A stretch of 64,000 nt of DNA, taken from positions 1-64,000 of the IMG/VR virus record IMGVR_UViG_3300045454_000117; one strand, given 5' to 3'. The translations under genes were made by a program, and so were the position numbers. The stretch is from a virus. The notes under the pieces are model-generated. The model made no database searches and was not told the origin of the DNA. It worked only from the letters and a program-made list of their open reading frames with translations. Of the stretch, positions 1 to 64,000 are shown in pieces; position 1 is the first letter of the stretch; each line of letters begins with the position of its first letter.

Positions 1-1176
1 TTAGCTCGCATTTCCAAGGCTTTGCTCCTTCTGTGTGTCTAACCCCGGGACAGGGTTAGACATTTCCCATTCCACCAACCGCTTGATCGCCGCGTCCGCG
101 AGCTTCGCCTGGTTGGCCGTCGCGGTGTAGCGGGCGACCTCGTCGTCCTTGCTGTGGCCGCTGACCGACTTCATGCTCTTGTTGGGCATTTCGAGCTCCG
201 CCATGCGGCGCATCGTCGCCTTCCGCAGGCCGTGCGCGGTGCATTGGGGAAGACCGGCCGCATCGCACTGCTCGCGGAACCAGCCCCCGAACCCCTTCAC
301 CGAGAAGGGCTTCCCCCACTCGGTCATGATGAAGCAAAGGTGATCCGAAGGCGGCATCGCGGCGATCGCGTTTGCCAATGGCGCGGCGATCGGCAGGGTC
401 AGGGTCTTGCCGGTCTTTGTCTGTCGGATGACGAATTTTCCGCCACGGACATGCTGGCGGCCGAGGTGGATTGCGTCGATCTTCCGCTGATCGGTCCAGA
501 GCATCAGCTCCATGGCGAGACGCTGCTTGGTGCCCAGCGGCCAGCGCGCGCGGTACGCCTGGATATCTTCCTCGGTCCACGCATAGAACCCGGTTGAACG
601 CTCCCCCGCCGGCACCTTGACCTGCTCGGATTGCGCGGCCGGGTTGGTGGCCATCAGCTTGGTCTTGATCGCGAAGTCGAACAGCCTGACCAGCTCCTTC
701 CGAAGCTTCTTTGCCGCCTCGATGCCGCCCTCCCAGCGGTTCGTTTCCTCGTTCTTGAACTTGACCTTCCGTGCGGCGACCATCGCGTCGATGTGCTCGA
801 ACGTGATGCCAGCGACGGGCCATGTCGTGCGACCGTCAAAGAAGCCTCTATCCAAGACCGACTTGACCTTGATCTGCGTCTGCTCTGTCGGCCCCAGGCG
901 CTCGGGCACCGAGTAATAGCGGTGCTGCAGATCGCCGGCGCTTCCGGGGACGATCCGCGCCTGGACGGCCTCGCGCGCAGCTTTCGACGGTGCGGCGGGA
1001 TCATTGAACCGGGCATACTCCTCGCGGAAAGCCTCGGTGCCGAGCGGTGCTGTGAAATGCCCACCGGGGAATCCGGCGCGGCGGAAGCGATACCGCCACT
1101 TTCCGTGCCGGTCGCGATAGCGCGTGACGTACTCGGGCAGGAAACGGTTCGATTTCAACTGGCGCTTGTTCGTCAT
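1..1176 (-). CDS. int: Tyrosine-type integrase
   Basis: Complete 391-aa site-specific recombinase that would integrate and excise the element. All catalytic residues of the tyrosine recombinase family are visible: R231, K254 in RQTKTGK, H315 and R318 in HGLRKA, H341 in GHS, and the nucleophile Y350 in VARYT. Residues 1-190 are the usual arm-binding and core-binding portion. The stop codon is the first three bases of the window. A 4-bp overlap joins its start to the small gene upstream. The final ~20 residues follow the catalytic domain and are encoded by DNA holding a 10-bp inverted repeat (36-62). Position and orientation fit the left end of a prophage. The attachment site itself is not resolved. 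Confidence 0.95.
   Translation of the reverse strand: MTNKRQLKSNRFLPEYVTRYRDRHGKWRYRFRRAGFPGGHFTAPLGTEAFREEYARFNDPAAPSKAAREAVQARIVPGSAGDLQHRYYSVPERLGPTEQTQIKVKSVLDRGFFDGRTTWPVAGITFEHIDAMVAARKVKFKNEETNRWEGGIEAAKKLRKELVRLFDFAIKTKLMATNPAAQSEQVKVPAGERSTGFYAWTEEDIQAYRARWPLGTKQRLAMELMLWTDQRKIDAIHLGRQHVRGGKFVIRQTKTGKTLTLPIAAPLANAIAAMPPSDHLCFIMTEWGKPFSVKGFGGWFREQCDAAGLPQCTAHGLRKATMRRMAELEMPNKSMKSVSGHSKDDEVARYTATANQAKLADAAIKRLVEWEMSNPVPGLDTQKEQSLGNAS
36..62. repeat. Inverted repeat TGTCTAACCC-N7-GGGTTAGACA
   Basis: A perfect 10-bp inverted repeat (36-45 and 53-62) separated by 7 bp lies inside the 3' coding end of the integrase. The right arm continues as GGTTAGACATTTC (54-66), and this 13-mer recurs in direct orientation at 59945-59957. 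It could be a recombinase or regulator binding site, or chance. Confidence 0.5.
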
Positions 1177-1364
1177 CGGTTCAGCTCGCGGTCCCAGGGG
1201 TTGCCCGGCTCAGCGGCCGACGGCGCGGCCTCCGAATCGGTGTGCACCACGATCCGCCCATCTGGCGTGATTTCAACCCGCCCTACACGCAGCCCAGCAC
1301 CCAGGGCGCCGGCGACAGCGCGCTTGACATCCTCTTGCTTGAACCGGGCCGGGGCAGTCATCAT
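1173..1364 (-). CDS. Small integrase-associated protein
   Basis: A 63-aa protein whose stop overlaps the integrase start by 4 bp, implying translational coupling. The start at 1364 is chosen because AAGGA lies about 7 nt upstream; an in-frame ATG further upstream lacks this. It reads ARFKQEDVKRAVAGALGAG followed by RVEITPDGRIVV. Short proteins of this pattern commonly precede integrases in alphaproteobacterial prophages. Function is unknown; an excisionase or integrase accessory role is only a guess from position. Confidence 0.75.
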   Translation of the reverse strand: MMTAPARFKQEDVKRAVAGALGAGLRVGRVEITPDGRIVVHTDSEAAPSAAEPGNPWDRELNR

Positions 1365-1484
1365 CGCGTCCTTCGAATTGGGTTGCCGTACTCTCCGAGC
1401 TGTCACCCCCGTTGCAGCTGGTCAGGCCGCGTCCTTCTGAGGTTGGACATCTGCCCGGCGATCACGAAGCCGGGCGGACCCTGT

Positions 1485-1544
1485 TCAGCCCGCGCCAGCG
1501 GGAACCGAAAAGGACAACCTCATCGGGGTGCTGGCATTGACCAT
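1485..1544 (-). CDS. Possible 19-aa leader peptide
   Basis: A tiny ORF (MVNASTPMRLSFSVPAGAG) preceded at 9-nt spacing by the repeated element TCCCTACCAAGGAG (plus-strand 1554-1568), which also precedes larger genes at 22-24 kb. Only the leader supports it; there is no independent sign of coding. Confidence 0.3.
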   Translation of the reverse strand: MVNASTPMRLSFSVPAGAG

Positions 1545-1553
1545 TGGGCTTGG

Positions 1554-1568
1554 CTCCTTGGTAGGGAT
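1554..1568 (-). repeat. Leader repeat, distant copy
   Basis: ATCCCTACCAAGGAG on the minus strand, upstream of a 19-codon ORF, 21 kb from the other copies. Confidence 0.6.
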
Positions 1569-1580
1569 CGTCGCGTTTCC

Positions 1581-1618
1581 TTGACCCGTTAACTCTAGTT
1601 CATCGCCGACCGGGTCAA
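1581..1618. repeat. Inverted repeat TTGACCCG...CGGGTCAA
   Basis: Perfect 8-bp arms at 1581-1588 and 1611-1618 enclose 22 bp in the only sizeable gap of the left operon. It may be a regulator site, since TTGACC resembles a -35 box. Unproven. Confidence 0.35.
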
Positions 1619-1619
1619 A

Positions 1620-1648
1620 GCAGAAAGCGCAGTTTTCTGCGGTTTTTT
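1620..1648 (+). terminator. Hairpin with T-run, rightward orientation
   Basis: Stem GCAGAAA (1620-1626) pairs with TTTCTGC (1634-1640) around a 7-nt loop, followed by GG and six Ts. It has the form of an intrinsic terminator for plus-strand transcription, although the flanking genes run leftward. It would therefore block antisense readthrough. Confidence 0.45.
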
Positions 1649-1651
1649 GCG

Positions 1652-1855
1652 TCACAGCACCGGCTCCACGATAGCGACGATGCCAGAGGTGCAGCGCAGT
1701 TGCTCAAGGGCTGCGTCGAGCGCGGCGCCAGCGGTGGGTTCGGGCCGATGCAAGCGTGGGCCGGTCGGGCTGAGTGACCACGAAAACGCCCCGTCCCTAT
1801 GGGGCCAGAGATGGACGCGCGGGCGACCGTCGGCGCGATCGAGGGCGCGCGTCAT
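1652..1855 (-). CDS. Hypothetical protein, 67 aa
   Basis: A 67-aa protein coupled by an ATGA overlap to the ASCH-like gene upstream. No recognisable domain: the N-terminal half is rich in Arg, Pro and Trp, and the C-terminal part could form a helix. The overlap and consistent codon use support it. Function unknown. Confidence 0.6.
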   Translation of the reverse strand: MTRALDRADGRPRVHLWPHRDGAFSWSLSPTGPRLHRPEPTAGAALDAALEQLRCTSGIVAIVEPVL

Positions 1856-2472
1856 GCCGCGATCCGATCGATGTTGCCGTGCTGGACGCTGAAGGTCAGC
1901 ACCAGCACCTCGGGGTTATCCTCCCAGCGCTGGCCCTCCTTGTCGTGTAGCGATTCCCACAGCCAGCGGTAGGCCGTCGCTCCCGACCCGATGATCGACG
2001 TGACGATCATCCGGCGCATTTCGTCGGAGCAGCTCTCCCCGAACGCCGTGCGCCCAGCATCCTCGACGGCCTGGCAGACGCCCTCGGCCCAAGCATCATC
2101 TTCGCTGATCGCCTGCAAAGGCTCCGTGCGAACACCTTCGACGACGAGAGTCAGGCGAGACGCCCAGCGCGGCATGTGGATTGAGGGCCGCCCAGGCTTG
2201 CATTGCTCCGGGCGCGCGAGGCTCCCGTCGCGGCCCGCCGGGCGAACATGGTCGTCGGCAAGATAGCGAATGCTCCAAAGCTCGGGGTCGATCTCGCGCG
2301 GCTTCTGGTTTTCCGTCGCCCAGAACGACGCCCATGCTTCCCTGACATAGAGCCGATCGCCAATCGCACACCGTGCCAGCGGTGATGTCGCCAGCCGCCG
2401 AGTCTGGGTCTTGCGCCCGGCGAGCAGCGCGCGCACCATCGGCGCGGAAAAGATGATGGGACGATCAGTCAT
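1852..2472 (-). CDS. Phage ASCH/PUA-like domain protein
   Basis: A 206-aa protein opening with IIFSAPMVRALLAGRKTQTRR, followed by a GDRLYVREAWA segment, MPRWASRLTLVVEGVR, and a C-terminal ALTFxVQ-type strand. This series is characteristic of phage proteins with an ASCH (PUA-like, RNA-binding) fold. The precise role in phages is not established. It overlaps the Cys-rich miniprotein upstream by 8 bp and the 67-aa gene downstream by 4 bp, so it is part of the leftward early operon. Confidence 0.8.
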   Translation of the reverse strand: MTDRPIIFSAPMVRALLAGRKTQTRRLATSPLARCAIGDRLYVREAWASFWATENQKPREIDPELWSIRYLADDHVRPAGRDGSLARPEQCKPGRPSIHMPRWASRLTLVVEGVRTEPLQAISEDDAWAEGVCQAVEDAGRTAFGESCSDEMRRMIVTSIIGSGATAYRWLWESLHDKEGQRWEDNPEVLVLTFSVQHGNIDRIAA

Positions 2473-2629
2473 AGTCTAGGTCCCCGTCAGCAGCGCACTC
2501 GCCGTCGCACCCATCGAGCCCGCAGTTGAAGCAGGCGTCGTCGTGGCAAGACTCCTCAGGGCAGTGATCGCAGCCGCACTTGTCGAACGTGTCGAGCGCG
2601 CAGCAGAAGAAGCCGCAGGCGTTACACAT
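2465..2629 (-). CDS. Cysteine-rich miniprotein, 54 aa
   Basis: A 54-aa protein with twelve cysteines (MCNACGFFCC at the N terminus, then CGCDHC, CFNCGLDGCDGEC) and an acidic tail. Start at 2629 overlaps the stop of the DUF5131 gene, and its own end overlaps the ASCH-like gene by 8 bp. Spacing of the Cys pairs suggests a multi-zinc or metal-cluster fold. Similar short Cys-rich proteins occur in related phages. Function unknown. Confidence 0.75.
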   Translation of the reverse strand: MCNACGFFCCALDTFDKCGCDHCPEESCHDDACFNCGLDGCDGECAADGDLDYD

Positions 2630-3647
2630 CGGCCGGCATCCCGTCGTGCTGGACGCCATCGAGCAGGCGACCGGCGGCTTTCTTGCCAAGCCGCTCCATG
2701 CGTTCGCCAACCGGCGGATCTGCGGGATAGCGCGGGTCGCCATGCCCGGTTGTTTTGATCGGCCCCCACTCCCCCCACTGCTTGAAGAAGAACGAGACGC
2801 CCGCCGCGGTGCACTGGTTACGCAGCCCGCGCGCCCAGTCCGGGTGCATCGGACGCGCTCCGGGGCCGCTCTCGCCGCCCGCGATGACCCAGCTGATATC
2901 GCCGATGAGTCCGGTCCAGTCGCACGAACTGCAGCACTCATATTGGCCAGTGGACATATCCATCGACAGCCCATCCCGCGCGTTCGGGCAGATCAGCCAT
3001 TCTCCCAGATCGACCGGCCCAAGCAGAGGCTCGCACGACAGGAAGCGCACCGCCGCTGGAGTCCCCAGCAGGTCGGGGATGCGCTCGTCGGCGCGCTGCT
3101 GGTCTTCGACCGACACGCCCAGCCAGACGTTCGGGAGGGGCAGCTGGACTGCGAGCCATTCGTCGACCGAGCTATCGCCGGTGCGATCGTGCCAGATCTT
3201 CTGCGCCATCCCCTCGACCAGAGCGGAACGAAACCCTTCCAGGCGTTCGCCATCTCCGTTGTCGATCGACTCCATATAGCGCCGCATCCGATCGGCGCGC
3301 TTGGTCAGAATTTGGTGCTGGTGGTGTGGGGTCAGCGCGCACACCGCGAAAACCATATCGACCCACTCGTCCGGCACGTTCTCGTGGAACAGGTCGCCAT
3401 GCGCGTTCCAGAAGATCTTGCGCGGGCGCTTCCATGCGAGCGGCTGGAGCAGCGCGCTTTCGTTGAGGCGCACCTCGCCGGTCCAGACCATGCCGCCAGC
3501 GGTCTTCCGGGTCAGCCCTTGTCGCACCGGGAACCGATGCGCCTGCTTCATGGCGTAGCAGTGCTTGCAGCCTGGCGAGATCACCGAGCAGCCGTTCACC
3601 GCGTTGACTGTGGCGTCGGTCCATTCGATCTTGGTGCCGTCAGCCAT
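2622..3647 (-). CDS. Phage Gp37/Gp68 family protein (DUF5131)
   Basis: A 341-aa protein beginning IEWTDATVNAVNGCSVISPGCKHCYAM. The GCxxxxxGCxxCYA cluster and following TIM-barrel-like segments (NVWLGVSVEDQ, RFLSCEPLLGPV, WVIAGGESGPGARPM, FFFKQWGEW) are diagnostic of the DUF5131 phage family, which resembles radical-SAM or photolyase-lyase enzymes. Biochemical activity is not known for this family. It sits in the leftward early operon with overlapping neighbours. Confidence 0.9.
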   Translation of the reverse strand: MADGTKIEWTDATVNAVNGCSVISPGCKHCYAMKQAHRFPVRQGLTRKTAGGMVWTGEVRLNESALLQPLAWKRPRKIFWNAHGDLFHENVPDEWVDMVFAVCALTPHHQHQILTKRADRMRRYMESIDNGDGERLEGFRSALVEGMAQKIWHDRTGDSSVDEWLAVQLPLPNVWLGVSVEDQQRADERIPDLLGTPAAVRFLSCEPLLGPVDLGEWLICPNARDGLSMDMSTGQYECCSSCDWTGLIGDISWVIAGGESGPGARPMHPDWARGLRNQCTAAGVSFFFKQWGEWGPIKTTGHGDPRYPADPPVGERMERLGKKAAGRLLDGVQHDGMPADV

Positions 3648-4158
3648 GCGCCCGCTCCCGCTGGAGGTGCCGCCGCGGTTCGATCTGCCATGTCGCCTGG
3701 CGGATCAGCTCGGCGGCCTCGCGAAGCATCACCTCGGCGTCGGGGTGCAACCGCTGGGTCGCCAGCGTCTCGATGACGCCGGAAATCTCGGCGGAGCTAT
3801 TGTAGAGGCGATCCGCCGAGCGCGCGGCGGCTGCGCTCTGCTCCGGTGTGGTGCCCGGCTCCGGGTCGCTATACGTCGCGCGTTGCGCTTCCTCGGGCTG
3901 CTCGTTGCGCTGATAGGAGCGCATCGCCCAGGCGACCTCCTCGGCCGCGCTCGCCTTTTTCAGATGCTTCGCGGCGATCTCAGGGTTCGTCTCCGCGCGG
4001 CCGGCGGCCCGTGCCTGCTCCGCCCAGAACAAAACTGTGCTGGGTCCGAACGGGTCGCCGCCCTGAACCGTGAACAGCGGCTCGCCCGGCTTGGCGGACT
4101 GCAGCCCATCATAGATGCCGGCGCGCTCGCGCGTGCTGACCAATGCGTCGTCCGTCAT
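3640..4158 (-). CDS. Hypothetical protein, 172 aa
   Basis: A 172-aa protein, largely helical and charged, without a recognisable domain. It overlaps the DUF5131 gene by 8 bp and the ATPase gene by 4 bp, so it is translated within the same operon. Its place between a HerA-like ATPase and DUF5131 suggests early phage metabolism, but no function can be assigned. Confidence 0.7.
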   Translation of the reverse strand: MTDDALVSTRERAGIYDGLQSAKPGEPLFTVQGGDPFGPSTVLFWAEQARAAGRAETNPEIAAKHLKKASAAEEVAWAMRSYQRNEQPEEAQRATYSDPEPGTTPEQSAAAARSADRLYNSSAEISGVIETLATQRLHPDAEVMLREAAELIRQATWQIEPRRHLQRERAHG

Positions 4159-5861
4159 GCGTTCTCTCCCGGGAACAGCCAGTCCGCCGCGCGCAGCATC
4201 CCGGCGCTCGGATATTCGATGATTTCGAGGGTTTTCAGGGTGCCGCGGTAGCGCTTGAAGGTGCCGCCGCTCGCTTCGTGCCCTGCCCAGCGTCCGACCT
4301 CATCTGCAGCGATCGCGCGCGGATAGGCGGTCAGGATCGGGTCGAGCAGCTTCACGAGCGGCGCGTCCAAGTTCTCGCGCACCGCAGCATGAAGCGCGGC
4401 GATCGTCGGCGGCGCATCCGGCCCCTGGGCGATTTTGCGACCCTCGTCAGTCAGCGCCAGGCGTCCGTCACCCGGATAAGAAATCAGGCCTCGCGTGCGC
4501 GCGTCGCCCCGGTACCGCTTGAACGTCCCGCCCGTGGGCGCATAGTCGGCGATGAACCCGACTTGGTTGGAGGTCGGAGCTTCCAGACCGAAGGCGTTCC
4601 ACCACGCCACCGCGTTGAGCAGCTTCATGATCGGGGCAGAGACTGGCCCCACTGAGATGTGCCCGCCGCGCGTGGCTTGGGAGGGGGCGCGCGCGGCGGG
4701 CTGCGGCCGAGCATCAACAGGGGGGGATTGCTCGGCCGGTTCGGATGGGATGGAAATCTGCGGAGGTGCGTCGTCGAGCGCGGGACGGATCCGCGCCATG
4801 TCTGCGGCGGCTTCGACGATGCGCGCGGCGCAATCGCGCAGGGCGCGGCCTTCCGCGATCAGAGCGTCGAGTTGGCGCTGCCCTTTGGCGCGCTCGATCG
4901 TCCAGTGATCGCGCTCGCGCCGGAGGTCGACCAGCTCGGCGCGCTCCGCGTCAGTGATCGGCGCGATCGCCGCAGATCCGCCAGAAGGGATCGCCGCGCC
5001 CTCAGCGGCGTCGGTCGGTGCAGCGGTGAGCCCGGCGAGGATCTCGCGCAGCGCCTCCGGTGCGGGTGGCGTCGGCACCTTCGCCTGGCCAGCGTGGACC
5101 GGGGTGGTCTCGACGTCGGCGACCCGGAACAGCGTCGGCTCTCGCGTCAGCGCCTCGCCCATCGCATAGAATTGGCGCTTCTCGATTCCGCGCAGTCGAT
5201 CGCGGCCCTCCTTCGCGGTGAACCCGAGCTGCTCCGCCATCGTGTTGCGATCGACGGCTTGGCCGACGCGGCCCAGCATCCAGTTGTTGACCATGCCGCG
5301 AACGCCGGGGTCGATCTCGGTGAACTTGGTCCCGGCGATGACGGCGGTGAAGCCGCGCTTGCGGCCCTGGAATAGCAGCGCGCGGATGCCCTCGGTGGCC
5401 TCGGTCGTGCCGACGCGCGGGGCAAACCGCTGCACCTCGTCGACCACCACTAGCACGGGGTGCCACAGATCGCGCGGAGCATTGACCAGCGCCGTCAGGA
5501 AACGGCCGACGAACTCCGGCGCACCGTCCGGGCCGAGGTCGTTGAGCTGGGCGATCAGCGAGAAGCCGTGTGTCAGCGCGCCGAGCGCGAGCGATTCCGC
5601 GCTGGCCAGCGGAGCCGGGATATCACCGCCCTCCCCGCCCGCGATCACGAATTCGTGGCGCTCGCGCAGGGTGTAGAACTCGTCCTCACCGTCGAGGATG
5701 ATCTGCTGGACCCGGCCAGCCGTCGTTTCGAGCAGCCGCCGCAACAGCCCGCTCTTGCCGCCGCCGCTATTGGCAACGACGCCGAGGTGCGAGCCGATCA
5801 GCTCGTCGAGGTTGAGGTCGACGGACGCACCGTCTGCGGTCTGGCCGAGCGAAGTCGTCAT
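4155..5861 (-). CDS. HerA/DUF87-like ATP-binding protein
   Basis: A 568-aa protein. A Walker A (NSGGGKSGLLRRL) occurs near residue 35, a Walker B-like VLVVVDEVQRFAP follows, and a GRKRGFTAVIAGT segment lies downstream, matching HerA/FtsK-type DUF87 ATPases that couple ATP hydrolysis to DNA. The C-terminal half carries two repeats of a TGGTFKRYRGD/T motif, probably small helical DNA-binding modules. Start at 5861 is chosen because it forms an ATGA overlap with a 55-aa gene upstream. A role in DNA translocation or end processing with the nearby RecT is an inference. Confidence 0.8.
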   Translation of the reverse strand: MTTSLGQTADGASVDLNLDELIGSHLGVVANSGGGKSGLLRRLLETTAGRVQQIILDGEDEFYTLRERHEFVIAGGEGGDIPAPLASAESLALGALTHGFSLIAQLNDLGPDGAPEFVGRFLTALVNAPRDLWHPVLVVVDEVQRFAPRVGTTEATEGIRALLFQGRKRGFTAVIAGTKFTEIDPGVRGMVNNWMLGRVGQAVDRNTMAEQLGFTAKEGRDRLRGIEKRQFYAMGEALTREPTLFRVADVETTPVHAGQAKVPTPPAPEALREILAGLTAAPTDAAEGAAIPSGGSAAIAPITDAERAELVDLRRERDHWTIERAKGQRQLDALIAEGRALRDCAARIVEAAADMARIRPALDDAPPQISIPSEPAEQSPPVDARPQPAARAPSQATRGGHISVGPVSAPIMKLLNAVAWWNAFGLEAPTSNQVGFIADYAPTGGTFKRYRGDARTRGLISYPGDGRLALTDEGRKIAQGPDAPPTIAALHAAVRENLDAPLVKLLDPILTAYPRAIAADEVGRWAGHEASGGTFKRYRGTLKTLEIIEYPSAGMLRAADWLFPGENA

Positions 5862-6025
5862 CGGGTAATCCAATCGAGGAGGCGGCGGAGGTGGCTGCGC
5901 TGCCCGCGCGTGCGCAGCCACTGCTCCCGACGCGCCTCGTCCCGGGCCAGCATCACGGTCTTGCGATCCGCGAGGGACTGGCTCGAGACGCACGGCGGGG
6001 CGTTGAGGAGCGTCGGGTCGGACAT
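5858..6025 (-). CDS. Small protein, 55 aa
   Basis: A short ORF (MSDPTLLNAPPCVSSQS...) fitting exactly between its neighbours: its ATG overlaps the upstream stop as TGATG and its TGA overlaps the ATPase start as ATGA. The C-terminal half is basic and helical (RREQWLRTRGQRSHLRRLLDW), suggestive of nucleic-acid binding. Function unknown. Confidence 0.65.
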   Translation of the reverse strand: MSDPTLLNAPPCVSSQSLADRKTVMLARDEARREQWLRTRGQRSHLRRLLDWITR

Positions 6026-6210
6026 CACGCGGCCATCAGCCGATGGACGTCACCGTTCTTGTCGGTGGCATAGATGCCGGGGACGCCGTTGAACGTGCGC
6101 GGCTCGATAACGTCGATGCCGACGATCTTGGCATCCTTGCCCTGCTCGTCCTTGCCGTTGATCGTTATCCGTCCGCCGGCGCGGCGGGCTTTCCAGCTGG
6201 TCAGGTGCAT
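6025..6210 (-). CDS. Small conserved phage protein, 61 aa
   Basis: A 61-aa protein starting MHLTSWKARRAGGRITINGKD and continuing KIVGIDVIEP. The start at 6210 has a strong AGAGGAG upstream, so the longer upstream frame is rejected. Beta-rich, possibly nucleic-acid binding. Similar small proteins are common beside RecT genes in sphingomonad-type phages; function unknown. Confidence 0.75.
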   Translation of the reverse strand: MHLTSWKARRAGGRITINGKDEQGKDAKIVGIDVIEPRTFNGVPGIYATDKNGDVHRLMAA

Positions 6211-6286
6211 CGAGATTACTCCTCTGATCCGGGCAACTGCGCCCATCCTCGGGGCGGGCGCGCGCGGCACCCGCCCTCTGGGGGAC

Positions 6287-7510
6287 TCAGTTGGCAGCGG
6301 CCTTTCCGGGCGGGGTCTTGAGGCGGGCCTTGTGCTCGGCGATCGCGTCGTCGACGGTCTTGGCGAGGTCATCGCCCAGCCCTTCGCGATGGGTCTTGAG
6401 GTCGCTCTCGACCGCGAGGACGTCGCCGACGATCTGCGCGTTGCGGCACCGTTCGATCATCTGTGCGGCGACGCTCTCGGCAAGCGAGCCGCCGCCGTCA
6501 CTCTCGCTCGATGCCTCCGGGGCAGCGGGCGATTCCTCGGCGAGCGCGCCGTTCCCGTCTGCCTGGCGGAACGCCTCCTGATCGAGGGTGCGCTGGACCT
6601 CTTCCGAAATCTCGCCGGTCGCCGGGTCGTGTGGCGGATCACCGGCACCGACTTCCTCGCGGGACGGCGGGACCAGGCGCGGGGCGCCGGGTTCCTCGGC
6701 GAGAGCCGCGCTGACGGACCGGGCGGCGATTTCCTCGTCGCGGGCCTCGACGTCGATCAGGTCGCCCGACATCGGGAGCGTCTTGCTGTGACGACGCATG
6801 ACGGTCTTGCGCGCCATCTCGCTAAACCACTCGACCCACGGCCCCTTCGGCTCGATCAGCTTCCCCTTGTTGGCGCCAAACTCATAGACGCGGCCCTCGG
6901 CGCCGGTCTGGCTCCGCTGGCGCACCTTGTTGATTTCGGAGCGGCGCATGACTTCGAACGACCGGGTGCCGTCCTTCATGACCGCGACCGAATAGGCGGC
7001 GACGATCTCGCTGTCGGCGGTCTGTTCCTCGGTCAGCTCGAGCATCGGTCGGTGCCGCAGCACCGCTTCGGTACCGGCTTCATAAATGAAGCGACCGCTC
7101 TCCATTTCGGCGCGATAGACCACGTTCGTCTCGATCGAGCTGATCTCGCCGGACTGGAGGATCTTCTTCCGCAGCCCGTACACCATCGGCATGTACTGGA
7201 CCTGCTTCACGCTGACCCAGTTATTGCCGTCCTTTACGCGGGTGGAGAAGATCACCAGCGCGGCCTCGCGCTTGTCAGGCAGAAGGCCGTCCTGCGCCGC
7301 CTTCATGCAGGCGAGCAGCAGGCTCTGGCGATCGGCCTTGAGCAACTCGACGTCGCCTTGAACGGCGGTGATGATCGTCCGCTGGAACTGCGCCGGGGTG
7401 ATGTGCTGGGGCAGCACCATCTTGAACTGGTCGGCGCGGGTCGCGAGCTGGTTGTTGAAGGATTCGACGGCGCGGCGCGCTTCGTCGACATTGGCAATCT
7501 GGGTCGCCAT
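6287..7510 (-). CDS. recT: RecT-family single-strand annealing protein
   Basis: A 407-aa protein whose first ~270 residues match the RecT core: helical start, PQHITPAQFQRTIITAVQ, LLLACMKAAQDGLLPDKREAALV, VQYMPMVYGLRKKILQSGEI, and GPWVEWFSEMARKTVMRRHSKTLP. RecT proteins anneal single-stranded DNA during phage replication and recombination. The remaining ~130 residues form an acidic, low-complexity tail with a terminal helical segment, longer than in typical RecT. No classical RecE is seen next to it; the neighbouring coiled-coil protein or the ATPase could be partners. Confidence 0.92.
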   Translation of the reverse strand: MATQIANVDEARRAVESFNNQLATRADQFKMVLPQHITPAQFQRTIITAVQGDVELLKADRQSLLLACMKAAQDGLLPDKREAALVIFSTRVKDGNNWVSVKQVQYMPMVYGLRKKILQSGEISSIETNVVYRAEMESGRFIYEAGTEAVLRHRPMLELTEEQTADSEIVAAYSVAVMKDGTRSFEVMRRSEINKVRQRSQTGAEGRVYEFGANKGKLIEPKGPWVEWFSEMARKTVMRRHSKTLPMSGDLIDVEARDEEIAARSVSAALAEEPGAPRLVPPSREEVGAGDPPHDPATGEISEEVQRTLDQEAFRQADGNGALAEESPAAPEASSESDGGGSLAESVAAQMIERCRNAQIVGDVLAVESDLKTHREGLGDDLAKTVDDAIAEHKARLKTPPGKAAAN

Positions 7511-7513
7511 TTC

Positions 7514-7774
7514 TTAGTTCTCCAGTTGGAAGGGCTCGGCCGCGCCATCGGCGACGGCCTCATCATCGACCCGGCCGAGGATCGGCTTGGTCTGGAAGGG
7601 CGGCACCTCGTCGGTCACGCTGACACATTCGACGCGCTTCCAGCCGTCGCCGCGGCGGGCGTCATCGACCTTGAGCATGTCGCCAGCGGCCACCGGCTCG
7701 CCGTCGTTGTGATAGGTGTAGGTGCGGGTGTCCTCCGGTCGGAACCGGACGACGACAAACTGTCGCTTCGTCAT
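7514..7774 (-). CDS. Hypothetical protein, 86 aa
   Basis: An 86-aa protein (MTKRQFVVVRFRPEDTRTYTYHNDGEPV...). Start at 7774 has GAGGAG 7 nt upstream. The first half looks like a small beta barrel (KVDDARRGDGWKRVECVSV), the second is acidic. It lies 3 bp upstream of recT in the same direction, so it is likely co-expressed. Function unknown. Confidence 0.7.
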   Translation of the reverse strand: MTKRQFVVVRFRPEDTRTYTYHNDGEPVAAGDMLKVDDARRGDGWKRVECVSVTDEVPPFQTKPILGRVDDEAVADGAAEPFQLEN

Positions 7775-7785
7775 GGGCAAGCTCC

Positions 7786-8181
7786 TCAAAATGGTAGGCA
7801 TTCCACGCACTCCCAAATGTCGTGCGCAGGGTCGTTACGATGCGGGCACGGGTTACCGGCCGCAGCACTGCTGTGGACGAAAGCGGGGAGAGGCGTTTCC
7901 GGGCCAGCCAAAGCAATCGGCGGCAGGACCGCGCGTACCGAAGCTGGGAGCTGCCACTCCTCTTTGGGCGACCTTTCCGCCGCCACGTCTGCGGAGCACG
8001 GCGTGAACTGGTAGATCGAGCTTCCGCCAATCAGGACTGCCTTGAGCAGCTCGCCGTTGAACAGCGGCTCGATGCTCATCAGCTTGGTGCCGAAGCGCTC
8101 GACCTCCTCGACGCGACCTATGATTGTGCGGTGGCCCAGGATTTCGACGATGGCGTAATCGCCCTCGGGCAGCGCACTCAT
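7786..8181 (-). CDS. Conserved hypothetical protein, 131 aa
   Basis: A 131-aa protein beginning LPEGDYAIVEILGHRTIIGRVEEVERFGTKLMSIEPLF, a pattern conserved in many alphaproteobacterial phages, followed by GGSSIYQFTPCS. The C terminus has a CPH...CVEC arrangement that could bind zinc. Beta-rich N-terminal domain. Its stop lies just upstream of the 86-aa gene. No known function. Confidence 0.8.
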   Translation of the reverse strand: MSALPEGDYAIVEILGHRTIIGRVEEVERFGTKLMSIEPLFNGELLKAVLIGGSSIYQFTPCSADVAAERSPKEEWQLPASVRAVLPPIALAGPETPLPAFVHSSAAAGNPCPHRNDPAHDIWECVECLPF

Positions 8182-8525
8182 CAGTCGATCCTCGCCACGC
8201 GGTAGGACTCGTCCGGCTGAACAACAGCGATCCAGGCACCGTCGAAAAACAGGATGCGCTCGTCGCGGAGCTTCGCCTGCGCGATCAGCTGGCGGGCTGG
8301 ATCGCCCGGATAGGTCAGGGTGCCGGCCTCGACGTCGAGCCGAAAACCGTTGGTGTCGCGCCAGCCGCCGCCGATATCGCGATAGGCGGCGTCGATCTGC
8401 TCGACCGCACCGACAGGGATTGAGGGACAGAGCATGTCCGGGATGGTGCCCAGCATTTCGCGGGCACCATATCCGCGCCGCTCCATGTGGGCCCGGGCGA
8501 TCGGGGTGAAGGTGAACTCGACCAT
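8181..8525 (-). CDS. Hypothetical protein, 114 aa
   Basis: A 114-aa protein starting MVEFTFTPIARAHMERRGYGAREM. The start at 8525 overlaps the stop of the coiled-coil gene (TGATG). It has alternating alpha/beta character and no motif I can place. Member of the leftward recombination operon. Confidence 0.7.
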   Translation of the reverse strand: MVEFTFTPIARAHMERRGYGAREMLGTIPDMLCPSIPVGAVEQIDAAYRDIGGGWRDTNGFRLDVEAGTLTYPGDPARQLIAQAKLRDERILFFDGAWIAVVQPDESYRVARID

Positions 8526-9337
8526 CAGCGCACCGCGCTTCCGGTCCGCGAGAAGATGCGGCACCCCTTGAGTTCCCGGATGCCGTTCTTGCCCCGCACC
8601 TGCGAGCGGATGACCTTCTCCAGCGCTTCGATCACACTGGGGTGCTTGAGATAAGCGTCGGGGACCTGGCGCACGTTCAGCACCTCGACGTCCCACGTTT
8701 CGGTCAGCGAAACAGAGCTGCCATAGTCGCCGCGCGCAACGGGACCGCGATCCAGCTTCGGGGCCGCGAACACCGGTTCCGGTTCGACCTCGACGGTTTC
8801 GGCCTCGCGGCCCTCAGCTGCGGCGCGGGCGTCCTCTTCGGCCTGGAGCCGGGCGCGCTCGCGCGCCGCCGCTTCCTCGGCCTCGCGGGCCTCGCGCGCG
8901 ATCCGCGCCGCCTCTTCGCGCTGCCTCCGGGCTTCCTCGGCAAGGAAGTCGTCCATGTGCTTGCGAGCGTTGGTGACCGCCGCCGACAGGTCGGCAACCA
9001 CATTATCGGCCTTGCCCTTGAGCGCGCGCTGGCTTGTGAGGAGCGGACGGTTGTGCTTCTCCCGGTGCTCCTCGACTGCCTTGGTCGCGGCCCCTGCCAT
9101 CTTCACGAAGTCGGCGATCCGACCGGCTGCGTCGCGATTGGCGCAACCTTTGACGCCGTTCCCGGCTTCGGTCAGGTCCTTGATCCGCTTCAACAGACCG
9201 TCTTTGGAAAGCCCCTCGACGAAGGCGTCGACAACCTTGACCTCCATCGGCACCTCGCCGCTGTTGTCACCGACCCCGGCAACCGGAACGGGTTCCGCCT
9301 CCGGCCAGGGCTTCACGTCGGAAAACACGTTGTCCAT
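8525..9337 (-). CDS. Coiled-coil protein of the recombination module
   Basis: A 270-aa protein; the start at 9337 is preceded by GAAGGAG. Residues ~90-195 form a long Ala/Glu/Arg-rich coiled coil (REEAARIAREAREAEEAAARE), followed by a globular tail (DVEVLNVRQVPDAYLKHPSVIEALEKVIRSQVRGK). Genes of this build often sit beside recT in phages and may act in recombination or nuclease control, but I cannot name an activity. Confidence 0.75.
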   Translation of the reverse strand: MDNVFSDVKPWPEAEPVPVAGVGDNSGEVPMEVKVVDAFVEGLSKDGLLKRIKDLTEAGNGVKGCANRDAAGRIADFVKMAGAATKAVEEHREKHNRPLLTSQRALKGKADNVVADLSAAVTNARKHMDDFLAEEARRQREEAARIAREAREAEEAAARERARLQAEEDARAAAEGREAETVEVEPEPVFAAPKLDRGPVARGDYGSSVSLTETWDVEVLNVRQVPDAYLKHPSVIEALEKVIRSQVRGKNGIRELKGCRIFSRTGSAVR

Positions 9338-9348
9338 GTCGGGCTCCT

Positions 9349-9753
9349 TCAAATCGTGATTGGGGCGGTCAGCAGATCGACGCGCCGGGTGGGGTTGGCC
9401 TGGGGACTGTCGGGGGCGTGTTCTTCGCCCCACGCCTGGAGCGAGGTCAGGTATCGGTACTCGCCCTCGTTGCTCGGCTCCTTGGCGCAGCTCGGCCACG
9501 CTCGTAGGATGTCGAAGGGCCGACCGTTGACCTCGGCTTGCCAGCGGTGCGACCGGTCCAGCTCGGTGCCGTCGATCGGATCGAGCGGAGGGCCGAACCA
9601 GATCTTGACGCCGACATGCATCGCACCGCTGCGCAGCTTCATCTTGTAGAAGCCGGCGACCGGGGTGTCGGGGTCGATGCCCTCGTAATGGGCAAGCGGT
9701 TCCTGCCTCTCGCCATAGATCAGGGCGTTGGCTATGGAGCGCGTGCGGGTCAT
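9349..9753 (-). CDS. Hypothetical protein, 134 aa
   Basis: A 134-aa protein (MTRTRSIANALIYGERQEPLAHYEG...). The segment GFYKMKLRSGAMHVGVKIWFGPPLDPIDG looks like a compact beta domain with conserved Trp residues. The start at 9753 overlaps the stop of the 84-aa gene by 4 bp. Function unknown. Confidence 0.7.
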   Translation of the reverse strand: MTRTRSIANALIYGERQEPLAHYEGIDPDTPVAGFYKMKLRSGAMHVGVKIWFGPPLDPIDGTELDRSHRWQAEVNGRPFDILRAWPSCAKEPSNEGEYRYLTSLQAWGEEHAPDSPQANPTRRVDLLTAPITI

Positions 9754-10004
9754 GGCTGTGCGCCCCCGAACAGGTTGCGCTCGGCCATCTCGCGGCGCTC
9801 TTCCTCGGTCCAAGAGGAGGGGTATGCGTGCATCTGCACCGCGACCATCCGCTCGACGGTATCGCCCAGCTCGTGGCAGCGCTCCGCCAAAGTCATGTCG
9901 GACAGGGCCGGACCCGGGAGGGTGAGCGGCGTATAGCTGGACTGGCGGCCGCTGGCGGTGCGGAAGGCGCGGGATGCGCCGACCATGACGGGATCGAGCA
10001 TCAT
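9750..10004 (-). CDS. Hypothetical protein, 84 aa
   Basis: An 84-aa protein starting MMLDPVMVGASRAF and ending in a charged helix (SWTEEERREMAERNLFGG). Coupled by 4-bp overlaps on both sides. No domain recognised. Confidence 0.65.
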   Translation of the reverse strand: MMLDPVMVGASRAFRTASGRQSSYTPLTLPGPALSDMTLAERCHELGDTVERMVAVQMHAYPSSWTEEERREMAERNLFGGAQP

Positions 10005-10384
10005 GCGCCCTCTCCCGCTGCGATGTTGATCTCGACGATCGCCTCGGCGGTGATGATGCGGACCGGGTGACCGTTGCGCACCGCCTTGTCGAACAGGGCA
10101 ATCATGGGATGCGGCTGCGGCACATAGCGAGGTCCGCCGCGCCAAGTCCGGACGTAGCGGCGAGCCTTCATGTCGTAGATGCCGCCGTGGGCGTCGCGAT
10201 CGTCCTTGAACGGCTGGACGAAGCAGACGTCGAACGCCACTTCCGCCGCCTCAAGATCGTCGGTGTAAGTGATGACCTCTTTGAGGCCGACGCAGGCGCT
10301 GATCTGATAGCGTCCGGTCTCGGACAGGGGCGTCAGAAAAACGCCGCCTGCTGGACTCGCCTGGATAACTGCGGTGCTGTGCAT
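10001..10384 (-). CDS. Hypothetical protein, first gene of leftward early operon
   Basis: A 127-aa protein and the first gene after the left operator. Start at 10384 has GGAG at good spacing; an in-frame GTG at 10396 is less likely. Segments GRYQISACVGLKEVITYTDDLEAAEVAFD suggest an alpha/beta fold. Function unknown. Expression should be set by the operators at 10438-10476. Confidence 0.7.
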   Translation of the reverse strand: MHSTAVIQASPAGGVFLTPLSETGRYQISACVGLKEVITYTDDLEAAEVAFDVCFVQPFKDDRDAHGGIYDMKARRYVRTWRGGPRYVPQPHPMIALFDKAVRNGHPVRIITAEAIVEINIAAGEGA

Positions 10385-10437
10385 CGTGATCTCCACAGCC
10401 CCTGACCAAAGGGGCTATGGCGATGACAATAGCGATA

Positions 10438-10476
10438 ATTGCGATAGTCGCAATACTAAATCGCGATTATCGCAAT
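10438..10476. promoter_or_regulatory. Left operator pair of the S24 repressor
   Basis: Two 17-bp sites: ATTGCGATAGTCGCAAT (10438-10454, perfect 7-bp inverted repeat) and ATCGCGATTATCGCAAT (10460-10476), centres 22 bp apart, about two helical turns. They lie between the HIRAN stop and the first leftward early gene, where a PL promoter is expected. The same site family recurs in the repressor/cro intergenic region. I could not fix the -35 and -10 boxes with confidence. Confidence 0.75.
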
Positions 10477-10491
10477 TTTTCCGCGATCCGG

Positions 10492-10887
10492 TCAGTCGTC
10501 AGGGTATATCGGGTCAGGATAAAAGTCTGGTTCATCGGTGTGATTTTCGCGATTTTCTCGCTCGGGGAGGACGGGATCAGCGCCGTCGAACGCGATGCGA
10601 ATCGCGGCTCCGTAATCCATCCGCTCTTGGAAGACGGCCTTGATGACCCGCCCCTTGTCGAGCATCGGCGCGATCCAGGCCGCGCGCTCGGCGGACAAAT
10701 AGCCCATCTGGATGCCACCGGAATTGAAAACGGCGACTGCGCGCTCGTCCTTCGGGTTCTTCGGCTCCCGCCTCAGTTCGATCGGGTCGCCAGGCCTACA
10801 AAGCGCGATGGCGAAATGCCGCGTCGGTCCCCGCTTGTTCGGATAGTCGACACCGACCACCGCCAGTGAGAGCGGCCCCCGCGCCAT
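10492..10887 (-). CDS. HIRAN-domain protein
   Basis: A 131-aa protein with the HIRAN pattern: SLAVVGVDYPN, PIELRREPKNPKDERAVAVF and GIQMGYLSAERAAWIAPMLDKG. HIRAN domains bind DNA ends, for example in HLTF and in stand-alone phage and bacterial proteins. It begins 3 bp after the repressor stop and is thus probably expressed in the lysogen with the repressor. A role in sensing DNA damage or stalled forks is an inference. The tail is acidic and Pro-rich. Confidence 0.85.
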   Translation of the reverse strand: MARGPLSLAVVGVDYPNKRGPTRHFAIALCRPGDPIELRREPKNPKDERAVAVFNSGGIQMGYLSAERAAWIAPMLDKGRVIKAVFQERMDYGAAIRIAFDGADPVLPERENRENHTDEPDFYPDPIYPDD

Positions 10888-10890
10888 CGG

Positions 10891-11553
10891 TCAAAGCTCG
10901 CGCGCGAGCCTGAACACGCGCCCGAAGATGCGCAGGTCTTCGGCGTCAATTTCCTGATCGGGAACCGCGGGATTGTCTGAGATCACGAGCACGCGCTGGG
11001 GGCCGATCGCCCGCAACCGCTTGATCGCCCCTGCCCCGTACATGGAAATTGCCCAGACTCGGTCATTGAGATTGAGCATGGTGGAGGTCGTATCGATCAT
11101 GACCTCGTCGCTGCTCTGCAGCGTCGGAAACATGCTGTCCCCGATCCCGCGCGCCAACCTGATACGATGCGGCGGCGTCCGGGTGATCGCACGAAGATAG
11201 CCGAGGTCGAACTTGACCGGCTCCTCCTCGATATAGTCGTCGATGTTGGTGCCATCGCCCATCGCGAGTGACAGGTCGAGCCGGATCAGCTCGACCACAT
11301 CATCCGCGCCAGACCCGCCTATCGCGGGGAGCACCTCAGCCGGCCGCACATCGCTGCGGCGGTGCGTCCGCTCCGCTTGTTCCACCCAAGCCAGCGCGAG
11401 GCCGCGTTCTTCACCACGCCACTGTCTGATGCCTCTGCGGATTTTCGAAAGCTTGTCGGCGCTGAGATCGATGCCGACCGCCAGTTCCTTCTGGTCGATC
11501 TTCAACCGATCCAGGCGCAGGAATATCTCGTCGAGGCGGTCGGAGTTGGCCAT
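10891..11553 (-). CDS. S24 (LexA/CI-like) phage repressor
   Basis: A 220-aa repressor. Residues ~5-45 hold a helix-turn-helix (IDQKELAVGIDLSADKLSKIRRG). Residues ~135-215 are the S24 peptidase domain with Ser140 in GDSMFPTL and Lys178 in GAGAIKRL. The start at 11553 is preferred over a frame extending through the operators. An Ala-Gly cleavage dipeptide is not obvious in the linker, so self-cleavage is uncertain. Divergent from the Cro-like gene across the operators at 11577-11637, as in classic immunity regions. Confidence 0.9.
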   Translation of the reverse strand: MANSDRLDEIFLRLDRLKIDQKELAVGIDLSADKLSKIRRGIRQWRGEERGLALAWVEQAERTHRRSDVRPAEVLPAIGGSGADDVVELIRLDLSLAMGDGTNIDDYIEEEPVKFDLGYLRAITRTPPHRIRLARGIGDSMFPTLQSSDEVMIDTTSTMLNLNDRVWAISMYGAGAIKRLRAIGPQRVLVISDNPAVPDQEIDAEDLRIFGRVFRLAREL

Positions 11554-11576
11554 CCGCCCATAGGACCGAACGTGAC

Positions 11577-11637
11577 GATAATCGCAATCGCGATTATCGC
11601 TATTTGTCGCTTGCGATTCCATCGCGATTATCGCATT
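11577..11637. promoter_or_regulatory. Right operator region between repressor and cro
   Basis: Sites ATCGCGATTATCGCTAT (11587-11603) and ATCGCGATTATCGCATT (11621-11637) match the left operators. GATAATCGC-AATC-GCGATTATC (11577-11598) is a perfect 9-bp inverted repeat covering the first. TTGCGA (11611) and CATTTA (11634) could form a rightward promoter whose start would fall at the cro ATG, giving a nearly leaderless mRNA. Confidence 0.75.
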
Positions 11638-11646
11638 TAACATCGC

Positions 11647-11889
11647 ATGCCGACCGCAATCGACACGCTATTCGACGCCCTCGGGGGCACAAGCGAGGTG
11701 TCTCGCATCACCAAGACCGCCTACTCGACGGTCCGGAGCATGAGGTCGAACGGGATCACCGAATCCCGTCTCGACCACATCGTTCTGGCCGCGCGGGCGC
11801 GCAAGCCCGAGGTCGCGCATATCGACCAGCTGGCGGCGGCGGTCGTTCCAATTGACCGCAAGGCCGCGGCCGAGGTCGCCGAACAGTGA
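11647..11889 (+). CDS. Cro-like DNA-binding protein
   Basis: An 80-aa protein starting MPTAIDTLFDALGGTSEVSRITKTAYSTVRSMRSNGITESRLDHIVLAA, a Cro/YdaS-type helix-turn-helix. It is divergent from the S24 repressor across shared operators and opens the rightward early operon. No Shine-Dalgarno is visible, so it may be read from a leaderless mRNA. Confidence 0.85.
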   Translation: MPTAIDTLFDALGGTSEVSRITKTAYSTVRSMRSNGITESRLDHIVLAARARKPEVAHIDQLAAAVVPIDRKAAAEVAEQ

Positions 11890-12143
11890 TCGCTCGCGCC
11901 GTCCCTTGTCGGTGTGCGAGCTGCAACGCCCCGAAGTGCGACTGCGATTTCAGCGCGTGGTTGCTGCCGCGCCGTGCGCCAGCCGCGCGCAGGGACCGCG
12001 TGGTTCGCCCGTTGGGTTCGCCCTGCTCGCCGATCGCCCTCCCGCCGCGTGAGCGCCGCGACGACCGCGCCCATGGGCACGGCCTTCAAACGGTCAGCTC
12101 TGTCGGCTCGAGGCTTCGTCATGATGGAGACCATGCGCGATGA
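11886..12143 (+). CDS. Hypothetical protein with CxxC motif, 85 aa
   Basis: GTG start overlaps the Cro stop (GTGA) and its TGA overlaps the next ATG, which favours this frame over two competing ones. The N terminus has CRCASCNAPKCDCDF, a possible zinc site. The rest is Arg-rich and low in information, so it is uncertain. Confidence 0.5.
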   Translation: MIARAVPCRCASCNAPKCDCDFSAWLLPRRAPAARRDRVVRPLGSPCSPIALPPRERRDDRAHGHGLQTVSSVGSRLRHDGDHAR

Positions 12144-12622
12144 GCGCACCGCACATCCACGGCCCGCGCCGAACTTTTTCCGCGTCATCCGCGGTTGAGA
12201 CCCAGGCGGACTCGCTCCGCCGGATCAAGACCGACGACGGCCTGACCTACAAGGATCTGGGGCGCTACCTCGGCGGCAAGTCCGAAGATCGCGCCGCCGC
12301 CTATGCTCCGCCGAAGGACAGCGAGCGCGCGATCGCCGCGATGGACATGCTAACCTTCCTCGCCGCGTGCGAGACTTGGGGAGGTCGCTTCGCCGACCCC
12401 CTGCTGGCGCTCGTCGGCGGTCGCTGGGCCGATGCCGGTTCGGTTTGCACCGGCGACCCCGGCGCGCTGACCCTCGCAACGCTGCTGCCCGCGATCATCG
12501 AGATCGAGAAGGACGGCATCACCTCCGCAGACGAGCTGGCTCCACACGAGGCTCTGATCCGGCGCGTCCACGCACTCACCACCGTCTGGCTCGAGATGAT
12601 CGCCCAGGAGAGCGCTCGATGA
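12140..12622 (+). CDS. Putative regulator with helix-turn-helix
   Basis: A 160-aa protein. Residues ~20-60 (DSLRRIKTDDGLTYKDLGRYLGGKSEDRAAAYAPP) look like an XRE-type helix-turn-helix, and the C-terminal part is helical. By position it could be the CII-like or replication-control regulator of the rightward operon. ATGA overlaps on both sides. The regulatory call is an inference. Confidence 0.65.
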   Translation: MSAPHIHGPRRTFSASSAVETQADSLRRIKTDDGLTYKDLGRYLGGKSEDRAAAYAPPKDSERAIAAMDMLTFLAACETWGGRFADPLLALVGGRWADAGSVCTGDPGALTLATLLPAIIEIEKDGITSADELAPHEALIRRVHALTTVWLEMIAQESAR

Positions 12623-13362
12623 AGCAGCACACCAGCTTGAACCGCTCGCGCATGTTGGACTGGCTCCGCGATCTCGAAGAGCGGGACGAGCCAGCCCCGA
12701 CCGACAGCGAAATCGCGGAGCGCTTCGGATTCGATAGCCCAGAGGCGGCGCGGACGCTGCTGGCCGACCTCGCCGATCGAGCCGAAATCGTGATCAAAGG
12801 CACCGGGGCGGAGCGCACGATCAAGATCGGTCGCACCCGCACGAGCTATGCCCATACGACCGTGGTGCCAGCCCCCGCGGTGCGGCGACCGACGACTTCT
12901 ACCGACGATGGCGTCCAGCGCATCCTGGAAATCGTGCAGCGCGGCAAAGAGGAAAAGCTCGAGCCGGTCGCGAAGCCACCCGCCGAACGCCCGACGCAGA
13001 CACCGCGAACGGAAGCGCCTACCGCTACGGTCCCGCCCCCAGCGCCGCTCCAGCCCGCTCCCTGTGGGCCCACCCGCCAAGCTGCATTCCGCATTACCGC
13101 CGCCGAGCACGCCCAGCTGTCGGCCCGCGCCGAAGCTGAGGATTCGTCGGTATCGGCGGTCTGCCAGCAGATCGTGCGGTCGGTTCTGGCCGGGCAGGAT
13201 CCGACGCCAGAGGTGCGCCTCGAACGCAAGCCCGTGATCCGCGCGGCAATGGTCACCGCCGCGCAGGAAGCCGGCATCCCGCTCGACGCTTTCGTCCGCC
13301 TCCTGATCGAGCGCGGATTCGAGAGCTTCATGGCCTCGCGACCGGAGGCGGAAGCGGCATGA
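12619..13362 (+). CDS. Winged-helix-like phage protein, 247 aa
   Basis: Residues 1-75 read as a winged helix (RMLDWLRDLEERDEPAPTDSEIAERFGFDS...AEIVIKGTGAERTIKIGR). A Pro/Ala-rich linker follows to about residue 145, then a helical C-terminal domain resembling ribbon-helix-helix or toxin-antitoxin-like segments (FRITAAEHAQLSARAE, QEAGIPLDAFVRLLIERGFE). Probably DNA-binding. Start at 12619 forms an ATGA overlap. Function unknown. Confidence 0.65.
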   Translation: MKQHTSLNRSRMLDWLRDLEERDEPAPTDSEIAERFGFDSPEAARTLLADLADRAEIVIKGTGAERTIKIGRTRTSYAHTTVVPAPAVRRPTTSTDDGVQRILEIVQRGKEEKLEPVAKPPAERPTQTPRTEAPTATVPPPAPLQPAPCGPTRQAAFRITAAEHAQLSARAEAEDSSVSAVCQQIVRSVLAGQDPTPEVRLERKPVIRAAMVTAAQEAGIPLDAFVRLLIERGFESFMASRPEAEAA

Positions 13363-13787
13363 GCTTGGTCGACGAGGTCGGGTACTTCCTCGCCCGCACC
13401 CGGATGGATGAACGGGAATTCGGTCGTCGCGCCGTTGACGACGCCGAGCAGGTCGAGAATATGCGCTGCGGCGTCCCGGTCACCGCCGGGCGCGCGCTGC
13501 GGCTCCGCCAGTTCATCGCCTCGTATCAGCCCACGGATGAAGCTGAGCACGACGCGCCGGCACCTGCCCCAGTTGCCGCCCCCTCGTCGCCGACCGAGGA
13601 CCGCGAGGAGCGCTTGGCGCCTAACGCCGCCCTGTCGGCGGCGGAACAGGGCTGCCAGCTGCTCCAATTCAAGATCCTGAAGCTCTACGAAGCGGTCGCT
13701 CGCCGCGACGGCCTGACCGTGGTCGAGGCCTGTATCCTGCTCAACTACGGGCCGGAGCGCTTCCAGACCTGGAGGGCGCGCCAGTGA
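13359..13787 (+). CDS. Hypothetical protein, 142 aa
   Basis: A 142-aa protein with an N-terminal helical domain possibly of HTH type (FLARTRMDEREFGRRAVDD...VTAGRALRLRQFI), an Ala/Pro linker and a C-terminal helix (GLTVVEACILLNYGPERFQTWRAR). It overlaps the upstream gene by 4 bp. Function unknown. Confidence 0.65.
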   Translation: MSLVDEVGYFLARTRMDEREFGRRAVDDAEQVENMRCGVPVTAGRALRLRQFIASYQPTDEAEHDAPAPAPVAAPSSPTEDREERLAPNAALSAAEQGCQLLQFKILKLYEAVARRDGLTVVEACILLNYGPERFQTWRARQ

Positions 13788-13939
13788 GCGCCGCCCTCGC
13801 ATCCGATCCCCGTCCGTCGCCGCGGACGAAACCCCGAGACTGGCGCTGCCGTGTTGCTGGCGTCGGTGGGATGGCGTGTCCCCTACGCGCATGCCGGCAA
13901 GTCTCGGGACGGCGGAACCACCTGACCAGGAGAATGTGA
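13784..13939 (+). CDS. Possible small Cys/Arg-rich protein, 51 aa
   Basis: GTG start overlaps the preceding stop (GTGA) and the TGA shares its last base with the next ATG, filling the gap exactly. The sequence (PRDWRCRVAGVGGMACPLRACRQ) is Arg/Cys-rich. Coupling geometry is the main support. Confidence 0.4.
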   Translation: MSAALASDPRPSPRTKPRDWRCRVAGVGGMACPLRACRQVSGRRNHLTRRM

Positions 13940-14268
13940 TGGGACAAGGAACCCCTCCCCCGGATCATAACGATCCGGAACAGATCAGCTTGATCCGGGA
14001 ATGCACCGACAAGATCATTTCGCTCGAAAAGCAACGGGCGTCGATCAACGCGGACATCTCGGCCGAGCGCAAGCGCATCAAGGCGTCGAACATCGACATG
14101 GATGCGTGGCGGGCGGCGAAACGCCGTCGCGAGATGGACCCGGACGTTCGCGCCGAGTTCGATCGCAGCCAGACGCTGTGCAACAAGGCGCTCGGTGTGC
14201 CTGTCCAGGCGGACCTGTTCGCCAACGACAGCGAAGCCGCGCCCGGCGAAATTCCGGACGCAGCGTAA
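13939..14268 (+). CDS. Hypothetical protein, 109 aa
   Basis: Start at 13939 has AGGAGA upstream. A mainly helical protein (ISLIRECTDKIISLEKQRASINADISAERKRIKASN) that resembles GapR-like or coiled-coil DNA-associated proteins of phages (DUF2312-like); this resemblance is tentative. It directly precedes the Acb2-like gene with a TAATG overlap. Confidence 0.65.
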   Translation: MGQGTPPPDHNDPEQISLIRECTDKIISLEKQRASINADISAERKRIKASNIDMDAWRAAKRRREMDPDVRAEFDRSQTLCNKALGVPVQADLFANDSEAAPGEIPDAA

Positions 14269-14507
14269 TGAGCGCCCCTGAACAGCAGGTCGCCTCAGAA
14301 GGCGATAGCCGCACGGTCAACAATGCCGTGCGGCATCAGTACCGCGTCCTCAGCGATGAGGAGAAGGCGCAGATGGTCCGCATCAAGGACCTCGGCGCCG
14401 AGTTCCTCGCGGCGATCGACGGTCTCGGCGCGAGCCGGGAATATTCGCTCGCGAAAACCAAGGTCGAGGAAGCGGTGATGTGGGCGGTCAAGGGGCTGAC
14501 CGCCTGA
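14268..14507 (+). CDS. acb2: Acb2-like cyclic-oligonucleotide sponge (anti-CBASS)
   Basis: A 79-aa protein: VNNAVRHQYRVLSDEEKAQ, then VRIKDLGAEFLAAIDGLG, then SLAKTKVEEAVMWAVKGLTA. This two-helix pattern, with a (H)xYRxLSxEE motif followed by an AxTKxxEAVMWAVK helix, is that of the Acb2/Tad1 hairpin family (T4 Vs.4-like). Members bind cyclic di- and trinucleotides as hexamers and so block CBASS and some Thoeris signalling. The length fits. It lies in the early rightward operon, the timing expected for counter-defence. Assignment is by motif recognition; binding specificity is unknown. Confidence 0.8.
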   Translation: MSAPEQQVASEGDSRTVNNAVRHQYRVLSDEEKAQMVRIKDLGAEFLAAIDGLGASREYSLAKTKVEEAVMWAVKGLTA

Positions 14508-15046
14508 TGCGCTACGCTGCCTTCGACCTCAGCTCGAAGACCGGCTGGGGGGTGTGGGATGGCCACGCCCCCCAACCACAGCTGGGCACGAAACATATTG
14601 TCGGCTGGGATTACGATGCCGGTTCGATGCTCGAGCTGTATCGGAAATGGCTCGGCGACTTCCTGCGCGCGCATCGGCCGCAGCGCATCGGCATCGAGGC
14701 GATGTTCATTGCGCCGCACCTCGACGCGCCCACCATCTTCAAGCAAGTCGCGCTGGTCAGCTTCACCCAGTGGGCCGCGAAAGCCGCAGCGATCCCCTGC
14801 ACGCTGATCTACTCGGCCAGCTGGAGGAAGACCTGGTATGGGTCCGCCACCGGACGCTCCGAAGATTTCAAGATCATGGCCGAGAACCGGTGCCGCGACT
14901 TGGGCTGGCCGGCTCCCGACCACAATGCCGCTGAGGCCGCGGGCATCCTCGACCACCTCGTGACGCAGATCGGGAAGGAGACGCCGCCTTGGCGCTCCAA
15001 TCACCTGTTCATGCCGGAGCCTGACCGAGTGAGGCGGCGCGGATGA
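14507..15046 (+). CDS. RuvC-like Holliday junction resolvase
   Basis: A 179-aa nuclease of the RNase H-like fold. Acidic residues D7 (YAAFDLSSKTGWG), E64 (IGIEAM) and the C-terminal DHNAAEAAGILDH cluster match RuvC-type crossover junction endonucleases found in phages. It would resolve recombination or replication branches before packaging. TGATG overlap with the Acb2-like gene and ATGA with the next. Confidence 0.88.
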   Translation: MRYAAFDLSSKTGWGVWDGHAPQPQLGTKHIVGWDYDAGSMLELYRKWLGDFLRAHRPQRIGIEAMFIAPHLDAPTIFKQVALVSFTQWAAKAAAIPCTLIYSASWRKTWYGSATGRSEDFKIMAENRCRDLGWPAPDHNAAEAAGILDHLVTQIGKETPPWRSNHLFMPEPDRVRRRG

Positions 15047-15687
15047 TCGGCTATGCCTCCCGCACCGGTACCAAGCGCAACCTCAATGCGCTTCGCGAAA
15101 ATGGCTGGCGTCTCATGGTGTCAGCGCGCGGCGTCCTGCGCACCGAGGGGTTTCGCTATGCGCTCGACAATGGGGCGTGGACGTCATCTCAGCGCAATGA
15201 GCCATTCGACACGATGGCCTTCGAGCGCGCGGTCGACCAGCTCGGTGCAGGTGCCGACTTCATCGTCATTCCGGACATCGTCAACGGTGGCATTGCAAGC
15301 CTGACCCGCTCGCGCCGTTGGTGGGAGAAGTTGCGCTTCACCTATGACCACATCGCGCACGTTCCGCTGTTGATCGCAGTCCAGAACGGATTCGAGCCGC
15401 GCGATGTCGCGCCTCTTCTCTCACCCAGGACCGGGATATTCATCGGAGGCACCTCCGGCTGGAAGGAACACTCACTGCGCCGGTGGGCCACGCTCGCGCG
15501 AACGCGCGGGGCCATCTGCCATGTCGGCCGCGTCAACACCGCGCGCCGGATCCGCCTGTGCGAGGCGGCCGGGGTCACTAGCTTCGACGGCTCCAGCGCC
15601 TCCCGCTTCGCGGTAACCGCCCGCCCACTCGAGCTGGCCCGCCAGCAAACCGACATCGAAGGGTACATTGCGAGGTTGGCAGCATGA
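15043..15687 (+). CDS. Queuine tRNA-ribosyltransferase-like phage protein
   Basis: A 214-aa TIM-barrel-like protein beginning MIGYASRTGTKRNLNALRENGWRL. It has FRYALDNGAW, FIVIPDIVNGG, VPLLIAVQNG, GIFIGGTSGWKEHSL, HVGRVNTARRIRLCEAAG and FDGSSASRFAV, an ordered strand/loop set that resembles tRNA-guanine transglycosylase-type barrels and phage homologues annotated as queuine-transferase-like. No deazaguanine biosynthesis genes are present in the window, so a base-exchange role in DNA or RNA is speculative. Confidence 0.7.
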   Translation: MIGYASRTGTKRNLNALRENGWRLMVSARGVLRTEGFRYALDNGAWTSSQRNEPFDTMAFERAVDQLGAGADFIVIPDIVNGGIASLTRSRRWWEKLRFTYDHIAHVPLLIAVQNGFEPRDVAPLLSPRTGIFIGGTSGWKEHSLRRWATLARTRGAICHVGRVNTARRIRLCEAAGVTSFDGSSASRFAVTARPLELARQQTDIEGYIARLAA

Positions 15688-15878
15688 GCGCGGCGATCGC
15701 GATCCTCCCGACCGAGCTGACTGTCGACGCCGCATGGTCACGGCACCGCGAGCTGTGCCTGCGCCTCGCCGAATCCCCGGAGCTCGAGCACGACGCAACC
15801 TTCGTCGCTGAGCTTGAAGCTGCAGCGAGCGATTGGCAGCGCGCGTACGCCGCGTGGGTGGGGGCGTCATGCCGGTGA
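15684..15878 (+). CDS. Hypothetical protein, 64 aa
   Basis: A 64-aa helical protein (VDAAWSRHRELCLRLAESPELEHDATFVAELEAAASDWQRAY). ATGA overlap with the upstream gene and 10-bp overlap with dnaB downstream. No function assignable. Confidence 0.65.
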   Translation: MSAAIAILPTELTVDAAWSRHRELCLRLAESPELEHDATFVAELEAAASDWQRAYAAWVGASCR

Positions 15879-17323
15879 CCGCCATCCAGATGCCCGCGGG
15901 CAACGCATATCCAGATTGCCTCTACAATGTTGAGGCAGAGGCGGCGCTCCTGGGCGCTCTCATGATCTCGAACGACTGGATCGATCGTGTTGCCGATCAG
16001 GTCCGACCGGAGGACTTCATGGAGCCGCTGCATGGGCGGATCTATGCGGCGATCCTCAACACCGCCGCAACCGAGCAGCGCGCCAACCCGGTGCTGCTTC
16101 GTCCCATGTTCGTCGACGATCCGGCCATGATCCAATTGGGCGGCCCGGCATATCTCGCCCAACTGACCGGCTCGGGCGCGGCGCTCATCGGTGTGCGCCA
16201 GTTCGCGGCCCAGATCGCAGATATGGCGAAGCGGCGGCGGGTCTATGACGCGCTGCAAGAAACCATCGTGTCGATGCAGAAAGCCGACAACCTCGATGTC
16301 GCAGTCGAGGCGCTGGCGGAAACCGTCGACTCGGCGCTGACCGCCGCGATGGCGAAGCACGGCGTCACCCAAGGCCGGTCCATTGCAGCCGCGATGGATG
16401 CCACCTTGGGCCGGATCGACGACGAAGCCTCCGGGATCTCGGTCCCTGGGGTGAAGCTCGATGGCTTCGCCGACTGGAACTATCTCACCGGCAACATGCG
16501 GTACGGCGAGGTCATCATCCTCGGCGGCCGCCCGGGCATGGGCAAGACCGCCACTGCACTCTCGGCTTGGCTGGCCACCGGCCGCGCTGGCAAGGGCGGT
16601 CTCTATATCAGCCTGGAGATGTCCGAGGACGAGTTGATGCGGCGCGCGATCGCCGACCTCGTCTTCGAATACGGGCAGAACCCGACCTACGACCAGATCC
16701 GCTCCGCGCGTCTGTCCCCACATGACCGCCAGCGCATCCAGTCCGCGCGCGAGATGATCGAGAGCTGGCCCCTGCAGCTGACCGATCCGGCGACGCTCAA
16801 GATCGGTCGTCTCGCGTCCCTGATCCGGCGGTACCAGCGCAGCTTCGCAGCGAAGGGCCAGACCCTTGACGTCGTGTTCATCGACTATCTGGGTCTCATC
16901 AAGCCCGATCGCGAGACCGGGAGCAGGTACAACGACGTCGGCGCGATCAGCCGCGCGATCAAAGAGGTCGCGAAAGCCTGTGGCGTCTGCATCGTCGTCC
17001 TCGCCCAGCTGAGCCGCAAATGCGAGGAGCGCGAGGACAAGCGCCCGCTGCTGTCTGATCTCCGCGACGCCGGCGATATCGAGCAGGACGCCGACATCGT
17101 CATGTTCGTCTACCGCGACGAATACTATCTGCAGGCTGCGGAGCCGAAGGTCGACGACAAGCGGCGCGCCGACTGGGAACTCGCGCTCCAGGCCGCGCGC
17201 GATCACGTCGAGCTCTACACTGCGAAGCGCCGCGGCGGTGCCCTTGGTCGTCGCAACTGCTTCTTCTTCGGCGCCCATCAGGCGGTCCGCGACCACACCT
17301 TTTTTCAGGACACCCGGCTGTGA
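15869..17323 (+). CDS. dnaB: Replicative DNA helicase, DnaB family
   Basis: A 484-aa helicase. The N-terminal domain (VEAEAALLGALMISNDW...DFMEPLHGRIYAAI) and the RecA-like C-terminal domain are both present, with Walker A GGRPGMGKTA near residue 218, VVFIDYLGLI as Walker B and LSDLRDAGDIEQDADIVMFVYRDEYY as the DnaB signature. It would unwind DNA at the phage replication fork. Start at 15869 is the first that leaves the N-terminal DnaB domain intact. Followed by a zinc-finger protein and a DUF1376 replication protein, so a replication module. Confidence 0.95.
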   Translation: MPVTAIQMPAGNAYPDCLYNVEAEAALLGALMISNDWIDRVADQVRPEDFMEPLHGRIYAAILNTAATEQRANPVLLRPMFVDDPAMIQLGGPAYLAQLTGSGAALIGVRQFAAQIADMAKRRRVYDALQETIVSMQKADNLDVAVEALAETVDSALTAAMAKHGVTQGRSIAAAMDATLGRIDDEASGISVPGVKLDGFADWNYLTGNMRYGEVIILGGRPGMGKTATALSAWLATGRAGKGGLYISLEMSEDELMRRAIADLVFEYGQNPTYDQIRSARLSPHDRQRIQSAREMIESWPLQLTDPATLKIGRLASLIRRYQRSFAAKGQTLDVVFIDYLGLIKPDRETGSRYNDVGAISRAIKEVAKACGVCIVVLAQLSRKCEEREDKRPLLSDLRDAGDIEQDADIVMFVYRDEYYLQAAEPKVDDKRRADWELALQAARDHVELYTAKRRGGALGRRNCFFFGAHQAVRDHTFFQDTRL

Positions 17324-17523
17324 GCGGGCGCGGGGGCAATCCTTTCCCGACTGGCCTGAACTTCGGCGGGGCCGCTGCTGCCCGGCTGGAACGCGCGCTG
17401 GCTCAGGTCGCGCGCGAGAATGCGCGCCGCGTCCCCTGCCCTGTCGCGGGCTGTGCGCTGACCATCCTGCCCGAGAACCTCCGGCACCACCTCGACACCG
17501 TTCACGGGGAAGACGATGACTGA
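17320..17523 (+). CDS. C2H2-like zinc-finger protein, 67 aa
   Basis: GTG start overlapping the dnaB stop. C-terminal CPVAGCALTILPENLRHHLDTVH gives C-x4-C-x11-H-x4-H spacing, typical of a single zinc finger. The N-terminal part is helical. Probably DNA-binding in the replication module; partner unknown. Confidence 0.7.
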   Translation: MSGRGGNPFPTGLNFGGAAAARLERALAQVARENARRVPCPVAGCALTILPENLRHHLDTVHGEDDD

Positions 17524-18616
17524 CCTGCTACCCGCCCCGCTGACCCCGGCGAACTGCGACCTCAGCGACTTCCCTCGCATGATGATCGATATCCCGCGTC
17601 TCAGGCAGTCCGGGTTCGATGCCATCATTGACGACAGCGCCTGGCGCGCCGGGCTCAACCTCTGGATGTCGGCGTGGCATTCGGTCCCGGCCGGATCGCT
17701 CGACGCCGACGACGCCGCCTTGACGAAGGCGGCCGGGCTGGGCCGCGACCTCCGTACATGGGCGGCCGTCCGGGACAATGCGCTGCGCGGGTTCGTGCTG
17801 TGCTCGGATGGGCGCTTCTATCACGAGACCGTCTGCGAGGTCGCATTGGAGGCATGGATCGAGAAGCTGATCCAGCGCCTCGCCAGTGGAGCCGGCAACG
17901 CCAAGCGGTGGAAGGCCGAGTTCGATCCCGCACCGCTCGAAGCTGACCTGTTCCGTGCCGGCGAACTGCTGGCCGCGCTCAATCCGGACTCTAAGGTTCT
18001 GGTGAAGGCGCGTCGCCGATCATCCCAGTCGGATGAAAATTCTATCCCACCGGGACGCGGCACCGATCCGACCGGATCAAATGCGCGATCCGACCGCGAT
18101 CCGACCGGACAGGAAAGACGATCCGACCGGACAGCGCCTCCCCGGGGAGAATCGTCCCAAGAGAAGGGAAGGGAAGGGAATAGTAATAACCCCCCTACCC
18201 CCCAGGCTGATGCCGATCCCCGCCTCGCACGATTAATGAAGGCCGGAGGGTTCATCACCGTGCCCAGCGATTGGCGACCGGTCCTCGAAAGCTGGCTCGC
18301 CCGCGGTGCCGACTTCGAGACCGACATCATCCCAGTCTTGGAGCAGGCCGGTCCGCGTCTCCGCGAGCGCACCAACCGGGCACCGTACAAGCTGAAGGTT
18401 TTCGAGCCCGATCTGGCCCAGCACATCGCCACGGTCCGGGGCGACATCGAGCGCCTCCGTGAAATCCCCGGACGCCAGGCCGAGCTCGAGCGGGCGCAGC
18501 GGGAGGCCGACGCGGCCCGCGAGAGCGAGGAGCAGGAGGCCGAACGCCAGCGCCAGATGCGGGCGTACCTCGCCGCTGCGAAAGCCCCCGACGCCGCCGC
18601 AGAGGGAGAGGGCTGA
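17516..18616 (+). CDS. DUF1376-type phage replication protein
   Basis: A 366-aa protein starting LPAPLTPANCDLSDFPRMMIDIPRLRQSG, with W...SWHSVPAGSLDADDAALTKAAG and LRGFVLCSDGRFYHETVCEVALEAW, the DUF1376 pattern. In many phages such proteins lie beside helicase genes and are thought to act as replication initiator or helicase loader. A disordered Arg/Ser/Pro linker spans ~185-235, then a helical C-terminal domain and an acidic coiled-coil end. It overlaps the zinc-finger gene by 8 bp. Confidence 0.85.
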   Translation: MTDLLPAPLTPANCDLSDFPRMMIDIPRLRQSGFDAIIDDSAWRAGLNLWMSAWHSVPAGSLDADDAALTKAAGLGRDLRTWAAVRDNALRGFVLCSDGRFYHETVCEVALEAWIEKLIQRLASGAGNAKRWKAEFDPAPLEADLFRAGELLAALNPDSKVLVKARRRSSQSDENSIPPGRGTDPTGSNARSDRDPTGQERRSDRTAPPRGESSQEKGREGNSNNPPTPQADADPRLARLMKAGGFITVPSDWRPVLESWLARGADFETDIIPVLEQAGPRLRERTNRAPYKLKVFEPDLAQHIATVRGDIERLREIPGRQAELERAQREADAARESEEQEAERQRQMRAYLAAAKAPDAAAEGEG

Positions 18617-18831
18617 TGGCCGCGATCCGCACCTCGCTGTCCCGCATCGCGGCTCAGGCCCGTGACCCCGATCCCGAGGCGGCATGGGAGGCTGCCCGCG
18701 CAGCATGGCAGCTCCACGGCCTCGCCCTGCTCAATCCCGACGAGGTCGAACGCAAGCTCGGCTGGGTCGCCGGGCAGGAAGCCAAGCTCATCGCCGAGAA
18801 GTGCTTCGGCAAAAGGAAGACCGAGAAATGA
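18616..18831 (+). CDS. Hypothetical protein, 71 aa
   Basis: A helical 71-aa protein (DPEAAWEAARAAWQLHGLALLNPDEVERKLGWVAGQEAKLIAEKCFG). TGATG overlap with the replication gene and ATGA with the next. Function unknown. Confidence 0.65.
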   Translation: MAAIRTSLSRIAAQARDPDPEAAWEAARAAWQLHGLALLNPDEVERKLGWVAGQEAKLIAEKCFGKRKTEK

Positions 18832-19484
18832 CCGGGGGCGACGACATCCGCGCGCTGAAGAAACGATTCGGTCCCGCCATGCGTGCCGCCGAAGCCGAGG
18901 CTCGCGCCGCGCTTGAGGCGAAATGGAGCCACAAGCAGGGTGCGCCGGAGACGCTCGAACGGATCGATCGAGTTCCGGAGCATCGGCGCCAGTCCCCTCT
19001 CTCGCGCATGGCGAAGCTGGGGAAGATCGATGCCGAGGATCTCGCGGCCGCCGAGGAGATCGCCAGCGTCGTCGAGATGATCGAGCGGTCCGTTTCGGTC
19101 CGCAGCGGGTCGCTGGAGGCTCGCGTCGATTGTTCGGGGTCGGCGCGGGACCAGCTCGTCGAATCGCTGGGTCGTATCAGGCTCGAGGTCGCCTATCGCG
19201 CCTGGCGCAACAGCATCCCCAACCCGAAGCGCCTGATCATCGACATGGTGCTGACCAACACCCCGTATGTCCGCCTCGCCAAGGAGCATGGGCTGCACTG
19301 GCGCACCGCCCGCAAGCGCCTGATCTCGGCCCTGCGGATGTGGCCCAGCTTCAAGCTGTTGGCCCGGCACACCGTCAAGCGCGACGACGTCGAGGACGCC
19401 TATGCGCGGCTCGGTGAGGGGACATTGCTGGCCCCGCGCCCGAAGGCACCCCCGCCCTCCCTCGCCGAGGAGGGTTCGGAGTGA
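18828..19484 (+). CDS. Putative late-gene regulator (HTH)
   Basis: A 218-aa protein. A basic N-terminal segment is followed by SRMAKLGKIDAEDLAAAEEIASVVEMIE and then a C-terminal helix-turn-helix-like stretch (YVRLAKEHGLHWRTARKRLISALRMW). Its place at the end of the replication module, and this build, resemble phage antiterminator/late activator proteins or DUF6456-like HTH proteins. The regulatory role is inferred, not shown. Confidence 0.6.
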   Translation: MTGGDDIRALKKRFGPAMRAAEAEARAALEAKWSHKQGAPETLERIDRVPEHRRQSPLSRMAKLGKIDAEDLAAAEEIASVVEMIERSVSVRSGSLEARVDCSGSARDQLVESLGRIRLEVAYRAWRNSIPNPKRLIIDMVLTNTPYVRLAKEHGLHWRTARKRLISALRMWPSFKLLARHTVKRDDVEDAYARLGEGTLLAPRPKAPPPSLAEEGSE

Positions 19485-19573
19485 TGCCGGCCCCGATGTC
19501 CCCCGCCGTCGCCTGCGCGTCGGCTCAATGTCGTCCCGGGGCAATCGCCCCGGTCATTGGAGAGGAAGCATGA
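19484..19573 (+). CDS. Possible 29-aa leader peptide
   Basis: A 29-codon ORF (MPAPMSPAVACASAQCRPGA...) that starts on the preceding stop (TGATG) and ends on the next start (ATGA). It contains a 7-bp GC hairpin, CCGGGGC-AATC-GCCCCGG (19536-19553), 16 nt before the next ATG. It could be a coupling or attenuation leader. Confidence 0.4.
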   Translation: MPAPMSPAVACASAQCRPGAIAPVIGEEA

Positions 19574-20193
19574 CGCAGCCACTGGATTTCGCGGCGATCG
19601 CCGCGCGCGCCAACGCGAATGGGATCATGGTCACCGCCTGCGGAGTGAAGGAGATCGCGGGGATGCTCGCGCCGCAGAGCATGCCGCAGGCCCATGATGC
19701 GCTGCGGGAAGCGGTTCAGTATATCGAGCGCTATGGGCTGATGCCCGCCGAAAAGCGCCGCGCGGCCCGCGCCGAACTCGATGCGCTCGCCACCGACGTC
19801 CCCGCCGCTCCACAGCCCTCCAAATGGCGGGACAAGATCGCATCGATCGTCGCTCGCGCCTATGGCGGCTCGCTCTACCCAGGATTTGGCGTTCCCGGCG
19901 ACTATCCGGTTGAGGACGTCGATTACCGGGCGGCGGATGCCATCGGCGAATATCTCGCGATAGTTCGGCAAGCGGTACCCCCGCACTCTATCGCTGCGAT
20001 CGCGGCCGCCTGGCAGCGCGTGGTCAATGCTCTGAACGATGTGCCCGGTGGGATGCACGCCGAACTGGAAGACGCAGCATCATCCTTCGACGAATTGGCC
20101 GAATCCTTGCTCGCTCCAGCCCCGCCCGAGGCGGCGATGAGCACCGGGTATCGCTGCCTCGACAGCCGCTCGCTGAACGGAGATGCCCAATGA
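19570..20193 (+). CDS. Hypothetical protein, 207 aa
   Basis: Start at 19570 is preceded by GAGAGGAAGC. A largely helical protein (QAHDALREAVQYIERYGLMPAEKRRAARAELDALA) with an IASIVARAYGGSLYPGFGVPGDYPVEDVDYRAADAI segment. No family recognised. Part of the rightward early operon. Confidence 0.65.
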   Translation: MTQPLDFAAIAARANANGIMVTACGVKEIAGMLAPQSMPQAHDALREAVQYIERYGLMPAEKRRAARAELDALATDVPAAPQPSKWRDKIASIVARAYGGSLYPGFGVPGDYPVEDVDYRAADAIGEYLAIVRQAVPPHSIAAIAAAWQRVVNALNDVPGGMHAELEDAASSFDELAESLLAPAPPEAAMSTGYRCLDSRSLNGDAQ

Positions 20194-20447
20194 CCCGCCA
20201 GATCACCGCCATTTACGGCGTCGAGCCCGGCCGCGAGGCCGAATATCCGATCGCGCACGCCGTCGGTTCGGAAAGCCACATTGCCGGGCGCGGCAAGGTC
20301 AAGGTCGAGTGGATCGAGCGTCGCCACGAGAATTATGGCGACCACGGTCTCGACTGGTTCGACGTTCTGTCCGCCGGCATCGTGGTCGCGTCGGTCCAGG
20401 CGCGCGCGGTCGCCGAGATCCACTATGGGCCAGAGGTGCCAGCGTGA
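20190..20447 (+). CDS. Hypothetical protein, 85 aa
   Basis: An 85-aa protein (MTRQITAIYGVEPGREAEYPIAHAVG...), probably beta-rich, with KVKVEWIERRHENYGDHGLDWFDV in the middle. ATGA and GTGA overlaps with neighbours. Function unknown. Confidence 0.65.
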   Translation: MTRQITAIYGVEPGREAEYPIAHAVGSESHIAGRGKVKVEWIERRHENYGDHGLDWFDVLSAGIVVASVQARAVAEIHYGPEVPA

Positions 20448-20674
20448 CCGCGCCCCGCTCCAGCGAGCAGCTGCTCGACCAGTACCGACGCCACCGCTCC
20501 AACCTGCACTCGTGGCAGACCCTCTACCCCTATGCGATGGGACGGGTCGAAAGTGCCCTCACCGCTCCCGGTCTTAGCGCGCAGGGCAGGATCAAAGAGG
20601 CGCTGTTGCAGATCGCCGCGCTCGATATCGTCAGCGCGGAGCCGCTGCCCGAGCCTGAAAGCGAACCGGCATGA
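20444..20674 (+). CDS. Hypothetical protein, 76 aa
   Basis: GTG start overlapping the upstream stop. A helical protein (SSEQLLDQYRRHRSNLHSWQTLYPYAMGRVESAL) with an acidic Pro-rich tail. ATGA overlap with the next gene. Function unknown. Confidence 0.6.
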   Translation: MTAPRSSEQLLDQYRRHRSNLHSWQTLYPYAMGRVESALTAPGLSAQGRIKEALLQIAALDIVSAEPLPEPESEPA

Positions 20675-21012
20675 ACCGCGGCGGCCTCTGCGACGTCTGC
20701 ATCGATCCCGGCCACTGTTGCCGTTCGGTGTTTCTCACTGGTGGCGACATCGGTGACCCGACAGCTGACATAGCCGCACCCATGTCATTCGAGCGCGCAG
20801 AGCATCTCGCTTTGCGATACCACCTGCCCTTCCGTCCAAACGAGCAGCGGTCCGATGGCCGGTGGAATTGGTGGTGCACAGCCCTTGGAGAAAACGGCCG
20901 CTGCACGATCTACGAAGCTCGTCCACAGCTGTGCAGGTCTTATGCGGCGGGTTCTGATCCGCTATGCGTCCACCATCTCCCGAGGGAGGAAGATCATGCC
21001 CCGCCTGCTTAA
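20671..21012 (+). CDS. YkgJ-like cysteine-cluster protein
   Basis: A 113-aa protein with CDVCIDPGHCCRSVFL near the start and WWCTALGENGRCTIYEARPQLCRSY further on. This paired Cys arrangement (CxxC...CC, then C...C...C) matches the YkgJ-type metal-cluster family. Metal (zinc or Fe-S) binding is expected; the biological role in phages is unknown. It overlaps the next gene by 17 bp. Confidence 0.75.
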   Translation: MNRGGLCDVCIDPGHCCRSVFLTGGDIGDPTADIAAPMSFERAEHLALRYHLPFRPNEQRSDGRWNWWCTALGENGRCTIYEARPQLCRSYAAGSDPLCVHHLPREEDHAPPA

Positions 21013-21304
21013 CCGCGACCAGGACCGCGCGCGCCGCGCCGCAAGGCTGGAATGGGCCGGGATACGCTCCGGCGATCGCCGAAAGATGAAACGCGCGAAG
21101 CGGTTGCGGCGTCAGGTCTTCTGCTCGCAGATGGCGAGCCTCCACGAATCGCTGCGCCGCTTTGCCGTCGATATCGGGCCATCCGTCCGTGCCTTTAGCG
21201 ATGCGATGTCGAAATTGCAGCGCGGTTTCCAACAGATGGCCGTTGCTCAGAGCAAGGGTGCGCAGCGCAGCCCCAACTCCAGCCTGCGCTCGACGATCTC
21301 GTAA
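20996..21304 (+). CDS. Basic hypothetical protein, last gene of rightward early operon
   Basis: A 102-aa protein; start at 20996 has GGAGGAAG upstream. The N terminus is strongly basic (RARRAARLEWAGIRSGDRRKMKRAKRLRRQ), suggesting nucleic-acid binding. It ends in convergent overlap (58 bp) with the minus-strand Myb-like gene. Confidence 0.6.
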   Translation: MPRLLNRDQDRARRAARLEWAGIRSGDRRKMKRAKRLRRQVFCSQMASLHESLRRFAVDIGPSVRAFSDAMSKLQRGFQQMAVAQSKGAQRSPNSSLRSTIS

Positions 21305-21441
21305 AACCGTCTGTTCGGTAGCTGGACGGGCCAAGCCTCGGAGACCACGCCCAACCGGGTCATGTCTTCGAGCTTGGCGTCCTCTTCCGGCGTCCATGGG
21401 AGCGGGGTCGGCCGCTGCTTCCATGCCTTCGGTTCTCTCAC
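21247..21441 (-). CDS. Small SANT/GcrA-like protein, 64 aa
   Basis: A 64-aa protein (LPWTPEEDAKLEDMTRLGVVSEAWPVQLPNRRFYEIVERRLELG). The WTPEED..L..M...G.....W...LP.R....I..R pattern resembles Myb/SANT or GcrA-type HTH. It overlaps the ParB gene upstream by 4 bp and is probably its co-expressed partner. Confidence 0.6.
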   Translation of the reverse strand: MREPKAWKQRPTPLPWTPEEDAKLEDMTRLGVVSEAWPVQLPNRRFYEIVERRLELGLRCAPLL

Positions 21442-22319
21442 GCCGCCAGCTCCGCCTGCACCGCCGCGACCCTGAATGCGGTCTCCATCCGATGCAGGTC
21501 CTTCTGCATCACCGCAAGGATTTCGGCGATCGTTTCAGCGCGGCCGGGATCGACCTTCCGCACCGCGGTCACCACGTTGTCATCGATGCCGGCGCGGAGG
21601 AACGCCGCGATGTTGTCGAGCCGCGCCTCGAATCCGCGCGCCGCGCTGATCTCTGCGACCGTTGGCGGCGGCGGTGTCTCGGCATCCCCGAACATTGAGG
21701 TCTGCGCCTCGGCCTCGGCGATCGCCTGGGCGATATCGCGAAGGGCCGTGACGGTCCGGCACCGCCCCGCATTGATCTGGCGCAGCAGCTTCCCCTGCCC
21801 CGCCTCGGACAGCCCGGCGAGGTAATAGGCCTGGGTCTGATAGAGCTGACCGCGCTCGAGCAGGTGCTGGCATTCCTCGGTGAGATTGAGCAACCGGAGC
21901 CGCTCCGTGATCCGTACCAGCGGCTTGCCCAGCTTCACCGCCAGCGTCTCCGGCGTGTACTCGAACTCCGCGATCATGCGCTGATAGGACCGCGCCTGCT
22001 CCATCAGCGTGACGTCGACTCGCTGGTCGTTCTCGATGATGGCGTCGATCGCGAGCTGTGCGTCATCCACCTTCGCGAGGTTGCATGCGATCTCCGTCGC
22101 CCCGCCCTGCTCGGCGAGCAGCTGACAGGCGCGGAACCGTCGCTCGCCGGCGACGATCATGTAGCGCCCATCCTTTTCTTTTCGGACCGTGATGGGCTGC
22201 AGCAGCCCGTTCTCGCGGATCGACGCCGCGAGGTGCCGCAGCTCCTCCTCGTCGAAGATCTTGCGGGGCTGATCGGGGTTACCGAAGATGCGATCGAGGG
22301 CGATGCGCTTCGTCATCAC
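21438..22319 (-). CDS. ParB-family DNA-binding protein
   Basis: A 293-aa protein. N-terminal ParB domain: RIFGNPDQPRKIFDEEELRHLAASIRENGLLQPITVRKEKDGRYMIVAGERRFRA, with the CTP-binding-type GERRFRA box near residues 60-66, followed by a KorB-like HTH (YTPETLAVKLGKPLVRITERLRLLNL). The C-terminal part is helical. No ParA is encoded beside it, so it may act as a regulator or anti-restriction-type ParB rather than in partition. Genes on both sides overlap by 4 bp. Confidence 0.88.
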   Translation of the reverse strand: MMTKRIALDRIFGNPDQPRKIFDEEELRHLAASIRENGLLQPITVRKEKDGRYMIVAGERRFRACQLLAEQGGATEIACNLAKVDDAQLAIDAIIENDQRVDVTLMEQARSYQRMIAEFEYTPETLAVKLGKPLVRITERLRLLNLTEECQHLLERGQLYQTQAYYLAGLSEAGQGKLLRQINAGRCRTVTALRDIAQAIAEAEAQTSMFGDAETPPPPTVAEISAARGFEARLDNIAAFLRAGIDDNVVTAVRKVDPGRAETIAEILAVMQKDLHRMETAFRVAAVQAELAA

Positions 22320-22483
22320 AACACCTCCGCGCCGACGCGCTCAACGATCGCATCGGCGATCTCGGGGCCGAAGTTCTCAACGATCCATGCGCTTAGGCTA
22401 TCATCGCGGTCGCGCGCGCAGCACTCGCTGGGAAGATCGTCCACCTGGTCAAAGAACTGGTGGATGCCATGGTCAATCATCAT
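22316..22483 (-). CDS. Small acidic protein, 55 aa
   Basis: A 55-aa acidic protein (MMIDHGIHQFFDQVDD...). The start at 22483 is fixed by the repeated leader whose AAGGAG lies 9 nt upstream. A much longer upstream frame is rejected because it reads through that leader. ATGA overlap with parB downstream. Function unknown; a DNA mimic is conceivable but unproven. Confidence 0.7.
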   Translation of the reverse strand: MMIDHGIHQFFDQVDDLPSECCARDRDDSLSAWIVENFGPEIADAIVERVGAEVL

Positions 22484-22492
22484 GGGTTCGGA

Positions 22493-22507
22493 CTCCTTGG
22501 TAGGGAG
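22493..22507 (-). repeat. Leader repeat, copy at the 55-aa gene
   Basis: CTCCCTACCAAGGAG on the minus strand, 9 nt upstream of the start at 22483. One of five copies of a leader that includes the Shine-Dalgarno. Confidence 0.7.
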
Positions 22508-22559
22508 CCCGAACTCTATGACACCGGCGACCGGCGTAAAGCACAATCGCCACTCTAAG

Positions 22560-22745
22560 TTACTGCTTCTGCACCTTTTTCTTGCGCGGTGCGCGCTTCT
22601 TTTTCGGGGGTGGTGACGGCTTCGGTTCGTTCCAGCCGAACCGCTCGAAATCGCGATCAGCGAGCCTTCCGACATCGGCGATCTGCTCATCGACCTTGTC
22701 CTGGGGCAGCGGGAAATCAGATGTGGGCGGGGGTTCCTTGGACAT
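22560..22745 (-). CDS. Small protein with basic tail, 61 aa
   Basis: A 61-aa protein: acidic/helical first half (LPQDKVDEQIADVGRLADRDFERFGW) and a Lys/Pro/Arg-rich end (PPPKKKRAPRKKKVQKQ) typical of nucleic-acid binding tails. The start is preceded by a variant of the repeated leader (22754-22769). Function unknown. Confidence 0.65.
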   Translation of the reverse strand: MSKEPPPTSDFPLPQDKVDEQIADVGRLADRDFERFGWNEPKPSPPPKKKRAPRKKKVQKQ

Positions 22746-22753
22746 CAGGGTGG

Positions 22754-22769
22754 CTCCGTTGGTAGGGAA
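22754..22769 (-). repeat. Leader repeat, variant copy
   Basis: TTCCCTACCAACGGAG on the minus strand, 8 nt before the 61-aa gene; one base inserted relative to the other copies. Confidence 0.6.
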
Positions 22770-22781
22770 TGGTCGCGGGCA

Positions 22782-24323
22782 TCACCGGTAGTTCCTGACG
22801 TCCAGGATCACGGTGTTGACGTTCGTGCCTGCGAGGGCGAACGACTTCTCGGGCAGGTCAATCCATCGGGCATTGCCGCGGCCCAGCCGAGTGAGTTCAT
22901 CATGCAGCGCCTTGTGGCGAGCATCGGTTGCGTGTTCAGCCCTGGCGGACATCACCGCGACGAGCCGGCCTCCGGGCTTGAGGAATTTGAGCGCGTGGCG
23001 GACATGGTCGCAGTCGCGGCCACGATCGAAGGGCGGGTTCATGATGACGAAATCGAACAGCCCGCCGAGGTCGCTGGGCTGCATCGCGAGGAAGTCGCCC
23101 TCGCGCGTATGGTAGCCGCTGGTCCGCAGCAGCGCGGCCAGGTGCGGCTGGATCTCGACGCAGGTGACATCGTGGCCCTTGGCCCGCGCGGCCGCCGCGA
23201 GCGCGCCGGTTCCCGCGCTTGGTTCGAGGACACGGCTCGGGCGCCACTCGTCCCATGCGCGCCCGGCACAATCGGCCCGGCCCTGTAGCTCCGCTCGCGC
23301 GATCACCTGCGCGACCACCGGCTCCGGCGACGGGAAGAAGCCGTAATGCTTCGCTGGGGTCGAATGGTAGAGCGGTCCGGCATCGTACCCCGGGGCGCTC
23401 TCATCGACATCACCCTCGACGGGCCGGTAGTATTCGAGCAGCAGCTCGTTGACCTCAGCGAGCAGGTCCTTGCGCGTGAACCAGAGGTGGATGTTGCCGT
23501 TCTTGAAGACGTCGATCTTGAAATAGTCCTCCTCGAAGCGGTGCGGCCGCGCGCCGGGCGAGATCGCGATGCGCTCCGAGATCTGCTGCGCGCGGGGCAG
23601 CGTCCCCTTCCCGTCCAGCTCGCGGAAGATGCGCTCGACGTCCGCGAGGGCATCGCGTTTGCCTCGGTCGTGATACGACCAACTCGCATAGTCGATTGCC
23701 AGCGCGTTCGAGAAAATCAGGCGGTTTCCGATCGCGAAGGCGTCGTGGGAACGGAAGCGCCGGTCCATCTGCATGAACACGTTGGCGATTCCGCGCAGAT
23801 ACATCTCGCGGCGGTTCGCCCAGACAGTGGAGAATGTCGCGTTCGCGTTCTCCACAGTGAACGCCGGCGGTGTGTCGCGGATGCTCTCGTGGAACTCGGC
23901 CCGCGCCTGGCTGTCGAGCAAGGTGTCGAACCCGAGATGATCCATCAGGTGGGACCAGCACCGGCGATCGATCGAGGCGGTCAGGAGCTTCTCGAATTCG
24001 TCGCGGGCGTCATAGGTGACTTGGCGACGCTGCCCCTGATCCCATCGCTGCCCCTGCCCTGTAGTCAGGAATGCCCGGGTGAATGAGTTATCGGAGTAGC
24101 GATCGTCCTGCGGGATCGATAGCGAGAGGTTGCCCGCGATGCAGGTCGCGCCAGCCGCCGCCGTCGTGGCGTGGAAGCTGTCATAGGCTTTGAGCCACAT
24201 CGCGATCGCGCGGTCGCGTCCGTCGGTGAAGTCCTTGATATTCGCCAGCGTGGCGAGCGCCTGGTCAGGAGGGCGCGTGGAATCGGGGTCGGGAGGCGTG
24301 ATGCCCCCTGTCACGTAGTTCAT
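22782..24323 (-). CDS. DUF4942-type N6-adenine DNA methyltransferase
   Basis: A 513-aa protein. Residues ~20-330 correspond to the DUF4942-type N-terminal domain. The C-terminal ~180 residues form a methyltransferase with motif I VLEPSAGTGALAAAA and the catalytic DFVIMNPPF of N6-adenine enzymes. It probably modifies phage or host DNA, for example for restriction avoidance. A second in-frame start at 24392 would add 23 residues. Both starts are preceded by the same repeated leader, so two isoforms are possible. It lies in the minus-strand accessory island. Confidence 0.88.
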   Translation of the reverse strand: MNYVTGGITPPDPDSTRPPDQALATLANIKDFTDGRDRAIAMWLKAYDSFHATTAAAGATCIAGNLSLSIPQDDRYSDNSFTRAFLTTGQGQRWDQGQRRQVTYDARDEFEKLLTASIDRRCWSHLMDHLGFDTLLDSQARAEFHESIRDTPPAFTVENANATFSTVWANRREMYLRGIANVFMQMDRRFRSHDAFAIGNRLIFSNALAIDYASWSYHDRGKRDALADVERIFRELDGKGTLPRAQQISERIAISPGARPHRFEEDYFKIDVFKNGNIHLWFTRKDLLAEVNELLLEYYRPVEGDVDESAPGYDAGPLYHSTPAKHYGFFPSPEPVVAQVIARAELQGRADCAGRAWDEWRPSRVLEPSAGTGALAAAARAKGHDVTCVEIQPHLAALLRTSGYHTREGDFLAMQPSDLGGLFDFVIMNPPFDRGRDCDHVRHALKFLKPGGRLVAVMSARAEHATDARHKALHDELTRLGRGNARWIDLPEKSFALAGTNVNTVILDVRNYR

Positions 24324-24329
24324 CGATAG

Positions 24330-24344
24330 CTCCTTGGTAGGGAA
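24330..24344 (-). repeat. Leader repeat at methyltransferase start 1
   Basis: TTCCCTACCAAGGAG on the minus strand, 6 nt upstream of the ATG at 24323. Confidence 0.7.
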
Positions 24345-24400
24345 AGAAATTTGTGATCGGGCAGTCTTGCGCGGTGCGAACCGTGCGGGCATCAGGCGCA

Positions 24401-24419
24401 GGTTCCTTGGTAGGGAACC
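24401..24419 (-). repeat. Leader repeat, palindromic copy at methyltransferase start 2
   Basis: GGTTCCCTACCAAGGAACC on the minus strand, a perfect 6-bp inverted repeat around 7 bp, 10 nt upstream of the in-frame ATG at 24392. Confidence 0.7.
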
Positions 24420-24459
24420 TTCCGGCCGGGGAGTGACCGCTCCTCGGCCGGTCGTATTT

Positions 24460-25056
24460 CTAAGCGGCCTCCATCGTCGGGATCTGGTCGATCACCTCCT
24501 TCATCTCCGATCTCAGCAACGAGATGTCATACAGGAACTGGCGCTCCAGCCAGTATTCGCCGCCGGTGCCGAACAGCTTCCCCAGGCGTAGCGCCATCGG
24601 AGGAGTGATCTTCTGCTCGCCGAGCAGGACGAGGTAGAGACTCTGTCGGCTCACCTGCAGCAGCTTGGCCGCTTTTCCGACCTTCAGGTCATGCCGGGCC
24701 AAGGTTTCGGATAGCAGCGATCCGGGGTGACCTTCAGGGGCAGTCCTCCGAGCAGCAACGATTCGAGTTGCGACGGCTTCGATCTCAGCTTGGGCCTCTA
24801 TGATCGCTTGATCGACCGCAGCTGTGGCTTGGTCGACCGTACACGCGAACCATTCGCCGCGCTGACGATATCGGGCCAGTATCCGATGCGCGATCCTTTC
24901 GGCGATCAGTGCGCTCAACTCACTGCAATCGGCCTCGTGGCTTAGTTCGAGCGCGTATGGGCATCCTGTTGAAAGCTGCGCCAGGCGCACCGCTGGGTGC
25001 TTGCTGATGCCAACCTTTTGCAGCTTGGCCGTGGCTCGGATCACATAGAGCTTCAT
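24460..25056 (-). CDS. GIY-YIG-like (T5orf172) protein fused to HigA-like HTH
   Basis: A 198-aa protein. Residues 1-95 (MKLYVIRATAKLQKVGISKHP, then RLAQLSTGCPY, then HRILARYRQRGEWF) follow the T5orf172/GIY-YIG layout. Residues ~115-190 (HPGSLLSETLARHDLKVGKAAKLLQVSRQSLYLVLLGEQKITPPMALRLGKLFG) are a HigA/VapI-type antitoxin HTH. Such a fusion could be a self-regulating nuclease or a DNA-binding effector. No partner toxin is adjacent. Upstream DNA (25081-25107) has an imperfect inverted repeat that might be an operator. Confidence 0.75.
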   Translation of the reverse strand: MKLYVIRATAKLQKVGISKHPAVRLAQLSTGCPYALELSHEADCSELSALIAERIAHRILARYRQRGEWFACTVDQATAAVDQAIIEAQAEIEAVATRIVAARRTAPEGHPGSLLSETLARHDLKVGKAAKLLQVSRQSLYLVLLGEQKITPPMALRLGKLFGTGGEYWLERQFLYDISLLRSEMKEVIDQIPTMEAA

Positions 25057-25157
25057 CGCCCCGATGTGTGCCCTTCCCATAAATTGTCAATAGTGTCTCA
25101 ACAATAAATGCGTAGGCAAAAGCGGCTAATGTAATGCGTCACCTAACACTATTTCAA

Positions 25158-25203
25158 ATCGCAATTTTCGCGATTGACAGTGCCACGAACTTCGATGGAT
25201 ATA
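25158..25203 (+). promoter_or_regulatory. Operator-like site overlapping a candidate late promoter
   Basis: ATCGCAATTTTCGCGAT (25158-25174) resembles the repressor operators; its flanks extend it to AATCGC-N7-GCGATT. It abuts TTGACA (25174-25179), followed after 18 bp by GATATA (25198-25203), a good sigma70-type promoter pointing into the late genes at 25308. Repressor control of this promoter is inferred. Confidence 0.6.
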
Positions 25204-25307
25204 GCCATCACGGAAAGTTCCCAAACGCGGAACGGTTCACCCCCAAATTTGCCCCACTCGCCCCGTGTTTCGCGCGGGCTGGTGCCGTGCGTCGCGAGGA
25301 AACCCCT

Positions 25308-25934
25308 GTGTCGAGTAAATTGGATACGGCTCTGTGGCCGGCCACCGCCGTGGAACTGCGCGACGTCACAGCGCTGCTGCCCTATGCGCGGAACGCCCGC
25401 ATCCACAGCGAGGCTCAGATCGCCCAGCTCGCCGCAGCGATCCGCGAATGGGGATGGACTGTGCCGGTCCTGATCGACGAGGACGGGATGCTCCTCGCCG
25501 GGCATGGGCGCGTCATGGCCGCCCGCCTCCTCGAACTGGCTCAGGTGCCTGTCATGGTCGCGCGCGGCTGGGACGAGGCCAAGAAGCGGGCGTACATCAT
25601 CGCCGACAACAAGCTGGCCGAGAACGCATCGTGGGACGAGGGCCTGCTCCGCGTCGAGCTCGAATCGCTCTTGGGCGATGACTTCGCGGTGGCGCTGACG
25701 GGCTTCGGCGTCGACGAGATGGTCGGGCTTGAACAGGCCGGCGAGATGCCCGACGCGCTGGAACCGCTCCAGCAGCCGAATGGCGGCGACAGCAAGACGC
25801 TGCAGCTGACCTTCGGGAACAAAAAGGTTCCGCTCACCGACGACGAGGCGGCATGGCTCGAAGCCCGGCTTCAGGCCCATGTGGACGAGTTCGGTATCAG
25901 CAACGGCTTCGTCGAGCGATCGCTCCGTGTTTGA
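25308..25934 (+). CDS. ParB-like nuclease-domain protein
   Basis: A 208-aa protein; the GTG at 25308 is chosen for its GAGGAAA. Residues ~10-110 (VELRDVTALLPYARNARIHSEAQIAQLAAAIREWGWTVPVLID...LLAGHGRVMAARLL) are the phage-type ParB/Srx domain, followed by DEAKKRAYIIADNKLAENASWD. Proteins like this commonly precede DNA methyltransferases and terminases in phages. Role unresolved (modification or packaging linked). Confidence 0.88.
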   Translation: MSSKLDTALWPATAVELRDVTALLPYARNARIHSEAQIAQLAAAIREWGWTVPVLIDEDGMLLAGHGRVMAARLLELAQVPVMVARGWDEAKKRAYIIADNKLAENASWDEGLLRVELESLLGDDFAVALTGFGVDEMVGLEQAGEMPDALEPLQQPNGGDSKTLQLTFGNKKVPLTDDEAAWLEARLQAHVDEFGISNGFVERSLRV

Positions 25935-27285
25935 CCCCAGCTTCCCAATCGACCAGCTGCGCCCGGCCGATTACAACCCGCGCGCAATCAGCGACGCCTC
26001 GCTGGAAGCGCTGGCCGACAGCCTCCGCACCCTCGGCATCGTCAAACCCGTGGTCGCACTGCGCGACGGCCTGATCGTCGCCGGCCACCAACGCACCCGC
26101 GCCGCGAAAATGGCGGGCTTCACTCACACCCCGGTCTGCTTCCTGTCGAAGAAGCCGAACCCGCAGGACGAAATTCGCTTCAACCAGCTGCACAACGGCA
26201 CTGATCTCGACAGCGGCGAAGAAGCCGCCTGGGTGCCGCCGGCGACCGAACCCGGCTTCGCGATGGTCGATCTGGTGTCGGGCAACCATCGCTCGATCGG
26301 CGCATCGACCCGCTCCGAGGTCGCCCGGATGCTGACCGCTTATGGGAATTGGGGCGGCTGTGTCGCCTCCATGCAGGGAGAGGTTCTGTCGAGCGCGAGC
26401 TATGCTCTCGCTGCGCATGTCATCTCCCAGAAGGTCCGCTGCTTCTACGTTCCCGACGATCAGGTCGACCGGGTGCGCGCGATCTTCGCCGAACAGTACG
26501 GACGGTACAGCTACGACCGGATCGAGCGGCGGACCTTCAACCAGACATTCGCTCAGCTCTACCGGTTGCGCGGCGGGCAAAAGGACAACTACAGCCCGAC
26601 CTACGACTGGCTGCTGCGCGAGGTGCCGAAGACCGCGCGGATCTTCGATTTCGGGTGCGGTCAGGGCGATTACGTCCGGACGCTCAAGGCCCAGGGTTAC
26701 GACATCCACGGGCTCGAATTCTTCCGTCGCCGCGGCGGCGCGCTGGACCTGACCGCGATCAATCGCATGATCGACACCATGCTGCTGTCGATCCGGATGC
26801 ACGGCCTCTGGGATGTCGTGATCTGCGACTATGTGCTGAACAGCGTCGACACCCAGCAGGCCGAGGACGATGTCCTGGCCTGCGTCAACGCCTTCCTGAA
26901 ACCCGGCGGCCGGGCGTTTTTCAGCGGCCGACCGATGAAGCGGGTTCTGGGCAGCGCGCGCATGAGCCGGCGCATCACCCAGCACCGCGAGGTCGAGTTC
27001 CTCGACCAGCATAACATCTCGGGCCTGTTCCGGGGCGGCGAGTGGTTCTTCCAGAAATTCCACTCGCCCGAGGATGTCCAAGCGATCGTGCGCAAGCACT
27101 TCCGCGACGACGGCGAGCACCAGTACCACGAGGGCACATCGGCCTGGCAGGCGTCAGTGGTGAAGGCGAAGCAGGCTCCGGACCAGCGCGGCGCCATCGA
27201 GCGCGAGTTCAATCTCCCCCTCCCGGGGGAAAAGCGGATCGGCCGTCACGAGGACGTGCTGGCGGTGATGGCCTCGCTCATTTGA
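25927..27285 (+). CDS. ParB-domain/SAM-methyltransferase fusion
   Basis: A 452-aa protein. Residues 1-95 are a second ParB-like domain (IDQLRPADYNPRAISDASLEALADSLRTLGIVKPVVALRDG, then LIVAGHQRTRAAK). A middle region of ~120 residues is followed by a class I methyltransferase with motif I IFDFGCGQGDYV and a DVVICDYVLNSV acceptor strand. No NPPY/DPPY catalytic tetrad is visible, so the substrate may not be adenine in DNA. GTG start at 25927 overlaps the upstream ParB gene. Its 3' end overlaps a convergent minus-strand gene by 40 bp. Confidence 0.82.
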   Translation: MFDPSFPIDQLRPADYNPRAISDASLEALADSLRTLGIVKPVVALRDGLIVAGHQRTRAAKMAGFTHTPVCFLSKKPNPQDEIRFNQLHNGTDLDSGEEAAWVPPATEPGFAMVDLVSGNHRSIGASTRSEVARMLTAYGNWGGCVASMQGEVLSSASYALAAHVISQKVRCFYVPDDQVDRVRAIFAEQYGRYSYDRIERRTFNQTFAQLYRLRGGQKDNYSPTYDWLLREVPKTARIFDFGCGQGDYVRTLKAQGYDIHGLEFFRRRGGALDLTAINRMIDTMLLSIRMHGLWDVVICDYVLNSVDTQQAEDDVLACVNAFLKPGGRAFFSGRPMKRVLGSARMSRRITQHREVEFLDQHNISGLFRGGEWFFQKFHSPEDVQAIVRKHFRDDGEHQYHEGTSAWQASVVKAKQAPDQRGAIEREFNLPLPGEKRIGRHEDVLAVMASLI

Positions 27286-27689
27286 ACGGCGAACTGCCAG
27301 TTCCGACAGGTGGTGAAGGTCTTGTCCATCCCGCGATAGCCGTCGGGCAGCGGCTCGATCGGGATCTGGCGACCGTTCTCGAATCGGACGGTCAGGCCGT
27401 TGTAGGTCGGGACATCGAACGTTTCCCCAGGGACGCGCTCAGCGGCGGCGTGGAAGTTGGTCGACCAGCGCGGCGACACGCCGCAGAGGTAGACAAGATC
27501 GCCCCGCAGCTCGACCGGCTGGTTGAGCAGCATCGCGCGGCCAATCCGCCGGTCATACGGCCCGCGCAGGCAGCGGGCACAATGGACCGACAGGTCATAG
27601 TCCTGCACCGATTTCAGCCACCAGTAACGGAACCCGCTGAGCGTTTCGCCCGGGCCTAACACTGTGACCTTCAAAGGAAATTTCGTCAT
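27246..27689 (-). CDS. Minus-strand moron, 147 aa, unknown
   Basis: A 147-aa protein inserted against the direction of the late operon, starting MTKFPLKVTVLGPGETLSGFRYWWLKSV. It contains CARCLRGPYDRRIGRAMLLNQPVELRG and FENGRQIPIEPLPDGYRGMDKTFTTCRNW. It has its own upstream gap with a palindrome (27691-27710), so it is probably transcribed independently, perhaps in the lysogen. Prophage morons often alter host traits or exclude other phages; no such function can be read from the sequence. Confidence 0.7.
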   Translation of the reverse strand: MTKFPLKVTVLGPGETLSGFRYWWLKSVQDYDLSVHCARCLRGPYDRRIGRAMLLNQPVELRGDLVYLCGVSPRWSTNFHAAAERVPGETFDVPTYNGLTVRFENGRQIPIEPLPDGYRGMDKTFTTCRNWQFAVQMSEAITASTSS

Positions 27690-27690
27690 G

Positions 27691-27710
27691 CCCGATACTC
27701 TAGTAACGGG
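27691..27710. promoter_or_regulatory. Palindrome between moron and terminase
   Basis: CCCGATACTCTAGTAACGGG is an 18-of-20 palindrome (CCCG-A-TACT-CT-AGTA-A-CGGG) in the 39-bp gap between divergent starts at 27689 and 27729. Candidate operator for one or both genes. Confidence 0.5.
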
Positions 27711-27728
27711 TCGAAGGAAGTAAAGCAC

Positions 27729-28229
27729 ATGGCGCGCGGACCGATCGCCGACTGGGCGAAGCTCAAGCTCGAATATGTCCAGACCCGCATCACGATTGCC
27801 GAACTCGCGGAAAAGCATGGGCTGAAACCGGAGACCGTCAAGAAGCAGGCGGAGCGCCATCGCTGGGGCATGGAGCGGCTCAAGTTCGAGCAGATCGCGC
27901 TCGCCGAGGCTGCCGAGGCGGCGAGCAAGGAGCGCATCACCGAGCTGCTCCAGTTCAATCGCGATGATCTCCGCGTCGCGAAGGCGATCCGCGCGCGCTG
28001 CGCCCGGCGTCTTGCCGTGGTCGGCGAGGACATCCCGGCGAGCGAGCTGCGGTTGATCGCGTCTGCAGCTGAGGCTGCTCAACGCATCGGGCGGCTCGCG
28101 CTGGGTGCCACGACTGAGAACGTCGGCCATCCCGGTTTCCCGACGCCCGATCAGGGTGTGGGCGATGGTGCCGAGGTCTCGACGGCGGACTATCTTAAAG
28201 CGCGGGCGCGGGCCATCGAAGATTTCTGA
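27729..28229 (+). CDS. terS: Terminase small subunit
   Basis: A 166-aa protein with N-terminal HTH (VQTRITIAELAEKHGLKPETVKKQAERHRW) and helical oligomerisation region, immediately upstream of the large terminase with a TGATG overlap. It would recognise the packaging site. Length and layout fit small terminases. Confidence 0.85.
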   Translation: MARGPIADWAKLKLEYVQTRITIAELAEKHGLKPETVKKQAERHRWGMERLKFEQIALAEAAEAASKERITELLQFNRDDLRVAKAIRARCARRLAVVGEDIPASELRLIASAAEAAQRIGRLALGATTENVGHPGFPTPDQGVGDGAEVSTADYLKARARAIEDF

Positions 28230-29668
28230 TGTCAGAGAGCGCCGAGGCCTATGCGCTGGCGGTGAAGCTCGAAGCGCGTGCGGACCTGTATTTCTTCTCG
28301 CGCTACATGTTCAAGTCGATGCGCGGCTATCGGTGGCTGCACAACTGGCACCACCGGACCATCTGCGATGCGCTGATGCGGGTCTATCGGGGCGAATGTA
28401 AACGCCTCATCATCAACATCCCGCCGCGGTATTCGAAGACCGAGCTGGCGGTGGTCAACTTCATCGCCTGGGCGCTCGGGCTCAACCCCGACGCTGAGTT
28501 CATCCACACCAGCTATTCCGACAAGCTCTCCGTCAACAACGCCGCCAACGCGAAGCGGATCGTCGAGCACGAGGCATACCGGGGCATCTTCCCGGAGGTG
28601 CAGCTGCGCCGGGACAGCAACGCGAAGGGCGAGTGGCGCACGACCGCCGGCGGCGTCGTCTATGCCCAAGGCGAAGGCGGCACTATTACTGGCTTCGGTG
28701 CAGGCAAGCTGCGCCCCGGCTTCGGTGGTGCCATCATCATCGACGACATCCACAAGGCGGCCGAGGCGAAGTCGGACGTGATCCGCGAGGGCGTGATCGA
28801 GTGGTTCAAGAACACGCTCGAATCGCGCGTCAACTCGCCTGACACCCCGATCATCGTCATCGGGCAGCGGTTGCACGAGCGGGATTTGCCGGGCTGGCTG
28901 CTCAATGGCGGCAACGGCGAAGAGTGGGAACTGCTCAAGATTCCCGCGATCCAGCCTGACGGCACCGCCCTGTGGCCCGCGAAACACGACATCGCGACGC
29001 TCCGCCGCATGGAGGAGAAGAAGCCCTACGAGTTCGCGGGCCAGTACGCACAGGAGCCAGCCCCGAAGGAGGGCGGGCTGTTCAAGAAGCACTGGTTCAA
29101 GGTGGTCGACGCCGCCCCCGCAGGTGGCACCTGGGTCCGCAAGTGGGACCTCGCCGGCACCGAGGAGGGCGCGACAGGCGACCCGGACTGGACCGTGGGG
29201 TGCTTGATGTCGAAGTGCCCAGACGGGTTCTTCTGGGTCCGCGATATAATCCGATTCCGCGGCTCGCCGCACGAGGTCGAGCAAGCGGTCCAGAACACAG
29301 CCACGCTCGACGGCAAGAACGTCGCGATCCACCTCAATCAGGATCCGGCGCAGGCGGGCAAGGCACAGGCGAAGGCGTTCACCCGCATGCTCGCGGGCTG
29401 GATCGTCAAGGCCGAAGTCGAGAGCGGGTCGAAGGAGACCCGGGCGGCGCCATTCTCGGCCCAATGCGAGGCCGGCAACGTCCGTCTGGTGAAAGCGCCC
29501 TGGAACGAGGGCTTCATCACCGAACTCTGCACGTTCCCGAACGCGGCGAAAGACGATCAGGTCGACGCCGCCTCGGGTGCCTTCAACTATCTCGCACCCG
29601 GTAGCGGCCTCGAAGGCTGGCTGTCCTGGGCGGCGGAGACCACCACTTCCGCCGAGCAATCGGCATAG
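28229..29668 (+). CDS. terL: Terminase large subunit
   Basis: A 479-aa DNA-packaging motor. The ATPase domain carries a Walker A-type PPRYSKTE near residues 60-67 and GGAIIIDDIH as Walker B with its catalytic acid. The RNase H-like nuclease region includes WDLAGTEEGATGDPDWTVG, HLNQDPAQAGKAQA and the C-terminal KDDQVDAASGAF. It cleaves and translocates phage DNA into the prohead. Length is typical of this family. Confidence 0.95.
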   Translation: MSESAEAYALAVKLEARADLYFFSRYMFKSMRGYRWLHNWHHRTICDALMRVYRGECKRLIINIPPRYSKTELAVVNFIAWALGLNPDAEFIHTSYSDKLSVNNAANAKRIVEHEAYRGIFPEVQLRRDSNAKGEWRTTAGGVVYAQGEGGTITGFGAGKLRPGFGGAIIIDDIHKAAEAKSDVIREGVIEWFKNTLESRVNSPDTPIIVIGQRLHERDLPGWLLNGGNGEEWELLKIPAIQPDGTALWPAKHDIATLRRMEEKKPYEFAGQYAQEPAPKEGGLFKKHWFKVVDAAPAGGTWVRKWDLAGTEEGATGDPDWTVGCLMSKCPDGFFWVRDIIRFRGSPHEVEQAVQNTATLDGKNVAIHLNQDPAQAGKAQAKAFTRMLAGWIVKAEVESGSKETRAAPFSAQCEAGNVRLVKAPWNEGFITELCTFPNAAKDDQVDAASGAFNYLAPGSGLEGWLSWAAETTTSAEQSA

Positions 29669-29691
29669 CTCAATCAGGAGGCGTTGCAGGG

Positions 29692-31902
29692 ATGTCGGAT
29701 CAGTCGATCATCCAGCGCGCGATCGTTGCTGTCCGCTATCTCTATAATGGCTCGATGCCGCAGGGGTGGTTTGGGCCGAACAACCCGCTCCCGCCGCAGG
29801 CACCGCCGGAGGTGGCAGGCCGCGCGTTCGATTATCGGATCGGCGCTAATCTGGACAGCAAGCCCAGAACCGCCGAGCTGGTCGGGTTCGACAAGCTGAA
29901 GGCGCTCGCCCGCCACGACACCGTGCGAATCGTCATGGAGGGGCAGAAAGACAAGATCGAAGCGCTGGACTGGTCGATCAAGGTCCGCGAGCGCGACGGG
30001 AAGAAGGGCAAGGCCGACGCCTCGGTGATCGAAATCCAGCGTCAGCTCGAATATCCTGATCGCGTCCACGACTGGGGGCAGTGGGTCCGCGCGCTGCTCG
30101 AGCAGAACTTCGTGCTCGACGCGCTCTCCATCTATCGCCGGCGCGATCGGGGCGGCCGCCCCTACGCCTTCGAAATCATCGACGGATCGACGATCAAGCC
30201 GCTGCTCGACCAGAGCGGCCGCCAGCCCGTGATGCCCGACGCCTCGTACCAGCAGGTGCTGAAGGGACTGCCCGCGGTCAACTATACCACGGCCGAGCTG
30301 CTGTACTTTCCGCAGAATTACCGGGTCGATCATGTCTATGGCTACAGCCGGGTCGAGCAGATCGTCGACACCGTCGAAACTGCGATCCAGCGCCTGAAGA
30401 GCCAGAAGGCCTTCTTCACCCACGGCAATCTCAGCGACGGCTTCTTCACCGCCCCTCCTGACACGACCCCCGACCAGATCGGCCAGGTCGAGAAGATGTG
30501 GAACAACCTGCTCACCGCCAGCATCGAGAACCGGCGCAAGAATCAGTTTCTCCCCTCCGGCTTTGTTTGGAACGCGATCGGCCAGCCCCCCCTGCAGGAG
30601 GCGTTCGACGAGTGGCTGGCGCGGATCATCTGCTTCTGCTTCTCGACCGCCCCCACACCGTTCCTCAAACAGCAGGGTCTGGGTCAGGGATCGGCCACGA
30701 CCGAACACGAAGCCGCCGAGGCCGCAGGGCTGGGCAACATGATGGGCTATATCCGTCGTGTGATGAACCGGATCCTCGCCGAGGATTTCGCCCGCCCCGA
30801 TCTCGAATTCGCCTGGACGGAAGACCGCGAATTCGATCCTGAAGTGAAAGCCCGGATCGAGGATATGCGGGTCAAGAACGGCACGCTGACCCGCGATGAG
30901 GTCCGCGACCGCAACGGCGACGATCCTCTGCCCGATGGTATCGGGGCGGTCCCGACGGTCGATGGCTCTCCGACCCGTCTTGAAGACGCGGTTGCGGAAC
31001 CGGAGGAAGTACCGCCGGAGCTGCTGCCCGGCGCGGTGCCTGGGGCTCCGCAGCCCGGCGATGACGCTAAGCCAAAGGGCAAAGGCGAAGACGCCGAGGC
31101 GGACGACGCTGCAAAGGGCGATCTTGCAAAGGCGGCACCGCGCACGGCGGAACGTCGGCTCGCCGCGGCGCTGAACCGGTACTTCGCCGGCAAAGCGCGC
31201 GAGATCGCAAGCCTCATCGAAGAGCGCTTCCCGCTCGAAAAGGCTGTCGATGACGGGTTCGAGCGCGCGCTGGAAGGCGTCTTCGAAGAAATCGACTGGT
31301 CGTGGTCCGACTTGCCCAAGCTGATCGAGCCCTTGCTCGTGAAGCTCGCGACGGGCGCCGGGAAGCTGGCGCTCCAGGATCTCGGCCTGTTCAGCGCGGA
31401 AACCCGGAGCCGGCTGGTGCGCAATGCCGCCGAGTTCGCGGAGAACCGCGCCGCGCAGCTGATCGGGCGCAAGCTCGTCGATGGCGAACTGGTCGATAAC
31501 GGGTCGTGGTCGATCTCGGCCACAACCCGCGACATGGTCCGCAAGGCGGTGACCAACGCTGTCGAGGAAGGTGCCAGCAACCAGGACCTCGCCCGCGTGG
31601 TGCGCGAGAGCGGAGCCTTTTCTAAGGCCCGCGCAATCACCATCGCGCGCAGCGAGACCGCGATCGCCGACACCCAGGGAGCCTATGCGGGCTGGCGGGC
31701 GTCGGGAGTGGTGGCTGGCAAAGAGTGGCTCGCCTCCGCCGATTGCTGCGAGGACTGCGCTCTCCTCGACGGCGAGATCGTGGGCCTCGACGACGACTTC
31801 ACCGGCGGGGCCGATGTCCCGCTCCACCCCAACTGCGAATGCGCCGTTTCCCCGGTCCTCCCTGAGGACATGCCGGGCGGCGAACCTGCTGACGACGCCT
31901 GA
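29692..31902 (+). CDS. Portal protein fused to MuF-like head protein
   Basis: A 736-aa protein. Residues ~1-440 are a portal of the Mu gp29-like type (WGQWVRALLEQNFVLDALSIYR, ELLYFPQNYRVDHVYGYSRVEQIVDTVE, ICFCFSTAPTPFLKQQG). A Pro/Asp-rich linker follows. Residues ~480-736 match the SPP1 gp7/Mu gpF head morphogenesis domain, ending AITIARSETAIADTQGAYAGW, CCEDCALLDGE and PLHPNCECAVSPVLP. These are usually two adjacent genes; here they are one continuous frame. It forms the portal ring and probably an ejected or scaffolding-linked minor head protein. Confidence 0.9.
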   Translation: MSDQSIIQRAIVAVRYLYNGSMPQGWFGPNNPLPPQAPPEVAGRAFDYRIGANLDSKPRTAELVGFDKLKALARHDTVRIVMEGQKDKIEALDWSIKVRERDGKKGKADASVIEIQRQLEYPDRVHDWGQWVRALLEQNFVLDALSIYRRRDRGGRPYAFEIIDGSTIKPLLDQSGRQPVMPDASYQQVLKGLPAVNYTTAELLYFPQNYRVDHVYGYSRVEQIVDTVETAIQRLKSQKAFFTHGNLSDGFFTAPPDTTPDQIGQVEKMWNNLLTASIENRRKNQFLPSGFVWNAIGQPPLQEAFDEWLARIICFCFSTAPTPFLKQQGLGQGSATTEHEAAEAAGLGNMMGYIRRVMNRILAEDFARPDLEFAWTEDREFDPEVKARIEDMRVKNGTLTRDEVRDRNGDDPLPDGIGAVPTVDGSPTRLEDAVAEPEEVPPELLPGAVPGAPQPGDDAKPKGKGEDAEADDAAKGDLAKAAPRTAERRLAAALNRYFAGKAREIASLIEERFPLEKAVDDGFERALEGVFEEIDWSWSDLPKLIEPLLVKLATGAGKLALQDLGLFSAETRSRLVRNAAEFAENRAAQLIGRKLVDGELVDNGSWSISATTRDMVRKAVTNAVEEGASNQDLARVVRESGAFSKARAITIARSETAIADTQGAYAGWRASGVVAGKEWLASADCCEDCALLDGEIVGLDDDFTGGADVPLHPNCECAVSPVLPEDMPGGEPADDA

Positions 31903-31913
31903 CGGAGACGACC

Positions 31914-33485
31914 ATGGACCCCCTGCATATCTTCATCCCGCTCGCCAAGGCGGACGCGACTGAGCGCCTCGTCTTCGGCTCCTTCGACGAAACGCCTGAT
32001 CGTGCCGGCGAGATCTGCGATTACGCGACCGCCAAGCCCGCATTCGAGGCATGGTCGGCCGAGCTGCAGAAGGCCAGCGACGGCAAGTCGCTGGGCAACA
32101 TCCGCGGCCAGCACTCGAACATCGCGGCGGGCCGCCTGGTCGAGCTGACGTTCGACGACGATCTGAAGAAGATCGGATTCGTCGCGCACATCGTCGACGA
32201 CAACGAGTGGCGAAAGGTCGAGGCCGGGGTCTATACCGGCTTCTCCCCCGGCGGCCGCTACGCCAAGCGGTGGCAGGATGGCCGCTACAAGCGGTACACC
32301 CCGGATGTGCGCGAACTGTCGATCGTGGACGTCCCCTGCAATCCGACCGCGACCTTCACGATGGTCAAGGCCGATGGAAGTGAGGAGCAGCGGGACTTCG
32401 CGGTCGACAAGGCCTATGAGCCGGGCAACGAAGCGACGCTGGCGCGCGCCGATGAACTGGCCAAGGCCGCGGGCAAGCCCGGCAAGGGCAAGGATTTCGT
32501 GGTCAAGGCCCGCGCCGAGCTGATCGCCGAGAACGCCGACGAAGCCCTGCTCAAGATGGCGGGCGACATCGAGCCGGAAACCCCGCCCGCCGACGAGCCG
32601 AAGGCGGCGGACCCCGTTGCGGCACTCGATGCTGCCATGGCCAAGGCTGACGGTGTGCTCGCCGGTCCGGACGCCGCAGGCGAAAATCTGTTCGCTGACC
32701 TCAACAAGGTCGCGGACGCGCTGAACTGCTTCGCGGTCCCGATGCTGACCAAGTCGCTGTGGTCGACCGAGTGGCTCAACCGCCTGCTGCGCGACTTCGC
32801 GAGCCTCCAGTCGGAGGTCACCTGGGACGCGAAGTATGGCGACCCCGGCAACGAAGCGGACATGTCGATCCCCGCGCAGGCGGCGAAGATCGTTGCCGCA
32901 ATCGGGGACCTGCTCATCACCATGACGCAGGAAGGGGTCGCAGACCTTCTCACCGGCATCGAGGCGAGCGGCGTCGAGATCGACGCGATCGTCACGGACG
33001 GCGACGGGGAGGCGATGGAACTCGCCAATCGCATCATCGATCTGGTGAAGGCGGATTCGGACCTGATGGAGAAGGCCGGCGCGCGCAACTCCAAGGCAGA
33101 CGCCAAGATGATCCAGACCATCCACGATCACGCGATCAGCCTCGGTGCTGCGTGCGGGGACGAAGTCGCCAAGGATGCGATGGCCGCGCTGAGCCAGGAC
33201 CGCGATCGCCTCGCTAAGGCGGTCGAGACGGCGGCCCCCAAGATCGAGGAACTGGCAGCCACCGTCGAGACCCAGCGTGCTGAACTCGCCGCGCGTGATG
33301 ACGAACTGCAGAAGGCGCATGCCCGCGTGGCTGAACTGGAAGCGCTCCCCGCTCCGGCGAAGGGGCATGTTCGGGCAATCGACAAGGCCGCCGACAGCGA
33401 CCTCACGAAGTCGGACGCCACCACCACTGACCATCAGGACGAGGACATCCTCACACGCGCTCAGCGCGCCCGCTTCAAGTCCTGA
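31914..33485 (+). CDS. Prohead protease/scaffold-like protein (XkdF-type)
   Basis: A 523-aa protein. The first ~150 residues (GNIRGQHSNIAAGRLVELTFDDDLKKIGFVAHIVDDNEWRKVEAGVYTGFSPGG, YTPDVRELSIVDVPCNPTATFTMVKADG) resemble XkdF-like phage serine proteases. The remainder is Ala/Glu-rich and helical with a coiled coil at ~440-490, suiting an internal scaffold. Such fused protease-scaffolds mature the prohead. It lies directly upstream of the capsid gene with a terminator between. Confidence 0.8.
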   Translation: MDPLHIFIPLAKADATERLVFGSFDETPDRAGEICDYATAKPAFEAWSAELQKASDGKSLGNIRGQHSNIAAGRLVELTFDDDLKKIGFVAHIVDDNEWRKVEAGVYTGFSPGGRYAKRWQDGRYKRYTPDVRELSIVDVPCNPTATFTMVKADGSEEQRDFAVDKAYEPGNEATLARADELAKAAGKPGKGKDFVVKARAELIAENADEALLKMAGDIEPETPPADEPKAADPVAALDAAMAKADGVLAGPDAAGENLFADLNKVADALNCFAVPMLTKSLWSTEWLNRLLRDFASLQSEVTWDAKYGDPGNEADMSIPAQAAKIVAAIGDLLITMTQEGVADLLTGIEASGVEIDAIVTDGDGEAMELANRIIDLVKADSDLMEKAGARNSKADAKMIQTIHDHAISLGAACGDEVAKDAMAALSQDRDRLAKAVETAAPKIEELAATVETQRAELAARDDELQKAHARVAELEALPAPAKGHVRAIDKAADSDLTKSDATTTDHQDEDILTRAQRARFKS

Positions 33486-33553
33486 CCCTACACCGGCGCC
33501 AGCCGGCCCCGCCCTCGCCGCCGCCTGGGCAACGGCAATGCAGAAGCTCGAAG

Positions 33554-33579
33554 GCCGCTCCATCCCGGGGCGGCTTTTT
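33554..33579 (+). terminator. Intrinsic terminator before capsid gene
   Basis: Stem GCCGCTCC (33554-33561) pairs with GGGGCGGC (33567-33574, one G-U) and is followed by five Ts. It lies just upstream of the capsid ribosome-binding site and could partly separate protease and capsid expression. Confidence 0.6.
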
Positions 33580-33596
33580 CATTTCACGAGGTACCC

Positions 33597-35216
33597 ATGA
33601 CGAAGCTCATCTCGGGCGCCGCGGTCGCCCTCGCCACGCTGGCGAACGGTGGCAGCGAATATGTGCTCAACACCACCCCCGACGGCGGCTATGTCCGCTC
33701 GGGCCTGTCGCTGGAAAAGGCACAGGACATCCTCGACTTCACCAAGGAGGCGATGTCGAAGGAAATCGAACCGGACCAGCTCGCCAAGAGCGTCACCCTT
33801 TCGACCGGTGCGACCGCCTATGACCTCCGCGCCCCGTCGCTGCTGTTCAACCCGGTCATCACCCCGATCCGCAACTCGCTGAAGCGCACCAAGCGCCCGT
33901 CGCCGGGCGACGCCGCGCATTGGAAGACCATCACCGGCCTGACCAACTCGCCGAATTTCAGCGCCTTCGTGCCCGAGGGGCGGCGTGCGGCATCGATCAC
34001 CTACACGATGGCAAACGCCTCGCAGGCCTATGCCACGATGGGCACCGAAGACGATCTGACCGATGAGGCGAAGCTCGCGGCGGAGGGCTTCGAGGACGAG
34101 GAAGCCCTCGTCCAGATGCGGTCGCTCTACAAGCTGATGGAGATCGAAGAGGTCTCGCTGCTGATGGCGAACGCGAGCGTCGCCCTGGGCACCCCGACGA
34201 CTCCGACGCTGAGCGCGTCCGGCTCCGGCGCCACGCTTCCTGCGGCGACCTATTCGGTCATCGTGGTTGCGCTGACCCCGCTGGGCCTGCTTCAGTCGTC
34301 GCTCACCAGCGGCGTCGCTACCTCGGTGAGCGTCGCATCGAACGATGGCAACGGCAACTTCTCGATCAACTGCGGTTCTTCGAACAAGTCGGCTGCGGCG
34401 ACTCAGGCGGTGACGCTGGGTCAGGGACTCTATGCCTCGACGCCGTGGGTTAACGGTGCCGCTGGGTATGCGTGGTTCGTCGGAACGGCGGGTAACGAAA
34501 CGCTGCAGGCGATCACTACCTGCAACGTTGTCGGCTTCACCACGCCGCTCGCTGGCAGCCGCCAGGCTGCAACGGCGATCACCGGCGACTGCTCGACCGA
34601 GTCGAAGGGCTATGACGGCCTGCTGACCCAGGCGTTCAAGAACAGCTCGGTCGCGTACATCAAGACCCTCGCGACCGGCGCCGCCGGCGTCGGTACCCAG
34701 CTGACCCCGGTCGGGAATGGCGAGGTTGCCGAGATCCGCGATATGCTCCGCACGATGTGGGATACGTGGCGCGTCGGCGTCACCAAGATCTACGTTTCGG
34801 CGCAGGAGCTGACCTCGCTCACCAAGCTGGTGCTGACCGCGGGCAACGCTCCGCTGCTTCGCGTCAACACCGACACGACGGCGGGCGAACCCGCGCCGGT
34901 CAAGGTCACCGCTGGCTCGGTCGTGGGCTGGTACTTCAACCCCTACACCGCCGATGGCGGTCGGTTCATCCCGATCGTGATCCATCCCAACATGCCGAAG
35001 GGCATGATCTTCGGTTACGCCGAGGTCCTGCCCGCGACCTATATGTCCAACGAGTGCCCGAGCGTCACCGAGCTGCTCGTTCGCCAGGACTATTATGTCG
35101 AGAAGTGGCCGCGCACCTCGCGCAAGCAGTTCTACGGCACCTACTGCCAGACTGCGCCCGCCGTGTACGCGCCGTTCTGTTTCGGTGTGATCCAGAACAT
35201 CGCGCCGACCACTTAA
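33597..35216 (+). CDS. Major capsid protein with inserted domain
   Basis: A 539-aa protein placed between protease and connector genes. The N-terminal part (GLSLEKAQDILDFTKEAMSKEIEPDQLAKSVTLSTGATAYDLRAPSLLFNPVITPIRNSLKR) and the end (VTELLVRQDYYVEKWPRTSRKQFYGTY) fit an HK97-like capsid. Residues ~197-335, rich in Ser/Thr/Gly (TPTLSASGSGATLPAATYSVIVVALTPLG), look like an Ig-like or fibronectin-like insertion, making the protein longer than usual. Flanked by hairpin terminators, consistent with high separate expression. Confidence 0.85.
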   Translation: MTKLISGAAVALATLANGGSEYVLNTTPDGGYVRSGLSLEKAQDILDFTKEAMSKEIEPDQLAKSVTLSTGATAYDLRAPSLLFNPVITPIRNSLKRTKRPSPGDAAHWKTITGLTNSPNFSAFVPEGRRAASITYTMANASQAYATMGTEDDLTDEAKLAAEGFEDEEALVQMRSLYKLMEIEEVSLLMANASVALGTPTTPTLSASGSGATLPAATYSVIVVALTPLGLLQSSLTSGVATSVSVASNDGNGNFSINCGSSNKSAAATQAVTLGQGLYASTPWVNGAAGYAWFVGTAGNETLQAITTCNVVGFTTPLAGSRQAATAITGDCSTESKGYDGLLTQAFKNSSVAYIKTLATGAAGVGTQLTPVGNGEVAEIRDMLRTMWDTWRVGVTKIYVSAQELTSLTKLVLTAGNAPLLRVNTDTTAGEPAPVKVTAGSVVGWYFNPYTADGGRFIPIVIHPNMPKGMIFGYAEVLPATYMSNECPSVTELLVRQDYYVEKWPRTSRKQFYGTYCQTAPAVYAPFCFGVIQNIAPTT

Positions 35217-35247
35217 CGCCCCTGCCTCCTCTCCTGGGGGTGCCCTG

Positions 35248-35276
35248 CCCCGCCGGTTCGCGCCGGCGGGGTCTTT
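35248..35276 (+). terminator. Strong GC hairpin after capsid gene
   Basis: CCCCGCCGG (35248-35256) pairs perfectly with CCGGCGGGG (35263-35271) around a 6-nt loop, followed by TCTTT. Likely terminator or mRNA-stabilising hairpin for the capsid transcript. Confidence 0.65.
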
Positions 35277-35300
35277 CCGTTCCACAGCGGAGTGAAATTC

Positions 35301-35831
35301 GTGACCCGAAAGACCCAGAAGCCCGCCGACCCGGCCCCCGCGCCCGCGGCGGAAGCCGAGGTGGCGCCCGCTGCCGAGGCATCGACCGAGGCTGGCACGG
35401 CCGAGGAAGAGCCAACCCAGACCGATCCGATCGCTGAGCCGGTGGTTGAACCGATCGCTGAGGTCCCCGCAGACGCGGCGGCCAGCGATGCCGCCACCAC
35501 CGAACCGGTTGCCGAGGCTGGTGCTGATCCGATCGCTGAGCCGGAGACCGCTCCGCCCGCCGACCCGGCCCCCGCGCCGGTCGTGGAAGCGGCCGAGGAA
35601 GTGGCTTCGACCGACATCGCAGCGGAAGCCGCGGCCATCGTCGAAGAGCTCGACGCTCAGGCGGTAGCCGATCCCGCCTTCATCACCCACCTGCTGATGG
35701 ATCATCCCGACGGCGGGACCACCGACAGCTATGAGATCGACGAAGCGACCGGCCACTACCTGGTCCCGGTCGATGATATCGCTCTGCTGCAGAGCCACGG
35801 CTTCCAGGTCGTCGGCCAGCCCGAGGGCTGA
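35301..35831 (+). CDS. Acidic Ala/Pro/Glu-rich head-associated protein
   Basis: A 176-aa protein; GTG at 35301 is 8 nt after GGAG. Residues ~10-110 are low-complexity with repeated DPIAEP and DPAPAP units, followed by a small globular end (FITHLLMDHPDGGTTDSYEIDEATGHYLVPVDDIALLQSHGF). It could be a decoration or head-stabilising protein given its place after the capsid gene. Function unproven. Confidence 0.65.
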   Translation: MTRKTQKPADPAPAPAAEAEVAPAAEASTEAGTAEEEPTQTDPIAEPVVEPIAEVPADAAASDAATTEPVAEAGADPIAEPETAPPADPAPAPVVEAAEEVASTDIAAEAAAIVEELDAQAVADPAFITHLLMDHPDGGTTDSYEIDEATGHYLVPVDDIALLQSHGFQVVGQPEG

Positions 35832-35835
35832 ACCG

Positions 35836-36018
35836 ATGCGCTGGATGGCCCCCGCCCACACCTCGTCCGTGACCATCTCGACCGGAACATTCTCGGTCGA
35901 GAACGGACACGTCACCCTCCCCGCCCCGCTTAGCGACGGCGATCGCGCTGGCTTGATCGCCAACGGCTTCAAGCCGCCCAAGGCCGCGCGAGCGAAGCGG
36001 GCAGAGCCGAAGGATTGA
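35836..36018 (+). CDS. Hypothetical protein, 60 aa
   Basis: A 60-aa protein (MRWMAPAHTSSVTISTGTFSVENGHVTLPAPLSDGDRAGLIANGF) with a basic tail. It partly mirrors the globular end of the preceding protein (short beta segment, then DRAGLIANGF comparable to ALLQSHGF). Possibly a small head protein. Function unknown. Confidence 0.65.
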   Translation: MRWMAPAHTSSVTISTGTFSVENGHVTLPAPLSDGDRAGLIANGFKPPKAARAKRAEPKD

Positions 36019-36021
36019 CCG

Positions 36022-36576
36022 ATGCCGCTCCCCGATCTCGCTACGCTTGACCAAGTGAAGACCTTCATGGGCGAGTCGGGGACGGCAAAGGACGCGGTCC
36101 TGAGCCTCCTCATCACGGGGGCATCTTCATTCATTCGCGGCCAGGTCAGCCGCACGCTCACCGCAGCCGCGTTCGACATCCGGCGCAGCGGTCGCGGCAC
36201 CTCCGCGATGCAGCTGCCCGAATATCCGATCCTCAGCGTCTCGCTGGTGGAGGTCGACGGTCGCGCCATCCCCGCCGCGCCGAACTGGTCGGCCCCGGGT
36301 TACAGCTTCGACGAGGAGCAAATCGTCCTGCGCGGCTATGCCTTCACCGAGGGCGTGTCGAACGTGCGCGTCGCCTTCACGGCGGGCTACGCCGAGGTGC
36401 CCGAGTCCATCTCGCTGGCGTGCGCCGAGCTGGTCACGCTCAAGTACAAGATGCGGGACAAGCTCGACATCGCGTCGAAATCGCTCGCCAACGAGTCGAT
36501 CAGCTTCAACCACCGCGACATGCCCTCGTCGGTGAAGACGGCACTCCAGCCGTTTAAGCGAATCGCGCCTCTGTGA
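36022..36576 (+). CDS. Head-tail connector (gp6-like)
   Basis: A 184-aa protein with LDQVKTFMGESGTAKDAVLSLLITGASSFIRGQVSRTLT, the helical start of HK97 gp6-like connectors. Then come VEVDGRAIP, RGYAFTEGVSNVRVAFTAGYAEVPESISLACAELVTLKYKM and NHRDMPSSVKTALQPFKRI. It would attach below the portal and form the head completion ring. Confidence 0.85.
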   Translation: MPLPDLATLDQVKTFMGESGTAKDAVLSLLITGASSFIRGQVSRTLTAAAFDIRRSGRGTSAMQLPEYPILSVSLVEVDGRAIPAAPNWSAPGYSFDEEQIVLRGYAFTEGVSNVRVAFTAGYAEVPESISLACAELVTLKYKMRDKLDIASKSLANESISFNHRDMPSSVKTALQPFKRIAPL

Positions 36577-37055
36577 TTAAGACGGAGTTCGACGGCGCCA
36601 GCGTCGTCGCCAGGCTCGATGCGATGCCCGGTCGCGTCCGCGACGAACTCTATGTCGGCATCACCCGGCTCGCGATCCGCCTCGGGCGCAACGTCCAAAA
36701 GGATAAGCTGAGCGGGCAGGTGCTGAACGTCCGCTCCGGACGCCTCCGCCGCTCGATCGGTCACGTCGTCGAGGTCAACACGAACATCGTTGCCGGCATC
36801 GTCTCGACGCCGGTCGTTTACGCGCCCCCGCACGAATACGGGTTTCAGGGGACGGTGAACATCAAGGCCCACCTGCGGGAGATCAAGCAGGCCTTCGGGC
36901 GGCCGATCACCGCGCGGGCGGTCCAGGTCAACGCGCATAGTCGCGAGGTCAAGCTTCCGGAGCGCTCGTTTCTGCGCACCGCGTTGCGCGAGATGGAAGC
37001 CGCCGGCCTCCCGCGCGACGAGATCGATGCGGCGTTGAAGAGGGCCATCGCATGA
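36573..37055 (+). CDS. HK97 gp10-like head-tail joining protein
   Basis: A 160-aa protein with GTG start overlapping the connector stop. The pattern LDAMPGRVRDELYVGITRLAIRLGRNVQKDKLSG, then VRSGRLRRSIGHVVE and VYAPPHEYGF is characteristic of the HK97 gp10/tail completion family. ATGA overlap with the next gene. Confidence 0.85.
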   Translation: MIKTEFDGASVVARLDAMPGRVRDELYVGITRLAIRLGRNVQKDKLSGQVLNVRSGRLRRSIGHVVEVNTNIVAGIVSTPVVYAPPHEYGFQGTVNIKAHLREIKQAFGRPITARAVQVNAHSREVKLPERSFLRTALREMEAAGLPRDEIDAALKRAIA

Positions 37056-37489
37056 TTGAACGCGAGCCAATCTACGCCGCCCTATTCGATCTCGTCTGGG
37101 AAGACGCGATCTTCAAGAACCCGCGCGATTCAGCGCGCATCCTTCGCCACTGGGCGGATGTGCCCAAGGAGGAGCGCCCCGCGCTGTTCCTCACGCAGGG
37201 TCGCGAGACGGTCGTGAAGACCGCGGCCAACGGCTTTCCAACGGTCTGGATGCTCGAGGCCACGATCTACGTCTACGTCACGCGCGGGGATCACCTCACC
37301 CCGGGCGCAGTCATCAACCCGATCCTCGACGCAATCAGCGCGAAGCTGGAAGCCAATGCCCGCGGCCTGCCCCAGATGCTGGGCGGACTCGTCCAGTGGG
37401 CCCGCATCGAAGGCACCATAGAAACCTCGGAAGGGACGCTCGGCGAAGACGAGGTCGCGCTGATCCCTGTCCGCATGCTCACCGCCTAA
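37052..37489 (+). CDS. Tail terminator/minor tail protein
   Basis: A 145-aa protein (IYAALFDLVWEDAIFKNPRDSARILRHWADVPKEERPALFLTQGRETV...). Position between gp10-like protein and tail tube, and the length, match phage tail terminator (gpU-like) proteins, which cap the tail tube. Assigned mainly by gene order. Confidence 0.75.
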   Translation: MIEREPIYAALFDLVWEDAIFKNPRDSARILRHWADVPKEERPALFLTQGRETVVKTAANGFPTVWMLEATIYVYVTRGDHLTPGAVINPILDAISAKLEANARGLPQMLGGLVQWARIEGTIETSEGTLGEDEVALIPVRMLTA

Positions 37490-37528
37490 CCAACCCCGGC
37501 CCAGCCGGATCACCAGGAGTACGAAACA

Positions 37529-38287
37529 ATGCACGCTTTCGGTTCCGGCGTCGTCTGGGGCACTGCCCTCACCGATGCCAACGGCGCGGCCGTCGCCAAC
37601 CCGACCCCCGTCATGTGCGGTGTCCTTCAAGACATCAGCGTCGATATCAGCTTCGACACCAAGCAGCTCTACGGTCAGCTGCAGTTCCCCGTCGCGATCG
37701 CGCGCGGCAAGGGCAAGATCGACATCAAGGCGAAGATGGGCAAGCTCAACGGCGCCACGCTGAACAACCTGTTCTTCGGCCAGACCGTGTCGGCCGGGGC
37801 GGTGCTGAACCATTACGATGTGGTCGGCTCGGCAATCCCCGCAGTCAGCACGTTCACGATCACCCCGACGCCGCCCTCATCGGGCACCTGGCAGCAGGAT
37901 CTCGGCGTTATGGACGCCAACGGCAACCTGTTCACGCGCGTGGCCAGCTCTCCCACCGCCGGCCAGTACAGCGTCTCCGCAGGCGTCTATACCTTCGCCG
38001 CGGCCGATGCTTCGAAGACGGTGTTCATCTCGTACAACTACACCGCGACTTCGACGGTCGCGCAGAAGTCGACGATCATGAACCTTCCGATGGGGGCGGT
38101 TCCGACGATTCGTCTCGACCTGTCGAACGGCCACGGCGGCAAGGGGATGTCGCTGTCGTTCTACAACTGCGTCTCCTCGAAGCTCCAGCTCGGATCGAAG
38201 CTCGACGACTTCATGATCCCCGAGATGGACTTCTCGGCTTTTGCGGACCCGCTTGGCCGGGTCGGCATGTGGTCGACGGCGGACTGA
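37529..38287 (+). CDS. Major tail tube protein
   Basis: A 252-aa beta-rich protein (VLQDISVDISFDTKQLYGQLQFPVAIARGKGKIDIKAKMGKLNG...). Gene order (after the terminator protein and before tail chaperones and tape measure), size and SD (CAGGAG) fit the tail tube subunit. The middle includes a Ser/Thr-rich segment that may be an exposed insertion. Confidence 0.82.
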   Translation: MHAFGSGVVWGTALTDANGAAVANPTPVMCGVLQDISVDISFDTKQLYGQLQFPVAIARGKGKIDIKAKMGKLNGATLNNLFFGQTVSAGAVLNHYDVVGSAIPAVSTFTITPTPPSSGTWQQDLGVMDANGNLFTRVASSPTAGQYSVSAGVYTFAAADASKTVFISYNYTATSTVAQKSTIMNLPMGAVPTIRLDLSNGHGGKGMSLSFYNCVSSKLQLGSKLDDFMIPEMDFSAFADPLGRVGMWSTAD

Positions 38288-38291
38288 TCCG

Positions 38292-38756
38292 ATGGCGGAG
38301 AGGAAAAACGCCGTCGTCACGCTGCTGGGGCGCGATTGGGAGATCGCGCCCTACAAGCTCGGCTCGATGATCAAGGCCGCCGAATTCGTCGACTCGGCAA
38401 AGGCCCGCAACGAGAAGGTCGCCGAGCGGCTTGGCATCTACATCACCCCCGACGATACCGAGCCCGAGATTCGCTCGAAGGCGCTGCAGATCGCCGCGGG
38501 CACCACCCTCGCGGAAATGATGGCGACGATGCAGGACGCGGTTGCGATCCTCCATATCGGGATTTCCAAGATCGACCCGTCGGTGACCGTCGAAGCGATG
38601 CTCGACGACATCGACAATACCCCGCAGGCCTTTGCCAACATCATGGTCGGCATGAACGCGGTGCTGGGCCAGAGCGGCATGAAATTGGGGGAAGCAACGG
38701 CCCCGGCGCCGCAGGCGGAAGTGCCCGGGGCCTCCGGGGAATCCTCCGCGGAATAA
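38292..38756 (+). CDS. Tail assembly chaperone, G-type
   Basis: A 154-aa protein (MAERKNAVVTLLGRDWEIAPYKLGSMIKAAEFVDSAKARN...). It lies between tail tube and tape measure like lambda gpG. The downstream overlapping frame has no start codon and continues in the -1 register, so a fraction is expected to be extended by frameshifting into a GT-type product. It would guide tape-measure assembly. Confidence 0.82.
   Translation: MAERKNAVVTLLGRDWEIAPYKLGSMIKAAEFVDSAKARNEKVAERLGIYITPDDTEPEIRSKALQIAAGTTLAEMMATMQDAVAILHIGISKIDPSVTVEAMLDDIDNTPQAFANIMVGMNAVLGQSGMKLGEATAPAPQAEVPGASGESSAE
38687..38693 (+). promoter_or_regulatory. Candidate -1 frameshift slippery site
   Basis: G-GGG-GAA in the zero frame near the end of the G-type gene. 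After a -1 slip the Gly codon re-pairs fully and the Glu anticodon pairs with GGA through one G-U. It is the best candidate I see in the overlap, but not a canonical heptamer. Confidence 0.4.
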
Positions 38757-39073
38757 TCTTCGAACTGGTCGCCGCTGGGGTCGAGGGCGGCTCCAAGCGC
38801 GCGATCGAGGAAGAATGGGGCCTCGACGATGTGTCCGAGCTTCGCCGCCACTGGCGCGAGGCGGGACCGCCGACCCACATCGCTGTGGCGCACTTTGCCG
38901 CGGCGTGGGGCGTCAAACTGACCGGCGACCCTGAGCCGGACGCGATCACCTACCTGGAGCCACCCAAAGGCTCGCCCACCATCGCGGAGCTGTCGGAGGG
39001 CATCTCCGTGGTGCCGGGCGGCGACACCCTCGCCGCGTCGCAAGCAGTCCTGAAACGGCTGCACCAGTCCTGA
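38690..39073 (+). CDS. T-type extension of tail assembly chaperone (-1 frame)
   Basis: An open frame in -1 register to the G-type gene. The conserved-looking part starts around IIFELVAAGVEGGSKRAIEEEWGLDDVSELRRHWREAG and ends LKRLHQS. No ATG, GTG or TTG start lies near the junction, so expression requires slippage, as in many tailed phages. The start given is the candidate slip point, not an initiation codon. The tape-measure gene follows at 39096. Confidence 0.7.
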   Translation, partial: GSNGPGAAGGSARGLRGILRGIIFELVAAGVEGGSKRAIEEEWGLDDVSELRRHWREAGPPTHIAVAHFAAAWGVKLTGDPEPDAITYLEPPKGSPTIAELSEGISVVPGGDTLAASQAVLKRLHQS

Positions 39074-39095
39074 ACCGTCGCCGGAGGCGCACCAC

Positions 39096-42020
39096 ATGAA
39101 CGACAACGAAGCCCGGGTTCGGATCGTTGCCGACGCAACCGGTGTGCGTCCGGGGACGGAAAAGGCAAAGAGCGAGATCGGCGAACTTGGGCCCGCGCTC
39201 GCGCAGCTCAACAGCCGGTTCGCCGAAATGAGCGCGATGATGCGCCAGACGATGGCGCAGGGTGCGACATCCGCCGAGCAGATGACGCGCGAAATGCGCC
39301 AGCTTGAGGTCCAGACCGAGCGCGAAAGCCGGGCGCTGTCCGAGATGAACGCCCGCATCGAGCAGGGGTTGATGTCGCTCGGCGGCTGGAAGTCCCGCAT
39401 CGGCAACGTCTTCGCCGGGTTCATCGCCGGATTCTCAGTCCAGCAGGTCGTCGACTTCTCGAAGCGCATGGGCGAGGCAGCGGAGAAGACCGCATTGCTG
39501 AGCCAGCGCCTCGGCATGACGACCAGCGATGTCCAGATGCTGGGGGCGTTGGCGGAGATTACCGCGAGCGACGTCGACAAGCTGGCCGGCGCGATGGCGA
39601 AGCTGGACCGGACGTTCGCCTCCGCGAAGGAAGGCGGGAAATCGCAGGCCGCCGCCTTCAAGCAGATCGGCGTCGACGTCCAGGGCAACTACACCCAGAT
39701 GCAGCTGCTGCAGGCCGTCATGGGGCGGTTCAGCGAAATGGCCGATGGCCCGGCGAAGGTCGCGCTTGCGATGCAGCTGCTCGGCCGCAGCGGCGCCGAA
39801 CTGATCCCTGTTCTTTCGATGTCCAAGGAAGAGCAGGAGCAGTTCAACCAGAAGCTGGCCTATTACGGGGTCATCAGCGAAGAGGCGATCGCCAAGGGCA
39901 ATCAGCTCGCGGACGCTTGGGATGACAACGCGCTCGCTATGAAGGGCGTCGAGAACGTCCTGACCGCGGCGATGGCACCTGCGATGGCGACGCTGGTCGA
40001 GGGCTTGAACGGCTTCATCGCGCAGTGCGTCCGCAGCTACAACGCCGGCGGGGTCGTGGCGCAGGTCATGGAGATCATGGGCGTCGCCATCAAATCGGTG
40101 GTGTCGATCCTTGTCGCGTTCGGCGCGGCCGCAGACTTCACCTTCAAGACGATCAGCGGTGCGGCCTATGGATTGGCCGGGATCTTGATGTCCGTGTTCG
40201 ACGGAATCGTCGCCGGGGTGAAAATCACCGGCTCGGCTTTCGTCACCTTTGGTGCCGTCATCTACGAAGCGCTCAACCTTAACTGGGCCGGCATCAAGGC
40301 GCAGTTCGCGGCCGGGTTGAACGACATCACGCGCATGACGCGCGAGGCCGGTCAGCAGATCAGCGCCAATCTGAGCGCGGGCTTCGCCGCCGGTTCCGCA
40401 CAGTGGGCCGCCGCGGACAAGAACTGGATGGCTGCCGATGCCTGGGTGAAGAAGCTCTGGAACCCCGGCCCGGCTCCGAAGATCACCCCATCGCCCAGCG
40501 GCACGACCGGCGATATCGTCGCCAGTGGCGGCGGGAAGGACAAGGACAAAGACAGCAACGCCCGCATGACGAAGTGGGAGGCGGAGCTGGAGCGCCAGAA
40601 GATGGCGATCGCTGCCCTGGCCGATGCCGAGCAGACCTTCCGCGAGATGTCGAAGTCCGACGAGGCCGCCTATTGGGGCGCGCTGCTCGAGCGCGCGGAC
40701 CTGACCCAGCAGGAACGCCTCGACATCGAGAAGAAGTATTATGCGCTTCGCCGCGAGGTGCGGCGCGAAGAGTACGACGTCCAGATCGCCGCCTTCGGAC
40801 GCGAGCTTGAGGCGGCGCGCGGCAATGCCGCCGAACGGACCCGGATCGCAACGGCGATGGCCGAGTTCGTGAAATCGAAGCACGGCGAGGACAGCCGCGA
40901 GTATCAGCAGGCCCAGGACCGCATCGTCCAGATCGCACGGGAATCGGCCGAGCAACGCCGTCGAATCGAACTCGACCTGATCCGGGCGAAGCAGCAGATG
41001 GAGCTCGACGCCATCGATGACGCCCGCGACGCCGCGCGCTTCCGGGTCGAGATGGGGGTCCAGACCAACCTCGAGCTGTTGCGCCAGGAGCGGGATTTCG
41101 AGCGCCAGCGCTTCGCAGTCCAGATGCAGGCACTGCGCGCTCAGCAGTCGCTGGTCGATCCCTCCAAGGATCCGGAGCGCTATGGCCAGATCAATAATCA
41201 GATCGTCGCCTTGGAGCGCCAGCACCAGATCCGCCTGACACAGATCGAGCGGGCTGCGACGCTGGAGCGCACGCTTATCCAGCGTAATGCGATCAATTCG
41301 ACGGCGCAGTTGTGGGGCCAGAACATCTCCCGGCTGCTAACGCTGCAGCAGAGCTTCGGCGAGACGATCCGCAACCTCTACATCGGCATGGTCGGGGTCG
41401 TCGCCGATGCGCTGGCCCAGATCATCGCCAACTGGATCGCAAAGAAGCTCGCCGCCCTGATCCTGGGCAACGCGGCGGAAAAGGCATCGGGTGCTGCGAC
41501 GATCGCCACGGAGGCGGCGAAAGCGGGCGCAGGCGGCACCGCATCGATGGCGGCGGCACCGTTCCCGCTCAACCTCGGCGCTCCCGCGTTTGGTGCGGCG
41601 ATGGCCGGGATCGCGATGGGATATCAGAGCTTGCTCGCCGTCCCCGGCTTCGCGGTAGGTGCCAAGAACCTGTCGCGCGATCAGCTCGCAATGGTCCACG
41701 CCGGCGAGACGATCATTCCGGCTGCGGAAGCGGGCGGCTGGCGCACGCTCATGGAGATGGTCGCGGGGATGCCGCGGCTCAATCTTCCCGCTATGCTCCA
41801 GGCACCGCTGGCGGCCGGGCTTGCACCTGCGAATTCGAACACCCCGTTCGCGGATAACGATCGCGGTGGCGATGGCGGCACCCACTATCACTTCCACGGC
41901 GACATCAAGGCGTGGGATGGAAAGTCGGTAAAGCAGATGCTGAAGACGCATGCGACTGATGTCGCCGCGGCTGCGGATGCCGGCGCCCGCCAGGGTTACC
42001 GGCCTTCGTCGACCAGCTAG
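39096..42020 (+). CDS. Tail tape measure protein
   Basis: A 974-aa protein preceded by GGAGG. The N-terminal coiled coil (GTEKAKSEIGELGPALAQLNSRFAEMSAMMRQ) is followed by phage tail length tape-measure motifs (GEAAEKTALLSQRLGMTTSDVQMLGALAEI), hydrophobic helices near 300-400 and a long helical region (570-740). A C-terminal FAVGAKNLSRDQLAMVHAGETIIPA segment is typical of tape measures. It sets tail length; 974 residues imply a tail around 140-150 nm by the usual 0.15 nm per residue. The stop shares CTAG with the convergent moron. Confidence 0.9.
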   Translation: MNDNEARVRIVADATGVRPGTEKAKSEIGELGPALAQLNSRFAEMSAMMRQTMAQGATSAEQMTREMRQLEVQTERESRALSEMNARIEQGLMSLGGWKSRIGNVFAGFIAGFSVQQVVDFSKRMGEAAEKTALLSQRLGMTTSDVQMLGALAEITASDVDKLAGAMAKLDRTFASAKEGGKSQAAAFKQIGVDVQGNYTQMQLLQAVMGRFSEMADGPAKVALAMQLLGRSGAELIPVLSMSKEEQEQFNQKLAYYGVISEEAIAKGNQLADAWDDNALAMKGVENVLTAAMAPAMATLVEGLNGFIAQCVRSYNAGGVVAQVMEIMGVAIKSVVSILVAFGAAADFTFKTISGAAYGLAGILMSVFDGIVAGVKITGSAFVTFGAVIYEALNLNWAGIKAQFAAGLNDITRMTREAGQQISANLSAGFAAGSAQWAAADKNWMAADAWVKKLWNPGPAPKITPSPSGTTGDIVASGGGKDKDKDSNARMTKWEAELERQKMAIAALADAEQTFREMSKSDEAAYWGALLERADLTQQERLDIEKKYYALRREVRREEYDVQIAAFGRELEAARGNAAERTRIATAMAEFVKSKHGEDSREYQQAQDRIVQIARESAEQRRRIELDLIRAKQQMELDAIDDARDAARFRVEMGVQTNLELLRQERDFERQRFAVQMQALRAQQSLVDPSKDPERYGQINNQIVALERQHQIRLTQIERAATLERTLIQRNAINSTAQLWGQNISRLLTLQQSFGETIRNLYIGMVGVVADALAQIIANWIAKKLAALILGNAAEKASGAATIATEAAKAGAGGTASMAAAPFPLNLGAPAFGAAMAGIAMGYQSLLAVPGFAVGAKNLSRDQLAMVHAGETIIPAAEAGGWRTLMEMVAGMPRLNLPAMLQAPLAAGLAPANSNTPFADNDRGGDGGTHYHFHGDIKAWDGKSVKQMLKTHATDVAAAADAGARQGYRPSSTS

Positions 42021-42418
42021 ACCCGGGTCAGGTTGTTAAGGGGCTGCCTGCAGTTCGCGTTCCAGAATCGGGCGTCGCGATGCGATGCGCCAGCCTGGAA
42101 CGCGACCTGTTCGCGGTTCATGCCGCCGAAGCCGTTCTCGGCACGATACTCGATGCAGACCAACGACGCATCGTCCGTGACCCCGATCAGGTCGAATTTG
42201 ACGGAATCCGGATTGCGGGCCGCGGCAATGATCGAGCGCTTCGCGACCATCGCGGCCGCCACGCGCTTGTCGCCTTCGGCTTTCGACTGGGCATCCTTGG
42301 CTCGTTCCTCCGGCGACGGGTCCGGCCCGGCGAGCCTGACCAGCGCTACGAGCACCAGGAGGGCGAACAGCACGATCACCGCTTTCCGCAATCCGCCGCT
42401 CCTTTTCTCAACTGCCAT
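42017..42418 (-). CDS. Membrane-anchored moron, 133 aa
   Basis: A 133-aa protein against the late operon direction. Basic N terminus, one membrane segment at ~13-31 (VIVLFALLVLVALVRLA), then a charged region and a globular end (NPDSVKFDLIGVTDDASLVCIEYRAENGFGGMNREQVAF...NANCRQPL) with two Cys. Probably anchored in the inner membrane with a periplasmic domain. It lies within the tail genes, typical for a lysogenic-conversion or superinfection-exclusion gene; that role is inferred from position only. Confidence 0.7.
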   Translation of the reverse strand: MAVEKRSGGLRKAVIVLFALLVLVALVRLAGPDPSPEERAKDAQSKAEGDKRVAAAMVAKRSIIAAARNPDSVKFDLIGVTDDASLVCIEYRAENGFGGMNREQVAFQAGASHRDARFWNANCRQPLNNLTRV

Positions 42419-42527
42419 ACCGACTCGCCCCCGGCCAGAAGCGGGACGCTAGTCGGCACGGGCGCGCAATTCAACGCATCGGTCCCGGCCATCGGGTCGA
42501 CCGAGAGGCCGGAGCAATGCCCTGACC

Positions 42528-43181
42528 ATGATCTCGCCGTTCCTTCCGACGCGCTGGCTCATCTCGAGCGCGGACACCGTCGATGACCCGACGATCTTTC
42601 CGCTCCTGATCGGGCAAACCCTGCTGACCGCGAAGGCTCCGCAGTGGCGGACGTCGATCGCGACCGCCAGCTCCGGCCGGGAGCGGAGGCAACAGCGATG
42701 GTCCTATCCTCGCTGGACGTTCCAGCTCGCTTACGAGGTTCTGCGCCAGCAGCCCGGGGCCGATGACCTCGGCAAGCTGTGGGCGTTCTTCAACATGCAC
42801 GCCGGGCCTGCGGGCGAGTTCGGCTACCTCGACCCGACCGACTGCACCGTCGACAATCAGGTGTTTGGCATGGGCGATGGGACGACCGATGCTTTCCGGC
42901 TGACGCGGACGATGGCGTTCGGCGGCATCCGCTTCACCGAGCCGGTGCGCCAGGTGATCGGTATCCCAGCCGTGACCGTCGATGGGGTCGAGGCGGCCGT
43001 CACGATCGGCGACGATGCGACCGTCGAGTTCGATACCCCTCCGGGATCCGGCGCGGTCCTGCGTTGGACGGGGCGTTTCGCCTTCCGGGTCCGGTTCCTC
43101 AACGAACAACTCGAAGCCGAGCAGATGATGAAGACGCTGTGGTCGAGCGCTGGCCTGCAGCTGATTTCCTTGAAAGGTTGA
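42528..43181 (+). CDS. Phage tail protein DUF2460
   Basis: A 217-aa protein with WSYPRWTFQLAYEVLRQQ, LGKLWAFFNMHAGPAGEFGYLDPTDCTVDNQVFGMGDGTTDAFRLTR, the DUF2460 signature. In siphophages with this module (DUF2460-DUF2163-NlpC-TipJ, also in gene transfer agents) it forms the distal tail. It starts 108 bp after the moron. Confidence 0.9.
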   Translation: MISPFLPTRWLISSADTVDDPTIFPLLIGQTLLTAKAPQWRTSIATASSGRERRQQRWSYPRWTFQLAYEVLRQQPGADDLGKLWAFFNMHAGPAGEFGYLDPTDCTVDNQVFGMGDGTTDAFRLTRTMAFGGIRFTEPVRQVIGIPAVTVDGVEAAVTIGDDATVEFDTPPGSGAVLRWTGRFAFRVRFLNEQLEAEQMMKTLWSSAGLQLISLKG

Positions 43182-43183
43182 TC

Positions 43184-44056
43184 GTGAAGGCATCTACGCC
43201 TGAGTTGCGCGCGCTGCTGGCGACGCGGAAGTTCGTGTCGGCTGACATCTGGACCTTGCGACTGAACGGGGGTGCGGTGGTTCGCTGGTCGGGCGCCGAT
43301 ATCCCGATCATGGCGAACGGCAACACCTTCGCCCTCGGCCCCGCCATCGATCGCGGGTCGATCGTCGAGAAGGTCGGCCTGGAGGTCGCAACCCTCCTGG
43401 TGAACCTCGATGCTGGGCCGGATGACACGATCAATTCGATTCCGCTGATCGCCTTCATCGCGCGGCGCGGTCTCGATGGTGCGAGCGTCAAGCTGGAGCG
43501 GGCATTCGCCCCAGATTGGACCGCGATGCGCCCCGAGAACGGCGGCGCGACCGGCACAGTGCTGCGCTTCGCCGGGAAGGTAACATCGGTGGGCGAGATC
43601 AAAGGCACCCATGCGGAGATCACCGTCTCAGCATGGACCATCCTGCTCAACGTCAGCATGCCCGCCAACCTCTATCAAGTTCCCTGCCTTCACACTGTCT
43701 ATGACGTCGGCTGCGGCCTCGATCCGGAGGACTTCAAGGAGACCGGGACCGTGACGGGGACGCCGAGCGGTCTGGCCTTTACCTCGACGGTGAGCGGCGC
43801 GGCCGGGGTGTTCGCGCAGGGTCGTGTCGTCTTCACCTCAGGGGCCAACACCGGGATCTCGCGCACGGTGAAGGATAACGATGGATCGGGCGGCTTCTCG
43901 TTGATCCAGTCGCTTCCCGCAGTCCCCGCCGCCGGCGATGCCTTCAAGGTCTATCAGGGCTGCGATCTCGCCAAAGGCACCTGCGAGACGAAATTCGCCA
44001 ACCTCGGGCGCTTCAAGGCGACGCCCTACGTCCCTCTCCCCGAGACCGCGATATGA
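43184..44056 (+). CDS. Phage tail protein DUF2163
   Basis: A 290-aa protein. GTG at 43184 follows AAAGG. It carries the DUF2163/BR0599 pattern: SADIWTLRLNGGAVVRWSGADIPI, LYQVPCLHTVYDVGCGLDPEDF and a C-terminal YQGCDLAKGTCETKFANLGRFKATPYVPLPETAI. Probably the tail hub component between DUF2460 and the peptidase. Its Cys pairs (CLH...C, GCD...C) may bind a metal or Fe-S cluster, as proposed for related tail hubs. Confidence 0.9.
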   Translation: MKASTPELRALLATRKFVSADIWTLRLNGGAVVRWSGADIPIMANGNTFALGPAIDRGSIVEKVGLEVATLLVNLDAGPDDTINSIPLIAFIARRGLDGASVKLERAFAPDWTAMRPENGGATGTVLRFAGKVTSVGEIKGTHAEITVSAWTILLNVSMPANLYQVPCLHTVYDVGCGLDPEDFKETGTVTGTPSGLAFTSTVSGAAGVFAQGRVVFTSGANTGISRTVKDNDGSGGFSLIQSLPAVPAAGDAFKVYQGCDLAKGTCETKFANLGRFKATPYVPLPETAI

Positions 44057-44472
44057 CGCGCGACCAGGTGGTTGCCGAGGCATTACGCTGGGAGGGGACG
44101 CCGTATCATCACCGCGCCCGCGTTCTTGGGGTCGGCGTCGATTGCGCCCAACTCCCCCTTGCCGTCTATCACGCCTGCGGGCTGATCCCTGATCTCGATC
44201 CGAAGTACACGACCGACTGGATGCTACACCGGGACGAGGAGCGCTATCTCGGCGTTGTCCGCGACCACGCCCGCGAGATCGATCGAGGCCAAGTCGGCCG
44301 CGGCGACTTCGCGATCTGGAAGTACGGCCGGACCTACAGCCACGGTGCCATCCTGCTCGACCCGCCCACGGTGCTGCATGCGGTGCAGTTCGCGGGCGCG
44401 GTTATCCGCGGCGACATCGATCGAGACGAAGAGCTGCGCGCCCGCGCGGTCAAATTTTTCACCCTGTTCTGA
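44053..44472 (+). CDS. NlpC/P60 tail peptidase
   Basis: A 139-aa protein with catalytic Cys31 in GVGVDCAQLP and His97 in YSHGAILL, the NlpC/P60 fold. It sits between DUF2163 and TipJ, where such enzymes act in the tail tip to open the peptidoglycan during DNA entry. ATGA overlap with the upstream gene. Confidence 0.9.
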   Translation: MTRDQVVAEALRWEGTPYHHRARVLGVGVDCAQLPLAVYHACGLIPDLDPKYTTDWMLHRDEERYLGVVRDHAREIDRGQVGRGDFAIWKYGRTYSHGAILLDPPTVLHAVQFAGAVIRGDIDRDEELRARAVKFFTLF

Positions 44473-44486
44473 GGGAGCCGGCGGGC

Positions 44487-47078
44487 ATGCTGGGTAAAAA
44501 GACCTCCACCACTGCGACGAAGCTCAACGCGATCAACGTCCAGTCCTCGACGCTCGGCCGCGCGCTGTCGCTGGGCTGGGGCCGCGGGCGCATGTCCTGC
44601 AATCTCGGCTGGTACGGCGGATTTCGAGCGATTCCCCAGACGACGAAGACCGGCGGCAAGGGTTTAGGCGGGTCCAAGAACACCACCTACACCTACAAGG
44701 CATCGGTCATCATGATGCTGGGCGAGGGGCCGATCGCCGGGGTCCGCACCGTCTACAAAGATAAGTCGGTGTTCACCAACGGAGCGACCAGCGCACTAGC
44801 GCAGGCCGGGCTGAGCCTGGCGACGGGCGAGGTCGATCAGGCACCGTGGGGGTATCTTGTCAGCCAGTTTCCTTCCGAGGCGCTCGCCTATTCCGGCATC
44901 GCCTATGTCTACGCGGCGAACTACGACCTGTCGGACTCGGCCACCCTGTCCAACCACAGCTTCGAGGTCGATTTCGCGATCCAGCTCGGCGGTGGCGTCT
45001 GTGACGCCGACCCGCGCGACATCGCGGTCGACTATCTCACCAGCCCGTCACATGGCTTGCCGGGCTGGTCCGCTGGCCTAATCGGGGACCTCGACAATTG
45101 GTCGTATTATGCCCGCGCGACGGGACTGCTGCTGTCCCCGGTGGAGGAATCGCAGCGCCGGGCGAGCGAGTTCCTCCTCGAGATCGCGCAGGCTTCGAAT
45201 ACGGACCTGTTCTGGTCCGAGGGGCTGCTTAAGGCCACGCCGCTGGGCGACGCCCCCGCGACCGGCAATGGGGTCACCTGGACCCCCGACCTGACGCACT
45301 GCTATCATCTCTCCGAGGATGACTTCCTTGCCGACGACGGCGAGCCTCCGGTCGTGCTGGAGATCGTCGACCAGACCGACGCCTACAACATCGTCCAGGT
45401 CGAGTTCCGCGATCGCGCGAACCAGTACAACGCGGCGATCGCCACCGCGCAGGATCTCGCGAACATCGTCGAGTTCGGCCGCCGCAAGCAGGATCCGACG
45501 AACTGGCAGTCGATCGCGGATGCTGCGGTCGCGCAGAAGGCAACGCAGCTGCTGCTCCAGCGCACCCTGTACACGCGCGAGCGCTTCAAGTTTCGCCTGC
45601 CCTGGGACTTCGTGCTGCTCGAGCCCACCGATATCGTGACCATCACCACGGTCAGCGATGGCCTTCTGCTCGATCACCTGCCCGTCCGCATCGCTGAGAT
45701 CGAGGAGGACGAGGACGGTCAGCTCGTCGTGCTCGCTAACGCCCTTCCGATGGGTGCCGCCTCTGCTCTGTCATCCAGCGGGCAGAGCGGCGCCGGCTAT
45801 CAGCCCAATGCTGACATCGCGCCCGGGTCAGTATCGGACCCGGTCCTGTTCAACGCACCGTCCTCCCTGACCTCCGGTCGCCGCGAGATCTGGTGCGCGG
45901 CCAGTTCGACGTCGCCGAACTGGGGCGGCTGCGAGGTCTGGATCAGCGTCGATGGAATCACCTTCAGCAGAGTCGGCGTCATCGAAGCCCCGGCGCGCTA
46001 TGGCGAGCTGACCGCTGCCCTCGCGCTGACCGCAGACCCCGACAATACCAACACGCTCTCCATCGACTTGGCGGAGAGCCTCGGGACGATCGCAGGCGGT
46101 ACAGCCGCCGAGATGAATGCCGGGGCGACGCTCAGCCTCGTCGGGAGCGAGCTGATCTCCTATCAGGATGCAACCCTGACCGGTCCGCATCAGTACGACC
46201 TCAGCCCGCTCCGCCGCGGCCTCTACGGCACGGTGCCGGCATCGCATAGCAGCGGTGCGCGCTTCGTCCGTCTCGACGATGCGATCTTCAAGATCGACTA
46301 TGGCGCGCTCAGCGTCGGGGCGACGGTGCAGGTCAAGCTGCCCAGCTTCAACATCTTCGGACGCGCGCTGGAATCGCTGGCGGATGTGCCCGAATTCACC
46401 GTGGAGCTGGAACCAGCGACAGCGCGGCCGGACAAAGCGGGGAATGTGCGGCTGGCCCAGCCCTGGACTGGCACGACGCTCAATGTGGTCTGCGATGCCG
46501 CCGAACGGGCCACCGCGTACAAGTTCCGCTTTTTCCTGCCAGACGAAGCCACGCTGGTGCGCGAGATCAACAGTTCGTCGCCGACAGCCATCTACACCGC
46601 ATCGCTCGCGGCACAGGATGGTGTCCAGCGCGCCTATGCGATCGAATGCGTCGCCACCAACTCGGCCGGGGATGCGGCACCGTCGGAGTGGCTGCACGTC
46701 ACCAACGTTGCGCCCGCGGCGGTGACGACCCCGGCGATCGCGGGCGGCGCGACCACTGCGGTGGGAACCTGTGATGTCTCCGGCGATGCGGATGTGGCCG
46801 GGTATGTCGTCTTTTATTCCGACACCACCGGCTTCGATCCTTCGACCTCCGGTGGCGTGGTCTCGTCCGGCATCCCATCGGTCCAGATCTTCGGCCTCCC
46901 CGCTGGCACCTACTACGGCCGGATCGCGGCCTATGATGGCTGGACCTCCAATCCAGCCCACCTGAATCTTTCGTCTGAAATCACCTTCACCATCACCACC
47001 GGCGGCGGCTCCACGCCGTCCGGCGGTGGCTCCAGCGGCGGCGGTTACGGAGGTCAGTATCAGCGCACGTTGGAGTAA
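44487..47078 (+). CDS. Tail tip (TipJ-like) hub protein
   Basis: An 863-aa protein. N-terminal LGRALSLGWGRGRMSCNLGWYGGFRAIP and VIMMLGEGPIAGVRTVYKDKSV, then a large hub region (~130-560), a TFIKIDYGALSVGATVQVKLPSFNIFGRALESL segment and one or two FN3-like domains near 640-840. It ends in a Gly/Ser-rich tail. It is the host-facing central tail protein, analogous to lambda gpJ. Followed by the fibre gene. Confidence 0.88.
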   Translation: MLGKKTSTTATKLNAINVQSSTLGRALSLGWGRGRMSCNLGWYGGFRAIPQTTKTGGKGLGGSKNTTYTYKASVIMMLGEGPIAGVRTVYKDKSVFTNGATSALAQAGLSLATGEVDQAPWGYLVSQFPSEALAYSGIAYVYAANYDLSDSATLSNHSFEVDFAIQLGGGVCDADPRDIAVDYLTSPSHGLPGWSAGLIGDLDNWSYYARATGLLLSPVEESQRRASEFLLEIAQASNTDLFWSEGLLKATPLGDAPATGNGVTWTPDLTHCYHLSEDDFLADDGEPPVVLEIVDQTDAYNIVQVEFRDRANQYNAAIATAQDLANIVEFGRRKQDPTNWQSIADAAVAQKATQLLLQRTLYTRERFKFRLPWDFVLLEPTDIVTITTVSDGLLLDHLPVRIAEIEEDEDGQLVVLANALPMGAASALSSSGQSGAGYQPNADIAPGSVSDPVLFNAPSSLTSGRREIWCAASSTSPNWGGCEVWISVDGITFSRVGVIEAPARYGELTAALALTADPDNTNTLSIDLAESLGTIAGGTAAEMNAGATLSLVGSELISYQDATLTGPHQYDLSPLRRGLYGTVPASHSSGARFVRLDDAIFKIDYGALSVGATVQVKLPSFNIFGRALESLADVPEFTVELEPATARPDKAGNVRLAQPWTGTTLNVVCDAAERATAYKFRFFLPDEATLVREINSSSPTAIYTASLAAQDGVQRAYAIECVATNSAGDAAPSEWLHVTNVAPAAVTTPAIAGGATTAVGTCDVSGDADVAGYVVFYSDTTGFDPSTSGGVVSSGIPSVQIFGLPAGTYYGRIAAYDGWTSNPAHLNLSSEITFTITTGGGSTPSGGGSSGGGYGGQYQRTLE

Positions 47079-47107
47079 ACCTTTCTCTCCTCTTCCTCGG
47101 AGGTTCC

Positions 47108-48940
47108 ATGCAGTACGTTCAGTTCTACGCCGCCCGGGCCGACACCGGGGTTCTCCTTCCCTATGCCCGCGCAACGGTCTTCCTCACAGGCACCGCAACG
47201 CCGGCGGTTCTGTTCGACGCCGAGGGGCAGGCTATCGACAATCCGCTGACCGCCGATGCCGTGGGCTTGCTGGGATTTGCAGCCGTCGATGGCATCTATG
47301 ATGTCGAAATCGAATCCGCGAACGGTGACTATTCGGCACCGCCGATCCGCAAGCTCCAGGTCGTGGACCTGTCTGGCGTCGTCGGAACGATTACGTCCGG
47401 TCGCAAGGGCGCACCGACTTGGGCGGCGACCGCAGCAATGTCGTTCACAGCGGGCGAGCTGGTCGAGGTTCCCGCAACCGACACCGGCACCCATGTCGAC
47501 CCGATCTCCGGCCTGACGGTGCCGAACACGGGAGTCTTTCGTTACAAGACCGGCTCGCCGAGTGGGCTTGAGCGCATCTACGCGGTGGATCTCGGCGTGC
47601 GTGATGCAGCGCTGCGAGCACAGGCTTGGGCGGAAGGGATCGAGCCTGGCGGCCCGGGCTCGCGCTCGGCGAAAGGATGGGCGGAAGACGAGAATGTGGT
47701 CGCGGTCGCCGGCGCGATCGACCACATCGTCGCGCTCGCACCGGAAGTTACCGCGATCGGCGCCGTTGCTGACGAGCTTCCTGCAATCCTCGGCGTCTCA
47801 GCGGAAGCCGACAGAGCGGAGGCCGCTTCCTTCGCATTGGTCGCCCGCCAGGAAGGCCTCGGCGGTGCCGATCGTCTGACCGACGTGATGCAGACCGCGG
47901 ATCAACTCACGCTGCGCAGCGGCACGCGGCTAGACCTGGTTCGAAACCGGATCGTCGGCCCGGAGTATAGCAGCCATCTCTCGCATCGAATGCTTAAGGT
48001 CGCTGTCATGTGGGCACACAGCGGGGGCGAAGGTTCTGGTGCGACCTTTGGGCCGATCGAGACGAACTTGTCCATCAAGTCGCGCTTGGATCCGAGTGGG
48101 GCGGGCTACAACTCCCTCCCGGGCAGAATCCAGCAATACCTCGGATCAGACTGGGAGGTGTATAACAAGAGCATTTCGATTCAGCAGGCCGAGGCCATTG
48201 GAGCCCGGGCAGGCGCGATCCCAGTCCGCATCACCGTCACCGGCAATGAAGTGCCCGCTGGTGGCCTAACCGCAACGTTGACGGGCATTCTGCCTTGGCC
48301 CGGGCCGCTCGAGGCCTGCGGCGGTCGCGGCGTATCCATCGCGGGAACAATCAACGGCGCGCCTGTGCGACTTACAATCAATGCGGCGGGCACCGTTTAC
48401 TCGATCCAGCAGCCCAGCACTGCCGCCGCTGCCTTGCCTGTCCCCGCTGGAAGCGTCTTCGTGCCCGCCGGTACCGAGGCATTTCGACATGCCGTTAACA
48501 TCTTCTGGCTCGACCGGAACGGGGGCAATGTTCCCTCATCGCGTTACGTGACGGGCCAGATGGCTGCGCGGGTGAAGGATGGCCGATACCTGGTGCTCGG
48601 CGACTGGAACGCTCGAAACGAGCCTAACGGCAGTGCGCGCCGAAACATGGCCTTGGCTATCAACGCCGACCTTGAACTGGCGCACCCAGGAAACTTCTTC
48701 AACATTCTCGACTTTGCGTGTGGACGATACCCCTACAACGGAAATGTCGAGCCGAGTGCCGCCGATATGGGAGGCATCGTCCTCGACGCGACGAACCTTG
48801 GTGACATCACCAACGGGCTGTTCCCACGCATCTTCGGTGCTGCCGGAGAGGATTTGGTGCACTTCAATACGCTCTTCTTCGACGCTGCGGCGAAATACAT
48901 CGTCCAGCACCGGTTCCCTCGCATGGGATGGGTCTACTGA
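47108..48940 (+). CDS. Tail fibre with possible SGNH-like hydrolase domain
   Basis: A 610-aa protein. Residues 1-75 (MQYVQFYAARADTGVLLPYARATVFLTGTATPAVLFDAEGQ...) are a phage tail-attachment module. A helical stalk (~170-260) is followed by a C-terminal domain (~290-610) ending EDLVHFNTLFFDAAAKYIVQHRF, in which D..H resembles the last SGNH hydrolase block. No clear GDS serine block is seen, so activity is doubtful. Its lower GC and mixed codons from ~47.9 kb suggest exchange of the receptor-binding part. Confidence 0.75.
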   Translation: MQYVQFYAARADTGVLLPYARATVFLTGTATPAVLFDAEGQAIDNPLTADAVGLLGFAAVDGIYDVEIESANGDYSAPPIRKLQVVDLSGVVGTITSGRKGAPTWAATAAMSFTAGELVEVPATDTGTHVDPISGLTVPNTGVFRYKTGSPSGLERIYAVDLGVRDAALRAQAWAEGIEPGGPGSRSAKGWAEDENVVAVAGAIDHIVALAPEVTAIGAVADELPAILGVSAEADRAEAASFALVARQEGLGGADRLTDVMQTADQLTLRSGTRLDLVRNRIVGPEYSSHLSHRMLKVAVMWAHSGGEGSGATFGPIETNLSIKSRLDPSGAGYNSLPGRIQQYLGSDWEVYNKSISIQQAEAIGARAGAIPVRITVTGNEVPAGGLTATLTGILPWPGPLEACGGRGVSIAGTINGAPVRLTINAAGTVYSIQQPSTAAAALPVPAGSVFVPAGTEAFRHAVNIFWLDRNGGNVPSSRYVTGQMAARVKDGRYLVLGDWNARNEPNGSARRNMALAINADLELAHPGNFFNILDFACGRYPYNGNVEPSAADMGGIVLDATNLGDITNGLFPRIFGAAGEDLVHFNTLFFDAAAKYIVQHRFPRMGWVY

Positions 48941-48941
48941 T

Positions 48942-49886
48942 ATGCTGATCGTACCTCCTAATGTCGGCGTTCCCGCGTTCGATTCGGACGGCTTCCTGCC
49001 CGGAACGCTAGCGTCCATTCAACCGAGCCATCTAACCAGCGGCTTCTCGGACGTTCCGGCGAACGGCGCATCTATCGAGAATGCAGCGTGGCGATCGTTC
49101 TGCAAAACGACCGGCCGGCCTGCCTCGGCCAAGGCCGACGGCAACATCACCTTCGTCAGCTCCGGGGTTGGGACGAACAAGATGTCTGTGTCGCGGACCA
49201 GCAAAGGCGGGGTGGCCTTTCTCCCTTCGCAGGTAAACGGCGACCTCACCGCCGGAGCCTATTTCAAGCTTTCCGACGCGATCAAACAGCATGTTCTCGA
49301 TACCACCACTCAGTTTGGTGCGGGAGGCGGGCACACCTTTGCTTGGGTGGTATGGATGATCCCGTTGCGTAACGCGGTGTCCGGTTGGACCCTCAACACT
49401 CCAATCGCAGCTGTCACTGCTCGTCAGCAAAATCCCTTTCTGCGCATGGCAGCGGAGGGCGACAATGTCGGAGCGAATGACCAGCAGTTGAGGGATTACA
49501 ACTACCCTTCCGGCTTCTTTCCGATCGACACCCCAACGGTGCGGATCTGTGGAAGCAATGGCTGGGCGAACTCCGGAAAGCCCCCGAATATCGGCGCTTT
49601 CGAGATTTTTGTCGGCGCGGGGATGACGCCTGAGATTGTGAACGCTTCCGGCTACGTCAACAAATCTGGCGGATTTGCATTGTTTCGCGCTGATTTCGTC
49701 AATCTGACGCTGAGCGGTCTCGACAACACGTTCACCGGGATGCGCACCGAGTTTCTACCAGCCGTCACCGCATTGGACGTGGAGCAACTGCGCATCGCCG
49801 CCCGGCGGATCAAGGATCATGAGTTTGGTCCGAACGGTCGTTGGTTTAACGATGCTCGCACCGTTGCGCCGGGCGGGTTCCCCTGA
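48942..49886 (+). CDS. Putative receptor-binding/tail accessory protein, 314 aa
   Basis: A 314-aa beta-rich protein (SKGGVAFLPSQVNGDLTAGAYFKLSDA, GGHTFAWVVWMIPLRNAVSGWTLNTPIAAV, FVGAGMTPEIVNASGYVNKSGGFALFRADFVNLTLSG). It begins 1 bp after the fibre stop and shares its less GC-rich composition, so it probably assembles with the fibre or is a carbohydrate-binding partner. No domain is firmly recognised. Confidence 0.65.
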   Translation: MLIVPPNVGVPAFDSDGFLPGTLASIQPSHLTSGFSDVPANGASIENAAWRSFCKTTGRPASAKADGNITFVSSGVGTNKMSVSRTSKGGVAFLPSQVNGDLTAGAYFKLSDAIKQHVLDTTTQFGAGGGHTFAWVVWMIPLRNAVSGWTLNTPIAAVTARQQNPFLRMAAEGDNVGANDQQLRDYNYPSGFFPIDTPTVRICGSNGWANSGKPPNIGAFEIFVGAGMTPEIVNASGYVNKSGGFALFRADFVNLTLSGLDNTFTGMRTEFLPAVTALDVEQLRIAARRIKDHEFGPNGRWFNDARTVAPGGFP

Positions 49887-50251
49887 TGGCCGATATGAAC
49901 GGCCCCTCGGGGTGGGACATCGGCGGGATTGTAGGCGGCGCGGTCGCCGTTCTGGGCGCGATAGGCGCGGCTTTCTCGTTCATAATCAATCGTGCCGACC
50001 GGAAGGAAAAGGAATTGAACGCTCGGCTTGAGAACCGTGTGGCCGAGCTGGAAGCCAAGGACGACAAGCGAGAGCGGGAGGTGATCGCCCTCCGCCTCGC
50101 ATTCGAGATCGTCGCCGGGGTGGTTCGCCGTACGGACCCCGCTAACCCCGAACTGGCTCGGGCCGAGCGCATCCTCGAAGCGGCGTTCCCGACGGACCTC
50201 AGCACCCCGACCGACATGCTCGCAATGCTGACCAAGCTCAGCGGCACCTAA
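49886..50251 (+). CDS. Membrane/coiled-coil lysis-region protein
   Basis: A 121-aa protein: one transmembrane segment (~10-34, WDIGGIVGGAVAVLGAIGAAFSFII), a heptad coiled coil (~38-75), then a helical end. Start overlaps the preceding stop (TGATG). Position before the holin suggests a lysis accessory or holin-like role, but it might equally be a tail-associated membrane protein. Confidence 0.65.
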   Translation: MADMNGPSGWDIGGIVGGAVAVLGAIGAAFSFIINRADRKEKELNARLENRVAELEAKDDKREREVIALRLAFEIVAGVVRRTDPANPELARAERILEAAFPTDLSTPTDMLAMLTKLSGT

Positions 50252-50291
50252 GCGGGCACCGCGCCCACATCACCTTCAAAGGAAATGACCG

Positions 50292-50555
50292 ATGGAGAAA
50301 CCTCAGACTTTCTGGGGCCGCGTCCGCGCGCGCCTCGTCGATGACTGGCATACCGCTTGGCGCTGGTGGTCGATCCGCCTCGCCGCGCTGTTCGGCCTGA
50401 TCGCCACCTATCTGCTCGCCGCCCCGGAGACGCTGGTCCAGGTCATCAACATCCTTCCGCCGGAGCTGCGCCGCTGGGTGCCGCCCGCGCTCGGCCCGCT
50501 GATCACCGGGCTGATCGTCGGGATCCGGCTTTATAAGCAGGGAGAGAAGAAGTGA
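50292..50555 (+). CDS. Putative holin
   Basis: An 87-aa protein with two hydrophobic segments (~28-44 WSIRLAALFGLIATYLLAA and ~65-78 PPALGPLITGLIVGIRLY), a charged N terminus and a basic C-terminal tail ending GEKK. Size and position directly before the endolysin (GTGA overlap) fit a class II-type holin that opens the inner membrane at lysis. Confidence 0.78.
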   Translation: MEKPQTFWGRVRARLVDDWHTAWRWWSIRLAALFGLIATYLLAAPETLVQVINILPPELRRWVPPALGPLITGLIVGIRLYKQGEKK

Positions 50556-51196
50556 GCGGCAAGATGACCGGGTTCAACGCGAACCCTGCGCCGCCTGCGC
50601 CATCCCGGCCGGGCAAGAAAACCGGGCTGGCCGCGATTGTTGCCGCCATGCTCGCCGGGGTCATCGCCGTTGAGGGCGGCTATGTGAACCACCCCAGCGA
50701 TCCAGGCGGCGAGACCAACATGGGCATCACCAAAAAGGTGGCGGTCCAGAACGGGTACCGGGGGCCGATGCGGACACTCCCGCGCGAGGTTGCCGAGAAC
50801 ATCTATTACCGGCGCTACCTGGTCGACCCCGGCTATGAGCCGCTGATCGCCTTGGATGCCGCAGTGACCGAGGAGCTGTTCGACACCACCGTCAACATGG
50901 GCCCGGCGCGACCGTCGCGCTGGTTCCAGCAGGGCACCAACGCCCTGTGCGGCACCCGCCTTGTTGCCGACGGCAAGGTCGGCCCGTCGACGATCGCCGC
51001 CTACAAGAGCTGTCAGGACCGGCGTGGCGCCGCGCAGCTCTGCGTCGCCATGCTCGCCCACCTCGATGGTGCGCAGCGCGGCGAATACGACCGGCTCGTC
51101 CGGATCAACCCCAAGCTCCGCGCCTTCCACCGGGGCTGGATCGCGCACCGCATCGGCAACGTCGATCGAGCCAAATGCGGGAGGGCGGTCCGATGA
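50552..51196 (+). CDS. GH108 N-acetylmuramidase endolysin
   Basis: A 214-aa protein. Catalytic Glu41 lies in VEGGYVNHPSDPGGETNMGIT, the GH108 signature, followed by a peptidoglycan-binding-like C-terminal part (VADGKVGPSTIAAY). Residues ~25-40 (GLAAIVAAMLAGVIAV) are hydrophobic and rich in Ala/Gly, as in signal-arrest-release endolysins, but they directly abut the active-site Glu, so this may only be the first catalytic helix. It degrades peptidoglycan at lysis. Confidence 0.9.
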   Translation: MSGKMTGFNANPAPPAPSRPGKKTGLAAIVAAMLAGVIAVEGGYVNHPSDPGGETNMGITKKVAVQNGYRGPMRTLPREVAENIYYRRYLVDPGYEPLIALDAAVTEELFDTTVNMGPARPSRWFQQGTNALCGTRLVADGKVGPSTIAAYKSCQDRRGAAQLCVAMLAHLDGAQRGEYDRLVRINPKLRAFHRGWIAHRIGNVDRAKCGRAVR

Positions 51197-51612
51197 CCTT
51201 TCTGGTCAAGAACTGGAAGCTGGTCGGCTGGGGCGTCTCCGTCGCGATCATGAGCGTCCAGCTCGTGATCGCCTGGGGTGACAGCGCCCACTGGGAGAAG
51301 CTCGCGGTCAACCGCCAGCTCCTCATCGAGAAAGCCAAGCGCGAGGCCGCCGAGCAGCGCGCCAAGATCGCGGAACGCTATGCCACCGCCTTAGACGGGC
51401 ACACCGAGCGGGTGACCGCGATGGAGCCCGTCATTGTCCACAGCCGAGATACCGTGAGGGAATATGCGCAAACCCCTGCTGGCCGCACTACTTGCCTTCC
51501 CGCTGAGCGCGTTCAGCTGCTCGAGAGAGACGACCGCGCCCTTGAAGCTGCCTCCCGCGCCGGAAGCGGCGAAAGTGCCGTGCCTGATCCCGCCGATCCC
51601 CCGGCAAAGTGA
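51193..51612 (+). CDS. Inner-membrane spanin (Rz-like)
   Basis: A 139-aa protein: a single N-terminal transmembrane segment (WKLVGWGVSVAIMSVQLVIAWG), then a long periplasmic helix (KLAVNRQLLIEKAKREAAEQRAKIAERYATAL). ATGA overlap with the endolysin. The embedded lipoprotein in another frame confirms an Rz/Rz1 pair, which fuses inner and outer membranes at lysis. Confidence 0.85.
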   Translation: MTFLVKNWKLVGWGVSVAIMSVQLVIAWGDSAHWEKLAVNRQLLIEKAKREAAEQRAKIAERYATALDGHTERVTAMEPVIVHSRDTVREYAQTPAGRTTCLPAERVQLLERDDRALEAASRAGSGESAVPDPADPPAK

Positions 51613-51721
51613 CGGCTCTGCCACCTCCGCCGATATGGAACTCGCCGCACGGGAACGCGCTATCGCGATCGCGCAGTGCGAGACCCGGCGCCGGCTGCTG
51701 ATCGACAGCTGGCCGAAGTAG
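51464..51721 (+). CDS. Outer-membrane spanin lipoprotein (Rz1-like)
   Basis: An 85-aa lipoprotein with a basic start, hydrophobic segment and lipobox-like LSAFSC (Cys19), followed by a Pro-rich mature part (PLKLPPAPEAAKVPCLIPPIPRQ). It begins inside the Rz-like gene in a different frame and extends 109 bp beyond, the classic embedded/overlapping Rz1 layout. The stop codon sits in a palindrome shared with the convergent gene (51717-51731). Confidence 0.82.
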   Translation: MRKPLLAALLAFPLSAFSCSRETTAPLKLPPAPEAAKVPCLIPPIPRQSDGSATSADMELAARERAIAIAQCETRRRLLIDSWPK

Positions 51722-51731
51722 CGGCGCTACT
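51717..51731. repeat. Palindrome covering two convergent stop codons
   Basis: AGTAGCGGCGCTACT is palindromic around its central base and holds the TAG of the plus-strand spanin (51719-51721) and the TAG of the minus-strand gene (51727-51729). It could be a weak bidirectional transcription end; no T-run follows. Confidence 0.4.
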
Positions 51732-51915
51732 GCTTGGACGCTGGCGCGCGGAGCTGATCGAGCCGAGCGGCGATCGCGCGCCAGTTCTCCACCCCCTCGA
51801 CGTCGCCAGCGAGCGCGAGCGCCCCGATGCGGGTCGCGACGAAGAGCGGTGCGTCATCACCGTGCTGGCGCTGCACCATCGCCGCAGCGCTCCAAAGCAC
51901 CCAGTCTTCAAGCAT
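51727..51915 (-). CDS. Small conserved protein, 62 aa (DUF6961-like)
   Basis: A 62-aa protein (MLEDWVLWSAAAMVQRQHGDDAPLFVATRIGALALAGDVEGVENWRAIAARLDQL). This compact helical pattern is frequent in sphingomonad genomes and prophages. The start at 51915 overlaps the upstream gene by 8 bp. The family label is from memory and tentative. Confidence 0.7.
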   Translation of the reverse strand: MLEDWVLWSAAAMVQRQHGDDAPLFVATRIGALALAGDVEGVENWRAIAARLDQLRAPASKQ

Positions 51916-52147
51916 CGGGGGCCGGGTCCGGCCAGCCGATCTCCGCCTCGCCCAGCCCGAGATAGCGCTCCAGCCGCTTCCGGTCCGTCGACTCGAGCCA
52001 TTCCGGCCGACCATCGCGAATCCAGGTATCGAGGTAGCGCGGCGGCTTGCCGATGAGCCGCGACAGCGCGGCCAAGCTTTCCCCGCGTTCCGCCGCCTGC
52101 TCGCGCAGTCTCGCGCGTGCCTGATCGGGAGTGGGCCAAGGCTTCAT
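51908..52147 (-). CDS. HTH domain protein, 79 aa
   Basis: A 79-aa protein (ARLREQAAERGESLAALSRLIGKPPRYLDTWIRDGRPEWLESTDRKRLERYLGLGEAEIG), an XRE-type helix-turn-helix similar to the N-terminal part of S24 regulators but without the peptidase. A small transcription regulator at the right end of the phage genes. Confidence 0.7.
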   Translation of the reverse strand: MKPWPTPDQARARLREQAAERGESLAALSRLIGKPPRYLDTWIRDGRPEWLESTDRKRLERYLGLGEAEIGWPDPAPDA

Positions 52148-52185
52148 GCCCGCAATATGCCGTCACTGTCGCCGGAGTCGAGCCG

Positions 52186-52488
52186 CTACCGATTCCTCAG
52201 CCTTTTGACCAAGAAGCGCCAGCCCTCTTCGTTTTTCGGGAAGGGGTCGCTCGTTGGCAGGTTCGCGGTGATCCCCACTCTCATCCGCCCCCGGCCCTTC
52301 TTTCGGCATTCCGAGCAATAGAGATGCTCCGCGATCCGGCTCTTTCTCGTGCTCCAGCCGTGGCACATGAACCAGCGTGCGAGCCGCGCGGCATCGATCG
52401 CGCCGGCGTGGCCGCAAACACAATGCACGGCGAGCTGCCACTTGCCCGCCAAGTCGTGCAGGCATTCCCATTTAAAGTTCGCGCCCAT
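52186..52488 (-). CDS. Zinc-ribbon-like hypothetical protein, 100 aa
   Basis: A 100-aa protein starting MGANFKWECLHDLAGKWQLAVHCVCGHAG, with a CVCGHAG pair and a second CSEC pair (residue ~60), suggesting a zinc ribbon. SD CGGAG upstream. Similar proteins occur in sphingomonads. Function unknown. Confidence 0.65.
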   Translation of the reverse strand: MGANFKWECLHDLAGKWQLAVHCVCGHAGAIDAARLARWFMCHGWSTRKSRIAEHLYCSECRKKGRGRMRVGITANLPTSDPFPKNEEGWRFLVKRLRNR

Positions 52489-52925
52489 GTTCTCCGCCGA
52501 ATCGCGGATTGAACGAAAACGGAACGTGGCGAGCTGCGCAAGGGTGCCTGGTGTCGAACCGGTGGACAGATCGCTCCGACCGGGCGGATCAAAAGGGTCT
52601 GGCAGGGTGGAGCGGCCTGCCGCAGATCATCGCCGTTCGTCGCGCGGTGATCGATTGGCCGTTGCAGCACAACGCTTATTGTGAAAAAGTCATGTCAGCG
52701 TCGGTCGACCACGGTTGCCGAAGGAGTGGTGGACTGCTCCTTCGTTCCTAGCGAACAGGAGGTCGACCGGCGCTGACAGCCAGACATTGCTTGGACAAGG
52801 CCTGGGCCACCAGTGCTTGGGCTTGTCCCCGTCTGATGACCTGTAGAGATTGTGCCAGATCGACCTCCTGAGCAATACCGTAAATGAGAGTTAAGGGACT
52901 CGGCTCGTCGCTGATATGACTCGGT
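52489..52925. other. Non-coding gap with nested inverted repeats
   Basis: No convincing gene lies in these 437 bp. It contains an 18-bp fully pairing stem (52693-52710 with 52761-52778, one G-U) enclosing two smaller hairpins: CGAAGGAG/CTCCTTCG (52719-52744) and GTTC/GAAC (52744-52756). A further hairpin GGACAAG/CTTGTCC lies at 52793-52828. CAGGAGGTCGA (52756-52766) can alternatively pair with TCGACCTCCTG (52860-52870), competing with the main stem. It marks the junction between the phage genes and the PRTRC block. Confidence 0.6.
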
Positions 52926-53102
52926 TTATGGCAGGTCGGAACGCGTCAGCGGCGCGGGAATCCTAGCTTTTCTGCCGTTTTTCGCCTGTGCATGAGAACG
53001 ACGCCCGAACGCGCGATTTTTTCCGTTGGGCCTTTCGTCCACAGGATAAACAGGCGATCGGCGCGGCTTGGACGCGATTTCGAACGTATACCGCTTAGCC
53101 AT
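52926..53102 (-). CDS. Possible small basic protein, 58 aa
   Basis: A 58-aa, strongly basic protein (MAKRYTFEIASKPRRSPVYPVDERPNG...) 5 bp after the preceding gene. No clear ribosome-binding site. Last gene of the PRTRC-containing operon if real. Confidence 0.45.
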   Translation of the reverse strand: MAKRYTFEIASKPRRSPVYPVDERPNGKNRAFGRRSHAQAKNGRKARIPAPLTRSDLP

Positions 53103-53107
53103 GCGCG

Positions 53108-53314
53108 CTAAATCCGGTCCGTTCGCTGCATGTCGATCTCCCATGCGCCACTCTCGGTCGAGCGAGTCGACCAGCACCACCCCGCCCCGCAATGGGCGTG
53201 GGCCTGCATCTCAAGATGGTCGACAAAGGGCATGTCCCGGTCTTCTCGATAGCTGGCTTTTGCCGCCTCGATGACGATGTGCCGAAGCTCGGCCGCCGCG
53301 CGATCGTCAGACAT
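53108..53314 (-). CDS. Hypothetical protein, 68 aa
   Basis: A 68-aa protein (MSDDRAAAELRHIVIEAAKASYREDRDMPFVDHLEMQAHAHCGAGWCW...) with a helical first half and Cys/His/Trp-rich second half. Start overlaps the methyltransferase-like stop by 8 bp. Function unknown. Confidence 0.6.
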   Translation of the reverse strand: MSDDRAAAELRHIVIEAAKASYREDRDMPFVDHLEMQAHAHCGAGWCWSTRSTESGAWEIDMQRTDRI

Positions 53315-53972
53315 CGCCCCCGGCCCATTCGCGGACACGCTTCTTCGCGGCGGCGTAGCGCCCCCGCACGGCGGCGAAGCTTCCCTCCCGATACAGCTTG
53401 CGGCTGATCGTCGGCCCGGTCCTATCGCTGTTCCAAACCACGCACGCGAAGTCGATCGTCCCACCCGAGAACGCGGCATCGCCCAGGTCCTCGATCTTGC
53501 TGCCCGGCGGCATGCTCGGCCGATCGGAGAACACGGCCTCGAACGCCGGCGGGAACTCATCGTAGAGGTGCGCGCGGGTCAGCCCTGCCAAGAAGCGCAG
53601 CTGCACGATCAGCGCGACAGGGCCAAGATCGAGCTGCAGCGCGCGGATCGCCCATTCCAAGGCAACGTTGAAGGGCGGGTTGCTGGCGATGATGAGCCGC
53701 CCAGGCCCAGGCCGCCGAGGCGCGTCGCGGAAGAAGTCGAGCGTCCCTACCGCCCCTCCCCTCTGCACCAAGTCGGTCCCATAGGCATGGTGCCCAGCCC
53801 GCTGCGCCGCGCGCACGATCGCGCCGCGACCGGCGGCCGGATCCCAGACCGGCAAGCTCTCCTGGAGCATCCCGCTCCGAAAGAGCAGGTCCGCCGCCCA
53901 GTCGGGCTCGCAATACCATTCGTCCTCGGCACGATCATAGGCGACCCGGCGGTTGTTGTTCGGTGCGTTCAT
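53307..53972 (-). CDS. DNA methyltransferase-like protein
   Basis: A 221-aa protein with motif I DPAAGRGAIV (residues 44-53), GTDL (65-68) and the catalytic-type SNPPF (97-101) of N6-adenine or N4-cytosine methyltransferases. Start at 53972 forms an ATGA overlap with the Zn-ribbon gene. Compact compared with typical enzymes; a target-recognition domain is not evident. It is translationally linked to the PRTRC genes, so it may belong to the cassette. Confidence 0.8.
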   Translation of the reverse strand: MNAPNNNRRVAYDRAEDEWYCEPDWAADLLFRSGMLQESLPVWDPAAGRGAIVRAAQRAGHHAYGTDLVQRGGAVGTLDFFRDAPRRPGPGRLIIASNPPFNVALEWAIRALQLDLGPVALIVQLRFLAGLTRAHLYDEFPPAFEAVFSDRPSMPPGSKIEDLGDAAFSGGTIDFACVVWNSDRTGPTISRKLYREGSFAAVRGRYAAAKKRVREWAGGDV

Positions 53973-54145
53973 CTGAATGTGAATCCTTCGATATCGGCGG
54001 CGGTGACGCCGCTCCGGGCGCTGTGCCGGCTTAGCCAGGCGTGCATGGTGGCTTTGCAGTCCCGGCACTTCGGCACCGGCTCCAGCGCCTCGGAGTCGGT
54101 CTGGAACCCGCAGAGGCAGGCCCAGGCGTAGATGCGCTGCTTCAT
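53969..54145 (-). CDS. Zinc-ribbon protein, 58 aa
   Basis: A 58-aa protein with two Cys pairs: WACLCGFQ (C10, C12) and PKCRDCKA (C27, C30), a zinc-ribbon spacing. It fits exactly between ThiF and the methyltransferase-like gene with ATGA overlaps at both ends, so it is translated with the cassette. Function unknown; an adaptor or DNA-binding role is possible. Confidence 0.7.
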   Translation of the reverse strand: MKQRIYAWACLCGFQTDSEALEPVPKCRDCKATMHAWLSRHSARSGVTAADIEGFTFR

Positions 54146-54909
54146 GCCGCGGGCGCGTCGCCCTTTGGCAGTGCGATCGGCACGACTTGCCCGCTCGCCA
54201 GATTGATGAAGCCGCCTGCGCTCCCGATCGATCCTCGCCCGAGCAGCTCGTAGAGCAGGGCAAGCGCGTGGCTGGAAACGACGCGGTTCACGAAGAGGGA
54301 TTGCCGCTCCAGCGCCTCCGCCACCGAACAGGACGGCGCGTCATCCTCAGCGATGGTCTCGTCTGCGAGCTCGGGAAATGCTTCCAGCACCGTGGGCAGG
54401 CGAATTGCGTCCCGCGCGATCTGCTTCGGCGTCCCGATGATAAACTGTCCATCGGTCGCGCGATTGCCGAGGTCCAGCCAGTAGGAGGGAGGCCGGTTGC
54501 TCTCGGCGATCGCCGCCCCGAGCGCGCGCCGCGCCGCCGCAGTGTCGACGCAGGTTATCACGATGTCTGCTCCATCGACGCCAGCCGCGTCCGGCGCCCG
54601 CCCGTGCACGGCCTTCCAGTCGAGACCATGCGCGATGTTGATGCGTTCCACCAGCGTGCGCGCCTTGGAGTTGCCGACATCGCAGCGATAGAAGGGCTGG
54701 CGACCAAGATTGGCGACCGTGACGATATCGTCGTCGACCACCGTGACCCTGAGCGATCGTGAAGAGATTTCGCGCAGCGCCGCATCGAGGCTGGCGAGGC
54801 CCATCAGCATCTGCGCGCCGTTCCCGCCGCACCCGACCAGCAACACCTTGATCGGCCGGTTCTCGAAGATCGGGGGCAGGTAGTGGCGCGGTCGCGCGTC
54901 ATGCGTCAT
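54142..54909 (-). CDS. PRTRC system ThiF-family (E1-like) protein
   Basis: A 255-aa adenylation-type enzyme. Rossmann motif LLVGCGGNGAQ (residues 24-33), acidic strand VTVVDDD (56-61), NLGRQ (67-71) with the E1-type Arg, K83, and D122 after ITCVD. Cys194 in APSCSVAEAL is a candidate catalytic or thioester Cys. Start at 54909 has GGAG upstream. E1-like proteins activate ubiquitin-like C termini with ATP; here the likely substrate is the PRTRC C protein, an inference from operon content. Confidence 0.92.
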   Translation of the reverse strand: MTHDARPRHYLPPIFENRPIKVLLVGCGGNGAQMLMGLASLDAALREISSRSLRVTVVDDDIVTVANLGRQPFYRCDVGNSKARTLVERINIAHGLDWKAVHGRAPDAAGVDGADIVITCVDTAAARRALGAAIAESNRPPSYWLDLGNRATDGQFIIGTPKQIARDAIRLPTVLEAFPELADETIAEDDAPSCSVAEALERQSLFVNRVVSSHALALLYELLGRGSIGSAGGFINLASGQVVPIALPKGDAPAA

Positions 54910-55558
54910 GATCTTCTCCAGCAAAAGGGCTGCGGGGCATCGGAAGGAACATCCCCCCGGCACAGAGGCGGGAGGCGATCTCGGCGCCCTCGGGATCATC
55001 GAGTCGCCCGACGACCAGCGCGATCTTCGTGGAATGCGCGTCGTCAACATCGTCGGTGGAGCTGAAGAATGCGCGCCCTCGACCGTGGCTATGGATGTCG
55101 CAGACGACGTACCAGCCCGGGCCGACCGCTGGGGGGCGATAGACCAACCGTGATGGCGTGGCCTCGACCGTGTCAGGGAAGTGGACGTCGAATTCTCCAG
55201 ACACCGCATTCCAAAGGACGAATGCCGCCGCCTCATTCGGTAGCGCCGTTATGAAGTGGGCGAGGATGCGATCGAGCAGGTCGCCGGGAATTAAACCGCA
55301 CCGAAGCATCGCCCTGGGTCGCCCGACGCTGCCATACGGGACATAGCCCGGCAGGGGCGGAGCCATCAGCGCATCGACCTCGAGCCACGGTCGCCGGACG
55401 ACCAGCATGACACCGTCGCGCCCGACAATTACCCCCTCGCCCGCCGGCGCGCTGCGCAATTCCTCAATGGCCGGCGACCGACCGACTTGTGGAATCGGAT
55501 AGCAGGGCACCGCGGTCAGGATCGCTGCGGCGGTTGGATCATCGGCGAGAATTTTCAT
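54899..55558 (-). CDS. PRTRC system protein A (JAB/Mov34 JAMM peptidase-like)
   Basis: A 219-aa protein with a complete JAMM metal site: E109 (LPNEAAAFV), H156-x-H158 (IHSHGR), S166 and D169 (FFSSTDD), giving the H-x-H-x7-S-x2-D spacing of JAB/MPN+ deubiquitinase-type zinc peptidases. The N-terminal ~90 residues form an additional domain. It could process or remove a ubiquitin-like modifier. It overlaps ThiF by 11 bp and protein B by 4 bp. Confidence 0.92.
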   Translation of the reverse strand: MKILADDPTAAAILTAVPCYPIPQVGRSPAIEELRSAPAGEGVIVGRDGVMLVVRRPWLEVDALMAPPLPGYVPYGSVGRPRAMLRCGLIPGDLLDRILAHFITALPNEAAAFVLWNAVSGEFDVHFPDTVEATPSRLVYRPPAVGPGWYVVCDIHSHGRGRAFFSSTDDVDDAHSTKIALVVGRLDDPEGAEIASRLCAGGMFLPMPRSPFAGEDHDA

Positions 55559-56364
55559 GCTCGGGAACTCCTTGCGATCAGGTCGCGCAGCGTCAGTGGC
55601 TCAGCCTTCTTGTCAGCTGGCCGCTGGCGATCGTTGGATGGAATGAATGGCCTCAGCCGGGACACCGGAAAGCGGCGGGCGCCGCGCGCTGCGAGATCGT
55701 CCCACAGCCTGACCAACCCGCCCTTCCCCTTGATGGTCCGCTCCTGACCGGGGTTTGGATGCGTCGACCAGGAGTCGAACACCGCATCCTCGAACTCCTG
55801 CATGGACCCGACGTCGAGCGTCTTCGGGCGCGCGATGTTTCCCCAACAGAGCTGCCCCGTGACAAAGACGTTCAGCACCGGAGAGCACAGGATCGGGGTG
55901 TCGGCCCTCGGCCGTTCACTCGCGGGCAGCGCATAGACGCCGAGCCCAGATCGCGTGGCGACGAAGAGATGCGCGGGGTATGGGACGGGAACCGCCGTGC
56001 GCTCGGTGAGACGCTTCAAATCCTTCGGGGGATTCGACAGTGCGAAGTAGGCCGTGCGGACCTGCGCCGGAATCCACCACACCAGCATGTCGGGGTGCGC
56101 GACCAGCACATTGTCCGGGAGGATTTCCGGCACCGCGTTGCGTTCCAGCGCCTCTGCCCATTTTTGCAGGTGCGCGCGCGTCAGCGGGGCTCCCGCTGCA
56201 ATTACGGGTCCACCATCCACCTCCGCGACGCCGTGGATGCTCGCGAACGCCGTCGCCCCGGCGCGCGGTGCGGCCCCTGACGTGGCACCGCTCGTGTAGA
56301 GCAGAATGGCACCACTGAGCACCAGCCCGCCGGGTGTCGCTTCGAATTCGCACGAGTGTTTCAT
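55555..56364 (-). CDS. PRTRC system protein B (E2-like)
   Basis: A 269-aa protein. Its central portion (PYPAHLFVATRSGLGVYALP, then SPVLNVFVTGQLCWGNI) resembles the E2 conjugating fold, with Cys173 placed like the catalytic Cys in the E2 signature (H-P-N-x-x-x-x-G-x-I-C). The start at 56364 gives an ATGA overlap with protein F. With ThiF, the JAMM protein and the C protein it completes a ubiquitin-like conjugation gene set. Activity is not shown for this family, to my knowledge. Confidence 0.88.
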   Translation of the reverse strand: MKHSCEFEATPGGLVLSGAILLYTSGATSGAAPRAGATAFASIHGVAEVDGGPVIAAGAPLTRAHLQKWAEALERNAVPEILPDNVLVAHPDMLVWWIPAQVRTAYFALSNPPKDLKRLTERTAVPVPYPAHLFVATRSGLGVYALPASERPRADTPILCSPVLNVFVTGQLCWGNIARPKTLDVGSMQEFEDAVFDSWSTHPNPGQERTIKGKGGLVRLWDDLAARGARRFPVSRLRPFIPSNDRQRPADKKAEPLTLRDLIARSSRA

Positions 56365-57467
56365 GCCCGCGCCTCCGGCTTGGTGGGGTCGAAGTCGATC
56401 AGCTCCTGCGCCGCCAGCAGCACGTCGAGCCCCAGCCGGAAGGATTCGAACCAAGTGTCCAGAACGGCCGCCTCGGGCAGTTCGCACAGGCCTGCGACGT
56501 CCATGAAGCCCATCTCCATGCCGTGTCGGCCGACCTCGTCCAGCTCGCGCTGGAAGTGATCGAACGGCACGAGGGTCAGCGAGGGCAGGTGCGAGGCTTC
56601 ATCGAGATGAGGAAAATAGTCGACTGCCCGGCCAAAGTTCTCGACGAGCCAGCCGGTGCGCGCGGCGCGGTGCGCCTCGAACGCGGTCTTCAGCCGCCGC
56701 AACAGCGATCGGAGCGCCTTGGGCATTGCCTTCAGCGGATCGGGCCGTGCGATCATGAAGTCCGGCCGCTTCGCGTTCATGGTCGACGGAAGCATCTCCT
56801 CCGCTTCATCGACCTCAACGCCGTAGCTTTCGATCAGATGTGCACGGGCTTCCTCATCGGTAGTGGCACCGTCCCAGTGGTAGGCCGAGAACTCCTCGAA
56901 CATGTCCTCATAGTTGAAGAGCGTCAGCACGCTGCCCAACGTTCCCGTTAGCGCCTTATACGCCGCGGCCCGCCAACCGACCGGAGCGACCGATCCGAAC
57001 AGCGTGTCCGACAGGACATTGGTCTTTTCGATCCAGCCGAGCTCGAGCTGTCCGATATCGTCGCAGATCACTGCGATCGCCGGCGGGATCTCGCCGTCAC
57101 CGACCAGCACCACCACCCGCAGGTTTGTCAGCTTCACTGGGGCGAGCAGCTCCATGACTGCTGCGCGGAACCCATCCTCGATGTGCCTGCGTGCCTCCGC
57201 GCGCGTGAACAGGCGCTCCGGCTCGCGCGAGGCAAGCCACTGGCCGATAATCCGGTGGTGATGTGCCAGCGGTGCGTCGAAGGCGCGCGGGACATCCGGC
57301 GAGATCTTCGCCGCCCGCCCAGCAAGGTCACCCGAGAGGCGCAAGCCTGAGGCCGGGGGGCGGCTGGAGCGGCTCGCCGCGCGGGGGCGCGAGGCAAACG
57401 CTCGCATGGAGGGCTTGCTCGGCCTCGCTGCAGACGGGGTCAGATGCAATTGCTGTGTCGCCATCAT
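56361..57467 (-). CDS. PRTRC system protein F
   Basis: A 368-aa protein of the PRTRC F type, with no catalytic motif recognised. Landmarks are HHRIIGQWLASREPERLFTRAEARRHIEDGFRAAVMELL, TNLRVVVLVGDGEIPPAIAVICDDI, FGSVAPVGWRAAAYKALTGTLGSVLTLFNYEDMFEEFSAYHWDG and DYFPHLDEASHL. Mostly alpha/beta followed by helices. The N-terminal ~45 residues are Arg/Ser/Pro-rich and overlap a competing frame (57328-57537), so the exact start is uncertain. Role in the cassette unknown. Confidence 0.85.
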   Translation of the reverse strand: MMATQQLHLTPSAARPSKPSMRAFASRPRAASRSSRPPASGLRLSGDLAGRAAKISPDVPRAFDAPLAHHHRIIGQWLASREPERLFTRAEARRHIEDGFRAAVMELLAPVKLTNLRVVVLVGDGEIPPAIAVICDDIGQLELGWIEKTNVLSDTLFGSVAPVGWRAAAYKALTGTLGSVLTLFNYEDMFEEFSAYHWDGATTDEEARAHLIESYGVEVDEAEEMLPSTMNAKRPDFMIARPDPLKAMPKALRSLLRRLKTAFEAHRAARTGWLVENFGRAVDYFPHLDEASHLPSLTLVPFDHFQRELDEVGRHGMEMGFMDVAGLCELPEAAVLDTWFESFRLGLDVLLAAQELIDFDPTKPEARA

Positions 57468-57537
57468 CGTTTTCGATCCATTCGAGGAGCGTTTTGCGCG
57501 GGGGTGGCGCGATCGCCGGGCGTGTCGATCGCGCCAC
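57328..57537 (-). CDS. Possible small protein overlapping PRTRC F start, 69 aa
   Basis: GTG start 2 nt after the PRTRC C stop. The frame (RKTLLEWIENDDGDTAIASDPVCSEAEQALHAS...) looks more protein-like than the N terminus of protein F encoded by the same DNA. Either this is a real extra gene with protein F starting further in, or the resemblance is fortuitous. Confidence 0.4.
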   Translation of the reverse strand: MARSTRPAIAPPPRKTLLEWIENDDGDTAIASDPVCSEAEQALHASVCLAPPRGEPLQPPPGLRLAPLG

Positions 57538-57539
57538 GG

Positions 57540-57746
57540 TCAGCCCTTGGTGCCGACCGCGCGACGGTATTCGGTGACCAGCACGCCATTGCTGACACCG
57601 GCATCGACCGTCTCGGCGTTGAGAATCGCGGGGTAGAGCTGCGCGTGATAAGCGCGCAGCGCCTGGGGATCGTTGGCGATGTGCGCCGGGACCGGGAGGT
57701 CGATCCCGTCATAGCGATACACGCGCTCCAGTTGATTGATCTGCAT
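57540..57746 (-). CDS. PRTRC system protein C (ubiquitin-like)
   Basis: A 68-aa protein, MQINQLERVYRYDG at the start and TEYRRAVGTKG at the end, with AGGAG upstream. Length and beta-grasp-like pattern (strand, strand, helix DPQALRAYHAQLYP, strands) match PRTRC C. The flexible Gly-containing C terminus is what an E1-like enzyme would activate if this is the modifier; unlike ubiquitin it ends in a single Gly. Conjugation is an inference. Confidence 0.88.
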   Translation of the reverse strand: MQINQLERVYRYDGIDLPVPAHIANDPQALRAYHAQLYPAILNAETVDAGVSNGVLVTEYRRAVGTKG

Positions 57747-57786
57747 GGGAAGCTCCTGAATTGGGTTAAGGTCGGCGGGCTAGGGA

Positions 57787-58203
57787 TCACCAAAGGCTGG
57801 CCGGTTCCCCCGGCTTCGCATCAGCGGGCGGAGTGCTTGCGGGCGGCGGGGCCGCAGCCGCGGCGCTCTTGGCCGGTGAGGGTGCGGGCTTCGCCTTCGC
57901 GGCCGCGCTCGTCTTTGCCGCTTCGGCGGAGGCGCGCTGTTCCGCGAGCTGATCCGCGAGAGCCTTGCGGGTCGCGATCAGCTGGCCCAGCGCGCCCTCC
58001 TCGCCGCGCGCGAGCTCGGCATCAATCTCGGCGGCGCTCGCGGTGATCGAGATGGGACGGGCTTCGTCGGTCCCAAGGGCGTGCTTGGCCCCTTCGGCCT
58101 TCCTCGGGATGATGGTCAGCGTGACAGTCTCGTCAGGTCCGGCCGCGAGGTCGAACCCGAGGGAATAGCGGGAGAGCAGCGGTAGCAGGCTGGTAATCAG
58201 CAT
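57787..58203 (-). CDS. PRTRC system protein E
   Basis: A 138-aa protein: N-terminal beta domain (MLITSLLPLLSRYSLGFDLAAGPDETVTLTIIPRKAE...), helix (EGALGQLIATRKALADQLAEQRA) and a long Ala/Pro/Lys-rich tail. It fits PRTRC E in position between ParB and C and in layout. Function unknown. Confidence 0.85.
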   Translation of the reverse strand: MLITSLLPLLSRYSLGFDLAAGPDETVTLTIIPRKAEGAKHALGTDEARPISITASAAEIDAELARGEEGALGQLIATRKALADQLAEQRASAEAAKTSAAAKAKPAPSPAKSAAAAAPPPASTPPADAKPGEPASLW

Positions 58204-58265
58204 GGTGGCAGTCCTTCGTCTTGGTGGAGTTGGGTGCGCATCAGGCGCTCGGCGCGGCGTCCGGC

Positions 58266-59861
58266 TTAGGCAGAGGGCTCGCTAGTCGGCGGAGGGCCGT
58301 ACTTGCCATCGAGCGCCATCGCGCTGGGAACGCGGCCCGCCCAGGCGAAGCCCGTGGCATTCAGCATCCCTGCGATGATCGCGTCGCGCTTTGCCTTGAG
58401 CAGGTTCGCAAAGGGCTTCGTGCCCATGTGGGCGACCAGGCCGCATTCCTGTGCGACGAATTTCAGCTCGTCGTTGGTGCAGCGCTCCAGGAACTCTTGG
58501 TCGACCTGCCAGCTGGCCCGGAGATCGACGTCGAACTCGAACGCGAGAACCGTGACGATATCGAAGCTGGGTACGTCCTTCGCGTAGGCGGCACCGATCG
58601 CCGCGAGCACATCGCTAGCCCGCTTGCTCGGCAATTCGCGAAGCTCGGCCAGCTTTGCATTGTAGTCGCGTTTCTCGAAGCCTTCGCCGACGAGAAGCGC
58701 CGCGCGCGCCGTCAGCGTCTCGGGTCTGATCTGCGAGAGAGTCCCCGACATCGCGGCGGTGAGAACCGTCACCAGTCCGTGTTCCGGGTTGGCCACAAGG
58801 GCCCGAGCGACCGCGCTACGCCATGCCGCTTCCCGAACGTCCGCGAAGCGCGCGGCGATGGACTTCGCTGTGACGGCCACCTTCGGGGCTGCTGCGGCCG
58901 GAGCGGGCTTGGTCGGCGCAGCGGGTGCCGGAGTGGGTGCCGAGGCCGGTTGCCCACTCGGCACAATCGCATCGGCGGTAGCCAGCGTTTCCGCCTCGGG
59001 GGCAGAATTCGGCTCGATTGGTGCCGCCTCCTCCGCTGGTACCGGCGCTTCCGCCGCCTTCGCCGCGGCGGCGCGCTCCTCTTCCTCGCGTCGGGCAGCA
59101 TCCGCCGCCTCCAGCTTCAGCTGGAAACAGCCGCCATTGGTGCAATGCCCGTCATCGACATGGGTACCGAACAGTGCGCCCTGGACGGCGGAGTTGAACG
59201 GGCAGGCCGCGCATTCCGCCTTATCGAAGGTCGCGTTCGCGAGATCTTGCATCACGCGCATCAGCAGCTCGCGCGTCTTCCCGACATCGAGGTTCGCCGA
59301 CAGGATCGTATCGAGCGCCTTGTCCTGCTTGTCCCCAGGGACTGCTGCCAGCAGTTCGGCATGGCCGACCTTGATCCGGCGCTCGTCGAGAGCGGTCTTC
59401 ACCGTCGCCGACAGGTTGGCGAGAGCAAGCCGTCGTTCGAGCTTGGCGGCTGACCAGCCGAGGCGCGCGGCGGCCTCCGCCTTGTCCCCCTGACACGCTG
59501 CGAGAACGCGCACCGCGGCATCGGCCTGTTCGGTCTCCGATGCATCATCGCGGACATCGTTTTCGTCGATCGCCGCCTCCAATGCCTCCTGATCGGTGAG
59601 GTCGCGCACGATGACCGGGATTTCGCCGTCCGCCCCGAAAGCTTCCAGCGCCGCGCGATATCGCCGCCCGCCGGCGACGATCTTAAACTCGGCCGAGTCA
59701 ACGATGGGACGCACCAGCACGGGCTGGAGCAATCCCCTCAGCTTCAGCGAAGCGACCAGCTCGGCGTGCTTTGCCGGATCGAAGTACCGACGCGGGTTGT
59801 CGGCTTCGCGCAGCTGGGCGAGGGGCAGCGTGGTCGGGCGGATTGGCTCTGGCGCAATCAT
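58266..59861 (-). CDS. PRTRC system ParB-family protein
   Basis: A 531-aa protein. ParB/Srx N-terminal domain (LPLAQLREADNPRRYFDPAKHAELVASLKLRGLLQPVLVRP...FKIVAGGRRYRAALEAFG) with the nucleotide-binding-type GGRRYRA box at 64-70. Then a KorB-like HTH (GDKAEAAARLGWSAAKLERRLALANL), a Cys cluster (CAACPFNS...HCTNGGCF, ~218-245) that may bind zinc, an Ala/Pro linker and a helical C-terminal domain. It is first in the cassette. No ParA and no actin-like PRTRC D are seen in the window. Confidence 0.93.
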   Translation of the reverse strand: MIAPEPIRPTTLPLAQLREADNPRRYFDPAKHAELVASLKLRGLLQPVLVRPIVDSAEFKIVAGGRRYRAALEAFGADGEIPVIVRDLTDQEALEAAIDENDVRDDASETEQADAAVRVLAACQGDKAEAAARLGWSAAKLERRLALANLSATVKTALDERRIKVGHAELLAAVPGDKQDKALDTILSANLDVGKTRELLMRVMQDLANATFDKAECAACPFNSAVQGALFGTHVDDGHCTNGGCFQLKLEAADAARREEEERAAAAKAAEAPVPAEEAAPIEPNSAPEAETLATADAIVPSGQPASAPTPAPAAPTKPAPAAAAPKVAVTAKSIAARFADVREAAWRSAVARALVANPEHGLVTVLTAAMSGTLSQIRPETLTARAALLVGEGFEKRDYNAKLAELRELPSKRASDVLAAIGAAYAKDVPSFDIVTVLAFEFDVDLRASWQVDQEFLERCTNDELKFVAQECGLVAHMGTKPFANLLKAKRDAIIAGMLNATGFAWAGRVPSAMALDGKYGPPPTSEPSA

Positions 59862-60292
59862 GCGGCCACCGCCCGCGCGGACGCGCCAAAGTGGTTAGAC
59901 GTTGAGGCCCGGACGCCGCGGGTTTCCGTGGGGCCTTTTCGGTCGGTTAGACATTTCAGACCCGCAGAAAACGGTAGATTTGGAAGCCCGGCTCGGGCCT
60001 CCAGCCTTTTGACGATGAGCAGCAATACCTACGCGGCGTGAGCAAATGAGTAGTTCGCGTTTAGATCGAGTGAACTGCTCCTGCGCCTCAGCAAGACGAT
60101 TTGACTGCAGTGGGGCTCAACTAAAAATATAGATTGGCAGTGGAGCTGCGCACTTGGCGATCGAATGGACATCCGCAGCGACTCGCTGAGTAGCGGCGGA
60201 TTGAGTGGCTCTTCGTTTGCCACTCCTGGAGCCCTGCCCTTTGCGACTTCCGCACTTGGGCGTTGATCATGTCGCGGCCGCAGCTTTGTGGG
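59862..60292. other. Regulatory gap upstream of PRTRC parB
   Basis: No convincing gene in 431 bp. It holds two GGTTAGAC boxes (59893-59900 and 59945-59952, 52 bp apart; GTCTAACC in the direction of parB transcription) and a GCCCGgctCGGGC hairpin (59985-59997). A lower-GC tract lies at ~60030-60200 that may contain the promoter. The second box is part of the 13-mer shared with the integrase end. Confidence 0.55.
59892..59957. repeat. GGTTAGAC direct repeats upstream of parB
   Basis: TGGTTAGAC (59892-59900) and GGTTAGACATTTC (59945-59957) lie in direct orientation 31-96 bp before the parB start. Candidates for ParB or regulator binding, or for an attachment core with the copy at 54-66. Confidence 0.45.
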
Positions 60293-61003
60293 TCAGCTAT
60301 CGGAGCCAAGCTCCGGCCAAGGCATCGCACACTCACTCAAGCCCGTGCGAAAAGAAAGGACCGTCGGACCCCAATCGGCGTCAACGTCGAACGCCTCGCC
60401 GATTCGATAGCCGCGGGCCGCAAACAGGTGGCTGTCCACCAGTTCATCGATGGGCCGATTGATACAGCCCGCCTTAAGCGTTTCGGGCAGTCGCCGATCT
60501 AGGATCAGCCAAGCAAGGCCGCCTTGGGTCGACATGTGACAGTTCCCGACCGTTGCGATCACCTCGACCGCCCGATCGACAACCCGGATGCCGGCGTATG
60601 CGAAGCCGGACGAACGTGGCCGTATGACGGCGATGGCCTGCGCCGGCGCGAGCCAATCCGCATGATAGTCATAGATCGGGTCTATGTCGCTAGCTGACCG
60701 GCCGAACGGTCCGCTCTCCTTCCGGACCGCGAGCAGCGCCTTCCCCGAATGGCGCCGCAACCATGCGGGGCCTGGACGCAACCCGTTCAGGGCATCGTGG
60801 AATGCGATCCCGGCTGTGGTCACGAAGTCGTAAGCGACAGGCGAGACATACCTGACGCAAGCCTGCAGATGCGTCCGAAAACAGCGGGTGAACGCAACGT
60901 CGGCCAGCCCGCTGAGGGCTCGGACCTGTTCACGCGCACGGCGGTCAGCGTTTTGCAAGTCGCGACTTATGCGGGCCCGGTGATGGCGGTTGCGATGTAG
61001 CAC
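60293..61003 (-). CDS. Hypothetical protein, 236 aa
   Basis: A protein of up to 236 aa. The C-terminal ~190 residues look like genuine protein (PAWLRRHSGKALLAVRKESGPFGRSASDIDPIYDYHADWLAPAQAIAVI, NCHMSTQGGLAWLILDRRLPETLKAGCINRPIDELVDSH). The first ~35 residues are Arg-rich and the true start may be internal. It ends 431 bp upstream of parB. Function unknown. Confidence 0.65.
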   Translation of the reverse strand: MLHRNRHHRARISRDLQNADRRAREQVRALSGLADVAFTRCFRTHLQACVRYVSPVAYDFVTTAGIAFHDALNGLRPGPAWLRRHSGKALLAVRKESGPFGRSASDIDPIYDYHADWLAPAQAIAVIRPRSSGFAYAGIRVVDRAVEVIATVGNCHMSTQGGLAWLILDRRLPETLKAGCINRPIDELVDSHLFAARGYRIGEAFDVDADWGPTVLSFRTGLSECAMPWPELGSDS

Positions 61004-61009
61004 ACCCGT

Positions 61010-61825
61010 TCACAGCAGACGGCGCGCGCGGCCGGGTTTCACGCCGCCATCGGGATCGTCGGGCGCGGCCATGACCATCGCGAGCAGGTGCTGGGTCAGC
61101 ATCAGACCGCCGCGCCTGTATGCCATGTCGCCCCACGTCTCCCACCGATCGAGGCGATGCGCCAGCCAGACATGAAAGCGGTCGCGCGCGGAATTGTCCG
61201 AGAAGGACTGCATCCACAGGGTGCGGCGAAGCGGCACGGCCTGACCGAGACCATCGCCGATCAGCGCGATCGCAGGCTTCCGCCACAAGTCGCGCCTCTC
61301 AAAACGGAAGGGCATCTTCGCGGCGAGCGCCTCCACCCGGTCGAGCCAAGCGGCCGTTTCGGCATCCGAGGCTTTGGACGGCGCGAGCGTCTGGATCGAT
61401 TCGCTTCCGACCGGCATGCCGCGCACCTGGGACGGACGTGTCGCGGCAATCATCACGAGCGCCGCGTGTCCCTCTGCACTGATCCCGGTCCCGAACGGCG
61501 GGTCGCCGCCGGTCAGCCCCTGCGAATACACCCAGGTCCGATAGAAGCGCTCGAAGTCGTGCTCGCCCATGAACAGGTCATGCGCCTGCTCAGCGACGTG
61601 AACCACGCGGCGGCTGATCGCCGCGAGGTGGGCCATCATGCGCTCCAGTCCCTCTTCCATGGCAGACGATTTGGGCATGCCCAACCGGCCGATCCAGAAC
61701 GCCTCGCGAACCGACGTCCAGCGGCGCCCGTCCTCGTCGAGCAGGGTTGCGCCATGCGGCGAGCCATCGGTGTGCAGCCAATAACCCCACGGCAGCGCCG
61801 GATTGCGGATGTCCTCATACCTCAT
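61010..61825 (-). CDS. Hypothetical protein, 271 aa
   Basis: A 271-aa protein (MRYEDIRNPALPWGYWLHTDGSPHGATLLDEDGRRWTSVREAFWIGRLG...), largely helical with many Trp and Arg. Its start overlaps the upstream gene by 4 bp and its stop is 6 bp from the next, so one operon. I do not recognise the family. Its company (exonuclease, PRTRC) suggests plasmid or integrative-element accessory genes. Confidence 0.7.
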   Translation of the reverse strand: MRYEDIRNPALPWGYWLHTDGSPHGATLLDEDGRRWTSVREAFWIGRLGMPKSSAMEEGLERMMAHLAAISRRVVHVAEQAHDLFMGEHDFERFYRTWVYSQGLTGGDPPFGTGISAEGHAALVMIAATRPSQVRGMPVGSESIQTLAPSKASDAETAAWLDRVEALAAKMPFRFERRDLWRKPAIALIGDGLGQAVPLRRTLWMQSFSDNSARDRFHVWLAHRLDRWETWGDMAYRRGGLMLTQHLLAMVMAAPDDPDGGVKPGRARRLL

Positions 61826-62538
61826 CGGCGCTGCACGGGCTGATATTCGGCAAGGCCGACCGGCGGACGATCGCCCTTGAGCTCGGGCATCGGCAGCCCT
61901 TCGGCGATGGCATGGAGCTGAGCGGCCAGGTTGGTCGTCTCGCGAACGACATAGCGCTCATCTCGATAGACGCGACCGTTCTCGAGACCGAGCGGCGCAA
62001 CGTGCTGGGGGGTCGAGGGAATGAGGTCATAGGGCTTGTCGCACGAGAAGCCGAACCACCAGAGTTGCTCCGGCAGCGTCGCCACCGCGACCATCGTCCT
62101 TGCATCGAACGGCGGATCAATGGGCGTCGACGAACGGCCGGCCGCGCGCCGCGGCACGCGGACGTGGCACACCGAGATCTCCTGCGGTTCGTATTCCTCG
62201 CACGGCGACGCATAGTCGACACCGCCGTGCACGACGATGGGCGGGTCGTGGGGCAGCGCCTCCTCGCCTACGCCCGCAAGCGGGTGGTCGGGACCCACAC
62301 CGACAAACCCGCACAGGGCACCATTGGTATCGCGGCGCATGATGCAAGGCAGCCCGGTGTCGCGGTCGATCCACGACACCTTGTCGGGCTCGGCGCTCCA
62401 CGGGCCATCGCCGGACGGGTGCCTGCCGCGGACATGGTACACCTCCACCGGCATGACGTCCGTGCCGGCCAGCGGCCGGTGCTGCACGGCCGTCGCGACG
62501 GGGACCAGCGCCTTGCTGGGCTTCGGCTTCTTCGTCAT
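61822..62538 (-). CDS. Hypothetical protein, 238 aa
   Basis: A 238-aa protein; start at 62538 has GAAGGAGAAGG upstream. Basic N terminus, then a beta-rich body (GLPCIMRRDTNGALCGFVGVGPDHPLAG, VVHGGVDYASPCEEYEPQEISVCHVRVP, QLWWFGFSCDKPYDLIPST). Conserved-looking, family not recognised. Same operon as its neighbours. Confidence 0.7.
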   Translation of the reverse strand: MTKKPKPSKALVPVATAVQHRPLAGTDVMPVEVYHVRGRHPSGDGPWSAEPDKVSWIDRDTGLPCIMRRDTNGALCGFVGVGPDHPLAGVGEEALPHDPPIVVHGGVDYASPCEEYEPQEISVCHVRVPRRAAGRSSTPIDPPFDARTMVAVATLPEQLWWFGFSCDKPYDLIPSTPQHVAPLGLENGRVYRDERYVVRETTNLAAQLHAIAEGLPMPELKGDRPPVGLAEYQPVQRR

Positions 62539-62560
62539 CACCTTCTCCTTCGAGTCTGCT

Positions 62561-63469
62561 TCACGATTGCGGATTGCGCGGCATTGGCGCGTAGCGCTCA
62601 CGCCAGGTCACGCGCTCGATACGCGGACCCAGCGCCTTCGGGTTGGCATCGACCGCGTAGACCTGGGCGGCGAGCCACCATTCCTCCTCGGCGCGCCCGC
62701 TGTCCGACACCTCGCGCCACCAGGTCTTGCTCATGCCGTCCCATCGGTAACCTCGGGCGCGAAGGCGATCCTTCAGCTCGAAGGCCGCCCCGACCGCCCA
62801 GATGCGCCAGCTCGGCGCGCAGGCCCGCTCGAGCATCTCGCCAAGCGCGGTCTCACCCGGCCCGAAGTCGTGGCCGAGCAACGCGATCACGGCATCGACG
62901 TCGTCGGTTGCGCGGTGCGCGCCGTGATAGAAGCCGACCTGCGCCAGCAGCCAGCCAAGCGACCGGCCATCGAAGCCCCTCCCCCGCCAGTCGATGTCGT
63001 TGCACGAGCAGGCCCACGCCAGGTTCTCGATTCCGGCGATCCGACGCTCGAACTTCCGGCGGTCGAACACAGCGTTGTGCGCGCAGACGAAGTCAGCTGA
63101 CATCAGCAACCGACGCACCGCGTCCTCGTCGATCGACTGGCCCTTCAGCGCCTCATCGGTGAGGCCGGTCAGGCGGACGATGTCGTCGGGCAGTGGCGAC
63201 CCGGGATCCTCCAGCCAGGAATACGCCCGGTCGATCTTGACGATGACGCCATCGGGGTCGTGCCGGAAGCGTCGCAACGCGAGTTCGACGATCACGTCGT
63301 CGTCCCCGATCCCCGTGGTCTCGCAGTCCACCACGACCCCGATGCCGGTATCGACCTTTCCGCCAATGCCGGTGAGCCCTTCGCGGATGTCGAGTCGGCG
63401 CAGGATGCGCACGTCGTCAGCCGAATCGATGGCGCACAGCACCTCGGGGCCGAGCGTCTCGTCCCGCAT
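62561..63469 (-). CDS. DnaQ-like DEDDh 3'-5' exonuclease
   Basis: A 302-aa protein. Exonuclease residues D48 and E50 in VVDCETTG, D136 in AHNAVFDRRKF, H185 and D190 in HRATDDVDA form a complete DEDDh site of the DNA polymerase III epsilon family. A C-terminal ~80-residue domain (AFELKDRLRARGYRWDGMSKTWWREV) resembles small DNA/RNA-binding add-ons of plasmid-borne exonucleases. Start at 63469 follows GGAGGCG. Likely a stand-alone proofreading or repair nuclease. Confidence 0.88.
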   Translation of the reverse strand: MRDETLGPEVLCAIDSADDVRILRRLDIREGLTGIGGKVDTGIGVVVDCETTGIGDDDVIVELALRRFRHDPDGVIVKIDRAYSWLEDPGSPLPDDIVRLTGLTDEALKGQSIDEDAVRRLLMSADFVCAHNAVFDRRKFERRIAGIENLAWACSCNDIDWRGRGFDGRSLGWLLAQVGFYHGAHRATDDVDAVIALLGHDFGPGETALGEMLERACAPSWRIWAVGAAFELKDRLRARGYRWDGMSKTWWREVSDSGRAEEEWWLAAQVYAVDANPKALGPRIERVTWRERYAPMPRNPQS

Positions 63470-63538
63470 ATCGCCTCCATCATGTGTGATTGAGGCCCCG
63501 CCAGTCACCGGCGGAGCCGCGCGTCCCTGTGCGGCTTC

Positions 63539-64000
63539 CTAGCCGAAGAAGCGCTGCTCGATGTTCACGTCGAGGCCGGCCGCCAGCGGCGAGGCCGGAT
63601 CCTCGGCAATGAGCGCGAGCGTGTCGCGCATAGCGCGTGAAACCAGGGCGTCGACCAGCGGGTCGTCCGGATCGAAGCCGGCGACGATACGCGCGTCCGC
63701 GGACGCCGCCCCGATCCGGCAATATAGCCGGCCTGCAACCTCGGCCTCCGCAGTCGCGAGCGAGGCATGGAAGGCCTGGATGTTCTCGCCGCCATCGTGC
63801 GATACGACGGTGGCCGTGAACAGGCGCGGCCTCGGCGACCGCACGCGGTCGAAATGCAGGATCTCGGCGCCCTGCCCGTCCGCTTGAGCTTCAACGGACT
63901 CCTCGTCATCGCTCGCGAGCGCGTCGATCATGCCGGGGTCGGCATCCAGACCAAGCGACAGGCCGTGGACGAGAATGCCGCGGATGCACGCCTGCCGCGT
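63539..64000 (-). CDS. Hypothetical protein, 5' end beyond window (partial)
   Basis: The frame stays open to the right edge, so the gene begins outside the window; an internal Met at 63931 is not taken as the start. At least 153 residues are visible, with a beta-rich stretch (RLFTATVVSHDGGENIQAFHASLATAEAEVAGRLYCRIG) and helical end (DPLVDALVSRAMRDTLALIAED). Function unknown. It continues the minus-strand operon. Confidence 0.7.
   Translation of the reverse strand, partial: TRQACIRGILVHGLSLGLDADPGMIDALASDDEESVEAQADGQGAEILHFDRVRSPRPRLFTATVVSHDGGENIQAFHASLATAEAEVAGRLYCRIGAASADARIVAGFDPDDPLVDALVSRAMRDTLALIAEDPASPLAAGLDVNIEQRFFG

What the first reader, a model, noticed from the sequence alone, without database searches (positions are those of the whole stretch)
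52926..59861. Complete ubiquitin-like (PRTRC) cassette linked to a DNA methyltransferase-like gene and adjoining phage lysis genes
Seen: seven overlapping or tightly spaced minus-strand genes encode ParB, E, C, F, B, A and ThiF, followed without a break by a Zn-ribbon, a methyltransferase-like protein with SNPPF and two small proteins. Known: PRTRC (ParB-related, ThiF-related cassette) is a conserved plasmid and mobile-element gene set of unknown function, and bacterial E1/E2/JAB/Ubl gene sets exist in other operons, some of them anti-phage. Inference: the cassette conjugates protein C to a target, possibly ParB or a phage or host protein, and the methyltransferase-like protein and Zn-ribbon are functional members. 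Its presence a few kb from phage lysis genes suggests a phage-plasmid maintenance, exclusion or counter-defence role.
Basis: partly seen in the sequence, partly recalled or inferred. Interest (0 to 1): 0.85.

Follow-up and report, generated by a model that had tools for sequence, protein, structure and literature searches.

The report
Phage-borne bacterial ubiquitin-like tagging cassette
A virus of sphingomonad bacteria carries a complete set of genes for attaching and removing a small ubiquitin-like protein, a set that papers describe on bacterial plasmids but that also recurs, as its own old lineage, in many bacterial viruses; what it tags is unknown.

Summary
Minus-strand genes 54142-59861 are a full PRTRC cassette (ParB, E, C, F, B, A, ThiF), and all catalytic residues are present.

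The window is a temperate phage. Related cassettes lie inside other temperate phages, one of them a closed circle. At least 150 IMG/VR contigs encode the PRTRC ThiF, and one isolated Burkholderia phage carries six of the genes. In the tree, the window's copy falls within a phage lineage separate from plasmid copies.

The Zn-ribbon occurs in no other locus, and the methyltransferase is a common phage gene in 4 other phage records. Neither is a general cassette member, although both overlap the operon here. ParB is absent from 47 of 48 beta-type phage records and ParA from all 16 alpha-type phages tested, which argues against partition and against ParB as the essential target.

Best mechanism: E1 (ThiF) and E2 (B) conjugate C through its invariant GTKG tail, and JAB (A) removes or matures it. 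In most beta-phages C carries a swappable C-terminal extension just after GTKG. The target is unknown; competition between mobile elements is my leading guess.

The parts
58266..59861 (-). PRTRC ParB: ParB_N and HTH_ParB domains plus a Cys-rich segment (C217, C220, C240, C245)
   Evidence: TIGR03734 E=1e-117, PF02195 E=7e-19; column conservation
57787..58203 (-). PRTRC E, small protein of unknown role
   Evidence: TIGR03741 E=7e-20
57540..57746 (-). PRTRC C, ubiquitin-like modifier ending in RRAVGTKG
   Evidence: PF14454 Prok_Ub E=2e-18; tail 97-99% conserved in 122 non-redundant copies
57328..57537 (-). X, overlooked 69-aa conserved protein ending in PPPGLRLAPLG, 2 bp after C
   Evidence: Present in 88 of 96 alpha loci, 59 distinct sequences; invariant W20, H44, P60, P67, L68, G69; coding signature in its own frame
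56361..57467 (-). PRTRC F (the true start is probably downstream of about 57341, after X); mostly helical protein with no fold match
   Evidence: TIGR03742 sub-threshold E=4e-5; orthologues in 115 of 117 alpha-type loci; AF2 pLDDT 91; no PDB or BFVD match
55555..56364 (-). PRTRC B, E2-like; conserved C173 and H202
   Evidence: PF14460 Prok-E2_D E=1e-30, TIGR03737 E=8e-49; C173 and H202 at 99% of 134 copies
54899..55558 (-). PRTRC A, JAB/JAMM metalloprotease (E109, H156, H158, S166, D169)
   Evidence: PF14464 E=5e-14, TIGR03735 E=4e-42; JAMM residues 100% of 133 copies
54142..54909 (-). PRTRC ThiF, E1-like; GxGGxG loop, R70, K82, catalytic C194
   Evidence: TIGR03736 E=2e-79; residues 100% of 133 copies
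53969..54145 (-). Zn-ribbon-like 58-aa protein; local neighbour, not a general cassette member
   Evidence: No family match; no homologue in any other locus
53307..53972 (-). Phage-type DNA methyltransferase; local neighbour
   Evidence: phrog_799 E=5e-34; homologues in 31 phage records
53108..53314 (-). 68-aa ORF overlapping the methyltransferase
   Evidence: ORF only; no family match over cut-off; no homologue in the other loci
50564..51196 (+). Phage endolysin, convergent with the cassette
   Evidence: phrog_315 E=1e-39
1..1176 (-). Tyrosine integrase of the host phage
   Evidence: PF00589 E=2e-13, phrog_1 E=4e-27
28229..29668 (+). Terminase large subunit of the host phage
   Evidence: phrog_38 E=4e-107

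Best explanation
The feature is a complete PRTRC ubiquitin-like conjugation cassette that belongs to an integrating temperate phage of a sphingomonad, from a lineage of PRTRC cassettes that has long circulated in phages apart from plasmids. Proposed working: ThiF adenylates the C-terminal glycine of C (invariant tail RRAVGTKG) and takes it as a thioester on C194; it passes to C173 of the E2-like B, which, with F and perhaps E or X as adaptors, attaches C to target proteins; the JAB protease A removes it and, in beta-phages where C has an extension after GTKG, trims it first. Shown: gene content, order, residue conservation, purifying selection, phage location. Inferred: the enzyme steps. Speculative: the purpose. 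My leading guess (about 0.4) is interference with competing phages or other elements, in the manner of Bil, delivered as accessory cargo.
For: Families. Catalytic and tail residues conserved 97-100% in 122-134 non-redundant phage and plasmid copies; dN/dS 0-0.47 for all seven genes in close pairs of mostly phage copies, lowest for C. Phage location: G004 has 127-bp identical ends and holds the cassette beside its integrase; other records have it between integrase and structural or replication genes; 150 IMG/VR contigs encode the ThiF; an isolated Burkholderia phage has E, C, F, B, A and ThiF over NCBIfam cut-offs; portal genes in 23 of 49 records tested. Tree: the window's copy groups with phage copies (97-98%), plasmid copies mostly separate; plasmid-backbone genes in none of the viral loci. 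C-tail extensions start right after GTKG in most beta-phages and fall into several unrelated families, as expected if the tail is cut there. Published parallel: BilC trims BilA (PMC11354881).
Against: No conjugation has been tested in the papers I could search. The AF2 model of B did not match any E2 in the PDB significantly (the Cap2 E1-E2 protein appears only at E=1.8), so the E2 fold rests on Pfam and Iyer 2006. The right end of this record carries an ArsR-type gene (about 64.47-64.81 kb) that is probably host flank, and attR was not located, so for this one record the cassette's place inside the prophage rests on relatives (G004, G008, G014) and on the tree. The tree is a quick one, with several open forks between phage and plasmid groups. 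No direct evidence for a defence role: no PADLOC system matches.
Confidence: 0.75

Rival explanations
1. The cassette lies in host or plasmid flank beyond attR and was swept into the virus record; the link to lysis genes is accidental.
For: Integrase sits at the other end of the record; the last gene is an ArsR-type regulator; the cassette lies beyond g67, which is near the end of related phages.
Against: In the circular G004 the cassette lies next to the integrase, matching this order once circularised; G008 and G014 repeat lysis-then-cassette; the tree puts this copy among phage copies; no plasmid-backbone homologue is in the record.
Confidence: 0.13
2. Partition or stability system: ParB and the Ubl enzymes keep the element in the cell (phage-plasmid maintenance).
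For: A ParB gene heads the alpha cassettes; the PRTRC ParB is listed among putative partition systems of a Pseudomonas plasmid (PMC7466150).
Against: No ParA in 16 of 16 cassette phages against 5 of 5 cassette plasmids; ParB absent from 47 of 48 beta-type records; the phage has an integrase; no conserved parS-like palindrome upstream of ParB.
Confidence: 0.1
3. Counter-defence or host takeover: C is attached to a host immune or replication protein early in infection.
For: Beta-phage cassettes lie near integrase/excisionase genes, in the isolated phage at the end of a long same-strand gene run; some alpha cassettes lie in the early region.
Against: The same cassette is stable on large conjugative plasmids; no host target evidence.
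Confidence: 0.25
4. Epigenetic or restriction-type module: methyltransferase and Zn-ribbon are the effectors and the Ubl genes regulate them.
For: 4-bp overlaps join ThiF, Zn-ribbon and methyltransferase here; a divergent methyltransferase directly follows ThiF in two related phages.
Against: Zn-ribbon in 0 other loci and methyltransferase in 4 other records, none plasmid.
Confidence: 0.04

Closest known systems
PRTRC system (TIGR03734-03742) of plasmids; operon type 6d of Iyer et al. 2006 (PMC1779556)
   Same: Same gene families and order; Ubl with conserved C-terminal glycine, JAB with an extra N-terminal domain, E1, E2 with Cys and a His C-terminal to it, an alpha-helical protein
   Different: Here in a temperate phage, in a phage clade; extra conserved gene X is described; local Zn-ribbon and methyltransferase
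BilABCD (ISG15-like anti-phage system)
   Same: Ubl, E2, JAB and E1 in one operon; BilC trims BilA's C-terminus (PMC11354881)
   Different: One Ubl domain, not two; short single-domain ThiF rather than two-part BilD; adds E, F, X and ParB; no solved structure matches B by sequence, and A reaches BilC only at E=0.9
Type II CBASS Cap2/Cap3
   Same: E1/E2/JAB chemistry; Cap2 structure appears weakly in the fold search
   Different: E1 and E2 are separate proteins, there is a dedicated Ubl, no CD-NTase in the cassette
ParABS partition
   Same: ParB_N and HTH_ParB domains
   Different: No ParA in the phages; no parS-like site found

Membership tests
PRTRC system | ParB, E, C, F, B, A, ThiF family proteins in one cassette | tested here: met
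   Five of seven over NCBIfam cut-offs; C over Pfam Prok_Ub; F sub-threshold but syntenic and orthologous
PRTRC system | Intact E1, E2 and JAMM catalytic residues and Ubl terminal glycine | tested here: met
PRTRC system | Covalent conjugation of C | not testable with these tools
   Needs biochemistry
BilABCD | Two-domain ISG15-like Ubl | tested here: not met
   C is a single 68-aa Prok_Ub domain
BilABCD | E1 with inactive plus active adenylation domains | tested here: not met
   ThiF is 255 aa with one ThiF domain
Type II CBASS | CD-NTase and fused E2-E1 Cap2 | tested here: not met
   B and ThiF are separate proteins; no CD-NTase match among the eight proteins scanned
ParABS partition | ParA ATPase | tested here: not met
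   PF13614 absent in 16 of 16 phage records, present in 5 of 5 plasmids
ParABS partition | parS sites | tested here: inconclusive
   No shared palindrome within about 900 bp upstream of ParB in 55 loci; not searched further away
UBC (E2) fold | Structural match to a solved E2 | tested here: inconclusive
   Model pLDDT 90, order of elements compatible, but no significant PDB match
Temperate (integrating) phage | Integrase, terminase, portal, lysis genes | tested here: met

The most novel reading that the evidence does not exclude
PRTRC is a widespread virus-encoded ubiquitin-like modification system used in competition between mobile elements. Phages keep their own lineages, beta-phages swap C-terminal domains fused directly behind the GTKG cut site of the modifier, and the JAB enzyme releases the modifier from them.
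Probability: 0.35. Interest if true: 0.85.

Novelty: new variant of a known kind. Interest (0 to 1): 0.6.

Why it matters
PRTRC has been known from plasmids for years without a function. Showing that it is a recurrent phage cargo with separate phage lineages, that ParB is dispensable and that the modifier in many phages carries swappable tails makes the function testable: phage-host assays, a predicted cleavage site (after GTKG), a predicted catalytic pair (ThiF C194, B C173) and a defined minimal unit (E-C-F-B-A-ThiF). Ubiquitin-like conjugation encoded by phages, rather than against them, would widen the known range of this chemistry.

Tried and rejected
Homology of X to the C-terminal tails of beta-phage C proteins: looked plausible by eye, not supported by hhalign. 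Tail-tip fibre origin of one tail family: PF09327 weak (E=0.0014 in one, 0.06 in another, absent in others), no source found in held DNA. parS motif upstream of ParB: none. attL/attR direct repeat in the record: only 14-15-bp chance matches. Single-protein IMG/VR scan with B found nothing; an alignment was needed. Fold searches for F (PDB, BFVD) and B (PDB): no significant match. Terminase Pfam/PHROG scans found few because terminases are diverse; the portal family was more useful. g77 against plasmids and phages: no match. Plasmid flank for the right end: no plasmid-backbone homologues.

Full report
What is there. The window is 64.0 kb of a 64.8-kb IMG/VR virus record. It reads as a temperate phage: integrase at 1-1176(-), helicase-like gene and repressor region, terminase at 28.2 kb, portal at 29.7 kb, tail genes to about 49 kb, endolysin at 50.6 kb. 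Convergent with the lysis genes lies the cassette: ParB 58266-59861, E 57787-58203, C 57540-57746, F to 56361, B 55555-56364, A 54899-55558, ThiF 54142-54909, all minus strand. ParB, E, B, A and ThiF pass NCBIfam PRTRC cut-offs, C is a clear Prok_Ub (Pfam), and F is weak by profile but orthologous and syntenic.

A missed gene. Two bases after the stop of C begins a 69-aa ORF (57328-57537), here called X. It is present in 88 of 96 alpha-type loci (59 distinct sequences) with invariant W, H and a fixed C-terminus ending P-L-G. It overlaps the first part of the long F ORF, but variation across the 59 sequences is highest at X's third codon position (0.46 against 0.33 and 0.25; in the last 14 residues 0.54 against 0.25 and 0.11), so X is the coded frame and F starts later. 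PGAP lists it as a hypothetical protein in two plasmids.

Active-site check. In 122-134 non-redundant copies from phages, plasmids and genomes, ThiF C194, R70 and K82, JAB E109/H156/H158/S166/D169, B C173/H202 and the C tail RRAVGTKG are kept in 97-100%. This fits operon type 6d of Iyer et al. 2006, with an E2 that has its histidine C-terminal to the cysteine (PMC1779556). In close pairs of mostly phage copies dN/dS is 0-0.47, lowest for C. So the cascade is kept functional in phages. This is inference from conservation; no biochemistry was possible.

Is it phage or plasmid DNA? Searches of IMG/VR with an alignment of B found 25 contigs and with ThiF 150 (80 fetched). In G001, G010, G013, G018, G019, G012 and G016 the cassette lies between integrase and replication, structural or lysis genes. 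G004 has 127-bp identical ends, so it is a circle, with the cassette directly beside the integrase in the order this window would have when circularised. An isolated Burkholderia phage, BgVeeders33, carries E, C, F, B, A and ThiF over NCBIfam cut-offs. Portal genes are in 23 of 49 cassette records tested. No viral locus has homologues of the plasmid-backbone genes, whereas 45 of 78 genome loci have four or more. In a tree of ThiF+B+A the window's copy is sister to two phage copies (97 and 98% SH-aLRT) inside a mostly phage cluster; plasmid-type copies form another; four changes of element type are the fewest needed among alpha copies. The weak point is the right end of this record: its last gene is an ArsR-type regulator, probably host, and attR was not found.

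What belongs to the cassette. The Zn-ribbon has no homologue in any other locus. The methyltransferase has homologues in 4 other phage records (L012, L017, L018, L025), directly after ThiF in two closely related ones, and in no plasmid or genome locus. It matches phrog_799, and its BLAST relatives are phage methyltransferases plus a few on unrelated plasmids. Genes after ThiF differ from phage to phage. They are therefore local passengers, though 4-bp overlaps suggest co-translation here. ParB is also dispensable: 47 of 48 beta-type phage records have no ParB domain over cut-off. ParA is absent from 16 of 16 cassette phages and present on 5 of 5 cassette plasmids. The common core is E-C-F-B-A-ThiF.

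The modifier's tail. In alpha phages and plasmids C usually ends exactly at GTKG. In most beta-phage copies C continues for 57-100 residues right after GTKG, and these tails fall into several families with no detectable mutual similarity. The simplest reading is a precursor trimmed by A after GTKG, as BilC trims BilA (PMC11354881); alternatively the tails are fused partner domains. In beta records with an integrase match, the nearest one lies within 6 kb downstream of ThiF in 30 of 35.

How it most likely works. Shown: anatomy, conservation, location. Inferred: E1-E2 transfer of C through Gly68, with JAB removal or maturation. F is a confident but orphan fold (pLDDT 91, no PDB or BFVD match), a candidate adaptor. 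The B model (pLDDT 90) gave no significant E2 match, so the E2 call rests on Pfam and Iyer 2006. Purpose is open. I favour interference between mobile elements (about 0.4), because the cassette is cargo on phages and plasmids alike, and the known relative Bil tags phage tail fibres (Hor et al. 2024, as described in PMC11364771); counter-defence is next (0.25). PADLOC holds no model that matches beyond generic E1 and methyltransferase similarity.

Novelty. The gene families are known; of the 26 papers found to contain the string PRTRC none has a phage topic by title. Phage lineages of PRTRC, ParB-free phage cassettes, gene X and the tail extensions on the modifier are, as far as these sources show, undescribed. 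Papers in subscription journals were not searchable, so this is not proof of novelty.

Noticed in passing
21438-22319(-) and 25308-27285(+): Further ParB-like proteins in the same phage: a ParB_N plus HTH_ParB protein at 21438-22319, and two ParB-like ORFs before the terminase judged by eye, with no ParA detected in the record.
   Followed up: partly
22782-24323(-): DUF4942 fused to a methyltransferase domain, a second methyltransferase in this phage; homologues recur near PRTRC in several related phages.
   Followed up: partly
61010-63931(-): Three proteins without Pfam match plus a DnaQ-like exonuclease (62561-63508) between ParB and the record end; one (61822-62538) has no match in the phage or plasmid collections.
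   Followed up: partly
L033:2464-2811 (record about 64464-64811): ArsR-type regulator at the right end, probably host flank, suggesting attR lies shortly before it.
   Followed up: partly
L030:8264-8743, L203: Tail of beta-phage PRTRC C shows a weak, sub-threshold match to the phage tail-tip fibre family PF09327; could be chance.
   Followed up: partly
59862-61010: About 1.1 kb with little support for coding upstream of ParB; may hold the promoter or the ParB site.
   Followed up: no
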